DNA of 64,000 bases, from positions 48,094-112,093 of the forward strand of contig JANBPT010000023.1 of the NCBI GenBank assembly GCA_027575765.1, in the 5' to 3' direction. Origin of the DNA: Tieghemiomyces parasiticus (Eukaryota; Kickxellomycota; Dimargaritomycetes; Dimargaritales; Dimargaritaceae). The first letter of the stretch is position 1. Each line of letters starts with the position of its first letter. The notes under the pieces were generated by a model. The model searched no databases, had not been told where the DNA came from, and saw nothing but the letters and a program-made list of their open reading frames with translations. Positions 1 to 64,000 of the stretch are shown here, one piece after another. The position numbers were made by a program, and so were the translations under genes.

Positions 1-220
1 AGAGGCGAGGCAGTGTGGCTGGTGGGGGGGGGCAAAGAGACGCTTGGCATGGCCGGTTATGGGAAAGTTGTACTTCCTAATGCGTTCGAAATAACCTACC
101 ATCACTATCCTGTTCACCCATTTCCTTACGCTCCTCTCTGGCTTCCTTTTCATTGCGACCCTTTCGTATTCCGTCCCCAATACTACCGCCTTAATAACCC
201 CACACCATCACTTCAGCACC
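1..220. other. 5' flank of the BAX-inhibitor-like gene
   Basis: Upstream sequence and presumed 5' leader of the gene starting at 221. It is pyrimidine-rich from about 100 onward. No separate gene or convincing promoter box is seen. The left end is cut by the window. Confidence 0.4.
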
Positions 221-1066
221 ATGGGTAAGGTCACCATGCCCACTCCGGGCGACACCAGCCCCTACCCAGCCGCACCCCCTGCTTACCAGGCACCTGTGGC
301 TTCGTCCTCGGCGGGAGGCGGTGCTCACCGCTACCAGGCCATTCCGGAAGCTGACACGAACCCCACAGGCGGGGAGGACGACGACCTACCTGACGACTTC
401 AAGTATGGCACCACAGTCAGCCAGTGCGACGTAGATATTCGCCACGCCTTCATCCGCAAGGTATATTCCATCCTCACTGCCCAGCTCCTGGCCACCACGG
501 GTATGGGTATTCTCTTTATGTTCAACCAGACCGTCAATACCTGGGCCCTGCAAAATGTGTGGTCGCTCTACGTGTCGGCGTTCGGTTCCCTGGGCGCTCT
601 GCTGGGTCTACTCTGGAAGCGACGCTCTTACCCAGCCAATTTTGTGTGGCTGAGCGGGTTCACGCTGCTTGAGGCCTACAGTATCGGGTTTGTGGTCAGT
701 CTGTACGATACCACGCTGGTGCTGCAGGCCCTGCTCATCACCCTGGGCCTGTTTACCGTCCTGACCCTCTTTACCTTCCAATCCAAGTTTGACTTTAGCC
801 GCCTGGGCTCCATCCTGTTCTTCGCACTAATGGGAGTACTGTTGGTCGGTCTAGTCCAGATCTTTTTGCCCTTCAACCGCACCTTCGACCTGATCATGGC
901 TGTGCTCACCGCCGTCATTTTCAGTGGCTACGTGCTTTACGATACTCATAATATCATCCACCGCCTATCCCCCGAGGAGTACATTGTGGCCGCCGTCGAC
1001 CTATACCTCGACATTATCAACTTGTTTTTGGCCATTCTGCGCATCCTGTCCAACTCCCGTGACTAG
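221..1066 (+). CDS. BXI1: BAX inhibitor-1 family (TMBIM/LFG-like) membrane protein
   Basis: Single-exon gene, 281 aa. The first ~75 residues are polar and rich in Pro, Ala and acidic residues. The rest carries about seven hydrophobic membrane segments. The BI-1 family signature lies near the end: YDTHNI at about residue 240, then a last amphipathic segment with the membrane-embedded acidic residues (AAVDLYLDIINLF). Family members sit in ER, Golgi or vacuole membranes, leak calcium, and modulate the unfolded-protein response and cell death; the yeast homologue is Bxi1. The length (281 aa) is close to the yeast protein. The start at 221 has a good context (caccATGG); a second ATG at 236 is possible. 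The stop codon is TAG. Identification of the family is firm; the exact role is inferred from homologues. Confidence 0.93.
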   Translation: MGKVTMPTPGDTSPYPAAPPAYQAPVASSSAGGGAHRYQAIPEADTNPTGGEDDDLPDDFKYGTTVSQCDVDIRHAFIRKVYSILTAQLLATTGMGILFMFNQTVNTWALQNVWSLYVSAFGSLGALLGLLWKRRSYPANFVWLSGFTLLEAYSIGFVVSLYDTTLVLQALLITLGLFTVLTLFTFQSKFDFSRLGSILFFALMGVLLVGLVQIFLPFNRTFDLIMAVLTAVIFSGYVLYDTHNIIHRLSPEEYIVAAVDLYLDIINLFLAILRILSNSRD

Positions 1067-3519
1067 GCCTCCGATAGCTGTGTGGGTGAAGAGCGGATGG
1101 CCCTCAAGCGCCTATCACTGTGTTCATCTCGTACCACACCCCTTTGTAAGCTATGCTCCTATTACACTTAGCACCATACAATACACCCTGTACCATGACA
1201 TCTGGGTGGGATCAAGCGCGTCCTGATAATACGTATTTGTCGCTCTGCAGAAACTACCGTGACCATCCGGCGGCGCTAAGGAGTGACTGTGCCCAACTCT
1301 CTTACGTTGTCCAAGGACAGCGACCTGAATAGGGTGCCCAATGTACTTGCATTAAAAACGCCAGTGGTTGTGAAAGTGAGTAAACAATGAAGCAGGCGAC
1401 CTGTAGATACGGACGTGAGGCCCAAAGGGACCAAACAAGGGCAAGAGTGATTAATGAAGAACTTCGTTTTTGCACAGAGTTGTTAAAGGGCAGTCATTGT
1501 GAGAGGGTTGGTAGAGAATGGAAATACGAAATGTGCTACTAAAGGGATTCAGTCGAGGTGCCAGCGAGGTTCAAGGCGAGGCGTTGGCAGTAAAGAAGGT
1601 GCGCGGATATGACATGTAAAGGCGGGATGTGTATTCGAGCCATACACCCCTGATTAAGGCCAGTGCAGATATTCGGAAAAGCAAGGTAGACTGCTCGCAT
1701 TCTTGGCAATGACCCCATGTAGTCCATGGAGAACTAAGACGGGAGCAGTTGCTATCCGAACAGGAAATCTGTTTAGCTCAACGAGTACAGGATACCAACT
1801 TGTTAAATAAGGACAGTAATGGAATGCATATCAAAGTCTGCGTGACTAGCTGCTTCCATTGCCCCTGATGAACGACGTATAGCCCTGTGGTGGTTGACAA
1901 TTCTAATGTACAAACCTTCGATCGAATTCTTCATCTGTATCGACCACTGTCTCTTGTGCTTGTTTTTTAGTTTCAACAACGCCTTGTCGACTGTTGTAAA
2001 CAGATATGAGATACACTGGGATAAAAAACGATGGTGATTGCTCTGGTAAACCGCAAATACGACTACTGTAGAGCATAGGATGCGCCCTTAATCGGCCGTA
2101 ACAATACAGGCAGACTTACCTTGTCATTACTTATTCATGGGGGGGATGCACCTTAAACAATATAATTTCAGAGAGGAGAGCAGGAGACCGTACATAGAGC
2201 AATTAACCAGATAAACAGAGTCAAAACTGGGAGAGGGTAGATACTCGTATGGATAGCCTGCAGTCAAGGTAAATTGTGGCGGAGAGGTACGGGAGGCGGC
2301 CCCAACGGACCCACCAGCTTCATATCACCTCCTGCCCCCAGCCCTTGCGCTCCACTAGTTACCAGGCCTACCGGGCCAAGAGGAACAACAACATTCTCCA
2401 GAGGGTATAGAAAAGGGCCGGGGGAGGACCCTAGCTCATCTCTTTTCTCTTCAGTATTTCATTCGTCTTATTATTTCACTTTACCTTGTCCCGTGCCCCT
2501 CCCATTTTACCACCCGTTTACTTAGTCCTCTAACTGACAACCGTTAGGCCTCGTCGGCCCTTGCTAGGTGAGCCCGTCTTCAATAAAGCTCAACCTGACT
2601 CATTACTATTCAGTTCCGTTCTATTAATAAGCTTTCTTTATTAGTTGGTTTCGTTTGGTCAGCTCGCCTTTTCTCCCCTAGGGTAGTTTTCCCTACGACA
2701 GGAACGAGACTTCCCACTTTTGTAGAAGCTCGACGTGCCGGACCGGATATGGTTGGGTGTGGTCGGTTAGATTCATTACCAGGCAAGCCCAATTGGGATC
2801 AGATAAAATGGCCCCGCTCTTTGGCATATCTCCAGGCTTTGGATGCACCAACGTTGCCAGCTTCGAGTGGTATCCCTACTGAAGCTAGCTGAAAATAATG
2901 GTAATAGGCCCGGAAGGCCAACGAGGTAGGGTGGAAGTGATTCGGGCTTGGCACCGTAAATGTAGCATTCCGCACCTGAAAAATGTGAGACTTCCATCCT
3001 ACCAGCGCCATTAAACAGGGCAAGTCTTCAACACCTAACTACGAGCGGCAGGGCACGAAATCAGCACTGCCAAGATGGTGCCATCACAGTTACCTGGCTG
3101 GTCCTGAAGAGGTTCCCAGGGACCACTACGCTGCATAGGTGGACAGCTCAGGTATTAATAATTCGTACGTTTGGTGGTAGCATGTGGGTGAAGCCCTTGC
3201 CAAGCACGCTGGAGACCGGCCCCGATTTTCCATTGATAAGCGAAGTGGACATTAACGGGGCGCTATGGCGGACCGTGGGCTCTGCTGCCTCACAAGATGA
3301 CGTCTAGGCGGAGTTTCAAAGCGGGAAATCCGCCGGAACCTCTAGCTTCGCCGCGTACCCTATGAAGTGTGTACATGGTGCTTGACCCGCCACCGGATCG
3401 ACCGCATTCCCCCACGACCACCTTTCGCTGTCCCCTTCCCAGTCGCGATTAGGCCTTCCTAGCAGCCCCGCTGTCAGACTTCAGCTGAACTTCATCGCCA
3501 TCTCGCCTCCTCGTTCGCC
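1067..3519. other. Intergenic region, no supported gene
   Basis: About 2.4 kb between the BXI1-like gene and the NUDT15-like gene. It is AT-richer than the coding parts. Open frames are short or lack a start. One frame is open for about 105 codons across 2610-2895 (plus), ending with TGA, but it has no recognised family and no ATG near its beginning. No repeats or RNA genes were recognised. Confidence 0.4.
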
Positions 3520-4645
3520 ATGACCGCGATGCAAAGGCCGTTCGTGGCGGTAGTTGTGCTTGTCTACCGGTCTTCAGACAACAAAGTCCTGATTGGTCAA
3601 CGCAAAGGCGTCCTTGGCGAAGGTGGGTACAGCGCATATACAGACCCTAGCTGGTAGTGCACTCAGCTCCACGGCAACGGTCGAGACTGCGATTTCCCCC
3701 GAAGCAAACTAACTCACCCGCCACCATTACGCGCTGGCCCCCTGGGGCACTTGGCCTAATATTATCTGAACATACGTGTCACTAGGGGCATGGGAACTCC
3801 CCGGAGGTAAGTTGACAGGCCCGGTTGGAAGGGTTCAGCTCTTGATGACCAAGCCTTCTCAACTGATTGACACGGCCAAGCTACGGTAACCTTATGGTCG
3901 GGTTCGTTTCATTGGCTTGCAACCCCCCATATGACTTCGCCGGGCTAATCCTCAACCACTAGGTTATCCTTGTTTACCTTCCCCGGTGTCAGGCTCTATG
4001 GAGTACGGCGAAACCTTCGATACTAGCTGCCAGCGTAAGTATAACTACCTGCCGGACCACACCGGAGTCTGCTGACGGAGCAGCGAGTGTAAAGAGACCA
4101 ACTAGGTTATACCCATAGATCCTACCACTTTTACACCCGCCACTGCTACGTACCTTGCCTTATCGGTCACCAGGTGAGGTCAAAGAGGAGACCGGTCTCG
4201 ACGTAGCGGGCATCCGGCTGGTGACCGCCAAAAACATTATATTCGAGCAGGCCCACAAGCATTTCGTCTCCCTGTTCTTCGCTGCGCAGTGTGTAGACGC
4301 GGATCCTGTCCCCAAGGTAAGTTTTGCCGGCTCTTGGCAGTAAAACCCTAATATGAGAGCGGCCCTGCACCACCCGCCTTGGCCACACGATGAGGACCAG
4401 CGTCAAGGAAGTGAGTAGGAGCCAATTATCTCGGACGACTGGTTTCGCAGCTAATTTACAAGCCCTCGATTTGCAACGCAATCCTAACTCAGCTTATGGA
4501 ACCAGATAAGAGCGGGGGCTGGGTGTGGACCTCGTGGTCAGAACTACGCGAACGAAAGTACAGCCCGCTGTTTGGTATCCTCAACGACCTGGTTGACGAG
4601 TACCCTCAGGGCCCTTGGTTGGCATCGTCGAGCGGCCCCGCGTAG
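3520..4645 (+). CDS. Nudix hydrolase, NUDT15/MTH2-like
   Basis: Five exons: 3520-3622, 3786-3806, 3993-4034, 4174-4316, 4493-4645, giving 153 aa. All junctions are GT..AG and keep frame. The second exon is only 21 nt and encodes AWELPGG, the strand leading into the Nudix box. Exons 2-4 together give the full box: G, five residues, E, seven residues, then REVKEETGL, so every catalytic and metal-binding residue is present. The C-terminal part contains LMEPDKSGGW, matching the MEP(D/E)K..GW region of human NUDT15. The family hydrolyses (oxidised) nucleoside triphosphates to monophosphates and also m7G-cap-like substrates. Exon 1 starts at an ATG followed by MTAMQRPFVAVVVLV, the first beta strand. 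The next gene downstream on the same strand also begins with a Nudix fold, but that copy is degenerate. The substrate cannot be read from sequence. Confidence 0.9.
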
Positions 4646-5969
4646 ACGTGATCGGAGGTCTAACTGGGCAACGGGGCCAACAGTATCCCTTGGCTGGTGT
4701 ATCGTAGTTTTGGCTGATTCCAACTTTAGTAAATAGGAACACGCAACATAACGAATATGGTCATGGTTAAATATAGGTGTTATGTTCCACTACAGCGATG
4801 CCAGTCGAATCCGCTGAATAAGGGCATGAGGCCTCACATCACGTCTCCTTGGCCGAGTAATGGGTGGTATCTGGCATCCTCCACTACAGGTGGATTCTGG
4901 ATGCAGGGTCAGCGTCGACTCTGGCTATTTTGAAGGCTAATTATTTTGACTGGTGGCTACACTCCCCATCATCTTACCACCGAGTAAAAGCGAGCTACCA
5001 CCGCACAGTAACTCTATACCCGCTGACCTTGGTAAGGCATTGCTGCAGTAACAGGCCGTGTGCTGGTCGCCTTCCAAGAACTACCGTAGCTCGCCGTTAA
5101 GAAAGACGACGGCGCCGAACCTCCTTGGTGATACGAACGTCACGAGCCGACGTTTGCCCTTCGGGGATTTTCCTTGGCCATTGTTAACCTAAACCATGCC
5201 GCTGGCCGCAGGAACCGGCGCCACCAACCGTGCGGGACATTTAGCTGCCAGGGTTTAGTGTCAACCCCTCAAAGCCATTGGGCCTCATCAGCTTATTCGG
5301 CCGAACTAGCCCGGTAACCACAGTGATCTTTGTACTAAAGCCGTTCCGATTGTTTGCGATATAGCCTCGAATCTGCCAAGGCCAGGTCGTGCTTGCAGGC
5401 CACATGCGGCCGGGAGGAAAGGAGCAGAGGGAGGGGGCGATGTGGGGCGGCCAGCCGACGGCTGGTTGAGGGTGAAAGTATGGGAATTACCACGCCGCCG
5501 ACCAACTCCCACCCCCTATCGCACTCTTTCCCCCGAGAGCACGTTCCACTGCTTGGACACCGCCCACTTTAATACCCTTGGCCATCTACTGCCCGTCCCA
5601 CCCGTGGTGGATCGGTATGACTTCGCCTGGGCCGAGGGGTCCCTTTCTCGCCCGCTATTCCTCGTAGCCTGTATCTTCCGGCATAGTTTATGGGATCGCT
5701 TACCTCCACCCCATCCGTTGTCGACCACCCTTCCGTTGGAACTAGACCCGATCGTTCCTAGTCCCTTAAACCGTTCGTCCCTGGCTTGAACATCTCCTAC
5801 TCATCATCCACTAGCTTCCCAACCATCAAGTTCCTTCTACGCCTCCTTTCACCGACCGCCACCCCCCACCCTGGTCTGCATCCCCCATTAGCCGAGCGAC
5901 CCCACTCCTCACCCCTTCATCCCTCTACTTCGCAAGTCCACCCTCGTCCGTCACCGCAACGAACCCTCC
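4646..5969. other. Intergenic region upstream of the Nudix-CCCH-W2 gene
   Basis: 1.3 kb. The distal half has no coding signal. The last ~450 bases before 5970 are strongly C/T-rich on the plus strand, as is usual for fungal promoters and leaders. The overlapping open frames at 5306-5789 run on both strands, have biased composition and match no family. Confidence 0.4.
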
Positions 5970-8372
5970 ATGTCGACGATCAACGCCGCTGGGCTTGTAA
6001 TTTTTCGCTATGAGAGGAACCAGCCCGAGTACCTGTTAATTAACGACGCCTTTAACCACAAGCGCCACTGGTGCCCGCCTAAGGGCCGCGTGATTGGTCA
6101 AGAAGACGAGCTCAAGTAAGTACTACCTTCCGCTACACACACGGCCCGGAGACGTTGGCCAGTCTAGGCATGCTTCCCGGTCCGAGCTCCGCCAATGCGC
6201 AGTCACAAGCGTTGGTCGACGATCCGCTGGCTCGTTTCCCCCCTTATTAACCAGTTCGACATCCTGCGTGCTCTCCTCGTACACTCATCCTAACTATTAA
6301 AATTTCCTCTCTATAGGTGTGCCGTCCGTAGTAGTTTGGACGTGGTTGGCCTCGCCATCCAGGACCTTCAAGTCGACGACCAGTTCGCCGCCAACCTCAA
6401 GTACCTCTCCGGCACTCAGGCCAAGCATGTGGCCTACTATCTTGCCCGCCTGGTGGACCCCCACCGGGTGCTGCGCATTGGAGCCGGCCTCAACCACTGC
6501 TGGTTGCCCCTTGCCCCGGCTTTGGACAAGGCTGCCTACCCCAATATGCAAGACGTGCTGAACCAGGCCCATGCCTACCTCTTGCAACACCGCGACCGTT
6601 TCACCACCCCCTCCCCGCGTACCCGCCCGGATCCCGCCAACGGTCGTAGCGAAGAGCCCCGCCGTGTCTACCGCCCGCCCCACCAGCGTCAGTCGACCGA
6701 TGAAGGTTCTCCGCGCGGTCCCGGTACGGAATCCCCCTCTGAACCCGATGCCGAGATCAATCGAGGCTACCGGCGTTACAGCCGCGGCGAGGACAGCAGT
6801 ACCGGAAGCGGGATGTACCGTCCGCCTCGCCAACACCGGGCCAACTTCGATCCAACCCACGAAGAGGATGGTGATGGACACCCGCTGCACAGCCAGATGC
6901 GTAACCTGCGTCTCAATCCCGCCGCGACTGGGCCTGATGCTGCGCGCTTAGGTTCCAACGGCCGGGGCCCGTCCCTGTCCGAGAGTCCCATCTACAAGAC
7001 CCGCCTGTGTCGGACCTTCGAGATCGAGGGCGCCTGCCCCTACGGCCCGAAGTGCACCTTTGCCCACGGGCCTGAGGACCTGCGCGAGCGACCCCGGCCC
7101 CCGCCTGTCGCCCCGCAGGCCGGCGGTCCCTACCCACCAACCTCCGGAGCGGGTCCCCACCAGGGCCCTGGCCGTCCTTCCCCCTACGGCCTGACCGACC
7201 CGGCCATGAGCCGTACCAATAGTCAGGGCTGGACCCACCCGGCCTTCGCCCGGCCCGCACCCACTGAGAATCCCTTGTTCAAGACCCGTTTGTGCGACAA
7301 GTTTATGCGGGACAACTACTGCCCCTACGGTGACCGTTGCACCTTCGCCCACGGCTACGAACAACTCCAGAACCGTCCAAACGCCCCGCTGGCGTTCTCA
7401 GGCCACGAGCACCAAGGCCCGCCCTACCATGGTGGTGGGGGTGGCAGTGCCGGTGGTTACGGTATGAGCAGCAATATGCGCTCTCGGGAGCCGATCCTCC
7501 TCGAACCGCGTACCCCTCTGGCGACGCCCACCTCGTTCCTAGAGCACGCCAACCGGCTCGCCACGGTGGCCACCGCGACTCCCGTATCCGCATCTGTCCA
7601 GCGGTCTGTGGACACCGAGCCCGCATCCGCTGCCCCCGCCCGACCGGCTACCCCACCGGCCTCAACCCCAGCGCTGGTGGAACCCGCGCCCCAGGAAAAG
7701 GGCCGCGGTAAGAAAAAGCACCAGAACCACGAGGAGGTCCAGCGTCGCCCGCGTATCGTCGAGGTCGATGCCAAGGAGTTTGCCAAGTTTGAGCAACCCC
7801 CGCCCAAGCTGCGCGAAGCGACGGCTGCGGCCAATTCTACCTCCGCGTCGCCCCGCGTCGCCCAGGACGAGGCCCTGGCGGCCGAGCTGCGTCAGCTCCT
7901 ACCGAGCCCGCTCCTACCCGCTTCAGGCACCGCCCCGCCCAAGGCGTTGACCGCCCTGAGCAAGGAGGTGACCCGCTTCGAATTCCGCCACGATGTGTCG
8001 AAGCAGCAAATGTTCCACATCCTCATCCCGGCCCTCTTTGAACAGGGCGGCACTTCCACCGCCGCACCGACCCCGGAGCGGATCCAATCCCTGCTGGCCC
8101 ACTACCGCCCGCTGTTTGCCGGATACCTCAAATCGCCTGCGGACCAACGTCTGCTGCTGAACGCCTGGGACCGGCACATCACAGCTCACTCGAAGGCCTG
8201 GCTCTCCCGGGCCGCCGTGGTCTTCAAGCTCAACTACGACCTGGATCTGGTCGACGAAGAGGTGTTCCTGGCCTGGAACGCCGAAGCGCTGGCCGACAGT
8301 GAGCTCAAAAAGAAAGTGGCTCCGTTCGTAGAGTGGCTGGCCACCGCCGAGGAAGAGGATGAGGATGAGTGA
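5970..8372 (+). CDS. Fusion: degenerate Ap4A-hydrolase-like Nudix, tandem CCCH zinc fingers, eIF5-type W2 domain
   Basis: Two exons, 5970-6115 and 6317-8372 (gtaagt..ag), 733 aa. Residues 1 to about 145 align end to end with asymmetrical Ap4A hydrolase (NUDT2): AAGLVIFR start, HWCPPKGR, then KHVAYYLARL and LNHCWLPL in the second half. The Nudix box is degenerate: G39, E45 and R53 remain, but the REUxEE core reads RSSLDV, so metal-binding glutamates 54, 57 and 58 became S, D and V. Residues 275-299 (YKTRLC lead-in) and 370-394 (FKTRLC) are perfect CX8CX5CX3H fingers of the tristetraprolin/Cth type, separated by about 75 residues instead of the usual 18. After a Pro/Ala-rich linker, residues ~595-733 form a W2 (eIF5C) domain with EEVFLAW and a final FVEWL plus acidic tail, as in eIF5. 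Family knowledge: TTP fingers bind AU-rich mRNA elements; W2 domains contact eIF2 and eIF3. A role as an mRNA-specific translation or decay regulator is inference. Confidence 0.88.
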
Positions 8373-8816
8373 GGCATTACTGCTGAGGCGTGGCTCACTC
8401 AAAGATGCCGCGGGCATCCCCGCGTTACAGCAGACTTTGTGAATCTCGCGGTCCGTTTACCCACCCTTTTTCACTACGCCACAGGCGTTAATTACGTTTG
8501 TCTATTTACATTTTCCACGTTTACTTCCGTCATCCACGCCCGATGCAGGTCCTTCCACCTAGCTAGGCGCCCGCCAAATATTCTATACTCTACCACTCGC
8601 ATATTCACCTCTATTCAATACATCGCGGCGAGCATCGCCCTCTATGCCCGTTGGTCATCCATCTCTCTTACAGGCGGGGGTATTGAGTGAATCGACCCCT
8701 ATAGTCACGGTACCTCCTCCATTTCCTGCCTTTGCGATCGGCTCAATGAGAATATGTCGCCCAATTCGAACATTTGAGCTACTGGAAGCTACAGTCCGGA
8801 TGATTTATTCACGCGG
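8373..8816. other. Convergent 3' region
   Basis: About 440 bases between the stop codons of two converging genes, presumably their 3' untranslated regions. Nothing else is visible. Confidence 0.4.
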
Positions 8817-9643
8817 TTACTCTGCGACCATTTTGCACTGCTCAATGCGTTCGGCGGCGCGGTTCAAGGCAAGCTGGAGACTGGCCAACCGTACTGCTGA
8901 CTGGAGACCCCGCATAAAGTGGCCTTGGCTTCTTTTGAGGGCAGGCGGAGTGAGAATGCCAAACCAGTGGAGCGGGTCCCGACTAGCGAAACGTTCCGTG
9001 GCACCTTGGGAATTTCCGCCAGTATCGCCTTTAGTCCCAGTGGAAGGCATAGTATCCCCATCGGCTGGCCCATCGGTAGCCAGCGGAGGACCAGCGCCGC
9101 CTCGGTACCTCAGACCGTCTTTGGCCGCGGAAACTAAGGTCTCCTCCGTACCCTGACGATCAGTGGGCGTGCCAACTGGTACGAGGTCAAATAGGGAGGC
9201 GGGCTTCTGATCGTGGACTGTCGAGCCAGGAGTGCCCTGACTGCAGGAAGGGAGAAGTGAATAGCCATTGGGGCATAGCGTAGTACGGTGAGGGGCCGGG
9301 CTATGTCAGGCTAGGTGGGTGTGCTGAGAGACTGGGAAGGTAAAGTTCGCCTGGAGCCTGAATAGAAATCTCGGTGGACTGCTACTTGGAGCTGATGTCC
9401 GAGTCGTATCTGCACGTCTACACCAGGGTTCAGGAAAGGGACTTACATTTTCCAGTTACTTTGCATGCGTTGGTCATAGGAACCGGGCGAGAGTCGCTGT
9501 GGTGGCAGGGTGCGCTTAGCGTCGGCTAGGTCCCAGAACCCCTGACCCAATATCCGCCCCAAGACCTGCCGCTCGGCCTCGTACTGTGCCAGCAGCTCGA
9601 AGTAGTCATTGACGAGCAGGTCAGCATCGTTTCGTTCCGACAT
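8817..9643 (-). CDS. VMA22: V-ATPase assembly factor Vma22 / CCDC115 homologue
   Basis: Two exons on the minus strand, 9643-9447 and 9240-8817 (donor gtaagt, acceptor ctgcag), 206 aa. The N-terminal exon is a helical segment (DYFELLAQYEAERQVLGR) followed by a WDLADAKRTL...YDQRMQ region, like the start of CCDC115. The C-terminal part has the family's most conserved motif, DPLHWFGILTPPALKRSQ, followed by an amphipathic helix to the end. Vma22 acts with Vma12 and Vma21 in the ER to assemble the Vo sector of the vacuolar proton pump. It is soluble, with no membrane segment, as expected. Length agrees with the family (about 180-200 aa). The gene is divergent from POL2 and shares a ~790-base upstream region with it. 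Confidence 0.85.
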
Positions 9644-10430
9644 GACGCAGTGAAGCCGAAACAAACTGACGCGGGAGGTAAATGGGGTATAGAATATGGA
9701 CAATGGAATGAATATAGCCGGTCTGAGAACGCCAATGCTGGGCGGCTGTCCTCAATAATGTGGGCAGAAAACAGTTGGATGAGGTAGGTGGGGAACGGCA
9801 TAGGCAAGGGGTGCTAAGTAAGCTAGCCTTTGGTGACTTTAGGTAGGCCAAAGCCGGCCCAGTGTAGAGTGCAGTTAATTGAGGCCGGTTCGGCTAATTC
9901 CCTGGACACCCCACTCCTTCCTCCCCCCACCCCATCACTTGAATATGCACCGTGGGTAGTGTGATAAGACGACAGATGGTACTGGCGACGTCGTACACTG
10001 CCGACGGTAGTATCGTAGTCACGTGCTTTAAAGATGCACCCCTCATTCGTCGGACCTTCAATGCGATCGCCATCCGTATTTACGCTTGACGGCTTGAACT
10101 ACACCTACGGTGTGAAGCGTATGGCGGCTTCTGTTTACAACTAGCTCTCCATGCCATCTCCGGCTCTGCACATTAGAATACACTAGCTAACCCAGACCTC
10201 CGTATCCGTTATTGCCCAACTCTGCCATACACCTTTAACACTGTGCTACTATTATTCGTATCGGCAACTATTTTGCCTAGACCTGAGTCGCCCAGCATTC
10301 CACTTTTTTTAGTTTGTTCGTCCTTCCTCACCCCGTTGTATACTTAAGTTCTCTGCTGCGCAACCGTCTGGAACCACCCGCGAACATTGTCAACCCGTCC
10401 CACTGGGCTCATATCCTAGACGATTGCGAC
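9644..10430. promoter_or_regulatory. Shared divergent promoter region, VMA22 and POL2
   Basis: 787 bases between two divergent start codons, so it should hold both promoters. No convincing TATA box, and no clear MCB (ACGCGT) element of the kind that controls replication genes in yeasts, is seen here. Confidence 0.4.
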
Positions 10431-13400
10431 ATGGCGGAAGAGGTCGATGTCGAGAAGCAGCACCAAATCGACGAGCGCTTAGGATTTCACCGTTATCAAG
10501 AAGGACCAGAGAAGCTGGGATGGCTCGTTAATATCCAACCGGTAGGTCAAAGTCTTCACTCTGCTTGGAATCCGCGCACTTGTGCCAGAGATATAGCAAA
10601 GCTCATTGGTCCATCGACATCGAATCGGCCCACTGGCATGAGCACTGGCTACGCATAGCGATGCGAGGGTGCCTACAGGCGGTCTGTAGCACAACGGGCA
10701 CTTTTCTTAACTGTGCCCTTTCCCTACACTGGTCGACTCACACCGCCTTATCTTTTAGACTACCGTATCGAGCGTCGACAAGAAGTCCACCCGCTCGGCA
10801 GTGGACCTCTACTTCCTTGAAGAGGACGGCGAATACTTTAAATGCACCCTGGCCTACGATCCGTACTTTTACGTGATTTGCAAGGTAAGTCAGGCACTAT
10901 CGTCTAGCATGCCCGGCACTCAGCCATGTCGGGTTCGGGTCATATGCATCACACGGCGCCTTTTCCAATATCCTCACGGCCACAACCTTTCCTCATTTGA
11001 TCCATTTTATTTTCGATTCTGCTTCGACCATCTTGATTATCCACAATGATAGCCCGGTACCGAGAGCGATGTTGACGAGTACCTGCGTCGCAAATTCGAA
11101 AGAATCATCCAGAATGTGGTTAAAGTCCAAAAGACCGACCTGCACCAGGTGAGTACCATTTGGTGATCCAAGGAAACAGGGCTTGAGAAGAAATGGATCC
11201 GCGTTACCAGCCCCACAAGTTTAAAACGCAAGGTTACCAATGACTGACTGTCGCTCCTGCTGGCCTCCCTGACGACTAACCTGCCCGATTTCGCCCGACC
11301 CTTTGTCCCTTACCGACCGACGTTTTCCAACCAGCCGAATCACTTGGTCGAGCCACCCCGGACCCTGCTCAAGCTGATATTTCGTAACACGCAGGAGCAG
11401 ATGCAGGTCCGCCGAGAGCTGGAGCCCATCATCCGGAAGAACAAAGCCCGGGCCCAGGTTATGGACACCTACACCACCATGCTCAGCAGCCGACCGGAGG
11501 GCAACGGCGCTCGCATCCTCGACCCCATGGACTGCATCTCCGACATGCGCGAATACGATGTCCCCTACTACGTTCGCGTAACCATTGACAATAGTGAGTC
11601 ACCCCACACGCCTGAGTCATCCTGGTCTTCGACTGAGATGGCTGGTCAGATCAGTGGCTAGTAGAGACATGTCAACGTACATTTTCACTAACGCTGCACC
11701 CCATCTCATCCCTACCCAACTTCAACGAACCTCTTCTCTCGACCATTCCTCTCCCCCCTCCCCTCCTCAACGCCAGATATCCGCGTCGGACTATGGTACA
11801 ATATCAAGGCGCTACCTGCCGGTGAGCTGCAAATCACACCACGGCCCGACCTGGTCAAACGTGCGGAGCCCATCGTTCTGGCTTTTGATATCGAAACTAC
11901 TAAGCTGCCTCTCAAATTCCCCGATGCTGCCTTCGACATGGTCATGATGATATCGTACATGGTAGACGGCCAGGTAAGGCGCCGTGTTTAACCGGCCTGC
12001 TCCCGCTCATCGCACCTTTCCAATAACAGATTCCCATAATCTAACCTCCTCATCTGGCATTCTGTCATCCAACTGCTCCGCACCTGCCCCCATTATCAGG
12101 GCTACCTCATTACGAACCGCGAGATCGTGTCATCCGATATTGAGGACTTTGAGTACACCCCGAAACCTGAGTACGAGGGCCCGTTCATTGTTTTCAATGA
12201 GAAGAACGAAGTAAGCATTTCGACTTGACAACTACGTCCCACCGTGCCCCATTCCAAAGGGGGCGCATATTGATGTGAGACCACGGTGCCAAAATACTGA
12301 CTTTGCCCGACCACTACGTTTTTCTCCGCCCCCGACTATTCCACTCCGGCGGCGGTTTTAGAAAGCTCTCCTGCGCCGTTTCTTTGAGCATTTCCAGGAG
12401 GTTAAACCCACCGTAATTGCGACCTACAACGGTGATGCTTTCGACTGGCCATTTGTCGAGGCCCGGGCAATCTTTCACGGCCTGGATATGTTCCAGGTAA
12501 GTCATCAAGTGTAATCTATTATGTTTACCGCCGTTTCCCTCCCTTCCGCTTAAACTCCGCATCTGTCCCGACCACGCGTTACTCACATCCCCTAATTAAT
12601 TTTTTCTGCCCACCTCCCCCATCTATACCCAGGAAATCGGATTCTTCAAGGACAGCTCCGACGAGTACAAGAGTCGGGCGGCCATCCACATGGACTGCTA
12701 CCGCTGGGTCAAGCGTGACAGCTACCTTCCCGCGGGGAGCCACGGTCTCAAGGCTGTGACCACCGCCAAGCTGGGGTATAATCCAATGGAGCTGGATCCG
12801 GAGGACATGACCCCTTACGCGGCCGAGAAACCACAGGTCCTGGCACAGTACTCCGTGTCCGATGCCGTGGCTACCTACTACCTGTATATGAAGTACGTGC
12901 ACCCGTTCATCTTCTCTTTGTGCAACATCATCCCCCTCATCGGCGACGAGGTGCTCCGCAAGGGGTCCGGTACGCTGTGCGAGATGCTGCTCATGGTGGA
13001 GGCTTACGAGGGCAACATCATTATGCCCAACAAGCACGTTGATCCGCATGGCCGCATGTTCGAAGGCCACCTTATCGAGTCTGAGACCTACGTCGGTGGC
13101 CACGTTGAGGCGCTGGAGGCTGGTGTGTTTCGCAGCGATATCCCCGAGTCGTTTAAGGTCGTGCCTGCCGCTGTACAGCGCCTGATGGATGAGGTGGACG
13201 CCGCCCTACGCTTCAGTATCGAAGAAGAGGCTCAAAAGGCCCTGTCCGACGTGACAAATTACGATGAGGTCCGGGACGCCATCCTTACGCAGCTGACCAC
13301 CTTGCGCGACGCCCCTGTACGCACCGATCCGCCACTCATCTATCACTTGGACGTGGCAGCCATGTACCCCAACATCATCCTGACTAACCGGTTGCAGCCC

Positions 13401-16400
13401 GACGCCCTTGTCGACGAGGCCACGTGTGCACGCTGCGACTTTAACGTCCCGGGTAAGACGTGCGACCGGCGCATGACGTGGGCGTGGCGTGGGGAGTACT
13501 ACCCGGCCCAGCGCAACGAGTACAATATGATCCGTAACCAGCTGGAGACCGAGACCTTCGTACCCAATCACGGCAAGAAAGATGGGGCCCCGCGCAGGTT
13601 CCGAGACCTGTCCGCTGCCCAACAGGCCGAACTGCTGCAGGCCCGCCTGGGGGAGTACAGCCGCAAGGTGTACAAGAAAACCAAGGAAAGCCGGGTGGTA
13701 TCTCGCGAGAGCATCATTTGCCAGCGTGAGAACCCGTTCTATGTCGACACGGTGCGCAACTTCCGCGACCGCCGTTACGAGTACAAGGGGATGCACAAGA
13801 CGTGGAAGGGTAAATGCGACGAGGCCACCGATGCGGCCGCCCTGGACGAGGCCAAGAAAATGGTCGTCCTATACGACTCACTGCAACTGGCCCACAAGTG
13901 TATTCTCAATTCCTTCTACGGATACGTGATGCGCAAAGGCTCCCGATGGTACTCGATGGAGATGGCCGGGATTGTGTGCCTGACCGGGGCCACCCTGATT
14001 CAGATGGCCCGTCAGCTGGTGGAGCAAATTGGCCGTCCCTTGGAACTCGACACGGACGGGATTTGGTGTATCCTGCCCGCTGCCTTCCCGGAGAACTTCA
14101 CCTTCCAGCTCCGGAACGGCAAGAAATTGCCGATTTCCTACCCCTGCGTCATGCTCAACCACCTCGTACACGCCCAATTTACCAACCACCAGTACCACGA
14201 ACTGACCGACCCGACCCGCCGTTTGTATCGCACGCGCAGCGAGAACAGTATCTTCTTTGAGGTGGATGGGCCCTACCGCGCCATGATCCTACCTGCGTCC
14301 ACCGAGGCCGACAAGCTACTCAAGAAGCGCTACGCCGTGTTCAACCATGACGGGTCCCTGGCTGAACTCAAAGGGTTCGAGGTCAAGCGCCGCGGTGAGC
14401 TCAAACTCATCAAGATTTTCCAGTCGCAGATCTTTCGGGTATTTTTGGATGGTACCACCTTGGCAGAGTGCTATGCCGCGGTGGCGCGCCTGGCGAACCA
14501 ATGGCTGGACATTCTGTATGGTCGCGGAGCCACTCTGCATGACACTGAGCTATTCGAGCTCATTTCGGAGAACCGCAGCATGTCCAAGTCCCTGGCCGAG
14601 TACGGTGCCCAGAAATCCACCTCCATCAGTACTGCCCGCCGCCTGGCCGAGTTTCTGGGCGACCAGGTGGTCAAGGACAAGGGCTTGTCCTGCCAATTTA
14701 TTATCTCCGCCCGGCCCGCGGGCCTGCCTGTGTCAGAACGGGCCATACCAATCGCTATCTTCTCGGCAGAACCATCTATCCGTAAGCACTACCTACGCAA
14801 ATGGCTGCGGGACCCGGGACTGCAGGACATGGACATTCGCGGGATTTTGGACTGGAACTACTATATGGAGCGGTTCGGCTCGGTGATCCAGAAGCTCATC
14901 ACCATCCCGGCCGCCATGCAGCGCATCAGTAATCCGGTACCACGCGTCAAGCACCCGGATTGGCTGGCTAAGCGTGTGGCCATTCTCAACGACAAGCACA
15001 AGCAGCGCACCATCACCGACATGTTCCGCCAGCTTTCCGCGGCTAAGGGCACGGCATTAGAGCAGGGGAGTGGTGAGGACGGCAACGAAGTAGCCACGGC
15101 GGCGGCGAATAGCACCCATCCACCCGCGGCCCCCGACCTCGAGGATTTCGGCCGATTGGACCCCGCTGGTGCGTCGTCAAGGGGTACAGCCCGCCCCGCT
15201 GTCAGCCGCAAACGCGCTCGCTCCCAGGGTGGCGCCCCGCAGCTCGACCTGAGTGGGCTGCCTGACCCGACCACGGTCCCGCGTCCCGACGAGGACTACG
15301 CTGGCTGGCTGGCCTACGCGAAGCTGAAATGGCGGCGCCAGGCCCAGCACCGCGCCGCCCTACGTCACTACCACCAAGACCAGCCCGGTAGCGCCGGGGG
15401 TCCGGTCACCACCGACGCGGGCGCAGGCCCTGGTCCCAAACGAGCCGCTCTGGGCCTTGGATCTTACTTTGGCCGCACACGCGATCTTCTCGCCTCCGCC
15501 CCGTGGCAGATCGTTCAGGTCGTCCCTACTGACGTGCCCGGGGTTCTCCGCGCTTGGATTTTGGTCAACCGGGCCTTCCATGCAGTGCAGCTCGAAGTCC
15601 CACGTACCTTCTACGTGAACAGCCGAGTGCCCAATCCTGCTGGGGACGCCGCAGCGGCTTACGTGACGCCCGTGCGAAGCTTGACCCTACCGCGCTCGCA
15701 ACCGTGCCACCATCTGTACCGCTTCACCATGCCCGAAGCCGTTTTCCACCAGCACAGCAAGTCTTTCCGGACCCTGTTTAGCCACCCGGGGATACTCGGG
15801 GTGTACGAAACCCAGGTTGAGCCCGTGTATCGATTTCTGCTCACCGTGGGCTGCACCTCCGCGGTCACCTCGGCAGGACAATCTCTGTCAGCCGAACGGT
15901 CGACCAAGGGCGCTGAGCCGCGCTTTCATGTCGACCAGTTGATGCCCTCGGTAGGTGTGATTCGACCCAACCATGGCCACTACCTCGACCCACGCCGAAT
16001 TCCGCTGCACTACGTGTACCTGTTCCATTCCCGAGCCGATACCCGCGGGGTCTTCACGGTAATCAATCCTTCCGCGGGGACAGCGGACATATTTGTTGGC
16101 GATGGCGACCGCGGCCGTCTGCAGGTACCCAACCTGGAGACCCTCTACGCCGAACGGGTACGCGCCGCTGGGGTCCCGACCGACGCCGCCCAGCTGGCAG
16201 CCGCCAAACCCAGCGCAGACGCCCCGCACACCGGCTTTTCGTTTGCTTACCCGCCTTCCCTCACGATCCGGACTGAATTAGCCAAGTCGGATGCCAGCCT
16301 GGCCCAACTGGCCAATTCCGCTCTACATCGCGCCCTTGAGGCCAACCGGGGTCCAACGATGGTCGTACTGCATAGCGCCGTGCCCGCCGACCGGCTCACT

Positions 16401-18617
16401 ATGACGCTGCCGGCTCTCCGCGAGGCGCCTTACCTGACCATGCCCTTCCACCGCAGCGACCGGGCCCTACCTGTGCTGGACTGGCAGCGCTACGTAACGC
16501 GGCGGTTGGTAGGCCACTTTTTGAACGTCAGCCAGTGGGTCCATGAGCGCACTGCCCTAGCCCGGTATGCTGACGCCCCCGTGGGTAATATCGAACCCGA
16601 CCCGGCCCTGTTCCTGTCAGACCTTTTCCTGGCACGTAAGCTGGTGTCCCAGGGCGTTGTGCTATGGTGGTCATCCTCCCGTCGACCTGACCTCGGCGGC
16701 CACGAGGAGGACGAGCACGGCTGGCTGGGCGACATGGGGAACCAAGGGGCTTTAGAACTCAGTCACCCTGGACTCTATCCGGGCGTGTGCGTGGAGATCG
16801 AGGTGGGCAACCTAGCCGTCAATACCGTGCTGGCCTCGCATCTCATTCACGAACTGGAAGGCGGGGCCCTTGACGCGGCCGCACCTTCACGTTACACGTT
16901 GGACGCGACCGTGGGCGATGATCCCGGACCAGCCGTGGCGACGGAGTCATCCGCCTCGGCCGCTCTCCCATTGATGAGTACCGGTGCCATGGGGGACGCC
17001 GGTACTTCCCCACAAGTCTTCCAATTGCTGCGCAGTCTAGTCCGGGGGTGGTACACCGAGGTCGCCCGGCACCGCTACGCCTCTGAGACGTCGTCCAAGC
17101 CAACGGGTACCACGGAGCCATTGGCCGCTTTAGCCACCCGGGCGCAATTGCCCCCTAAGGCTCGGACCGCTGGCCCTGTCACCGCCGCGCCCAATCACTA
17201 TTACGCTGAGATTATGACGCAACACTTTTACCACTGGCTGACGCACCCGGGCAGTAAGCTGTACGACCCTTGCCTCTACGCCCTTGTACAGGGCCTGATG
17301 CGCAAAGTGCTCCTGCAACTGCTGGCGGAACTGCGGCGCCTGGGCGCTCGGGTCGTGTTTGCCAGCTTCCAAAAGATCATCGTGGCTACCAGCAAGGTCA
17401 CCCGCACGGCCGCAGCGGCCTACACCCAGTACCTCCTGAAAACTGTCACCGCCCAGCCTCTGTTCGACCAGATCGATCTGAACCCCGTGGAGGTGTGGGA
17501 CCGGCTGTTGTGGATGGACCCTGCCAATTTCGGCGGTGTATTATCCACGACGACCACCGTGACGGGCGGGCCCGGTAGGGCCGACGCCGACGAATCAGCT
17601 CCCTCCGCGGGCGGACAAAAGATAGAAATGTCCTGGAATCTACGCGAATACCTACCTCCGGCCATCCAGAACGATTTTGAGCTCCTGATTGCCGAGTTCA
17701 TCTACGCGCTACACACCCACCACGCCAAACAGCGTGGTGACGCCGCCTCCCTGTCCGTAGCGGTGGCCACCGAGGCCGAGGCTGGCGAAGTGGACCCCGA
17801 GGGCACAGCGGGTCCGCGTGAGAACGAGCCGGAGAATACGCCCATCGAGGATCCGACCTTCGCCCGTACCCTCGTGGGCCAACGCCTGACTCGAAAACTG
17901 TTCCGCCTTATTCCGGAGATCCACGCCAAGTGTGCCCCGCTGCCCGACGCCGAGCCGGCCGTGCAGGTCGCCGCCCGGTTCCCACGGCTCCCGGGCTCGT
18001 ACCTCCCGCTCACGAACCCGGCCCTCGAGTTCATCAAAAGCGCGTGCGCCGTACTCGGCCTGGTCGACGGGGCCGCCCGCGAGGTGAGGGTCATGAAGCG
18101 CAACGCGCTCGATCTGATCGGTATCCGCGAGTTTAGCCCGGAAGCCGTCTTCCATAACCCCAGCCAGTCCCTGCAACTCCCACAGGTCATCTGCGAGTAC
18201 TGTCATTACTGCCGCGACCTTGACTTCTGTCGAGACGCCGACCTCCTCCCGGTCGCCGTGGCCAACCCGGGTCCCAACGCCCCGGGGTTCCAGAGCCGAC
18301 CCTGGCTCTGCGTGGCCTGTCGCCACGAATACGACCGGGCCGGAATCGAACTGGCCCTCGTCCAGCTGCTCCTCCGCCGCGTGCAGGTCTACCAACTCCA
18401 GGACCTGCGGTGCAGTAAATGCCGGATGGTAAAGGCCGAAAACTTGCGCTCCCACTGTCCGGCCTGCGCGGCGCCGTTCGTCTCCGCTACCATCACCCAG
18501 GCCGACCTCCTCCGCCAGGTCTCTATCTTCCGCAACGTGGCTCGGTTCCACCAACTCCCCTTGCTTACGGAGACCGCCGAATGGATCCTCCAGAACGAAA
18601 CCCGTGCGGCTTCATAA
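10431..18617 (+). CDS. POL2: DNA polymerase epsilon catalytic subunit
   Basis: Eight exons: 10431-10541, 10759-10884, 11053-11148, 11335-11593, 11777-11973, 12100-12210, 12362-12496, 12633-18617; 2339 aa, close to yeast and human Pol2. It is the leading-strand replicative polymerase with 3'-5' proofreading. The exonuclease motif is intact (FDIETTK, D235/E237), with later exonuclease motifs [10 protein letters not shown] and [12 protein letters not shown]. Polymerase motif A is [11 protein letters not shown] (D585), motif [17 protein letters not shown], motif C ELDTDGIW (D818/D820). The inactive C-terminal polymerase half typical of Pol epsilon follows, then two zinc modules near the end (CEYCHYC...CVAC and CSKC...CPAC) that bind the B subunit. 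All seven introns lie in the first 345 codons; the remaining 1995 codons are one exon. Start chosen at the first ATG of the frame leading into GFHRYQ...LGWLVNI. The converging gene is deoxyhypusine synthase. Confidence 0.97.
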
Positions 18618-18851
18618 AGCCTCCCTGCCATTGGGTCATTTCGATGGTAGTTAATCTTGTCTGGAATTCGGATGGCTTCTCCCCTTCTTCCTACGTGGTA
18701 CTCAATAGGAGGTCCACTTGGTTGGACTTAATTAATTATCGTATCATATATATTCCAATTCTTACTGCCGTAAATTTTCAGAGTTGCTGGTACCCAACTA
18801 TCTTTCCTTAATTTTCATTATGAGAGCTGCCCTTAAAGATGGCCGCAGCTA

Positions 18852-20756
<1,905 letters not shown>

Positions 20757-21500
20757 GGCTTGCGACTTGGCAGAGGCGTAAAGTGTGGGGGTGGAATGTG
20801 GTGATTTGCAACGTGCACGGAAAGGAGGTGCAATGGAGAGTGGCTGAGGAATGTCAAATGCCACTTGGCCCATGGAATGCGAACTCTTGGACGTGCTTTA
20901 TGACACAGTGAAGGGGGGCCACTGATGGAATCTCGAAAAAAGAAAAAAAAAGCTGGCCAGGCACTGGGTCACAGGTACGCAGGTCGGGCTACCCGCCCCG
21001 TTTAGCGACTTTCCAGCAACACCATGACGCTTGTTTCAGTAATCAGTGGGGCGGCCGTGGGCCTGAATATACCGTTAATCCAAAGAGTGATTAGTGAAGC
21101 ATTTATTCAGTAAGACAGTACAGATCAAGGGCTGCATTAATATAAAACAGAGATCGGGGAAATGGATGTAAACCCGCTGTGTGGGATAGCATAAGCACTT
21201 TCCAAATCTGGCATTACAGTGAAAGCCTGCAGCAAATTATGCCCCTTCCGGGCACCGCCACTTTTTTTTTGGACCCCGCCTGTCTCTCAGCTGAGCGCCA
21301 CCTTTTTCTTTACACCGGCTCCCTCCGGTTTAGGCTTCACGGTGTGGACTCGCCCTCTATAACCACACCTTCCTTCTGGGCTTCATTTCTAAACGCTCCG
21401 GGATCTCTAACCACCACATGCCGTACCCCTTCGCATCACTCAACCCACTACTTCACCTCTAGAAGCGTGTCCATCGTTTCCGCACGTCCCGTCAGTAGCC
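20757..21500. promoter_or_regulatory. Divergent upstream region between DYS1 and the hypothetical gene at 21501
   Basis: About 740 bases containing a poly-A-like run near 20938-20950 and pyrimidine-rich sequence on the plus strand from about 21290 to the next ATG. It presumably carries promoters for both directions. No named motif is recognised. Confidence 0.35.
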
Positions 21501-22359
21501 ATGGCGCCAAAGGTTCTCGCAAAGGGTAAGTGCGATTTATTTGGCCGTTGATGAGAGGTCCATGGGCTTGTGGTACCCCGACCCCGTACTGCCTAACCCA
21601 GAACGTATGTGTAACCTTCCTAACCTGCGACGTGTTTTCCGAACAATTTTTACCCAACTTCGTTTTGGTACACTAGCCACACAGAGTCTGCGTCAATACT
21701 TTCGCACTGTGCAGCGCACACTGGCGCTGAAGGTCTCCCCGCGCTCTCGCGCCGACTCAACCTTCTCGCTACCGGAGCTTCATTGGGATAACGGAGAATG
21801 CCCGGGCTGCAGCACGTCTTTACCCGCCGACATACGTAGCTACGGCCCCCTTGATCTCGCGGCCTCGCCCGCTGGTCGTGCGGGCCCGGTTTCGACTGCT
21901 GGTCTTGACGAGGGTAGACCGGCGGGCGAGACTCACAGCGGACAGCCCAGGCGCCCCGTCGACCTGGAAGCCACGTTCGCCAACCCACCCTGGCCGGACT
22001 TCCTCATCAACTACCAGGTGAACCCCTCTATTGCCTCAAGCCTTGCCGGTGAACAAGCGCAGGTGGTCAGTAACGACGACCTTTGCTCGGTAGGATCCCG
22101 GGGTGTTGCCTTGGCTATGGCACGGTCCACTAGTGCCCTGTCCGCGGTCCTTACTCTCCCGTCGCCGCCATTAACACCCCACCGAACCGGCCCCATCTCT
22201 GTAGATGCCGCAAGCTACCACAGCTCGGGTCGTCCATCCCATCGACTGGTTACGGGTTTCGCAGCGCTGGCCCCAAGATCGAGGACACCGCGGCTGCTGT
22301 CTTTGACACTGAACCCCGCCCAACACTCCACCGCCCTGTCTGGCCCTTTGACCCCTTAA
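21501..22359 (+). CDS. Hypothetical protein, unrecognised, probably spliced
   Basis: Proposed exons 21501-21525 and 21677-22359 (donor gtaagt, acceptor cactag), 235 aa. The spliced N-terminus reads MAPKVLAK followed by ATQSLRQYFRTVQR, a basic amphipathic stretch that could be a mitochondrial presequence. Then come a CPGC pair and VDLEATFANPPWPDFLINYQ. Codon use is GC-rich like the neighbours, and the frame is open for 272 codons, much longer than chance frames nearby. No family was recognised. The 3' end is uncertain: a donor-like gtgaac at 22018 could end this exon at 22017, and a second open frame (22206-22586) follows a good acceptor (ctctgtag), so further exons may replace the tail given here. 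It lies in tandem upstream of the molybdenum cofactor gene. Confidence 0.45.
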
Positions 22360-23167
22360 TTGGCATCCCGTTTACTTATTATATCTGGTGCTGCGTCCCT
22401 CCCCTCCCACCCTGTATTGAGCCTGTTGTCTTGGATAAGGGTCGTGTGGTCCCATGGGTAAACAGTCTCACCTCAACATTCTTACGAACACACGCATGCT
22501 ATTGTTCGCCGAATACTGCCCATGTAATGTCTGTTCCTTGCGAACGCCATTGCCAAGTCAATCCTTGTATAAATTGCTCCATATGACCACTGCCATTATG
22601 GGTCGAGAAACGAGCGCTATTCTGGAACAGGCGGCTATGCTATGTTCCCAACTAAAGGAGAGGGATAGAGGTTGCAACTTTAAATAGGCGTTACCACCGC
22701 AACTAGCGCTGGACGATCTGCCGGACCCGTATGGTAAGGCCGCTGGGAGTGCTGCAGCATGCAATTAGCCCAAGCGACCACTTGAAGACCATCGGCTGTC
22801 ACAGTTCCTAACAAAGCCGGACTCTACCATAGCATAGAGACCAACGACTGCCGCATTAGGAGAACACCTGCAGCTTTCTCATCCGTCCCACTCACATCGG
22901 CAGTGGCTGCGACGTGCGCATGACCTCCGAAAGACCCGACAGCCCAGCCACGTCCAAGGTGACTGACCACGTGTCACGAGACACAATGGACCGAGTCTGT
23001 GAGCCCTGCCGTCTTCCACCGTCACTGACCCCTTGTGTTCCTTGTGGTATTCCCCAGCATCCGCTCTACGAATTCTCTACTGCTCCATTTCTCGCCACTT
23101 TCTTGGCGACTTATTCTGAGGCTGCCTTCCTTTGTGGCATTTCCACCACGGACCTAACTACAGGGCA
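22360..23167. other. Region between hypothetical gene and MOCS1A gene
   Basis: About 800 bases. It may contain the 3' end of the previous gene (open frame to 22586, see that entry) and the promoter of the next. No other feature is seen. Confidence 0.35.
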
Positions 23168-25506
23168 ATGTGCACCTCACATTTGGCCAGCGGCTATCGG
23201 GCTGCCCTTCGCCGCCTCGACCTTGGCACCAGCATCCCAGCTTCTACTCGATTCTACAACCGGGGACTAGCGCTCCAAGCTCTGCGGTACCGGTCTACTG
23301 GTGCCGCTCTACCCGACCGCGCCCCAGCGGTATCCGTCGACCGACCCAACCCTGACCCGGCGGCACGCCGGCAGCGCGCCCGTGAGCGTCTAGCCGCCAT
23401 CGACCGCACGAGGCCCTACGTGGGACCTGGGGTCCCACCACCTTCCACCGTCCTGACGGACACGTTCCAGCGCCAGCACACCTACCTCCGCATTTCGCTT
23501 ACCGAACGGTGTAACCTCCGTTGCACTTACTGTATGCCCGAGGAGGGCGTGCATCTCACGCCCGCCGCTAACCTGCTGACCACCCCGGAAATTGTGTACT
23601 TGGCCCGGTTGTTTGTCCAACAGGGCGTCACCAAGATCCGCCTGACGGGTGGCGAGCCCACCATCCGTAAGGATTTTGTCGAGTTGGTCGGTAAGTCTGA
23701 TCAAGAAGGAGGAAAGCGGCGAGAGAAGTACAGGGTTGGCGTCAGTGCTTCCCTTACAATTCCTGTTTAACGGGCGGAAGGGGGGGGGGCTAACGCCTTG
23801 TGACACCACGCCTTTTTTTCTTCTCGGCCATACACGCACCATTATCTAGCACAACTCAATCTCCTGCGGCCACTAGGACTCCGCTCCATTTCGGTGACTA
23901 CAAACGGCATTGCACTCAAACGAAAACTACCCGAACTGGTTGCCAACGGTCTCGACGGTATTAACTTCAGTCTGGACACCCTCGATCCCCTACAGTTTCA
24001 ACTCATTACGCGGCGGAAAGGTAGGTGCCTGTCAGGGGGGGGCGTCACAGCAATGGCAACTGGCCCTGGTTAAGCAGGGACTTCTCTGTACGAGTTGCGT
24101 AATTAGCAGGGCTAATGGCCGATCCCTAATTCACACATGGGCTGCCCCACCACCCAACACCCATACGTACCATCCTACGGCCGACTGACCTGATGTAGGG
24201 ATGGAGCGGGTACTCGAATGCATCGACCAGGCTCTGGCGTACCCTGGGGTCAACGTAAAAATCAACTGCGTCGTGATACGGGGCGTTAACGACCAGGAGG
24301 TGCCCGCCTTCGTCGAGTTTACCCGCAATAAGCCCATCAACATTCGGTTTATCGAGTACATGCCCTTCGATGGTAGGTTCATTTATCGGCACTCAAGAAC
24401 TTCCTGGTTCACCTAGCCCGGCCACCTGGACGGCTTAGTATCCACTCACATACTGAAGGGGTCTAACCCGTACATTCAAATTTTTCGGTTTACTACTCTA
24501 CTTTCTCTCTCTCTGTCTCTTTCCCAGGTAATCGCTGGAACCGACAGAAACTGGTGCCCTATCGTGAACTCTTGGACTCAATCGCCACTCAATTCGGTTC
24601 AATCGATCGGCTTCAGGACGACCCAAATGATACCTCTAAAGTAAGCGCACTGGTGGATACCAGCGAGACATTGGTGTATTATGCCGGATGACATGGCACT
24701 CCAAAAGAGGAAACTAATTGCAGGCCTTTACTCGCCCTAATCCCTCCAATTTGACCATCTCAAACATTTCGCACCCTCCCCCTCCCTCTCCTTCTCTTCC
24801 CATCAAGGCCTACCGGATCCCGGAATTTGCAGGCCAGTTCGGGTTCATTACGTCCATGACCGACCACTTTTGTGGCACGTGCAATCGTCTCCGTATCACG
24901 GCCGATGGGAACCTTAAGGTAATTAGCTAGTATATCTGTGATGTCGACGCATGGTGGCCTGAGGGGTGACGGGGGTGGGCAAAGGATTTTGGGTTACACC
25001 TGCTTAGCCTAAAATGGGTGGCTTTCTGAGATCTTTGGATGCGAAGGGATAAACGCAGTGTGTTACAAGACGATTAGAGCAGCTGATTGGCCAACGCATT
25101 TCGGCAAAAACAATGAAGCAGCTGATGGCCAGAGCAACTATACTAACCTCCTCCCGCTTTCTGTCTCTCTCCCTCCTTTTCTCGCCCTGTTTGGCCGTGA
25201 CAATGCCGTTAATACCCGCACGGCACCATCCAGGTTTGCCTCTTTGGCAATGCTGAAGTGAGCCTCCGGGATTACTTACGTGAACACACGGCGGGTGAAT
25301 TGCGGACGCTAGCGGAGGCCGGGTCCAGTCCCGATCGCAGCCGCCTCGCCCAACTTTTGGTGTCGGAGGATGGTTCGATAGGGACTGGCCGTGACAAACT
25401 TCTACAGGTGATTCACCAGGCGGTGAAAAACAAGAAACAACGGCACGCTGGGATGCTGGCCCTCGCCAAGTCTCAGAACCGACCCATGATCCTCATCGGA
25501 GGTTAA
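23168..25506 (+). CDS. MOCS1: GTP 3',8-cyclase (MoaA/MOCS1A-type), molybdenum cofactor synthesis
   Basis: Six exons: 23168-23690, 23850-24020, 24199-24372, 24528-24640, 24808-24918, 25234-25506; 454 aa. This radical-SAM enzyme performs the first step of molybdenum cofactor synthesis, rearranging GTP toward cyclic pyranopterin monophosphate. The N-terminal 4Fe-4S/SAM motif is CNLRCTYC (C115, C119, C122), followed by [14 protein letters not shown]. The C-terminal second cluster motif is [18 protein letters not shown], joined across the last two exons. The protein ends in IGG, the double-glycine tail that is functionally required in MoaA. A ~90-residue N-terminal extension rich in Arg and Ala before the domain is consistent with a mitochondrial presequence. 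Unlike many fungal and animal MOCS1/cnxABC proteins there is no fused MoaC domain before the stop. The start at 23168 is the first ATG in the frame. Confidence 0.93.
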
Positions 25507-25978
25507 ATTCGTTCGACAAAGAGCGACGGCTATTGGACTTTTTCATCTTACTAAATGGTAATATTTCAGTATAAGATGAACCATTTTTTTTGCCCACCAT
25601 AACTTGGTGGATTACGTATCAGTGTAACCTCACAATATCCAATTTGAGCCCTGGTTTGGATGATGAAACCCCGTTACCTACCCCATTGGCCCTGGCTGCC
25701 AGATGTGAATCAAGGCTAGAAAACCCCAACTCGGCTTGATGGTACACATTGATGGTCCCAGGGGCTATACTCCATACGGTGACTACCCTATCATTCGCAG
25801 TTGTTACCTATTCGGGAGGTAAGAAAATAGGAAGGCCGAAACTGAGGTTCATCAGCTTAGCAAATGTAGTGGTAAAAAAGAGAGTCGTATTGAAATGCCT
25901 TGTATAGTTGTACACGGGGAGTGGTGGTATGAACTGCAGGAGGGAGATTATGGTGGGTCGAGTGAATCGAACAGGGGA
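25507..25978. other. Convergent 3' region
   Basis: About 470 bases between converging stop codons. AT-richer, with no coding signal. Confidence 0.4.
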
Positions 25979-28772
25979 CTACAGATGGTCGTCCGCTGCA
26001 GGTCGGATGCTGCCTTGGTCGGTTGGACTGGAGATGGAGCAGGTGGCAAAAGTCGCTAACGCTTCCTGCTCGGAGGATGTGGCACGGGTGGCCGGTGAGG
26101 AAGGATTTGGGCCGGGAGGTCCGGGAGCCGCGGGAGAGCCCTTTGTTACAATTGCAGCGGCCGAGGTTCGCGGCGGGAACCCCAGCTCCACATCGTGTGG
26201 CGAAGTGATAGACGCTAAGGACATGGGGCGGAACGACCGTGGAGAGGCAGATTCCCGAGCGGCTACGAAAGTAGGTGCGGCCAGTGAACCAGTAAGGTTG
26301 GGGAGAGGTGCCGACCGAGGACCTGACCCCCGAACGCCCCCATGGATTGGCTCCATAGCGGCTCGAGCTGGGAGCCCCGCGCGGTGTTCAGAGCGCTGCG
26401 CGGCCATCGCCGAGGTCATGTGGCGAAAGGTGAGAGCCCGCGGGGGTCCGGTAAACGGTGCTACCGTGGTGGCGGAAAAAGACTGCGTGTGTCGGTGGGC
26501 GGCGGACCGCATGAACGAGTCGGGCGTTTGAACGTGGATCGTCGCGTCCCGGTCCACGAATCGCAGGGAAGACATGGTAGAGGTACCCGCAGCTGCCTGC
26601 CGGGCGCGGTTGGGTATGATCGAGGCGGTGCTAGGAGAGGATGAGGACGGTCGAGCGGCATCCGCGCGCCGCGGCTCGTGCGTAGAGGTTGGGCTGGATG
26701 TAGTGGGTGGGTATGGGTAGTGCACAAATCCGTCGCTGGTGTGACGGGGCCGGGTGGGGCCATGGCCCGGACGTGTTCCAGACTCGTCGCGGAAACGGAA
26801 GCGGTTGTAGGTTGGGGTAGTTTGCGGGGATGAGGAGGTCGGCGGTCCGGCGTCGGAGGAGGACGCGGTACCAGAAGGATCGGGGAGTAGCGAAATAGCG
26901 GTTGCACCGGCCAATGTAGATGACGGGGCCGGTGGCTGTGGGGAATGGACGGAGGCCGGGTGGGTCGGCAAAGGTAAGGGCTGCGGGCCAGTTCCGGGTC
27001 GACCGCGTCGCTTACCGACGATATCAATACACTCGGATTCAACCCCGGCGCGAACGCAGCGGTCGCAGGGCCGCGTGTCATTACAGGCCACCTTGGATTT
27101 GCGGCAACGCGTACAGGCCTTTTTGGCATAGGTATTGGCACGCTGGCCTGGAGATGTGTGGACCACGCCGACCGGATAAGGATAGCTGGACAGGGGACGC
27201 GTTGCAGGGTGTCGCGTGATGGGCCAGCGTCCGCCACCACTGGCCGAGGAGTATGGGTAGGCGGCGAAAGGCGGAGGATGGTGCGAGGGCAGGCCACCCT
27301 CCCGACCAAAGTGGGCAGGGTCGGCTGGATGGTAGGTGGAAGACGGACCAGCCGCGGGAGGCGGGTAGCGGTGCGTGGGGGCCGCGCGGTTGTAGGGTGG
27401 CTCCTCAGAGTGCCAGTGTGGGGGTGGTTGGGCACTGGACATGGGTGGGCTGTAGGGCGCGATGGGTTGGACGGGACTGGGTTGTGGGTAATACTGCTCA
27501 GGCCAGGCGGCGGGTGGTGGGTGATGGTGTGGCGTTGGAAGTAGTAGCTGTGGTGGCGGAGGACGCGGCGGGCCCGTAGGTGACTGGCAGTAGGCCGGTG
27601 GGCATTCACCGCGACTGGGCGGAAATTGCAGAGGTGGGAAAGACGGCGATCCAGCTCGGATAAGGGTCGGGGATGTGTGACGGCGGTGCTGCAGTGAATA
27701 AGGGGGATGTGGTTACACAGCGTAGCGACAAAGCGCGCGCACGGGCGGGTATTGGGGGGGAGTAATGGTGAGAAAAAAATGACAGGAGTGCGGGGGCGGG
27801 GTTAGAGCTAAATTGTGCGGGGGAGTCTAGTCAGAAACTGGAAAACTGGCTAGTCGGGAAAGGCCAAGTGGCCAGATTGGGTAAGAGTGGCGCTTTGGTA
27901 GGTGAAGTGGCGGGCGATGTCACATATTGCACCCTAAATATAACCGGGAGCGCGTAAGCCGGACAAGCAAATGGGAAAGGGCCGGGAGCGTGGCCAAAGG
28001 GGGGGGGAGTGGCTCAAAGTTCTGTGAATTTCGGCGAGTAAGGATCCAATTGTGTTGGATGCCGGAGGAAGGTCGATCCCCTGGCGGTTACTGAAGAGAG
28101 CAAGGCAGCGGTGGTGGCCGTTTCGGGACTGGTGTACAGCACGCTGCACGTGGAGTTACAGTTGCGAGCAGCTGACGCGCTGCTTCTGTCCCACGGCCCG
28201 TGATCCTCGCATTTCTTTACCAACCCTCACCCTCATTCTCCCCTCCGCTCCGCGCGCCAGTTGCCCAGCGCCTACCGGTAGAGGGTCCGCGGTTTCGGCG
28301 GAGGAAAAAAAAAAGCACACGGTCAACGAAATCGATAAAAGGGGCATATGGGTCAATGAGTAACATCTGGCGGAGCTGTCCCCCCACACCGCACTGCTCT
28401 CCGGCCCACTCTCACACCCGCCGTTCACCATTCTCCTGCCGGGCCACATGGCGGCGAGGGTATTGATACACTGTTGGAGGATCCCTGCCTTCCATAATGG
28501 GGGTTTAAGGTACTTACCTGGTCGATGATGCGGCTAGTCGTTGTATCAGCCGGCGGCCGGTCTTGAGCCAAGTCGGACATGGGGTACCGGACATAGGTCG
28601 GGGGGAATACAGTGCGAAGCGAAGGCAACGGGGGGCCACGGTGACGAAGGTCTCCCGGGGCCGGTGGCCGCGTCCCGCCGCCGGCTGTCAATGGCGGTAG
28701 ATACGGGTATGGCGCCGGCGGGGGTGAAGGAGGCGGGCTACGTATCGGGCGAGGAGGCAGCGGTGGGTCCAT
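25979..28772 (-). CDS. Zn2Cys6 (fungal binuclear cluster) transcription regulator
   Basis: Two exons on the minus strand, 28772-28518 and 27688-25979, 654 aa, joined by an 829-base intron (gtaagt..ctgcag). Exon 1 starts MDPPLPPRPIRSPPP and is proline-rich; exon 2 continues HRRHTSPTLIRAG in phase 0. The DNA-binding cluster has perfect CX2CX6CX5CX2CX8C spacing, with cysteines at about 277, 280, 287, 293, 296 and 305, preceded by KKACTRCRKSKVAC. It is therefore in the middle of the protein, after ~270 residues rich in Pro, His and Tyr; most family members carry it near the N-terminus. The C-terminal half is low-complexity Ser/Thr/Pro/Arg-rich with no fungal-specific TF domain visible. It probably binds CGG-type DNA sites in the nucleus. 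Targets are unknown. A shorter model starting at the ATG at 27442 is possible, but the frame is open and coding-like upstream of it. Confidence 0.82.
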
Positions 28773-30346
28773 AATAAAGCAGCGTTGTACATGGCTAACA
28801 AACGGGTGTGGGCATGAGATAACTTGGCGGGCGGGAGTGGAGGCTCCGGAGCGCAAAAGAGTCTAGTGGGTACTTATGGGCATAACAGAAGAGTAGGCTG
28901 CACGGTATTGGATATAGAGTAGAAGCTGGGGGGGATGGACTGAGTGGGGGCGAGGGAAAAGGGGAGGAAGAGTCGCCAATATATAGTGAAGCGAGCGGAA
29001 GCACCCTCCCGTGGTAATACAAAGGGGAACCAACGGCCAGAGCGGAGAATAAACCGGCAGTAGGCGATGACCGGGGAGAGAGGGAGGGGGGGGGAAATCG
29101 GCGGAGTTGCGAGACCGGTAGCCGAGGCAGCGGGCGGGTTGAAGGTATTTATGGGACGTCCAGATAGCTGCAACCTGGCGCCATCGGCGGCGTGGGGACC
29201 CGTGCCTCATAGAGTGGCCGGCCGTTGTCGGTGCACAATGAGAGGAGGGCGGGTTATTTACTCGGGAAGAGAGAAAAAGGGGCACTCGGCGTTAGGGTCG
29301 GTATGGATGAAATGGAAGAACAGGCGTGGCGGCGGGGTCAGGCAAGAGAGGCAAAAGGAGGCGGGAAAACGACAGCGTAGCCCACGAATGAGGAATCACT
29401 TCTTAAAGGGGACGAGGGGGGAGTTGGTCAAGAAGGCAAACCAGGAGGGGATGGTGGGATGCACAGCCCCGTGCGTACAGTGCACGGCAGCACACAACGC
29501 AACAGATACCCACCCACACACCCACACGCCCGGCGTTTACCATTTTGCACCGCAATGTGCCTTCCTCTAAAAGGACACCAACTTGCTCCAGAGTCGCGAG
29601 CCGGTTCTCCGTTCTAGTCAGCATTCCATCCCAGCCAAACGTCTGCACGACACGCCATCTGGCCCTTCGCCACCCCTGCATCCCACACCAGTCTAGATAA
29701 GTCGGCAGGACTGCCCACGAACGCTTGGTCGAACCTCGGCGATGGCCGCGAGCCCCTGACTAGGACCCCAGGCGAATCAGCAGTTAATCCATGCCGCACC
29801 GACTGCCCGTAGCATGGCCGTCGGCAGCGCCTGCGTGAGCTTTCTATTCACGCGGTCACCGGTTAGACTCCGACGTCGTAATCATGCAAGGGGAAACGTA
29901 GGCTGAAATTCGACCCCCCCCGGCCATGGCATGCGCGCGCGTGGATCAATCATACTTTGTCTTACTATTTTTACTCACGGTAAACCATCGGGCCGTGATT
30001 CCCCTCAGCCATTACTGCCATGCCCGCTGTAGCTTTTTCCCCCTTGTCTTCCGTCCTAACAAATTCTTACGTGTCATGCATTCGTGCCGTTAATATTGAC
30101 TCATGCTTGGAAACAGTATGTAATTGGCGAGGGGGGGGAGGTGTCGCATACCGGCCGACTGCTCATTATGGCATCCGCGCCGGAATTATGGTGCTCCGAA
30201 TGGAAACCACCCAGGCCTTTCAATAGCAATACGGTCCTAGAACCGACTGCCCGGTAATAGCACTTAACTTCAGCCAAACCACCCCGCTCTATCTTCTATA
30301 TTGGTTCGTGGCGTAATGAGCCTTTTGTGAGCGGGGGGCTGCTAGG
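28773..30346. other. Upstream region of the Zn2Cys6 gene; no supported gene
   Basis: Purine-rich on the plus strand (pyrimidine-rich in the sense of the Zn2Cys6 gene) up to about 29450, as expected of its promoter and leader. It contains a short CA-rich microsatellite near 29509-29530. The remaining part has no recognised coding signal. Confidence 0.35.
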
Positions 30347-30553
30347 GACATCCCTTATCACGATGCCAACCGCTTCCTCCTCATCGACGAACCCCCGCCC
30401 CTCACTCATCCGCGCTGGGTACGCAGTTTTCTCCGTTATGCTCCACACTGTCTTGCAGTTAAGCCGACCACTTTCTGCTTGATGGCTGCGCTAAGCGGTA
30501 GTCGGTCGGTCAACATTGCGGTGGGCCGTGCCGACGGCGGCGGTCGACTGTAG
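30347..30553 (+). CDS. Possible orphan 3' exon, unrecognised
   Basis: An open stretch of 68 codons plus TAG directly after an acceptor-like gctgctag. It begins DIPYHDANRFLLIDEPPP and continues with HPRWVRSFLRYAPHCLAV. Codon use (many C-ending codons) resembles the real genes here and differs from the surrounding DNA. It has no ATG and no convincing upstream exon was found; 30020-30110 is a weak candidate. It could be the last exon of a gene with several small exons, or a gene remnant. No family is recognised. Confidence 0.2.
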   Translation, partial: DIPYHDANRFLLIDEPPPLTHPRWVRSFLRYAPHCLAVKPTTFCLMAALSGSRSVNIAVGRADGGGRL

Positions 30554-33500
30554 CTGCAGCGGCTGGGAAAGTTGAAGGTCCGCCCGCGTACCCAGAATGT
30601 TTGCCGGGCTTGGTTAAGAAAGCTTCTCGCTGGAAGCTACCTGGACAAATTGCTCACATTTTACTACATTTGCTATTCATCTTGCCCGTCCCGTGGTCCA
30701 CGTTGGAATACTGTCCAGGGTGCCTTCCGCAACTGGCCACTCCCCCGTCATCTCGCCAAGGTAGAGCGAGCAGGAGTGTGGTGAGGCTTACACTGACGGC
30801 GCGCGACACTAGGGGTGATCTCCAAAAGAGGGTGGGTGGGTGGGCGAGAACTCCGTTACTGCCGACCCTCTTGGTGGTTATGGGGTCAGAAATCGGAGCC
30901 ACCGCGTGGGCAGGTTGGACCTGGCCAGGAACCGTAGGAAAGTATATAAAAATGATACTATGTCGATCTCGAGACTGAATAGGGATGCATGCGGGTAAGA
31001 CCTAAGCCGCCGACGGCCGCTGTGCGATGGAAGTTAAGAGACTCACGGCTTTCCTCTACGGTAATGCGCCAAAGATCACTGCCATGATATGGCCGCTAAC
31101 GGTCGACGACTCCAGGTACCTCTTACTGTTGTGCGACAGACGAACGAATCACCCAATTTCATCATGCCAGATTATTGCCCCTGGGAAGAGTGGGTAGTCC
31201 CATTATAGTTTTTCCTTGATCCGCGGAAGGCGCTGGGGCTAGAAAGTCGACGGCCGGAGGGAGGGGACGGGTTCATTCTAATCGCAGATTCTGGGTCATC
31301 GGTTTGACCCGAGGGTCTCTAGACCTACGACAAAGGACCAGGAACACAGACCTTCCGGTGCCAGCACGGTGAAGTCAGGCATCACCCACCCATACACACA
31401 TAGACACAGACACGCACAAAGCGACGATGATGGGTGGAACGGGGGGTGGGAAACCTGATGGTACCTCGTCGGCATGCTTACTGGTGCCTACTATGCGTAC
31501 CCACGCACATTTCCCAGCTGATCCCACACTCCAACGAATCCCCAGGAGAAGTGTGGATAAGGTAATGGATGAGGGAGAGTCCAAGTGTGGCAATCTGGTT
31601 ATGGGTAGAAGTTATACCGGCGCCACGGGTATTCATTGACCGACCACGTTGAACTCACTGAATATGAGTATTACGGTGAGTAAGCAACTCCGTTATTCTC
31701 TCTTGCTATATACAATACAAGTCAAATGGCTGGACCGTATACGTTTCGTTTCTAGCCCGTTTGCAGCGAGTCGCCGGTTGGCCACTGGTATCGACCAGAT
31801 CCCGGATGGGTTTTCATGGTAAAATCGACACACATGCCTACGATTGACCACGGGGGGAGGGCAAACGTGGCTCAAAGTGGATCGCTACTTTGACCGTCTA
31901 ATGCTGTGCTCCGACGTCGGGAAGGCTCCGTGGCCCTATCCGGCTAGAGTGCAGAGACGGTGGAGACCGTCTTGCCAATGCGTTGTCACCACCCCTTCCG
32001 TTTAGAAACGCACCTGTCGGACGCAGTATAACGCAATGCATTAACCTTCCTTCCTGGTCTACTTAGCCGAGGTAATACCGGTCATTGTCAGGCGTGCAGT
32101 TGCCAATTTCGACTACTGCCTAACTAACCATCAGTGAAATAGTTACCATGGCAGCATTTCCGACTCATCTGTTGCTGCGGACCTTTAGGATTGCCCCAAC
32201 TGAGAACCCCCAATCTTATTTCCTCCCATTTTTTACCCCTTCACAGCATCGAGGTGGGCTATTAGTATATTTCGCCTCGCCATCACCTTACCCTGGTTAA
32301 ATTTATGGACAAATTTGACTGTCTATTCTTCTTTTCCTGACTGGATTTCGGTTCGACGTGATATCTGGTGTACTAGATACCCTACATCATAATACAACCT
32401 CCCACCTAAATCCACCTGCGACCAAAACAAACGATGATCTGGACCATGCGGACCCCTTCACACGCATCGTAGCGATAATGACCCCCCCCCATGAATTCAT
32501 CCATTGATATCTAGCGAAACGAATCACTTCCAAAGGGAGGTGTGGTAATGAAGACGCAACTGACACACGCACTCTCACCCGCATGCAGGCTCTCAGGTTT
32601 GTACCGTTTACCAAAGAGGCAATATTTTAATATCACCCCCTTTACCTGCCGAACTCGTGAAGGTACTCTTTCGTTTTGATCCCCTCTCCATCGTGCATGA
32701 CAGGGGCTGGGATTACATTGTAATTGTTCAGCCGATTCAGCATGGGGGTCGGACCGTAAACCGAGAAAGGATGGGAGAGAAAGACGAGGACATTGCTGGG
32801 ACGGACAGGCCAGAACCTGTTAGAAGGACACGTTGCTCATAGATAACAGGTCATTGCGGCCATCCGATATAAATTTTAGGTACCATCAAGGCGGCCGCTG
32901 CAGTTGGATATGTATGCAGTACCAGGTAACCTGTGATATACTGCAGCACGGCCATAAGCTTCATAATACAATTTCAGTACCACACAAGAGCCCGACACCG
33001 GACGGAACAGGTGTTTTACTGGAGTAACGATGGAATATCCGGTATCTAGACATGGCACGGCCCCCGTGCGATGCCGACAGGATTGCTAATGATCCAATGT
33101 ATATACTGATTTTAATATCGGCCCCAGAAGATAGGGGATAGTATACACAACAAACAAGGTACTCCCCTCCCCACTGGTTCAACTAGTTTTGGCCCGAATC
33201 GTCCGACCCACAGTTCGGAGTTATGTAGTCAATATAGCGGAGTAGGCAAAAATAAGAGATGTTGCGTCATGCATTCAGAACCACGTAACGGTATTCAGTA
33301 TTTAAGTGCAAGGAAGGTGTCCAGCCGCTGTACTGTTTTTGCAGTGGCAGGGATGACATGCAAATACCAAGGCCACGTCTCCCAGCTGACAGCGAACTTG
33401 CCCACGTTGATAATGTTAGACCGCTACGTAACACTTCAGCCTTGCACAACACTGAACAGCTTGGTCACGGGGGGGGGGGTTTCGTGAGTACTGTGGGGTT

Positions 33501-34849
33501 GAGCATTAGATTTAGTTTAGTGCACCTATAACGGATGTAAGCTATCAGAGACTGGATATACCTTTCTTCACTGTCCAATACGAACACGCAAACACACACA
33601 CACGTATACATGGGACCCAGCGACATAGGGGTAGCAAGCCCGTCGCAGACCATCAGGGGCCTAAGGGGTAGAAATCGAGCCGGCTGGCCCATAATACCCG
33701 CCCCGTCTGGCTGGCCAGGTAGCGAATGAACCGGAAGACTGCTTTGCCAGTTCGGAACGACGTCCGAGGACCTTAGTTCGGCCTAGGAGCAGCGCTGGTG
33801 AGATTTTTCGGCTAAAACCCCAGGTCGTTCTGCACCCTGCTTCTGGCTTTTAATCGTAGCCAGCCAGAGTTCTAGTCTGACATTCAGCTTTGAAGTCAAG
33901 TTACATAGAGGCAGATGTTGCATAGAAATATGTTCCCTTACGGTCTGCTACTTACTAATTCCGCTTGAGAGATCAGTTAAACCTCGCTCTTTAATTAACA
34001 GCTTAGGGGGGGATTAATAAGTAATCTGAAGAACGGACTATGAAAAGGGCACTCTACTACGTTGGAGATATGATACGTAGCTGAAAACATGACCTTTGCA
34101 TAATTGAATACCAGGTATGCAGATGAGAGTCCGGTACTCGAGTCCTAGTAGTGAGTCCGAATTACCGGGACTGTCTTGATCCAACAGAGCAGTCGACCAC
34201 CATAATGGAAATCAAAATCGCGTACACATCCGCTTAATGGAGAAGGGGGGGAGCAGTGCCGTGAATGGTTTCGATGCTGTACAGTTATTTCCCAGGTGCT
34301 AGGTTGGAGTTCCGTCGGTCCTGCAATGACCTGGCGCACAGGGGAGTGCCCGTCTAGGGGTAACCTCAGAATGGAGGTGCCAACCTTCCCCCTCCTGAAC
34401 CAAGGAGTGGGCATGAATAGCGAACACGCAGGGGCCACATCAAGTGACATCGGCATTAGGGGTTGGTGGCGAACGGCTTGGAGGTGAGGGGTCGATCCGA
34501 CACGGGGGCTTCACGATGGCATCGCCGGTTCTATCGGTCCAGCCTGGGTCAGGTTTGGCTCAACTGACTGATTAATATCGAGGTGATGCCGAATTAGAAC
34601 CTGTAGGGGGTCCAAAACGGTTTGGTTTGGCATAGCTTGAGGTCTCAGACATTGGCGCTGTCGATGAAAACTAGAAGTTTCCAAAATAAGGAAGCCAACG
34701 GGTTTAGCTGTGTTATAATTGGGCCATTCCTCGCCTTGCCGTTTAACTTATCAAAACTTAACTATTTTGACATCTGAAGTCGTGTCCCTTCTGCTCCGTC
34801 CTATTTAACCAACTGTGATGTGTGGGACCTCATTAATTCCTTTTATTCC
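30554..34849. other. Gene-poor region
   Basis: 4.3 kb in which no open frame above about 125 codons exists on either strand and none matches a family. It holds a short CA repeat (33588-33604), several G or C runs (for example 33468-33478) and no recognisable RNA gene or terminal repeat. It is probably non-coding or contains sequence too decayed to identify. Confidence 0.4.
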
Positions 34850-35765
34850 AAGGACTTCAGAGTGAATTGCTTTTCGCTTACAATGACTACTACGCTGAGC
34901 TTAGTATCACCCTGCCGCCCCACCGCCTACAAGTAGCTAGCCTGCTTCCTTGAGGCCATTGTTCCCTTAAAGGTGAGCCTCGGTCTAGCTGCCCGCTATA
35001 AAACAATGACGAAGTTTACGAGACCATATTCCTGAGACTGCTGGGGATAGGCCCTCAACTGACGGTTAAACGACCAACCCGTGTTTGATGTACCTCCCCT
35101 TGTACCATGTGCAATGCCCTGCTCAGGAACCTAGGGATACGTAGCTACTTGAGCCGCCGGGTCTCGCATAACCTCACCAATGCCTAGCACAATTAGAGGG
35201 TACGTTTGACCACTGGTATCCTGGAGAAGTTTGACTAGGCCAGTGAGGACCTTCTGGACTCCATGATCCCAGGTGACGAAACATGGATATATATCTATGA
35301 TACATTGAAGATGGCCCTGTCCCGACCCAGCCCCACTGGGGCTCTACCATACCCAGGGCTATGCTAATGGTATGATTATAATTTTCCAGACGCGGCCTGT
35401 TGTACCAGAGTGTCAAATCCCCTAGTAGCAAAGTTTCCAGCAGCCATTAAGTATTGTGCAGGATGAAGCCCATGCCCCAGGCCTGGGCAAAGGCGGGGGG
35501 ATAAGGTCCTTTACCCCTCCTCCACGGCTTTGCCACGATAATGCACCACTACGTCGTGCTGCAGCTACCCAGGCCTACGTTTTCAGCATCCAAGTATAAT
35601 TTCTGCCAGTCCTCCCCCTACAGTCCTGCTGACCTTGCCCTCCTGCGACTTCTGGCAGTTCAGGAATATCGTGCGGCGGTGGAGGGGCAAGGAGTCCAGC
35701 GCATTGGCGGTGGCCATAGAAATCTAGTAAGAACTTGCCAAGATTCCGCCAAGTGTCTTTAGAGC
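34850..35765 (+). mobile_element. Decayed mariner (DD34D, Tc1/mariner superfamily) transposase
   Basis: Frame-broken relic with mariner signatures in order. At 34975 EPRSSCP (family DEPRSGRP). From about 35110 CTMCNALLRNLGIRSYLSRR, then VSHNLTNA (family WVPHxLT). At 35221 LEKFD and ASEDLLDSMIPGDETWIYIYD, where GDETW (35272-35286) holds the first catalytic aspartate. At 35534 HDNAPLRRAAATQAY (second aspartate). At 35616 PYSP followed, after a frameshift, by CDFW (35644-35655; third aspartate). The last two aspartates are 110 nt apart, matching D34D with a small indel. In-frame stops interrupt it at 34996, 35185, 35194 and 35236. Terminal inverted repeats were not found with certainty; AAAACTT-type matches near 34753 and 35809 are weak. 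It cannot encode an active enzyme. Confidence 0.75.
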
Positions 35766-37806
35766 CTACTTAAATCAATGGCGATGTCGAAACCTAGGCA
35801 GTATATCAAGTTTTAAGATATGTTTTTTTTCTAAATGGGGTCTATTTAAAATAATTACGATCAGTATATACTACTCAGCGAGCTCTTCCGAGTCAGCTAT
35901 TAGTTCGAATTTAGGCCGGAGTAGCTATGACCCTACTCTTATCCCTAACCTAATGATAATTTAACATACAGAAAACAACCGTTTGGGGTCCAGGCTTTGT
36001 GGGAGGTTGCTAGTACAGTATACGACGAGACATGGGGGAATGGATTGTTATTTAGCCGGCGGCGGGGTGAAACCGCAGGAATTGTAAAAAAAAATCGGCG
36101 AAATGGAAAGGGTTGTCCTAGAGGCGGTAAGAGATAGAGAAACTCTCTAGAGGGGGCAGGATTATATGGCATTAGAATACTGTGACTTTTGTCGGCCACA
36201 GCTGCTACGATGGGTATGGCGTCACACTCTGATAGCAAGCCGTCGAACTAGAAGACTCTAGCGGTCCAGTGAAGCTGAGTGGAATAGTTTGTCACCACGG
36301 CTAATACAGGCCCCACCGGCATCGACTCACAATAACTGGATGAGATTCGTTCTAAATAGTGCAGGTCAGTATGGCCACTAATAGCACAGCAGGCAGAGCT
36401 AGAGTCTACCTTGACTCTCCGGGGCGGAAAAGGATTTGACGGAGTGTATCATGGACGGTGATCGGTGAAAGGTTGTCCACCTGGGCGACTAGGGTAGTAT
36501 ATACACATTCATGTGGGCGGATGTATGTCGATGTAACTCCACGAAAGTCGTACTAAATGGTCATCCCTGGTTACCTATTTGATCCACTTTCAGTGGATCC
36601 ACTGTTGTGTCAGAGGAATCGAGTGAAATTATAACCCTAAAAATCAGCACCTCTGTAAACACCTCCTTGATTCGGGCCGATGACCTGGCTCCCTGTGAGT
36701 CATAGCACTAGACAGTTCTGACGCAGGATGCGGACCACCATTTGCCCTGGTCCTCCCTACTAGGTGGTCATTATAGGGCTGAGTTTAATGACTAGAATCC
36801 GATGCAGGCTACCCACCAACATACTCGGCACAACAAGAGTGCCACTGAGTAGCGAGCTGGCCATGTGGCCACAGCAATAGCCCTATTCGGATCAACCTAC
36901 TGGCATTAGCACAATGGTACACGCTGTATCATCGGTTACGATTCAACTCCCCACTGCTACAATCTACCGAAGCCCACTTGCCTCCCAGTATTTGCTTTTC
37001 CCCTGTGCCTTTGCGCCGATCGCAGTTTGGTTTTCAGTGGTGTCTTTCTTAATCGAAGGACGTGTAACTCTTCCTATTAAGCAAAGTTTCTCTCTCCAGT
37101 CACACGCGCATGGTGTTAACGTCATTACAAAGGCCCTGGCAGTCAGAAAAGAGGCGCATACCACGTCTACATGGCCTTTCACATTCAAACCAAGTTATTT
37201 CCCAACCGCACCGTGTCCCCCCCGTCCTCCACATTGCTCCTCACTTGATACATCAGGATCTGCCGTTTCATCTGCACACGCATTTTATGGCGAATACGTC
37301 CTACTAGATTATTAGGTCACCATGTCGAAATCTTTAGCAAGTAAACGTAAGCCCTAACCGAAAGATAGGGAATCTAATACAGGGGATGGGTTTGAAATCG
37401 TTTCAATGCACCCTTGAAGGGCGTCATTAACTGGCTACCACAGCTAATTCCTCCCCCGAGCGCCCCTGTGTTGTCTGTCGTGCATTTATGAATTAACACC
37501 CCCCTCGCCTTGTTCCACACGCTACGGCAACCAGTGGGACGGTACAGGTGAATTTTGGGGGTAGATGCCTCCCGATACATACTGATAAAACTAAACTCGT
37601 GGAAATCTCTGGTGTCGATAGTGGGAGTATAGTAAAGGCACCGGGGTTACCCAATCACCGTAAGCAAAATTAAGCATTGCACTACTTAGAAGAGTGGTAG
37701 GGGTTGGATGTGATCAAGTGATACAACTTGCTTGGTACCTGAATGTTTATTACCGAGGGCTTCATCCTTGTAACGAAATCACCTTTACCCGCACGTACGG
37801 TCCCAA
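35766..37806. other. Gene-poor region
   Basis: 2 kb between the mariner relic and the 3' end of the SCY1-like gene. The longest open frame (36914-37315, 133 codons) has no family match. A perfect 8-bp inverted repeat with a 3-base loop lies at 36581-36599. Nothing else is supported. Confidence 0.35.
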
Positions 37807-40800
37807 CTATGCCTTTTTCGCACCTAACCCGCCACCCTTCTTCAGCTTCTGTTCACGGTGTTGCTGGAGTTTCAGCTTACGCTCCTCGCGCCGCTGCTGG
37901 AGGGTAGACGCTGGCTTGATGCCTGACAAAGACGAGGTTTTCGGTGTGGTTATGGGAAGAAACGCACCGGTGGAGAAAAAATCGTCGTCTTTCACGGAGA
38001 CCCCGTTGTTCCCCGTCGATGCGGGCCCGGTTTGATAAGGGGCAGCAGAAGCACCAAAAGTGGCGAGTGGTTGGCGCGGAGAGGTGACAGGGGTGTCCCA
38101 GTCGGATGTATGACTGGACCCTGGTGTGGCCGCGGCTGCTGATGGCCAGTTACTCGCGTCGTCAACTGTAAAATCACCAATTGCATCCCAACCGTCACCG
38201 GCCACATCCGCATTTCCGTCGTCTGCCTTCATGGCGGCGGCAGCGGTAGGTGGTATGGTTTTTCGAGTCGTCGCAGGCTTGGCTTCCGTCACGTCCACTG
38301 GTGCTGTTGACGATAGAGAGGGCGTGGTCGGCGTACTCTGCGCGGCACCATGCGTGAGCGGCGCAGCGGTCATATTGGTACCCAATGCAGTGAGCCCGCG
38401 GGACAATGAAGATACTGCCCATCCACTCCAGCCCTCTTGGAGCGAGCCCTCGGACGGGACGCGGTCGGGACCGGCGTCAGTACCGGTCTTGGGTTGGGCG
38501 GTATCGGGCATGGCGCTCGCTAGTTTATCCACGGTGGCCAGAAGGTTCTGCACCGCTTTGAGCGCCTGGGTGCGAACCACCTTCTCTTGGTCAAGTAAAA
38601 CACTACAGGCGGCCGGCAGAAGACGGCCCGTTAGATCCTTGGCTTCGTGACGCGAACTGGTCGCTGCGACAGCCATGAGGGCGGCGCTGCGCGCGTGTGG
38701 GAAGGGGTCGCGTAGACCCCGTACGAGCAGTGGGCCCACCAGATCACGGTGTGTAACGTTCGACAGGTGGTTGTCCAACTTTCCTAAGCAGACGAGGGCG
38801 TTCGTCCGAATCCCAGGTTCACGATCTCCGGCCGCCCGGCCCAGCGCGTTGACCACATCGCCCTGCAGTGTGGATTTGGACAACTTAGGGGCCAATACCA
38901 GAACGGCCTTGACGGTCTGCTCTCGGATGGCGGGGGCTGCGTCGATGAATCCGGTCGCTATGTGCGGGTATATCACGTCGTTCACCGTGCGGTCGGCGAT
39001 TTTCGTTACGTACACACCTAGGTGCTCCAGGAGGCAAAATCGCAGTGCACGGTCGGGCAGGGCGAAGAGACGGATGAGTGTCGGAGTGATCGAAGTAACG
39101 AACTGATCCTCGTCCAGACGCTGGCCAATTTTAAGCACAGCTTGTAGGACCTGCGGGCCGCCTTTGCGCAGGACACGTGGGTCAAAAATCAGGATGAAAG
39201 GTGCACGCAGGAGATGAGTTAAGGTATAGATTACACGGAAAGGGTTAGGGCAATACGGCTAAACTCTAGTCCCAACCAGCCTTTTCTCGTTTGGACTAGA
39301 TGGGAGAGTGTGGTTAGTTAGAAACGGGCAAGGTCTTCCGTTAAATTTACCTGCGGCGAACTCCAAGGTCTTTAGCAGCTCAGGTAGCACCTTGTGAACC
39401 GAGAAAGAGATTGGAAAGGAATCCACGTGGGGGCCAAGTTGCCTGGTGGTCAATGACGTGGACGGATCGCAAAACCGCCGCAACAACGGCGCGGACAAGG
39501 TGGGTTAGATTGTGATGGCTTCGTTTTTCCGGCAGTTAACATTAAACAGCAACGCAAATCTATCTCGATGAGTTCCCGTGAGAGTACGTTGCGAGCTGTT
39601 CGATGAGCGACCTACCTGAAAAACTCGGCCTTCTCCCCGGCCTCTTTGATGCTCATATTCTCCAGAAATAGGTTGGTGTGGATAAACTCGTTCTCAAAGA
39701 ACCCGTTTGGGCGGGTTCCAGTCGTCAGGAACTGTGCCACCCGACCGCGGGCGGTAGGGCTGGGTAAGACAAGCTGCTTGTAGGCGCGCACCAGCGGAAC
39801 CGGAATGCAGCCGGGCTGCTCCAGATCGTCAGGACTGGTCAGCGGCTGATTATAGGATTCGTAGATTAGGGTTGCGAGCTGCCAGGCGTCGAGCGACCCA
39901 TTGTCGAGGGTAGCCCAATTCTGGTTGCGCACCTCGGGTGGCGCGTACGTTTGGATCTGTGGCAGCAGTCCATGGTAAGTCCTGATGATGGCCTCTGGTT
40001 CGGTCGGGCTACATAGCGTTTCCAGGCCGCCCAGGCGCCACTCCCCGGCCAGGGTAACGTAGACCGAGGCCGTGCGCAGGTTGCCGTGAACTAATTTGCA
40101 GTCGTCATTGAGAAACTTGACGGCTTGGGCGACCTTGTAGAGACCCCAGAGTGTCAGTTGGTCATCGCGGTGGTCCCGGAGGTGCTGGCGGAGGGGCAAG
40201 ACGGGGTTTGTGACAATGTAGATGGTGTCGGCGTTCTGGAAGGCGGGATGGTGGAAGGGAGGAGTGCAATAGTATAAGCCCACCATTATTTTACAACGTC
40301 ATGTTTAATACCGTAAGGCTGGAGCGTATTTGTTTAACCAAGGGGTTTGGTAGATCAGACTCAGGGCCATCCAACGGTGCGCGAGTACAGAGCTAGCGGC
40401 GCATACCCACCTCAACGCCGTCCAGGAACGTGAGCAAATTAGGATGCCGAATGGTTCGAAACCGCTTGTACGCATTCTTGGCGAGGGGCAGCAGCTCTCT
40501 GTGTTGGGCACTGTTGAAAACAAATATTGACACCTCACTTTGGTCTTCCTATCAGCGAGGAGGGTGAAGTAGAGGCGTAGAAAGCGGAGGTGCGGTGTGA
40601 TGTTGGTATTAGTCTCGTAGGTGGAGCGGTATTTCAGCTTCCGCCGGTGTCAAACTAAAATATTAATAATTGACGTGCTGGGTGTGCCGCCGCTAGTCGG
40701 CGAGCGGCAGGGGAACCGTGTGACACGCCGTCCGACGACAGGGCCAGGCCGTATGTCGTTGGTGCTAATTTACCCTTTTGGTTCCTTTGTGGAGGGTCCA

Positions 40801-40920
40801 GATGGCCTGGTCGTCTTGGTCGGCGACAGGTTCGCCCACGTGGTACGGAAAGCCCGGCGCCGGACCACCGAATCCGACGGTGGAGAGCGTGGAGCGCACC
40901 AGCCCGGAGAAGTAGGCCAT
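37807..40920 (-). CDS. SCY1: SCY1-like pseudokinase (SCYL1 / N-terminal kinase-like)
   Basis: Five exons on the minus strand: 40920-40774, 40548-40411, 40235-39616, 39442-39351, 39161-37807; 783 aa. Residues ~1-300 form a protein-kinase fold, starting IWTLHKGTKR and VSIFVFN, then RHPNLLTFLDG. The catalytic loop reads LVHGN instead of HRD and the DFG position reads LGGLE, so it is a pseudokinase, as in the family. NGFFENEFIHTNLFLENMSI marks the domain end. A HEAT-repeat block follows (AIREQTVKAVLVLAPKLS, IRTNALVCLGKL, DPFPHARSAALMAVAATSS), then an acidic/Ser-rich tail ending in Lys/Arg-rich coiled coil (LQQRREERKLKLQQHR). Family members work in Golgi-ER (COPI) trafficking and tRNA export. The third acceptor (aaag at 39162) is weak, but the joined sequence aligns with SCYL1. 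The gene is divergent from the acetyl-CoA transporter. Confidence 0.9.
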
Positions 40921-41963
40921 GGCTACTACGAAGCACGCTGTAAGTTACAGAATGGGTTGGCGAGAGGAATGGGGGTGGTGCTGTATAATGAGCAAAGTGA
41001 TCGGTTCAATGATGAATGGATAACGTATTAGCTGACACCAGTATGACATGGGCCGTTCCTCGAGCAGTAGGTCCGTGGGGAGGAATACGGGCTTGGTTAA
41101 GGGTAAACAGGTGGCCACGGCAATGTCTCTGCCCAGCCTACCCAGTTCGTCTGGGGCTTACCATCTGTAGGGGGGCGAGGTAGGCACCAGAGGGCCTTGG
41201 TGGTTTACCAGCTGGCACGGCGGGGATGTTCCCCCCCCCGCCAGTTGGGACCACAGGACGACACATTGCTGCAATGAGCGGGCAGAAGGTTCCGCCTGGG
41301 CCAGGCACACCGCAGCTGCGGCTAGCCGGTAGAGGAAAGGGACAACGAAGACACGTTGAACACCGCCGTTGGCCCCGATTGCCCCAAAGGACCGCCCGAG
41401 TTGAGGATCACCCCTGTCGCTCCCCTCCTTAGTCCTGCGCAGCTAAAGCCAACCGTTTACGCTCGATCGTTTGGCCTCTGTATTAGCGACTAGCAAGTCC
41501 GCTGGACCCCTCGCGCCGTACAATCGAACACCGTCCCCAGAGATGGGGTCGGCCTTGTAAGGCTAGCTCGGCACCAACGGTGCTCATAAAAGCACCGTGG
41601 CCTGCCCCCGGGACCATTAGCCTGGTCAACCGCTCGGTCATACTTCTGCCATCCGCTCCTTATCGTCACTTTCTGTGGCTTTTTTTTCTGGTACCGCACT
41701 CGCTGGCACACACCTACTCGCTCCATCTTTTTTAGTGTTACTACGAAACCATCAACCGCACAGTATCTCACTGGCGCCTAGTGCGTAACGTGTTCCTAAC
41801 CAGTCACCCGTCACAGCTACTTCCATCTGGACCCTGACTCCCGCGGCCGTCATACATCCTCACCCTCATCGATCCCATTGTCACCAATACCCTTGTACTA
41901 TTCCCCTCAAGGTCCATATAACTACCCATTTCTGTGTAGAATCCACCCCCCATCAGGCCCGCA
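40921..41963. promoter_or_regulatory. Divergent promoter region, SCY1 and acetyl-CoA transporter genes
   Basis: About 1 kb between divergent starts. C/T-rich just before 41964. Contains a run of nine C near 41230. Small open frames here match nothing. Confidence 0.35.
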
Positions 41964-43658
41964 ATGTCCAGCCCCGCTGACGTCCGGAAACGGATGCCCT
42001 ACGAGGAGGTGCCCGGGGAGGACCCGGCCGACAGTATACCCATCGCGACCTCCCCGTTAGCTGGTGCGCCGCTCCAGACCGCCGACGCCGCCTCCTGGCC
42101 CATGTCCTCGACTCAGCTTGCCGCCCCCGCCGCATCGGACAAGGCCGCGACGGTATCTACGCAGTCTGCCGCCGACGCCAGCGCGGTTCCCAGCAATTTC
42201 GTTAAGGACTGGCACAACATAGTGCTCCTGGTTGTGCTTTACCTGCTACAAGGCGTCCCTGTGGGCCTGGCCTTCGGCAGCATCCCGTTCCTGCTCAAGG
42301 CCAAGCTAAGCTACGCCCAGATCGCCGTCTTCTCGCTGGCCTCCTACCCGTACTCACTCAAGCTGCTGTGGTCGCCCATCGTGGACTCGCTATATGTGCC
42401 TTCGTTCGGCCGCCGCAAGACGTGGATCGTGCCCATTCAGTTGGCCATTGGCTTCCTCTGCCTCTGGCTTAGCACTACCGTCGACAGCTACCTGACCGAC
42501 CCGGCCCCGCACATGACCACCCTCACTCTGATCTTTTTGTCACTTGTTCTCCTCAGTGCTACCCAGGACATCGCCGTGGATGGCTGGGCCCTGACTCTAC
42601 TCTCCAAGGAGAACATGTCCTATGCCTCCTCATGCCAGACCATCGGCCTCAACACGGGCTTTTTCATGTCCTTCACCGTGTTCCTGGCCTTTAACTCGGT
42701 CGAGTTTAGTAACCGCTACCTCCGCAGCGTCCCCGGCGACGTGGGTGTCCTCCCCCTGGGCGATTACCTCTGGTTCTGGGCCATCATGTACTTTTTGGTC
42801 ACCCTCTATTTGGTTCTCTTCAAGGCTGAACAGCGTACTGACCCCGCCGAGGCCATGGGCGTCGCTGAAACCTATCAGACCATCTGGAGTATCATTCGCC
42901 TTCCGCACATGCGCCACTTCATCGCAATCATGCTGGTGGCCAAGCTGGGCTTCATTGCCAACGAGTCTGTCACCGCGCTCAAACTCCTCGAGAAGGGCTT
43001 CGGCAAGGAGGACTTAGCCCTCACCGTCCTGATCGACTTCCCGTTCCAGATCATATTTGGGTATTACGCCGCTAAGTGGAGTACCGGGGACAACCCCATG
43101 CGACCCTGGATCTACGCCTTCGTTGCCCGGCTCGTCCTGGCCGTCATCGACATGGTCATCGTGGCCTACTGCCCCACGGACGGCATTAGTACGGGCTACT
43201 TCGCCGTGGTGGTCGCTGCCACCGTCCTAGGCTCTTTCAGCAGCACCGTGCAATTCGTCAGCATCAGTGTCTTCATGACCAACATAGCCGACCCCATCAT
43301 CGGCGGCACCTACATGACTCTGCTCAACACTCTCAGCAACTTTGGCGGCACCTGGCCCAAATATTTTATCCTGGAGGCCGTCGACTACTTCACCGTGGCG
43401 ACGTGCAGTGTCCCGGACAAAGCCAGTAATGAATTTTCCTGTATCGATGAGGCGGGCAAGTCGCTCTGTGGCGAGCTGACCGGACAGTGTGTCACCGAAC
43501 GCGACGGTTACTACCTCGTCGGGGCCACCGGGATCGCCCTCGGTACCCTCTTCTTCTTTGGCTACATCTTGCCTGAGATCCGGCGGCTCGTCCGTATCCC
43601 TATCTCGGAGTGGCATCTCAAGAGTTCGAGGCCCAATGAGCTGGCCAAGGAGAAGTAA
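41964..43658 (+). CDS. Acetyl-CoA transporter, SLC33A1/AT-1 family
   Basis: Single exon, 564 aa, close to the human protein (549 aa). A ~78-residue polar N-terminus is followed by about 11-12 membrane segments of the major-facilitator fold. Family-specific stretches: LLQGVPVGLAFGSIPFLL in the first segment, YPYSLKLLWSPIVDS, FGRRKTWIVP, ATQDIAVDGWALTLL, GGTYMTLLNTLSNFGGTWP, and a Cys-containing lumenal loop before the last segment. These proteins import cytosolic acetyl-CoA into the ER lumen for acetylation of secretory proteins and glycans. The ATG at 41964 follows a pyrimidine-rich leader (gcaATGTCC). A polyadenylation-like AATAAA lies about 105 bases after the stop. Confidence 0.94.
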   Translation: MSSPADVRKRMPYEEVPGEDPADSIPIATSPLAGAPLQTADAASWPMSSTQLAAPAASDKAATVSTQSAADASAVPSNFVKDWHNIVLLVVLYLLQGVPVGLAFGSIPFLLKAKLSYAQIAVFSLASYPYSLKLLWSPIVDSLYVPSFGRRKTWIVPIQLAIGFLCLWLSTTVDSYLTDPAPHMTTLTLIFLSLVLLSATQDIAVDGWALTLLSKENMSYASSCQTIGLNTGFFMSFTVFLAFNSVEFSNRYLRSVPGDVGVLPLGDYLWFWAIMYFLVTLYLVLFKAEQRTDPAEAMGVAETYQTIWSIIRLPHMRHFIAIMLVAKLGFIANESVTALKLLEKGFGKEDLALTVLIDFPFQIIFGYYAAKWSTGDNPMRPWIYAFVARLVLAVIDMVIVAYCPTDGISTGYFAVVVAATVLGSFSSTVQFVSISVFMTNIADPIIGGTYMTLLNTLSNFGGTWPKYFILEAVDYFTVATCSVPDKASNEFSCIDEAGKSLCGELTGQCVTERDGYYLVGATGIALGTLFFFGYILPEIRRLVRIPISEWHLKSSRPNELAKEK

Positions 43659-43763
43659 AGTGGCAAAACTGAGGCGGCAGCCGGACTTGCCCCGTTAGTC
43701 CCGCCCTACTACCGGTGTCTTGCGCCGTGTATTCAGTATTTGAGGTCATTTGTCTTAACCAGA

Positions 43764-43769
43764 AATAAA
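43764..43769 (+). terminator. AATAAA polyadenylation-like signal after acetyl-CoA transporter
   Basis: AATAAA 106 bases downstream of the stop codon in an AT-richer 3' region. It is consistent with a 3'-end processing signal, but unproven. Confidence 0.4.
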
Positions 43770-43897
43770 AAGAGAAGGTCACCGCAATACAAGAGAGGTT
43801 CCTTTGGGGATTTATTAATCCACCTGTGATCTTGATGTATCAGCAGGTTTAGTCTTTAACCATTACTTAGGTTCAAAATCGATTATTTAGCAAGGCA

Positions 43898-46800
43898 TTA
43901 AAGGTGCGAAGACAACAGGTTGGGTGGGTGGCGGTCGGCCGGGTCAGCGCCTGCGTTGTCCTCCAATCGACCAAACACGCCCGCCGGATCCAGGATGGAC
44001 TTCCAAGGGCATACTTTCGCAATGGTCGCGAGCGGGGGGTCGGGGCAATCGGCCGGGGTTTTTATCATCCCCTCCGCGGGTAATACCCTGGTACTCGCCT
44101 CGCTAATGGCCCGGCAGACCGACCGCCATAACGTCAGATGGGCTTCCGGGAGGAAGGTCGCGGGTGGCGGGTCGCTACCTGGCGCTAAGGGCTGCAACCT
44201 CGGTGTCAACGTCGTCGAGGGACTTACAATCGGCTCGACTCTTGACTCTACTTTTTCTACGTTGGGGTCTTGGTTCACCTGTGCTGCACGGTCTTCGTTG
44301 GCGCCATCCGTGGCTGGCTCCGCTTCTCCTCTGTCCTCGTCCATGGCCCTTTCGATTAAATTCGCCATAGACCAGCCGAATGTTGATGACAAAGCCGCGG
44401 TGCTACCGTCGCCCCGCCCAGCGGTCAGTTCAAAGCTGACAAACGGCCGGCGTTCGAGCCCTTGTAGCTGCGTCTCGACAGTGTCCTGTATATGGGCGCA
44501 GGTGCTTAGAACGTCCGACCAGGGCACAGAACACGGCACCGTGTCCTATGGAATTAGAATACTCAGCGAGGTTTCCAATGTTGGTTAAGATAGGTTAGCT
44601 ATAAAATACAAAGGAGGGGAGAGGGTGAATGATCTGACGTCGATGTCATCCGATCGACTGCTCGCTTCCCACGTGGCTAGTCAAAAGCCTAGGTGGCGCA
44701 GCCACTTACGAGTATACAGTTATCGAGTAGGAGCTCTTCTTGAAGGGCAGGTTGCAGCTATCGTCGAAAGGAGATGGGCATTGCAGATCAGCTGCGGTTA
44801 GGAAATATAAGCGAGCCGGCCTCTCTGGCTTACAAATTACGAGGTTGCTCAAAATATAGAAACTAGAAACCTTTGGGCCTTGTTACGGCTTAACAGCCGC
44901 AAACATAATAATTACAAGGCACGTGTCCTACCTCGTGCCAGGCATCCACCCGTTCCCCAAGTTCCTCAGATGCCACGTAGCCGTAGAATGGTTTCACCGC
45001 ATTGATCACTTCGCTCTGTACGAACTTGAGCACGGGTTCGAATGACGACGCCAGGTGAACCCGTAGGATGGCGGCCCGTTCCGGTGTGAATCCGTGACGC
45101 TTGGCCAGGTAGAATGTCTCGGCGTGGCGGCACGCGCGCCGCAGCCACGTGTTAGCCGCACCTGGGGACCCTAGGCGTGACTGAGGAAATTCATGGACCC
45201 GGACGCGCTGCAGAGCAGGTAGATCCTGCTGGATCAACTGGTGGGCGCACCGGATACCGGCGGCCCAGCTAGGCAGGAGGACGGTGAGGTTGGCCGTCGA
45301 AGCGGGTAGCGGGGTGGCATGGAAACAGGCAGCAACGATGATACCGAGAGTGCCACGCTACGAACGGTGGGCGCAAGGTATCCGGTGCGGCAGAAGGGGT
45401 TAGCCCGGGAAAAACAATACCGGCGAGCTTGGCCTAGTCATTAACATTCGAAACGTGGCCGCTGCCTATGCGGCCCACCAAACGTGACTTACCGACCCGA
45501 TGAAAACCGCACTTAGGTCCTGGTCGGCCCGGTGGGTCATAGTGCCTACAATATTGGGGGCAGAAGGAGATTATAGTTTGGAGGATAATTAGCTACCATC
45601 TCACGGCATATAAAGGCGAAGATAGTCGATACATCAAACCTGGTATGCAAATATTCACAGGGCAACTCCCAGTTGTGTACTTACCTTTGGCAGTGACTGT
45701 AGTAAAGCTGTGCAGGGCCTGGCGCAGTGGCTCGCGGGAAGCGAGGTAACGATCGAACGTTGGTGATGCCAAGAGACCACCCACGGTGCCGGGGAGGCGC
45801 TGGTCATCGAAGCATTGTACGCAAGGTGTCATGAGAGGGAGGGTTTGGAAAATTAGGGCCAGCTGCTACTCCCCCTTGACGGATTTGCCCAGTCCTGAAG
45901 TCGGGATGCATTGCTTACAAACGAGTACCATGGTACTTTCAGCGTCGATGCCTGCCCAATCCTTATAACCCACCTGAAGATCAAATCCCGGCACATGTAG
46001 CGCGTGTTGCGCCAAGTGTGCCGCCAGGTCGCGGCAGGTCATGCTAATATGAATAGTTGAGCAGAAGGTGGATGGTAATACAGCCAACGTTTAAGTATTC
46101 ACGAAACAGTCGCACCTGCGATCCCTGGATGGCGCGTGGCGCCGTATACCTGGTACATACTTACCCAGCCTCGACTGTGATGGTCCGGTTCACGTCATTC
46201 AGCCGCACAATGCGGTGCAATCGTCGCAGATCGATGCAGACTACAGGCCGGGTGGTATCCCAGGAAATGGGACAGCGTTCTGAGCGATCACCCCTGCCTG
46301 ACCCCGCTGGCATGACCTGAACCCCGTGGTGCGTGGCTTGCTGGACCAGCACCTCCACCTGGCGACATGTGTCGGGTTGTAGGACAAGGTCCGGGACAAT
46401 ACCGAGAGGGCGGATCATAATGGCGGCCGCGAGCGGTTGGTGGAGGGCAGTGAGCACCGTCCAGGCCTCGACTGGAAGTGGCTGGGGCAAGGTGGTTCCC
46501 CGGTTTCTGGCCAAATGATGGACCAGGGTCACGATCAACTTGGCACTGGTATCGGGCAGCCCCTGGCTTAATTGCTGGCACCATATCAACCAGGTCCATA
46601 GACGAAGCAATCGCGGGACGGACTGCGTATACCGGAGCCGCGTCGAGTCGTCAGAGGTAGTGTAGGGCACGACCGTCCGCACGGCCTCCAGGAAGGGAAG
46701 CATGGCCTCGCTGGCAGGAAGCAGAGGCTCATCGAACCGTGTGATAAGGTCGGGAAGGACGGTCGCCAGCTCGCGAACCGTGGCGCGGCGTCCCTTGGGA

Positions 46801-47182
46801 GCTGACAGTGTCCCCGACAGATACCGCCGCCGCCAGGTGATCCGGCGGTCAGGGTCGGGTACTTGACCACGTCGTTCTAGACAAGGAAAGCGGTGGCGGC
46901 AATAATAAAGCGAATTCATCAGTAAAGCTCTGCTCCAGTGGCCGCGCAGTAGGTCGTATGAGCGACAGAATAAGCGTTACACATTCGCATGTAAGGCCTT
47001 CGTCGTACACATGGGCGTAAAAGCCTGTCATAGCTTAGACTTAGAAAGTTGCGACCCTAGCCAGGGCACGGGAGTTTTGGCCACATACCTGGCTCAAAGG
47101 GAAAGGACGGGTTACCGTGCAGCATTGGCTCCCGTAGTGCTGTTGGGGTCGATGCGGCAGCGGCGGATGTGACAGCGAACAT
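43898..47182 (-). CDS. AGPS-like FAD-linked oxidase with peroxisomal SHL tail, degenerate active site
   Basis: Seven exons on the minus strand: 47182-47089, 46876-46165, 46043-45974, 45799-45685, 45545-45493, 45357-44932, 44545-43898; 705 aa. The FAD-binding half matches alkylglycerone-phosphate synthase: RPLGIVPDLVLQPDTCRQVE, VVCIDLRRLHRIVRLNDVNR, TITVEAG, LPGTVGGLLAS, then LSAVFIGSRGTLGIIVAA. The C-terminal half also aligns (KRHGFTPERAA, DTVPCSVPWSDVLSTC, final SILDPAGVFG). AGPS exchanges the acyl group of acyl-DHAP for an alkyl group, starting ether-lipid synthesis in peroxisomes. Several key elements are missing here: the GGGTS flavin loop reads AGSGRG, the STRASGMKKN segment is replaced, and the His-His-His motif near the C-terminus is absent. 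The last three residues are SHL, a recognised type-1 peroxisomal signal; no type-2 signal is visible at the N-terminus. It may be a neofunctionalised or catalytically dead paralogue. A GlcD-type oxidase is the alternative family. Confidence 0.75.
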
Positions 47183-47883
47183 TGAAGTGGCAATGGGAGA
47201 TGCAGTCACGGCAGGTTAGGCTTCAGGGCAATGTAGACAAAATGGAATGGGCTGCGTTGGCAGATGCACGAAGTAGAGGCCCGCCCCCAGTGGTCACCCA
47301 AGCTGCAGGCATGGCCGGTACCTAGCGGACTGGGAACTGTTCATTCTATGCAAAGCATGTGTGTGGAGACCAGGTTCACGTGCCGCCCCCTCCCATCCTA
47401 CACGCCAACAGTCAACCCCAGTTATCGGCGTTATGCAAGAGGTAAGGTGCACAAGGTGGAGTACCGAAGCCAGAAGGTCCGCAACTTCCTGCTGGGCCCT
47501 GAAGCTCTGGCCGCGAAGGAGTTTGTGCGATGGGCTGGCTCCTCTAACATAGCTTTGGCTGCACCGCTCATCATCCGTATGGAGCCGAACTAGTCCGAGC
47601 GCCACTGTGACGTATCGGTAAGCACACCCTGCAGTTGACTGACCTGCCTAGGGAGAATGACATGGTTGGCCTAAACTGGCGGTTGGGGTGGGGGGGGCTA
47701 GGGAATCAGCGTCGTCACCCTAATGACCCGGTGGAACTTCCCTTTCGACTCACCCAATACTCTAGGACTCGCCCCCGAGAGTCCATTGCCCCGCATCTCA
47801 CTTTGCTCATTTCGGTTAAGCCGACCCTCTACCTCCCTTCCGCATTGCCCCATCCCACCCGGTCTGCTACCTACTCAGTCAAT
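47183..47883. promoter_or_regulatory. Divergent promoter region, AGPS-like and PHO13-like genes
   Basis: About 700 bases between divergent starts. C/T-rich in the last 200 bases before 47884. The 109-codon open frame within (47264-47593) has no family match. Confidence 0.35.
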
Positions 47884-49618
47884 ATGCAACCCCAGCCGCA
47901 GAAGCTTGTTAACAAGGAAGACTTTCACACTTTTGTCGACCAGTTCGATACCTTCCTCCTCGACTGCGATGGTGTACTCTGGCACGGTTCAGAGCTCATT
48001 GATGGGGTTCCCGAGACACTAGATTACCTGCGCAAACAAGGTAGGTTAGTGGCTAAATTTGGGGTCGCCGTGGCCGACAGATACTGCATTATCAATCAGG
48101 CCTGAGCAGGAACGATATCATTATGCTTCAACCATGCAAGAAAACGCCTCCGTCTCACCCAACGTACCCCTTTTGTATGTATTTCTCCGTATTAGGCAAA
48201 CGTATCATTTTCGTAACCAACAACAGCACCAAGTCCCGCCGCGCCTACACCAAAAAGTTTGAAAAAATGGGTATCAGCGCCAGTCCGGTAAGCAGGAAGG
48301 CTAACGTGCGCCAGCACCGTTAGTGTTTCGCCGTCGCTCAACATGAGCTGCGCTGGTCTGCCAGCCCGGACACCCGGAAGGCCTGGCTTACCCGATCATT
48401 CGCTGGCAACCTCGACCCCTCGACGTATAACTAGTTAACCGTCACCCTACTTCCCCCACTTTAATCTATTTAATATCACCAGGAGGAGATTTTTGGCTCG
48501 GCTTTCGCGACCGCCGTCTATCTCAGCAAGGTCGAGAAGCTAGAAGATGGAAAACGGGTGTTTGTTATCGGTCAGGATGGCATCAAGGAGGAATTTGCTG
48601 ATGTCGGCATTCCGGTGGCCGCTGTAGAGGTAAGTGATGAGATAAAGACTTCCTGGTGCGGGCCTGGTAATTGAGGGGTAGGCCTGCAGGGTTGGTAGCG
48701 GGCCCGAATTAACCCCGTCCAACGCACCTACCATACCTGATCCCTCTCCCTTCCTAATGCGGTCAATGTACAGGACGAGAACAAGCCCATGACCGACGAG
48801 GACTGGGCTAAAATCACGCCGGACGACAAGGTAAGCTATTTATCCCGGCCGTGCATCGAATTAATCCGACCGAGGGTGCCCTGCCTCAGCACGCGCGGTG
48901 ACCGTACCGAAATGTTTGGTTCGTTTAAACTCACCCAAACGACACCCCAACCTTACTTCCGCCACCCAACTTACCTGCAAACAGATTGGCGCCGTGGTCA
49001 TCGGCTTCGACACCCACATCAACTACCGCAAGTACGCCCAGGCCCACACCTACATCACCCGGGTGCCAGGTTGTCGCTTCATCGCCACCAACACCGATAG
49101 CACGTTCCCCGCCGCGGGAGCCCTCTTCCCAGGCACGGGTGCCCTGGTTTCCGTACTTCAGTCATCCACAGGACGCGACCCCACCATCATTGGCAAACCG
49201 CACTCCACCATGATGAATTGCATTTTTGAGAAGTACCAACTCGACCCTCAGCGCACCTGTATGGTGGGTGACCGGCTCAACACCGACATCCAGTTCGGTA
49301 TCAACGGTGGCACGTCAACCCTCCTGGTTCTCACTGGTAAGTTTGAGCTGGAAGGTGTTATATTCTCTACCTGTCACGTTCTGATGGCAGGTATGGTCGC
49401 TGGAAACCACTTCCCCACCCCCCTCCCCCCCCCTCTCACCACCTATTGAACTGACACTGATCCATGTGTCCCCACACTCCTCCCCGTCAACGTTACCCAC
49501 CTTTGCATTCATTACAGGTGTTACCAATGAGGCCCACCTGCACGAACAGCTACCGGAGGTCACGCCGACTTACTACACCCAAAGCTTTGGTGGGATCGGA
49601 TTGGCCGCGCAGCAGTAA
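47884..49618 (+). CDS. PHO13: HAD-type 4-nitrophenylphosphatase / phosphoglycolate phosphatase
   Basis: Six exons: 47884-48040, 48196-48287, 48483-48629, 48774-48830, 48985-49336, 49518-49618; 301 aa, as usual for the family. All four haloacid-dehalogenase motifs are present: DCDGVLW (nucleophile D27 and D29), [12 protein letters not shown] (catalytic lysine), and [10 protein letters not shown] (metal-binding aspartates). The C2-type cap domain lies between motifs II and III ([15 protein letters not shown]). Yeast Pho13 and mammalian PGP remove toxic side products of glycolysis such as 4-phosphoerythronate and 2-phospholactate, as well as phosphoglycolate. Magnesium-dependent, cytosolic. The start is the first ATG of the frame and precedes [20 protein letters not shown]. 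Confidence 0.94.
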
Positions 49619-50167
49619 GAGTTTTTGCGAGTGAGAGAAGGCACCTGCCTACCGGATTGTATCTGCTTTCCCAATGAAGGATATCCGGTTAGGGTTCCCC
49701 GACGTGGCCTGAGCTCATCAAGACAACGCCTTTGTTAATACGCTGGCATCCCCTCATAACAGTACATGGGAGCATGGCTCCTGCGATAATGGCTGGACCC
49801 GTCGACCTATTCTTCTATACTGTCCAAGTTTTGTCCCACACACACCATATTCTATCAGTCATACGATTCATCACCAATAAATGCGAGTCAATTTCAACCG
49901 CCATTACCCCTATTAGCCAGTCTCACATTCCGGGTTGCGGGAAGGCCAACTTCATTATCCGATTCAATGGTACACTAATGACATCCCTGGGGGAGGGCTT
50001 GCCTTCTCCCCTAGACACTTGAATCAAAGCTCTAGCCTAGATCTTACCCCCACATAGAATTGTTTTGGAAGTCAGGAAGCTTTAAAAAAAGCAGGGTGTG
50101 TATTGGGGAGGGGGAAGGTGGGGTTTGGAGGGTGCGTAAAGAGGAGGGGGTTGAGGAAAGAAGATAT
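49619..50167. other. Convergent 3' region
   Basis: About 550 bases between converging stop codons. AATAAA occurs at 49876-49881. No gene is seen. Confidence 0.4.
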
Positions 50168-50746
50168 TTAAAACTTCATGAGGTGGGGGGCCTGGCCCTT
50201 CTTCAGGGTGAAGCGGGAACCGAGGTACTCCTTAAGCATGGGCGTCTTGTTGATCTGCTCCAGGAGGATGCTGTCAACGTTCTTCTGAAGCTGGATGCGC
50301 GCCTCGGGGACGGCGTCAGTCTTGGCGGCCTTGTCACCAAAGAAGCGAGCCTCGCCCAGCTGCGTGCGGGTCTTCTGTTCGCGCTTGAACAGGTCGTCGG
50401 TCAGCTCAGCGGGGAGCTGGGCGTTGGACAGGTCCAGCTTGGTGGAGGTGGCCACGACGTAGACCTGGTCAACGCGCTTGATGGGCACACCGTTGGCGGC
50501 GAAGGGGCCGGACACGAGCAGCAGACCGCTCTCCAGACGCTTCAGGAACACGACGCGCTTGCCACGGAAGCGACCGGCCAGGAGGATCAGCACGGTCCCG
50601 GGGGTGATGGAGGAGCGCACCTTGGACGGGCGGCTGGTCCGGAACACGGCCTTCTTGGCACGCACATCCTCGGCCGGGTAAAAGCCGTTGGCGTCGAGCT
50701 GGGGGGTGGCGTTGGCCAGGAAGCTGTTGAAGCGGTGGGCAGCCAT
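50168..50746 (-). CDS. RPL6: 60S ribosomal protein eL6
   Basis: Single exon on the minus strand, 192 aa. Large-subunit ribosomal protein of eukaryotes. Family marks: GFYPAEDV near the N-terminus, then SKVRSSITPGTVLILLAGRF and GKRVVFLKRLESGLLLVSGP (the KOW/SH3-like core), GVPIKRVDQVYVVATSTKLD, and the typical end PMLKEYLGSRFTLKKG with final PHLMKF. Length agrees with fungal eL6 (about 176-200 aa). The start at 50746 is the first ATG; an additional 5' intron in the leader cannot be excluded. The upstream region is shared with the divergent splicing-factor gene. Confidence 0.96.
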   Translation of the reverse strand: MAAHRFNSFLANATPQLDANGFYPAEDVRAKKAVFRTSRPSKVRSSITPGTVLILLAGRFRGKRVVFLKRLESGLLLVSGPFAANGVPIKRVDQVYVVATSTKLDLSNAQLPAELTDDLFKREQKTRTQLGEARFFGDKAAKTDAVPEARIQLQKNVDSILLEQINKTPMLKEYLGSRFTLKKGQAPHLMKF

Positions 50747-51712
50747 TGTACAAATCTTCTGAGCGGGAATGTGGCAACGGTTAATAATGTGCGGATTCGT
50801 GTAGGAGTTAGTAATGCAGAAATGTAGAACCTGGGATTCGGGTTATGTCGGCCAGTCAATCGAAAGTTACCCCTTCGTACGCCAACTATCGGATATCACG
50901 CGTCCATCCATCCATCAGCCCACCCATGGTCAGAAATGGCTACTTCAACTTCATTGGGCTGTAGGCGCAGCGCAGGTGACTACGGCATCCATATTGGATG
51001 AGGGGATGGATGGATAGACGGTGGGCGGGCGGGTGGAGGATGGGTAAAGCAGGCGGCTCTACCTACTTTTGAAACACCGGTACGTACGGGGTTCGTGAAG
51101 AGAAGTGTAGAGAAGAGAAGGATCGATATCAAATTGGATGGGCTAGTCCCTGTATAACTTGGCTGAGTTTTCAATCATAGTGTGATGGGCCAGCTACAGC
51201 TCTGAAGGTGCAGGTGGCTTCACTAACTGCGGTGATGGTAGCAGGGGGGCCTATAGGGTTGTGCCATTAGTCTAGCGCTGCGACAAGCTAAGCTCACATC
51301 GTCGACCCGGCCTAGTCTCTATAAGCTAAGGGGGAAAGGGTAAAAAAAAAGTACCACGCGGGTCCCATTTATCAGGTTGGCCGGATGGAAAAATGTCAGA
51401 GGAACCACCACCACCCACCCACTGACATTGTCAATCTGCCAGCGATACTCCCGTATTCCTCCTATGCTCCCTGTTCCAACCGTGCCTATCTAAACCGGGC
51501 ATATGGCACGCGCGTGTTGTTGCTACCCTATAGATTCTCTATGCCCTAATTCTTAACTTCAACCCCTTAACCAATTCTTTGTCACGGTTTGGCCCGCCAA
51601 GAGAATTTGGTCACATTGAACTCTACTGTCATATTCACTGCCGCTTAATATCCCTTTTGGGGTCTTCACTTGCATAACCTCCTTATATTGACCGTCCTTC
51701 CAATCATCCACT
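50747..51712. promoter_or_regulatory. Divergent promoter region, RPL6 and CWC21
   Basis: 966 bases between divergent starts. Contains a repeated tccatcca-type stretch near 50905 and its complement (ggatggatgg) near 51002. No canonical ribosomal-protein promoter box was recognised. Confidence 0.35.
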
Positions 51713-52849
51713 ATGTACAACGGTATCGGCCTCGACACGACCCGCGGGTCAGGCACAAATGGCTACGTTGTCCGCAATATGGGCCATCTAAAGCCACGGC
51801 GGGACCACCGTAACGGTGCGTCTGCAACAGTCGATCCGAACGAACCGTTTGCCCATCTAGGCCGCGAGCGGGACACAGTCAACGGCCGGACCGCCAACCC
51901 GGAGCTCATTTTACACGAGCAGAAGCGGCAGGTTGAGCTGCGTTGTCTAGAGCTGCAAGACACGTTGGAGGAGGAAGGAAAATTAAGTGAAGCCGATATC
52001 GAGGCCCGCATCAGTGCGCTTCGGGAGACCCTCCTGGCCGAACTGGCTGAAGGACCCGAGGAAGGCCAAATGGTCAGTGTGACGGAGGCCCATCTGAACA
52101 CCATTCGACCCCACGAGACCCATAAACTGGCCGCCGCGAAGCAGCGTGAGAATGAACGTATGGAGCAGGCGCTGGGAATCGGTGAGTACCGTCGTGAACG
52201 GCAGTCCATGTCACCCGTACGTCGGAGCCGATCCCCTCGCCGTGGTAATTATGGTTCTGACCGTTACCGTCGTAGCCATGGCGATGACCGCCCCCGCCAC
52301 TATCGCAGCCGCCGGCGCTCCTACTCGCGCTCGTCCGGGTCGTACTCGCGGTCACGATCACCTAGTCCCCGATTCAGCCGCCGTCGTCACCGCCACCGAT
52401 CGCCATCTCCTCCGCGTCGGGCCTCGCGTCGCCACCGTCGTGGAAACAGCACTTCATCCGCCCGTTTCAGTAGTAGCAGTAGCCGCAGTCGGTCGCGGTC
52501 CACCTCACCCGCTTACCGACGCAGTTCATTCCGGCGCGGCGAAAGCCGTCGGCGCCAGTACTCCCGTTCTTCTACCCCGTCCGACCGCTCCTCCTCCGAT
52601 TCCAGCCGCAGCCCGGCCTCTCGCAAACCTTCACGAACCCACTCCACCCGGCGAAGCCATCGTTCGCCATCCGCCTCCCGCTCTCGCTCTCCCTCGGCTC
52701 GTCGCTCTCGCCGGCGCTCACCGTCGTCCTCTCGCCGCCCGCAGCGCAGTATCTCACCTCATGGATCCGTCGGACGTGGGTCCCCGGGGCGCCACTCATC
52801 TGTCTCGTCCTCCCGGTCCGTATCCCGCCATAGTGAGCGATCCCGCTAA
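51713..52849 (+). CDS. CWC21: Spliceosome factor Cwc21 / SRRM2-type cwf21 domain protein with RS tail
   Basis: Single exon, 378 aa. The first 19 residues MYNGIGLDTTRGSGTNGYV are the near-invariant start of Cwc21/SRm300 proteins, so the start codon is certain. The cwf21 domain follows: residues ~60-110 with HEQKRQVELRCLELQDTLEE. The second half (from about residue 160) is an arginine-serine domain of some 200 residues, longer than in budding yeast Cwc21 and closer to the animal SRRM2 arrangement. The protein binds Prp8 and the catalytic spliceosome, supporting fidelity of exon joining. Stop at 52849, with an AATAAA 73 bases beyond. Confidence 0.95.
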   Translation: MYNGIGLDTTRGSGTNGYVVRNMGHLKPRRDHRNGASATVDPNEPFAHLGRERDTVNGRTANPELILHEQKRQVELRCLELQDTLEEEGKLSEADIEARISALRETLLAELAEGPEEGQMVSVTEAHLNTIRPHETHKLAAAKQRENERMEQALGIGEYRRERQSMSPVRRSRSPRRGNYGSDRYRRSHGDDRPRHYRSRRRSYSRSSGSYSRSRSPSPRFSRRRHRHRSPSPPRRASRRHRRGNSTSSARFSSSSSRSRSRSTSPAYRRSSFRRGESRRRQYSRSSTPSDRSSSDSSRSPASRKPSRTHSTRRSHRSPSASRSRSPSARRSRRRSPSSSRRPQRSISPHGSVGRGSPGRHSSVSSSRSVSRHSERSR

Positions 52850-52921
52850 CCCGTGCTTACAGCTTAGCCTGTACCATGCTATTATATGAAGTGTGAAGCG
52901 ATAGTATGCCACAGTATGTGA

Positions 52922-52927
52922 AATAAA
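52922..52927 (+). terminator. AATAAA polyadenylation-like signal after CWC21
   Basis: AATAAA 73 bases after the CWC21 stop codon, in the 293-base region between two converging genes. It is the best placed such signal in the window, but inferred only from sequence. Confidence 0.45.
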
Positions 52928-53142
52928 GTATTACCGTCCAATCACCACTGGATGGGCATGTAGCATATCCGCTCAGACTATGCTGGTATTTGCGCACTTA
53001 ACGGTCGACGATAGCCGTTTCCCATATTAAAAAATTACAGCGACGGTCTCGATTACGCCTCAAAGCACCACTTGGCACGTGGGAGTAGCCAGATTTAATG
53101 ATTCGACCTGAGGGCAATAGGGAAAAGAAAGATAGGGAGATA

Positions 53143-54753
53143 CTAATCGTCATCCTCATCGCTGTACACTAATTTTTGCCGTTTAGTAACCCGCTTCCCG
53201 CCGGTCTGGGGTCGGTCAACGGGCTCCGCGGCGCGGTCATCCATACCATCGTCGTCAGAGTACCGTGGTGACGCCGAGAGTTCACGTCGACCGGCTGACC
53301 GGTGGTAGCTTTCCATCCCACGCTGCTTAGCCTGTAGGATACGACGTTCGCGGGCATCGTCCTCTTCCTCGCTGCCATCATTCTTGTCGTATTCATCATC
53401 TCGGCCATGGTGACGACGCGAATAACCGTGCGGTCGGTCGGCCGTATCGACCTCATCGGCTGAATCGCCATATTCGACGTCTTCATCTTCATCGTCCACC
53501 ACGAACCCATCGTCCTCATCGGCATCGTACCGACCTCCACTGCCGCGCGGACGGCGGCCGGCCGTACCGTACGGGTCGCGGTCGGTGGCGTACTCCTCGG
53601 CCTCGAGGGAGGCCTCATTAAACTCGGCGCTCCCACCAGGGTTGGTCATGCTGTAGCGCATGGCCTTCCGTTGCCGAGACGCTTCGAGCCGTCGGATGGC
53701 CTTCAACTTTTCGTTCTCCTGAAGCTCCATCTCGCGCTTGAGTTGTTCCGGATCCTTGGTGGTATTGAACAGCTTGGTACGAACTTTTTTCTTGTGGCGG
53801 TCGGTAATGCTCTTGGTGAACTTCTTGTGCGTCTGACTCGTGGTACTGGACGGCCGGAAGAAAAGGTGGTGACCCACCGCACAGCACCCCTGCTGGATCT
53901 CGTCCTGCGGTGGTAGCGTGGTCAACAGACTATGCGGGTGGTCGGTGGCTTTCACAATCACGTCAAAGTACTCCTGGCCCAGCGCGAGCGACATGGTGCC
54001 ATCCGACCACTTGACGAAGCGAGCATTGGATTCGGCCTGTCAAAAGGAAGCGAGGCGAAAGTGGGTAGGTGACGCGGCAGAGAAGTTAATGAAAGTATAA
54101 GCTGGGGGAGGGGGTTCTGGCCGAAGGTCAAGAGTAAGAGGGTGTGTCGCAAGGCATTCCGAATATTTGATACAGACCGTCCGGTCTACCTTTCTGCTAC
54201 CTACCTTGCGCGGTTCGCTGGTTGCCGCGGCCTTGACCTCACGCCAGCGGATGGTGTTTTCGAGTTGCAGTTTGAGCGCCTCCGGGTGTTCCTCCTCCGT
54301 CCGCTCCTCGTACGTCGCGGGATCGAAAGCCTGGGGGTCGACATGAAGGAATCCGGGGATCCTGGAGATGTAGTGATCCGCACCGGGGACGAATAGCTGC
54401 GGGGTGGCGGAGATAGTCACCGGGTGCGGGGGCTGCGGAGCGGCTTCGCCAAAGTCCAGCTGCGATTGGTCACGGTCTAGGTGATCTTCATCGTCTTCAT
54501 CCTCGTCGACGACACGGTTGCGGTGGCTGCTAGTCGTCCGGCTCATGGGAGCGTCGGCAGGTTCGTCGCCAAACAGATCGCCCAGACCGTCGTCATCGTT
54601 GCCATTTGCATCGGGGCCGTCGTCTGCGGACTCGTGCGCTGGGCGAGGGGAGACGGCCGCGTCGGACTGCTGGCCGTCGCTCTCTCCGCCAAACAGGTCA
54701 TCCAGCGCGGCTGGTTCTTGGCTACCGACGCGTTCGGCCATCGGCGACGACAT
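53143..54753 (-). CDS. LEO1: Paf1 complex subunit Leo1
   Basis: Two exons on the minus strand, 54753-54205 and 54036-53143 (gtaggt..gacag), 480 aa. Leo1 is part of the Paf1 elongation complex that travels with RNA polymerase II and supports histone modification. The N-terminal ~120 residues are acidic (LDDLFGGESDG, LGDLFGDEPAD). The Leo1 core spans the intron: PGADHYISRIPGFLHVDP, TIRWREVK, then NARFVKWSDGTMSLALGQEY, FDVIVK and HHLFFRPSSTTSQTHKKFTK. The C-terminal third is a basic coiled coil (LEASRQRKAMRYSM) followed by a highly acidic and Arg-rich tail ending DEDDD. All are typical of Leo1. The start is the first ATG of the exon; another at 54741 would remove four residues. Confidence 0.94.
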
Positions 54754-57700
54754 GGTGCGAAATGAACAGGCGACAATGAGTGGCAAAGGGAATATCGCAC
54801 AAGGATCGGTGAGAAACGTAGTGGGCGAAATGACCGAGGGAAAACCAGAACGGTGTCGGAATGGGCTGGAGGATAGTGCACAGATGGCGTCTGAACTAAA
54901 ACGGGAGTTGTGATGTAAGCATGATACTGTGACCGTTCTCAATTATCGTGTCGACCGGTATCAGCGTCATCTGGCCGCTCTCATTCGCGCAACGGGGCAA
55001 GCATTGCCATTGGGCTTAGGATTCTCATGGAGCAGGACCCCACGAACACCCCCTTAGCCGGCAGTCCTCCGCTGCGGGGGGGAATAGACTTTACCCCACG
55101 GTCCTTGGTGCTGGCTTCGTAAACCGGTACTTCAGACTACTACACCAAGTGTGAATGATGGCTAGCTGATATCCACATTATCCCTGAGACACCTAGAGTT
55201 ACAGCCATGACTAGTTGGGTACCTTGCCAGATGACCTTGCTCTCCAGCTAACGACTAGGCCGGATAGTCCCCTGGCACTTTCGATCTATACCCCATCCGT
55301 CGGGTGGTTTGAGATACCTATCGGGTAAACTTTCTTTACCCCCCAACTCGGTCTGCAAAACTAACCCCGTCAGTTTGTCCTTCAAGCTTAGTGTGTGGCT
55401 GCCAATCCCATCATAACCCCTACCCGCGCCCTCCAAATGGGGTACTGCGATGCTTGGCATCAAGGAGGACTGTTTTACATGATGTAGAAAATCTTTAGCC
55501 AAACGTGTCCATTGGGTAAACAGGATGAAGGTGGTTGCTGGAAGGGGGGGGCCAGATCTTGTCGAAGGGGTGAAAGTGATCCACTGGGGCGAGTAGTTTT
55601 GGCTGATCGCCGGGGGATTTTCATTTTTATTCCCCCTGGTAGAAAGGCAGAGCCGAAGGGGTTGTCGTGCCGGTCCGTACGGCGATCGTTCAGAGTAGCC
55701 AACTAACTGGCACTTTCTAGGCCCGTCAAGAGGTGGCATCTGGGGAAGCAATCCGGAACTGGTTAGTCCGTTCGCAGCTGGTCAAGGTGGCGCGATGGTT
55801 GCAGGGCGAAGCAGGTAATGAGGCAAAGTGGGCGGCCAGTATCAAAATCAATAATGTAACCGCCACCAGTCCTTAGGTGTGCAAGTGGAGCTGGAGTGAA
55901 TGACGCCAGACCACGGTAGTCTCGCTTTAAAGGGGACCGTTTAAAAGGTGCTGGTGGGTCGCAAGGATAATTGATATTGATGCAGAGTTTGGTCGCCAGC
56001 CTGCGTGGCACAAGCCAAGCCACCGATTTAAGGGGGTCAGTTATATAGGGGAACCCTACAACCTCGGATGGCCAAGCGACCGCCACCGAATCGTATCGGT
56101 GATGTCGAAGGTTTGGTAACCTGTTTAGCGACCGCCAAGGGGCTTAACGCCCGTGTCGGCGACGCAGGTCATCTGGGGCACGACAATGGGCCCTCTATTG
56201 GGCACAATCGCAGGCGTCAGCGTCGTACATGTGCAACGATGCCAGATCGCTGGCCAAATCAAGTCCTATCTGGCGCTACTCCTCCGCCCCCGGTTGCCGC
56301 ACACCGAACGGTGCGGGAAATTGGGATAGGGATGGCGGGAATAGTAGTGACATTCAAGCACCACAAGGTATTAATCTGGCAATCCCTTTGAATGGGCGTG
56401 TTTACAATACAATACGTCGCTGAGGGGGGGGGCAGGTAGGTTATCGTACCATTACCCGACCTGCCTACCACCGAATTTCAGCGAACTACATATCATCAAG
56501 CATGTTCTAGAGCTGCCTAGTTCAATTTATACGCCGACAAGGGAGACAACAGCGGCCGCTTGGTTAAGCAGCGCCAAAGCTAATCGTTCACAACCACATC
56601 ATAGCTCTATATGACGCTATAGTGGACATGGGGGGGGGCTAGAGTCGCCGAATGGCCGTAGAAGGCTAGAAACTTGGAAGTATTTTACCAATGCCTTGAC
56701 ATATTCTACTATTAGTGCAAGGTGACGTTATTTACCCGGCCACTTCTTGCCTCATATCAAGATGCGAATCAGTAAGGAGTTCAGTCGGCCGATGGAATAT
56801 CCGAAAGGTGAATTCTGCTACTAATATCGAATTCGGTCTTCGCGTTTCGCCACCGCCACTACCTCCAACTGTAGATCGCAACTCCAACGCTCATGGCGAC
56901 GCAGCAAGTCCGAAATGCCATAGCAGGTTGGGGGGTTTGAAGGTGGCAAAGGTTTAACTTGGGTCACCATTTTGGCAGGTGAAGACTGGTTATCACAGTG
57001 CTACGACTACACTGCCCGCTATTTCGGGTGCCGCCGAGCGACAAGTACTCGGTCTGATATAACGTCCGGTCAGCCATGATGCAACGTGGGCGACATGTAA
57101 GTTGTTATTATTTTTAGTGTGGCCGGGGTCCCTGCCATTGGTAGATCGGTTGGCCCAGATGCCACCGTGGCTGGAGGTGTTGCTTGGCTCTATCACTGGG
57201 ACGGGAGGAGGTTCAAAGCGCAGGTGGGCAGATATGAAGTCGGGTGATCAGCCCGCTCCTGCCGATGGTCGGTTGGTCTGAAAAATGTTGTTAGTTGAAC
57301 GGCAGGCCATGGCCGCACCACCGAGATACCTGCTACTCCTCGGCCTCGCGACGGCCGCGGTTACACGGGCCGCCGCCTGTGGGCCACAGTTTGGTTGCTG
57401 CTGTTGGCCTCCTAGGCCTGGCCGACCAGTTGGGCTACGCGGCTGGGCTCCTTGTGCACCTAGCGTACCCCCCCTCCCCCTTCCTCCACCACCACCTGCA
57501 CCAGTGGCTGTCGACTGGGTGCACCATGACCCTGGTCCAACCGCTCACTCGCCGACGCCCCCGTCACACCACCAGTGCCCTCCCTCCTTCGCTTCACTCC
57601 GTCATAATCCCACCTTGCATATATTTTTCTTTTCCATCCAAACGGCCCGTCTCACACACACTTGGCCCCTCCCCGACCCATTGTTTATCCCACAACCGTG

Positions 57701-58669
57701 TCCATCCTCGCGGCCATCGGGCTCACCTCGGACCAGTGGCAGAGGTCGCAGGGCCGCCATATTGTAATATACGCATAGCGTTTCTCCTGCCACTCGTGGG
57801 TCCACCACAGCCTGCCGGGCTCTAATTGCATTTACCCACCTGGGATGGTATCAAGCGGGGTGGCGGCGGGAGCAGCTTTGTGGATGTCTGTCTCGGCCTT
57901 TTTTTTTGCGAGCCGCCAGCTTCCGCATACGCTGCAACCAGGCTTCCCCCAGCCGTTTGCTTCCGTCCTCACACCATTGGGGAAGGTCATCTTGCCGGTC
58001 CCCCTCCCCTACTCATTCTTTTTCCCACTATGCCGTGGGGCCTTATCGTCACAACCCGGGTCCCTTACTCGGTGCCCCTCACCCTCTCTCTCTCCCGACG
58101 CCTCCCGTTATTGCTCCGAATCAGTCGCCCCGCCCTTCAGGCCGGCTGTCTATATATAAAGATCCGGCCCGGGCCGCCCTCGTCCACCCGCTTACTATTG
58201 GACCCCCCGACCGTTTGTCCATCTGCCCTAGGCCCCTTTCCGCTGTCATGCCCATAGCCGGCCTTTTATTTTCCTCTATCTAGCCTCTAGATCCAGCCCC
58301 CCACCTTCCTTCAATAACGATATACACCCCCTACCCAACCCAACCCGCTCCTTGACGGATTAGGACATCCGAATTCTCGACCTTACAGCTCTTCCCACCA
58401 CACCTCTGGCTTCCTTATTTTATTTAATTGCTCCCAACCGGGTCAGCTTGTCGTGCACTATTTTCCTCCTCCCTTATAGGCTCGTCCCTTCTCTGTAACG
58501 TCCTTAATATTTGATACCTTTGTCACGGTATATATATACATATTGCTCCTGTGTCGGGTGCCCCCGCCTTAACACTCCTCCAAATACCCTCGGCCACTCA
58601 TTCACCCTGAACAGCCCCTGCCGGGTCCCCTACCGTCGTTCTTTCTTTCTTTTTTCCCCGCCCACCACC
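54754..58669. other. Long intergenic region upstream of the MscS-type channel gene
   Basis: 3.9 kb between the divergent LEO1 and MscS genes. No supported gene. Overlapping open frames at 57285-57825 on the plus strand include a hydrophobic stretch, but they do not agree on one frame and match no family. From 57430 to 58669 the plus strand is strongly C/T-rich, as expected of the promoter and long leader of the next gene. A frame at 56068-56391 was examined as a possible retroelement relic and not accepted. Confidence 0.35.
58151..58161 (+). promoter_or_regulatory. TATA-like element upstream of the MscS gene
   Basis: TATATATAAAG in an otherwise C-rich region, 509 bases before the proposed start codon. 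A second AT run (TATATATATA, 58529-58538) lies 131 bases before it. Either could be the core promoter; this is a guess from sequence alone. Confidence 0.25.
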
Positions 58670-60937
58670 ATGCTGCCGCAACGGTCCGAGAAGAAGGCCC
58701 AATTCCGGGACACCAGCGGTGACTCGGTTATCGAGCTCACCGAGAACCCCAATCTCAAGGAATACCGCCAGCCTGACAGCGACGACGAACACGACCATAA
58801 TGACAATGAATCCGAGATTCAGGATGACGACCAGACCGAGAAGAGTGTGCACGCCCCCTTGGGTAGCAACCGCGCCTGGTGGCGGTTACACCCGCTGCTG
58901 CGCGCCCTGGTGCTCATCGTCACCGTGGGCGGGGTGCTGGCCACCCCGGCCATCGTGGTCGGTGTCCTCTACCGCGAGCACCTTGAGCAGTCCATGCGGG
59001 ACGCCGACGAACCCTATTATACAAAGCTCAAGGTAGTGCGTTGGTTCACCTGGCTAGCCATTATCTGGGTCCTCGGCGTCCTCGTTTTCCACCTCGTCCT
59101 CAGCATCCCCTCGCTCGTCCTGACTGTGGCCAAGAAGCTGACTGGCGGCCAGAGCGAGAAGCTCCGTACCCGACTCGAATACTTTAACGCCGCCAGCCTG
59201 TACGTTAAATTGACCCTGACCTGCATGCTCGCCCTACTCAGTTTCTCGGTGGTGTTCCCCAACGCCCGGCCCACCGGCGACTCCACGTTTGCCGATAAGG
59301 AGCCCGAGTCCAAGGCTATCTTCAATGTGATCGCCTGTCTCTTTATTGCCAGCGTTATGTTCTTCGTCGAGAAGGTATTGCTGCAGATGATTGCCACCCG
59401 GTTCCACGCCACTGCCTACAGGGAGCGCTTGCGTGATCTTAAGTATGGCCTGTGGGTAATCGACACCCTGGAGGACGCCCGCCGCCGCGGCGACGAGAGT
59501 AACAATTCCACCTTCACCCCGTTCGCTTGGACCCGCCGCGGCAACCGCGAGTCTACTGCCGACTTCTTCGCCCCGGGAGACCCCCGGTCTCGGGCAGGCA
59601 GCAATGCTGGCTCGCAAGTGGAGCACAAGGGCACGGGGACCCCGGCCCTCATCCAGCCCTTCAACATGATCGCCAACACCATGCGAAACGTGGGCAAGCA
59701 GGCCATCAACGCCGACGTAGACATCAACTCGAATTCCCGCGCCCGGCGCTTGGCCAAGAAGCTGTTTGACGCCCTACAGGGTACCCGCGACTACCTCACC
59801 ATGCAGGACTTCATTCCTTACTTCCGCAACACCAAGGAGGCCTCTAAGGCCTTTGAGTTGTTTGATAAGGACCACAACGGCGACGTGACCAAGAAGGAGA
59901 TGCGTGCCAAGATTATGGCTATCTACAAGGAGCGCCGCGACCTCAACTCGTCACTGCGGGACATGTCTCAAATCGTGGGCAAACTTGATAAGATTATGAT
60001 TGTCATTTGCGTGATCCTCATTGCCATTTTCTCGTCCATGGTGTTTGGCCAGAACCCGGCCTCCACGTTAGTCTCCTTCGGTACCCTGTTTGTCGGTTGG
60101 TCGTTCATCTTTGGTGCCACCCTCAAGAACATGTTTGAGTGCCTCATCTTCCTGTTCATCACCCATCCGTACGACGCCGGTGACCTGGTGGTGATCAACG
60201 GCATCACCATGACTGTGACCAAGGTGCGCGTCCTCAGTACCATCTTCACCCGCGGCGACGGCCAGTACGTGGTTGCCCCTAACAGCGCCCTGCTCAACCT
60301 CTTCATCAACAACCTGCGCCGCTCCCCACCCCAGAGTGAGACCATCACCGTCAACTTTGATTTTTACACCCCGGAGACCAAGCTCGACCAGCTTAAGGAG
60401 CGCCTGGATCACTTCCTGGACCAGTTCCCGCGTATCTTTGAGCCTGGCGTGGGCTTTTCGGTGGACAGTGTGATCGACGCCCACAAGATCGCCGTGAACC
60501 TCTCGCTGAGCTACAAGGCCAACTGGCAGAACGGTGCCCCGCGCGCCGAGGGTCGCAACAAGTTCATGGTATACCTCCGCAACTGTATGATGGACCTGGA
60601 CATTCGCTGCTTCGGTCTTACTCAGCCCGTCCAGCTGCAGGGCCCACCTCCGCGCTACGACGACCTGGGCAGTGACATGACGCCGCCCACTGGCCCACAC
60701 CCCGACGGCGACGACAGTTACCGCCGTCGCCCGCGGACCAACTCGGACGAGGACCCTTTGCACCGTAGCGGTTCCACCATGTATGATCGGGCCCCTGGGG
60801 GCAATGCTGGAAGCAGTTCTGGGACCCACCTAAACGCTGGTAACCGGAATGGACAGAACGCCCAGACCGATTATACGGCCGCCGGTATTGCTGCTGCTTC
60901 TACAGGTCTGATTGCCGCCAATGTGTTCGGTTTCTAA
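58670..60937 (+). CDS. MscS-family mechanosensitive channel with EF-hand (Msy1/Msy2-like)
   Basis: Single exon, 755 aa from the ATG at 58670 (context caccaccATGC); the frame is also open upstream with an in-frame non-ATG extension. Acidic N-terminal ~60 residues are followed by several membrane segments (LVLIVTVGGVLATPAIVVGV, FTWLAIIWVLGVLVFHLVL). A canonical EF-hand loop lies at residues 399-410 (DKDHNGDVTKKE), and then the MscS pore and beta domain: IAIFSSMVFG, GWSFIFGATLKNMFE, THPYDAGDLVVI and VVAPNSALLNLFINNLRRS. The tail is polar and Gly/Asn-rich. In fission yeast the relatives Msy1 and Msy2 sit in the ER membrane and control calcium during hypo-osmotic shock. The EF-hand has all calcium-ligand positions, so calcium regulation is likely. 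Confidence 0.95.
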   Translation: MLPQRSEKKAQFRDTSGDSVIELTENPNLKEYRQPDSDDEHDHNDNESEIQDDDQTEKSVHAPLGSNRAWWRLHPLLRALVLIVTVGGVLATPAIVVGVLYREHLEQSMRDADEPYYTKLKVVRWFTWLAIIWVLGVLVFHLVLSIPSLVLTVAKKLTGGQSEKLRTRLEYFNAASLYVKLTLTCMLALLSFSVVFPNARPTGDSTFADKEPESKAIFNVIACLFIASVMFFVEKVLLQMIATRFHATAYRERLRDLKYGLWVIDTLEDARRRGDESNNSTFTPFAWTRRGNRESTADFFAPGDPRSRAGSNAGSQVEHKGTGTPALIQPFNMIANTMRNVGKQAINADVDINSNSRARRLAKKLFDALQGTRDYLTMQDFIPYFRNTKEASKAFELFDKDHNGDVTKKEMRAKIMAIYKERRDLNSSLRDMSQIVGKLDKIMIVICVILIAIFSSMVFGQNPASTLVSFGTLFVGWSFIFGATLKNMFECLIFLFITHPYDAGDLVVINGITMTVTKVRVLSTIFTRGDGQYVVAPNSALLNLFINNLRRSPPQSETITVNFDFYTPETKLDQLKERLDHFLDQFPRIFEPGVGFSVDSVIDAHKIAVNLSLSYKANWQNGAPRAEGRNKFMVYLRNCMMDLDIRCFGLTQPVQLQGPPPRYDDLGSDMTPPTGPHPDGDDSYRRRPRTNSDEDPLHRSGSTMYDRAPGGNAGSSSGTHLNAGNRNGQNAQTDYTAAGIAAASTGLIAANVFGF

Positions 60938-62977
60938 ATCCGCCCATCCTTATTGCATCGCAGGTTATGCTTTAGCCGCGCTCATTTTTGCCACTATTAC
61001 CCATCATCCGATACCCATCCACTCTACATATACCCAGTTTATAATCTCCAGTAACCATACGCGCTGTTTTTCATACGTTATAAAGACCCAGGCCCTGCCC
61101 CCCCTTTCGTTTAGGCCCAGATAGCGACAGATATCGACCCCTTTTGTTATTACACCGACTACCTACTTTTGTGTTCGGCCTCCCACTTCTGTTCTCTTCG
61201 CTCTTGGCGTCTCCGCTGCTTAGGCCAGCTTCCTTGCCCTCCGTCTGTATTTAATTCTGTGATGATTTTCCTCACCCTCGCTCCAACTGGTTCCCAACCG
61301 CAACAGCCCTCTTTCCGACGCTGCCAGCCAATAAAGTGGCAATCTGTTCGCATCCATCCCGGGTGGCACCTGCTGTTTCACAGGATTGAAAAGCGGTGGC
61401 CAGAGGCTTAGTACGGTTTTGAGAAGCAGAACAGTGAACCATCATAGTAAACCTCTTTTCTAGGGGTGTTATGGGCTCTTCACGTGTGATCAGATCGGGA
61501 ACAACGGTATGCCGAACCGATCGTTCTCCCGCCTTACCACTACTGCTATGGCGGTTGGTGGATTCGTCCGTCCCCGTTGCCATCCAATTAGTGACCAGCG
61601 AACGGCGAGGAGGTGCAAAGGCCTATTTGTCCCCCGTACGGCTAGCCCATGGATTGAGGAATACGGAGTAGAGCCCGGCTAGGGCAGCAGCGGGAGTAGG
61701 GGCGGGGGGGGAGTCCCTTCTCGGTACAGCGAGGGAAACCGGTGCCTCAATCTAGACTGTGAGGACCTAGGACAATGGGCGGAACATAGGAGGAGCAAGG
61801 CGTGGGGTATCAGTCTCCTATGGATCTTGACTCCTTCGTTACCTCTGGCCATCTCTGACCAACGTGGGTCTCGGCCGATCCCTCGCCCTCCCCTCCTTGA
61901 CGTCAAGGACTCGAAAGCAGTTCTCACTCCCTCCTTGCCTTCCTCCATCACATCCTTCCATTTCCTCTCCTGGTGCGACGTACTGAACATGCCCCCGGCT
62001 GATTTCAAAATAAAAGGTGGGGGGATTTATACTCTGTCTAAGCAGAACAATCCAAGCGTTAGTAAAACTGCATCGCACAGCCTTTATTTTAGGCGCACAG
62101 ATGTTCTATGGGACTGCGGGGTATGACAGGGGTGAATGCGGATGACTTGTTTCAGGGGCACTGCATGGTCCTCCCAACGAAGGAGGTGCAGGGGGAGGGA
62201 AGTAACATCCAAGCGCAAAGGCGAGACTGCGTAGATGGGCCAAGCGAACTAGCTAGGTGTGAGAGACTCTCGACCCCACTTGCGATCCTGTCGTCATGGG
62301 TACTTTTACCTCCCTCTCAGTGAAGATCACACATTGCCAGCGGGAGATACAACTGTTGTCTCACTGATTGGCCCTTTTTCTCTCACCCTCCCAATATATA
62401 GAAATATTTTTTTTCCACTATCAGACTCCAGTCAACACTGGTCCAGTTACTAATTCTCCGATTGGGGCGTATTGCTTGTGGTCCATAAGGGTGACTTTCT
62501 CAGGGGTGATGCGGCCCAGCAGGTGACTAATCTTAAGAGAGAAAAAGAGCGTGGATGGGTATTGGACAAGTGCTCGTAGTAGTCGGTTGGCCTACAGAGC
62601 GACCTTAGGATTAAGTCATAGGGAGGATGGAGGGGGGGGATTCGGCTTTAGGTATAACCATATCAACCGCTACCCCCGCGTATCGCCAATTGGTTGTCGC
62701 TTAAGCCAATTCGGACGACTAGATATTGATGAATATAAGGGATGGGCAGTACGTTCAATTGAGTACTCGTAGGTACCGGAATCTTATCTGACCTCACCGA
62801 GGGGTTCGTTTCATCTAGGCCCTAACATCAAATCCGAATGGTGATAGAGCGCCTTACAATACGCCAGTTTATTATGTGGTCCGTATTCGGTCATAGTAGT
62901 GACTCAGTGGCGTAGATACACGGATTCGCACTACCAGTAGCCCCACCCGGTTTCATCGATCGAATCTTAGGTGGATC
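60938..62977. other. Convergent 3' region between the MscS gene and PEX10
   Basis: 2 kb. Contains AATAAA at 61330-61335, 393 bases after the MscS stop, and a complete small minus-strand open frame (61272-61583, listed separately). The rest shows no coding signal. Confidence 0.35.
61272..61583 (-). CDS. Small hypothetical protein
   Basis: Complete ATG-to-TGA frame of 103 aa without introns, starting MATGTDESTNRHSSSG. It is polar at the start, with a Cys-containing central part (three cysteines) and a weakly hydrophobic end. It overlaps short open frames on the other strand. No family is recognised and no neighbour context helps. Composition is plausible for a real gene, but chance cannot be excluded. 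Confidence 0.22.
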   Translation of the reverse strand: MATGTDESTNRHSSSGKAGERSVRHTVVPDLITREEPITPLEKRFTMMVHCSASQNRTKPLATAFQSCETAGATRDGCEQIATLLAGSVGKRAVAVGNQLERG

Positions 62978-64000
62978 CTAGCAATTGTAGACCCGGACGA
63001 TCTTGGTTACGTCAATTTCCTGCCGGCATAGGGGGCATTCGGACTAAAAGGGTAGGGTGGGGGGGGGTTTAAAAAAGGAACGAGGGTGTCAGAACAACAG
63101 GATAGTTAGACAAGTGTGGCAGTGAAACTGGCCTAATTACCGATAGGCGGAGAGGAGTGACTAAAGTCGGCCAAATGATATACATTGCTGCTAAGCCGCG
63201 CGCTGATATCAATAACTTTACCTTGCTATTACACCACTCGAAGATGCAGAACCAGCAAAAGAGGTGGCCGCAGGGCGTCGCCGCTGTCTCCTTGCGGTTA
63301 GACAGACAAAGGTTGCAAGTCTCAGCCGATGTGAACGCAGCGATCTCCGATGTAACATTGGCGGTCGTCGTTATTGACGCCCCTGAGGCACCCGAGAGAT
63401 CCACGGGTAGCGTTGTCGCTGCTGGCGACAAAGGACTGGCGGTCCGAAAATTGAATTGGTGGGATGTGAGGGCGGATGATTAGAGAATAGGTATGATATG
63501 CGGTACGTTTTCCGACCTTCAGCCCTCGGGCTTGCAAGTCGTCTCGATGTCGAACCGTTGCAGTACACACGGGTGTGTGGAGTATTTTTTTTTGGCACAT
63601 ACCTAGAGGATACCACGCTTTTGCTCCGACAGGTCAGCATGTCCTGAACTGTATACCCTAGCTTGACTACCAGCTGAATGGCGAGGAGGACGCCCAGAAT
63701 TTCGTAGCCACCGCGGATCTCAAAAGGCCCAATTTTCCGGGTCGAGATCTGCCCGTATCACGGAGTGTACGAGAAAGATAGATAGGAGAGTGAACATACG
63801 TATCAAGGCGAAGAGCATTATGTCAGATCCTAGCTCATACCAAGTCATAATAGCCCGCTGTTCCCGGCATCGCCCGGATTATAATAGAAGAAGGGCGGCG
63901 ATAAAAGTCACTTTGGATTACTCACGTAGCGAATTCCAGTCAACCGCTTGGACACGTCGTAGTAGGAGCCGACGAAGTAAAATATCATGAGGTGCACCGC
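62978..64000 (-). CDS. PEX10: Peroxin-10, RING E3 ubiquitin ligase of the peroxisome (partial, 5' end outside window)
   Basis: Four exons visible on the minus strand: >64000-63926, 63748-63603, 63435-63222, 63043-62978, covering the C-terminal ~142 residues. The first contains [20 protein letters not shown] and IRY, the conserved PEX10 stretch. The second has the last membrane segment ([15 protein letters not shown]). The third and fourth join to a complete C3HC4 [19 protein letters not shown], then CPLCRQ across the last intron. The protein ends VYNC-TAG. PEX10 sits in the peroxisomal membrane with PEX2 and PEX12 and ubiquitinates the import receptor PEX5 for recycling. The N-terminal exons lie beyond the right edge. 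All splice junctions keep frame (donors gtgagt, gtatgt, gtaaag). Confidence 0.93.

What the first reader, a model, noticed from the sequence alone, without database searches (positions are those of the whole stretch)
5970..8372. Three-way fusion: dead Ap4A-hydrolase Nudix + TTP-type tandem CCCH fingers + eIF5 W2 domain
One 733-aa gene joins a NUDT2-like fold whose REUxEE core has become RSSLDV, two perfect CX8CX5CX3H fingers with KTRLC lead-ins, and a C-terminal W2 domain with the EEVFLAW and FVEWL-acidic boxes of eIF5. I know of no described protein with this order. TTP fingers select AU-rich mRNAs, W2 domains bind eIF2/eIF3, and a pseudo-Nudix could sense Ap4A or a cap-like dinucleotide without hydrolysing it. 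Together this suggests an mRNA-specific translation or decay regulator linked to a stress nucleotide. The domains are seen in sequence; the joint function is inference.
Basis: partly seen in the sequence, partly recalled or inferred. Interest (0 to 1): 0.87.

Follow-up and report, generated by a model that had tools for sequence, protein, structure and literature searches.

The report
Fungal dead-Nudix, zinc-finger, eIF5-tail protein
One gene of the mycoparasitic fungus Tieghemiomyces joins a nucleotide-hydrolase fold whose catalytic motif is broken, two RNA-binding zinc fingers and a translation-factor tail; the same protein occurs in many early-branching fungi and looks like an mRNA-bound translation regulator that may sense a stress nucleotide.

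Summary
Exons 5970-6115 and 6317-8372 encode 733 aa: an Ap4A-hydrolase (NUDT2) fold, two CX8CX5CX3H fingers and a W2 domain. The second haplotype carries the same gene. It is not unique: searches gave 122 proteins (one unrelated), and those with an organism name are all non-Dikarya fungi. The architecture is in print as fungal NUDIX subfamily A (PMC12210691), there treated as an enzyme. What I add: (1) the last Glu of REUxEE is gone in 106 of 106 readable boxes, so the Nudix is very probably a pseudoenzyme throughout, while pocket positions matching NUDT2 K42, Y82, K89 and F128 are kept. The commonest replacement (E to I) matches NUDT21/CFIm25, an inactive Nudix that binds Ap4A. (2) The fingers carry Arg/Lys where TTP has the Glu of KTEL and lie 75 residues apart (TTP 18), so MEX-5-like U-rich binding is likelier than strict ARE selection; the genome has a separate TTP-like gene. 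(3) The W2 is eIF5/eIF2Bε-like, without the eIF5 N-terminus, beside separate eIF5-like and other W2 genes. Best reading: an mRNA-tethered eIF5-tail mimic repressing or tuning initiation, with a dinucleotide-type ligand site. Ligand, RNA targets and direction of control are inferred.

The parts
5970..8372 (+). whole gene, 733-aa protein (start codon to stop codon, one intron)
   Evidence: identical deposited protein P0001; same structure on the second haplotype
5970..6115 (+). exon 1: start codon and first part of the Nudix domain (residues 1-49, codon 49 split)
   Evidence: the N-terminus MSTINAAGL is shared with Dimargaris cristalligena P0002
6116..6316 (+). intron, 201 bp, GT...AG
   Evidence: a 201-bp intron at the same place on C649
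6317..8372 (+). exon 2
5970..6605 (+). Nudix domain, residues 1-145 (intron inside), Ap4A-hydrolase fold
6084..6353 (+). degenerate Nudix box, residues 39-61 (intron inside): RSSLDV in place of REUxEE
7008..7067 (+). CCCH finger 1, residues 280-299, lead-in YKTRLC
7293..7352 (+). CCCH finger 2, residues 375-394, lead-in FKTRLC
7845..8354 (+). W2 HEAT domain by model, residues about 559-728 (Pfam W2 stretch 658-733)
8256..8369 (+). acidic/aromatic boxes of the W2: EEVFLAW and FVEWLATAEEEDEDE (within residues 696-733)
   Evidence: alignment to eIF5 2iu1

Best explanation
The protein is an mRNA-tethered mimic of the eIF5 C-terminal domain with a pseudo-Nudix ligand site. The two KTR-type CCCH fingers bind U-rich stretches of selected mRNAs. 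The W2 domain, without eIF5's GTPase-activating N-terminus, binds the eIF2beta tail and/or eIF3c as eIF5 and 5MP do, and so competes locally with eIF5 or eIF2B and lowers or tunes initiation on the bound mRNAs. The Nudix domain, related to Ap4A hydrolases but very probably unable to cleave, holds a dinucleotide polyphosphate or a cap-like end and uses it as a switch. Shown by computation: the domains, their conservation, loss of the last catalytic Glu, retention of residues that line NUDT2's pocket. Inferred: absence of catalysis, the ligand, RNA specificity, eIF binding, direction of control, and any coupling between the ends.
For: One gene on both haplotypes; residues 1-140 have 6 synonymous and 0 replacement differences, whole gene dN/dS 0.153. 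Same architecture in Mucoromycotina, Mortierellomycota, Glomeromycotina, Calcarisporiella, Basidiobolus, Olpidium, Coemansia, Dimargaritales and chytrids. Last Glu of the box 0 of 106; on a quick tree it never varies as present/absent, while Glu58 needs at least 6 and Glu110 at least 5 changes of state. Kept: K42 106/106, K89 106/106, Y82 105/105, an aromatic at F128 106/106; K42, Y82 and K89 are among only 14 of 140 columns that are 99% identical. In Ap4A hydrolases Lys42 and Tyr82 (human) and Lys94 (Plasmodium match of K89) contact a bound sulphate and Tyr82/Phe128 stack adenine (PMC4734340, passages). NUDT21, box RLX2EIXGR (PMC5389931, passage), is inactive and binds Ap4A, Kd 2.4 uM, at its RNA site (PMC7705103, PMC4856261, passages). 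Arg/Lys at the KTEL Glu in both fingers; MEX-5 (6pmg) has KTKLC, and MEX-5 sites are 9-13 nt with six or more U (PMC9846511, passage). W2 domains of eIF5, eIF2B-epsilon and 5MP bind eIF2beta K-boxes (PMC12224906, passages).
Against: No binding, expression or genetic data for this gene. The box is not wholly eroded: its first Glu (NUDT2 E49) is kept in 106 and its Arg in 105 of 106, and a changed box does not by itself prove a dead site: PMC5389931 names working hydrolases with two substituted box Glu, though these keep the last one (passage). NUDT2 Glu130, which contacts the adenine amino group, is Ser/Thr/Asn in all 106, so Ap4A itself may not be the ligand; and human K89 did not touch the sulphate. 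In the window's own protein four more acidic positions changed (NUDT2 E58 to S, E61 to D, E79 to N, E110 to A), so the site may be more decayed in Dimargaritales. Nothing links Nudix to W2 except the chain: the linkers are disordered in the model and the fingers only reach pLDDT 50-77. Which W2 partner is preferred cannot be told.
Confidence: 0.4

Rival explanations
1. The W2 recruits eIF3/eIF2 to the bound mRNA and so activates translation, or marks mRNAs for storage; the same parts with the opposite sign.
For: The eIF5 C-terminal domain binds eIF2beta, eIF3c and eIF1 in the multifactor complex (PMC12224906, passages); nothing in the sequence fixes the sign.
Against: The protein lacks the eIF5 N-terminal domain (one search lists no such family), and the known free-standing W2 regulator, 5MP, competes with eIF5 and eIF2B.
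Confidence: 0.2
2. The pseudo-Nudix binds RNA or an mRNA 5' cap rather than a free alarmone, as NUDT21 binds UGUA, making a three-point mRNA clamp.
For: The commonest replacement at the last Glu (Ile, 63 of 106) is the one in NUDT21 (PMC5389931, passage); NUDT2 Glu130 is changed in 106 of 106, which may alter base choice.
Against: The residues kept are those of the Ap4A-hydrolase pocket (K42, Y82, K89, an aromatic at F128); NUDT21's RNA-binding residues were not compared here.
Confidence: 0.2
3. The Nudix is only a folded protein-protein interaction module and binds no nucleotide.
For: Repeated loss of Glu58 and Glu110 in several lineages; Glu130 replaced throughout.
Against: Lys38, Lys85 and Tyr78 (NUDT2 K42, K89, Y82) are among the 14 of 140 columns that are 99% identical, which a bare scaffold would not explain by itself; other residues in that set may be structural.
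Confidence: 0.15
4. The Nudix is an active Ap3A/Ap4A hydrolase, in line with how PMC12210691 treats the subfamily.
For: Glu58 is kept in 74, Glu/Asp61 in 95, Glu49 in 106 and Glu110 in 81 of 106. The paper reports well-preserved boxes with at least two Glu in all new subfamilies and docking favouring Ap3A/Ap4A, NAD+ and NADPH (results parts 1-2 of 3).
Against: The last Glu is absent in 106 of 106. Three Glu ligate metal alike in DHNTPase, Ap4A hydrolase and RppH (PMC5526541, passage; it does not name them for Ap4A hydrolase). In the window's protein E58 and E110 are gone too. That the last Glu is a chief metal ligand in MutT is recalled.
Confidence: 0.05

Closest known systems
Fungal NUDIX subfamily A (Pasterny et al. 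2025, BMC Genomics, PMC12210691)
   Same: NUDIX with, in most members, W2 (PF02020) and zf-CCCH (PF00642); fungi only; most likely distantly related to NUDT2; 84 proteins. This gene is a member by architecture
   Different: The parts I read (abstract, results parts 1-2 of 3, discussion) treat it as an enzyme with a preserved box and do not discuss loss of the last Glu, finger lead-ins or W2 type; its figures and supplements, which describe each subfamily, were not seen, nor whether this species is included
NUDT2, asymmetric Ap4A hydrolase
   Different: Catalytic box broken, Glu130 replaced, fused to RNA-binding and translation-factor domains
NUDT21/CFIm25
   Same: Catalytically inactive Nudix in an RNA regulator; last Glu of the box replaced by Ile, as in 63 of 106 members here; binds Ap4A
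   Different: Nuclear 3'-end processing factor, no fingers, no W2 (recalled); a different Nudix family
TTP/ZFP36 and yeast Cth2/Zfs1
   Same: Two CX8CX5CX3H fingers
   Different: Arg/Lys instead of the KTEL Glu; spacing 75 instead of 18; W2 at the C-terminus where TTP has a NOT1-binding domain (PMC8180021, start of abstract in the listing). The same genome has a separate TTP-like gene with KTELC and 18-residue spacing (L037)
MEX-5
   Same: Basic residue at the KTEL Glu position (KTKLC in 6pmg)
   Different: Nematode protein without Nudix or W2 (recalled)
5MP/BZW (eIF5-mimic) and eIF5
   Same: W2 HEAT domain with acidic/aromatic ends; like 5MP no eIF5 N-terminus
   Different: 5MP has an MA3 HEAT domain in place of Nudix and fingers (PMC12224906, passage); the genome has separate frames that look like eIF5 and 5MP

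Membership tests
Fungal NUDIX subfamily A | NUDIX + zf-CCCH + W2 in one protein | tested here: met
Fungal NUDIX subfamily A | Restricted to fungi | tested here: inconclusive
   All organism-named hits listed are non-Dikarya fungi; one search listed 120 of 179, candidates were capped, and some hits are unnamed metagenome proteins
Active Ap4A hydrolase (NUDT2) | Fold | tested here: met
Active Ap4A hydrolase (NUDT2) | Complete Nudix box GX5EX7REUXEEXGU | tested here: not met
   0 of 122 match; last Glu 0 of 106 readable boxes
Active Ap4A hydrolase (NUDT2) | Pocket residues K42, Y82, K89, F128 (Tyr/Phe) | tested here: met
   window K38, Y78, K85, Y123; but E130 is N125
TTP family | Two CX8CX5CX3H fingers | tested here: met
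TTP family | KTEL lead-ins | tested here: not met
   KTRL in both fingers here; no Glu at that position in 121 first or 119 second fingers
TTP family | 18-residue spacing between fingers | tested here: not met
   75 here, 29-123 in the family, P0119 set aside; 18 in TTP
TTP family | NOT1-binding motif at the C-terminus | not tested
   The C-terminus is a W2 domain; linkers were not searched for NOT1 motifs
eIF5 | W2 C-terminal domain | tested here: met
eIF5 | N-terminal GTPase-activating domain | tested here: not met
   No such Pfam match; a separate 409-aa eIF5-like frame exists (L028)
5MP/BZW | MA3 HEAT domain before the W2 | tested here: not met
   No MA3 family; the region between fingers and W2 is mostly disordered in the model
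NUDT21-type pseudo-Nudix | Nudix fold with broken box that binds Ap4A and RNA | not testable with these tools
   Box pattern similar in most members (PMC5389931); binding needs experiment

The most novel reading that the evidence does not exclude
An ancient fungal alarmone receptor for translation: a pseudo-Nudix that reads Ap4A, another dinucleotide or a non-canonical cap, built into an RNA-bound eIF5 mimic, so that stress nucleotides switch initiation on chosen U-rich mRNAs without a change in eIF2alpha phosphorylation. It would be a eukaryotic receptor for Ap4A-type signals acting on translation.
Probability: 0.25. Interest if true: 0.88.

Novelty: new member of a known kind. Interest (0 to 1): 0.6.

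Why it matters
Ap4A rises under stress in very different organisms, but what reads it in eukaryotes is mostly unclear. A pseudoenzyme with the Ap4A-hydrolase pocket, found across the early-branching fungi and joined to mRNA-binding and initiation-factor domains, makes the question directly testable in culturable fungi. It also questions a published reading: subfamily A is catalogued among hydrolases, yet no member examined keeps the last Glu of the box. And it warns that the fingers should not be assumed to follow the TTP code.

Tried and rejected
Artefact or two neighbouring genes: rejected; the same structure stands on a second contig, with purifying selection, and relatives have the same order. 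Species-specific fusion: rejected by the same lists. That this gene is the genome's TTP: rejected, and my own first reading here was wrong. The zf-CCCH genome search gave 25 hits, and besides this gene only one contig pair had two hits close together, with no KT lead-ins, so I first took this gene for the only TTP-like pair. The exon-by-exon search had missed it. Two other hits (L035, L036) lie in an ATPase-like GKTELC and two (L033, L034) in frames with stops. No score changes, since nothing rested on the absence. Another NUDT2-like gene: the 16 NUDIX places were only screened for intact boxes (6 have one) and not classified. NUDT21's RNA-binding residues were not compared. In the capped fold list (50 rows, mostly Nudix) eIF5 chains are not shown; that excludes nothing. 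A fold search with the W2 alone was not run. No Rfam or tRNA match in the window. NCBIfam gave only a weak MutT1 match far below its cut-off. Literature: no held paper has Nudix + CCCH + 'W2 domain'; one search listed 15 of 22 papers, none relevant by title; (10 of 151 listed) found the paper that describes the architecture. The primary MEX-5 paper was not seen, only a review passage; that an Arg/Lys-to-Glu exchange restores TTP-like specificity is recalled, as is TRPM2's dead Nudix as ligand sensor. The tree is a quick search with long branches that the tool flags as unsure. 16 of 122 proteins had no readable box (truncated, divergent, or the unrelated P0119) and were left out of the box counts and the tree; Glu-to-Asp at position 110 was counted as a loss.

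Full report
The sequence. The finding at 5970-8372 is real. Exon 1 (5970-6115) and exon 2 (6317-8372), separated by a 201-bp GT-AG intron, give a 733-aa protein. The same protein is deposited for Tieghemiomyces parasiticus, IWQ60_000841, a member of the Kickxellomycota, order Dimargaritales. The 46.5-Mb assembly seems to hold two haplotypes: contig C649 carries a second copy, also 733 aa with the same intron length, with 36.5 synonymous and 17.5 replacement differences by the counting method used, dN/dS 0.153, and none of the replacements in residues 1-140.

The family. Three searches of 5.8 billion proteins returned 122 distinct proteins that I could read (count). One search reported 179 at E <= 1e-10 and listed 120, and searches scored only the about 8000 candidates sharing most words, so absences prove nothing. 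One of the 122, P0119, is an unrelated 12-finger protein. Every hit that carries an organism name is a fungus outside Dikarya: Dimargaritales, Coemansia, Mucoromycotina, Mortierellomycota, Glomeromycotina, Calcarisporiella, Basidiobolus, Olpidium, and chytrids including Piromyces. Of 68 members scanned one by one, 68 match zf-CCCH, 65 W2 and 63 NUDIX at E <= 0.001. So this is a conserved architecture, probably old.

It is in print. A 2025 survey of 183 fungal proteomes (PMC12210691; abstract, results parts 1 and 2 of 3, and discussion read) lists NUDIX subfamily A: 84 proteins, fungi only, 'most have W2 (PF02020) and zf-CCCH (PF00642)', most likely distantly related to NUDT2. It states that the new subfamilies have a well-preserved signature with at least two glutamates, notes several substitutions in the motif, treats the proteins as enzymes and reports docking to Ap3A, Ap4A, NAD+ and NADPH. 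In those parts I saw no discussion of a dead site in subfamily A, of the fingers' lead-ins, or of the W2 type; figures and supplements were not seen.

The Nudix is very probably a pseudoenzyme in the whole family. Of 122 proteins 106 have a readable box. The last Glu of REUxEE is present in 0 of 106 (Ile 63, Ala 13, Thr 11, Leu 7, Val 6, Gln 3, Ser, Asn and Lys 1 each); the strict box matches 0 of 122. The first Glu of REUxEE (NUDT2 E58) is kept in 74, Glu/Asp at E61 in 95, Glu at E110 in 81, and the box's earlier Glu (E49) in 106. On a quick tree built with the nine box residues masked, E62 has no change of state, E58 at least 6, E110 at least 5 and E61 at least 3, so further acidic residues were lost repeatedly; the window's protein has E58S, E61D, E62V and E110A in NUDT2 numbering. 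By contrast NUDT2 K42 and K89 are kept in 106 of 106, Y82 in 105 of 105, Tyr or Phe at F128 in 106 of 106, H37 in 90 of 106; K42, K89 and Y82 lie among only 14 of 140 columns that are 99% identical. In Ap4A hydrolases Lys42 and Tyr82 (human), and Lys94 (the Plasmodium match of K89), contact a bound sulphate, while human K89 does not; Tyr82 and Phe128 stack the adenine, and Glu130 seems to contact its amino group (PMC4734340, passages). That paper numbers the human His as 32; by the chain printed I take it to be H37. Glu130 is Ser, Thr or Asn in all 106, which speaks against plain Ap4A recognition and perhaps for another base. NUDT21 has the box GX5EX7RLX2EIXGR (PMC5389931, passage), with Ile at the same last Glu; it is inactive and binds Ap4A at its RNA site, Kd 2.4 uM (PMC7705103 and PMC4856261, passages). 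Caution: the same PMC5389931 passage names E. coli sugar-nucleotide hydrolases with two substituted box Glu (RLX2AEXGU); these keep the last Glu, which is the one lost here.

The fingers are not TTP-type in detail. The Glu of KTEL is Arg or Lys in both fingers: first finger KTRL 115, KTKL 4, KTRM 1, RTRL 1 of 121; second finger KTRL 82, KTKL 29 and 8 variants of 119, none with Glu (P0119 set aside; P0050 and P0118 show one finger only). Spacing is 75 residues here and 29-123 in the family against 18 in TTP. MEX-5, with KTKLC in 6pmg, binds 9-13-nt sites with six or more uridines (PMC9846511, passage). I therefore expect U-rich, relaxed binding. The genome also has a separate TTP-like gene at L037 (C721): KTELC in finger 1, which an apparent intron splits, and, 18 residues after its His, a second finger with KTKLC. 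So this protein does not stand in for TTP.

The W2. Its ends carry the acidic and aromatic boxes. One search shows no eIF5 N-terminal domain and no MA3 domain. The genome has separate W2 frames: a 409-aa eIF5-like protein (L028), a 5MP-like C-terminus (L026) and an eIF2B-epsilon-like piece (L032), named by eye from the translations after the Pfam genome search. W2 domains of eIF5, eIF2B-epsilon and 5MP bind the eIF2beta K-boxes, and 5MP competes with eIF5 and eIF2B (PMC12224906, passages).

Reading. The most economical account is an mRNA-bound eIF5-tail mimic that tunes or represses initiation, with a non-hydrolysing dinucleotide-type site at its N-terminus. Sign, ligand and coupling are not shown. 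The claim I hold firmly is narrower: a conserved fungal family, already catalogued, whose Nudix lacks the last Glu of the box in every member with a readable box (106 of 106) and keeps residues that line the pocket.

Noticed in passing
L037 (C721:2220-5234), minus strand of the locus: A separate TTP-like gene: KTELC with an apparent intron inside finger 1, and a second finger with KTKLC after 18 residues. The exon-by-exon zf-CCCH search had missed it.
   Followed up: partly
window 12600-18617 +: Large frame (2005 aa) matching the DNA polymerase epsilon catalytic subunit: thumb, DUF1744 and both C-terminal zinc-finger families.
   Followed up: partly
window 53143-54942 -, 51692-52849 +, 41940-43658 +, 58508-60937 +: Frames matching Leo1 (two adjacent frames), cwf21, an acetyl-CoA transporter and a mechanosensitive channel.
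   Followed up: no
P0001 residues about 243-250 and 525-541; linkers of relatives: Short shared motifs in the disordered linkers: LPLDSQR before the fingers in 49 of 121 proteins, an M(K/R/Q)NLN-like motif in 40 (MRNLRLNP in the window), and a (K/R)(V/I)VE-like motif before the W2 in 62. They may bind partners; not tested.
   Followed up: partly
P0001 residues 439-451 and P0002-P0004: REPILLEPRTPLA after finger 2 is shared by the four Dimargaritales proteins and not seen in the other 17 rows.
   Followed up: no
L005 (C1010:21759-21905) and L006 (C202): A different tandem of CCCH fingers with almost no linker, in a 233-aa frame, on a pair of contigs.
   Followed up: no
P0119: An unnamed metagenome protein with 12 CCCH-type motifs, caught by the family search, without Nudix or W2 among its listed Pfam domains.
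   Followed up: no
P0009, P0013 and other relatives: Many relatives are named in databases as bis(5'-nucleosyl)-tetraphosphatase or NUDT2-type, which the broken box makes doubtful.
   Followed up: yes
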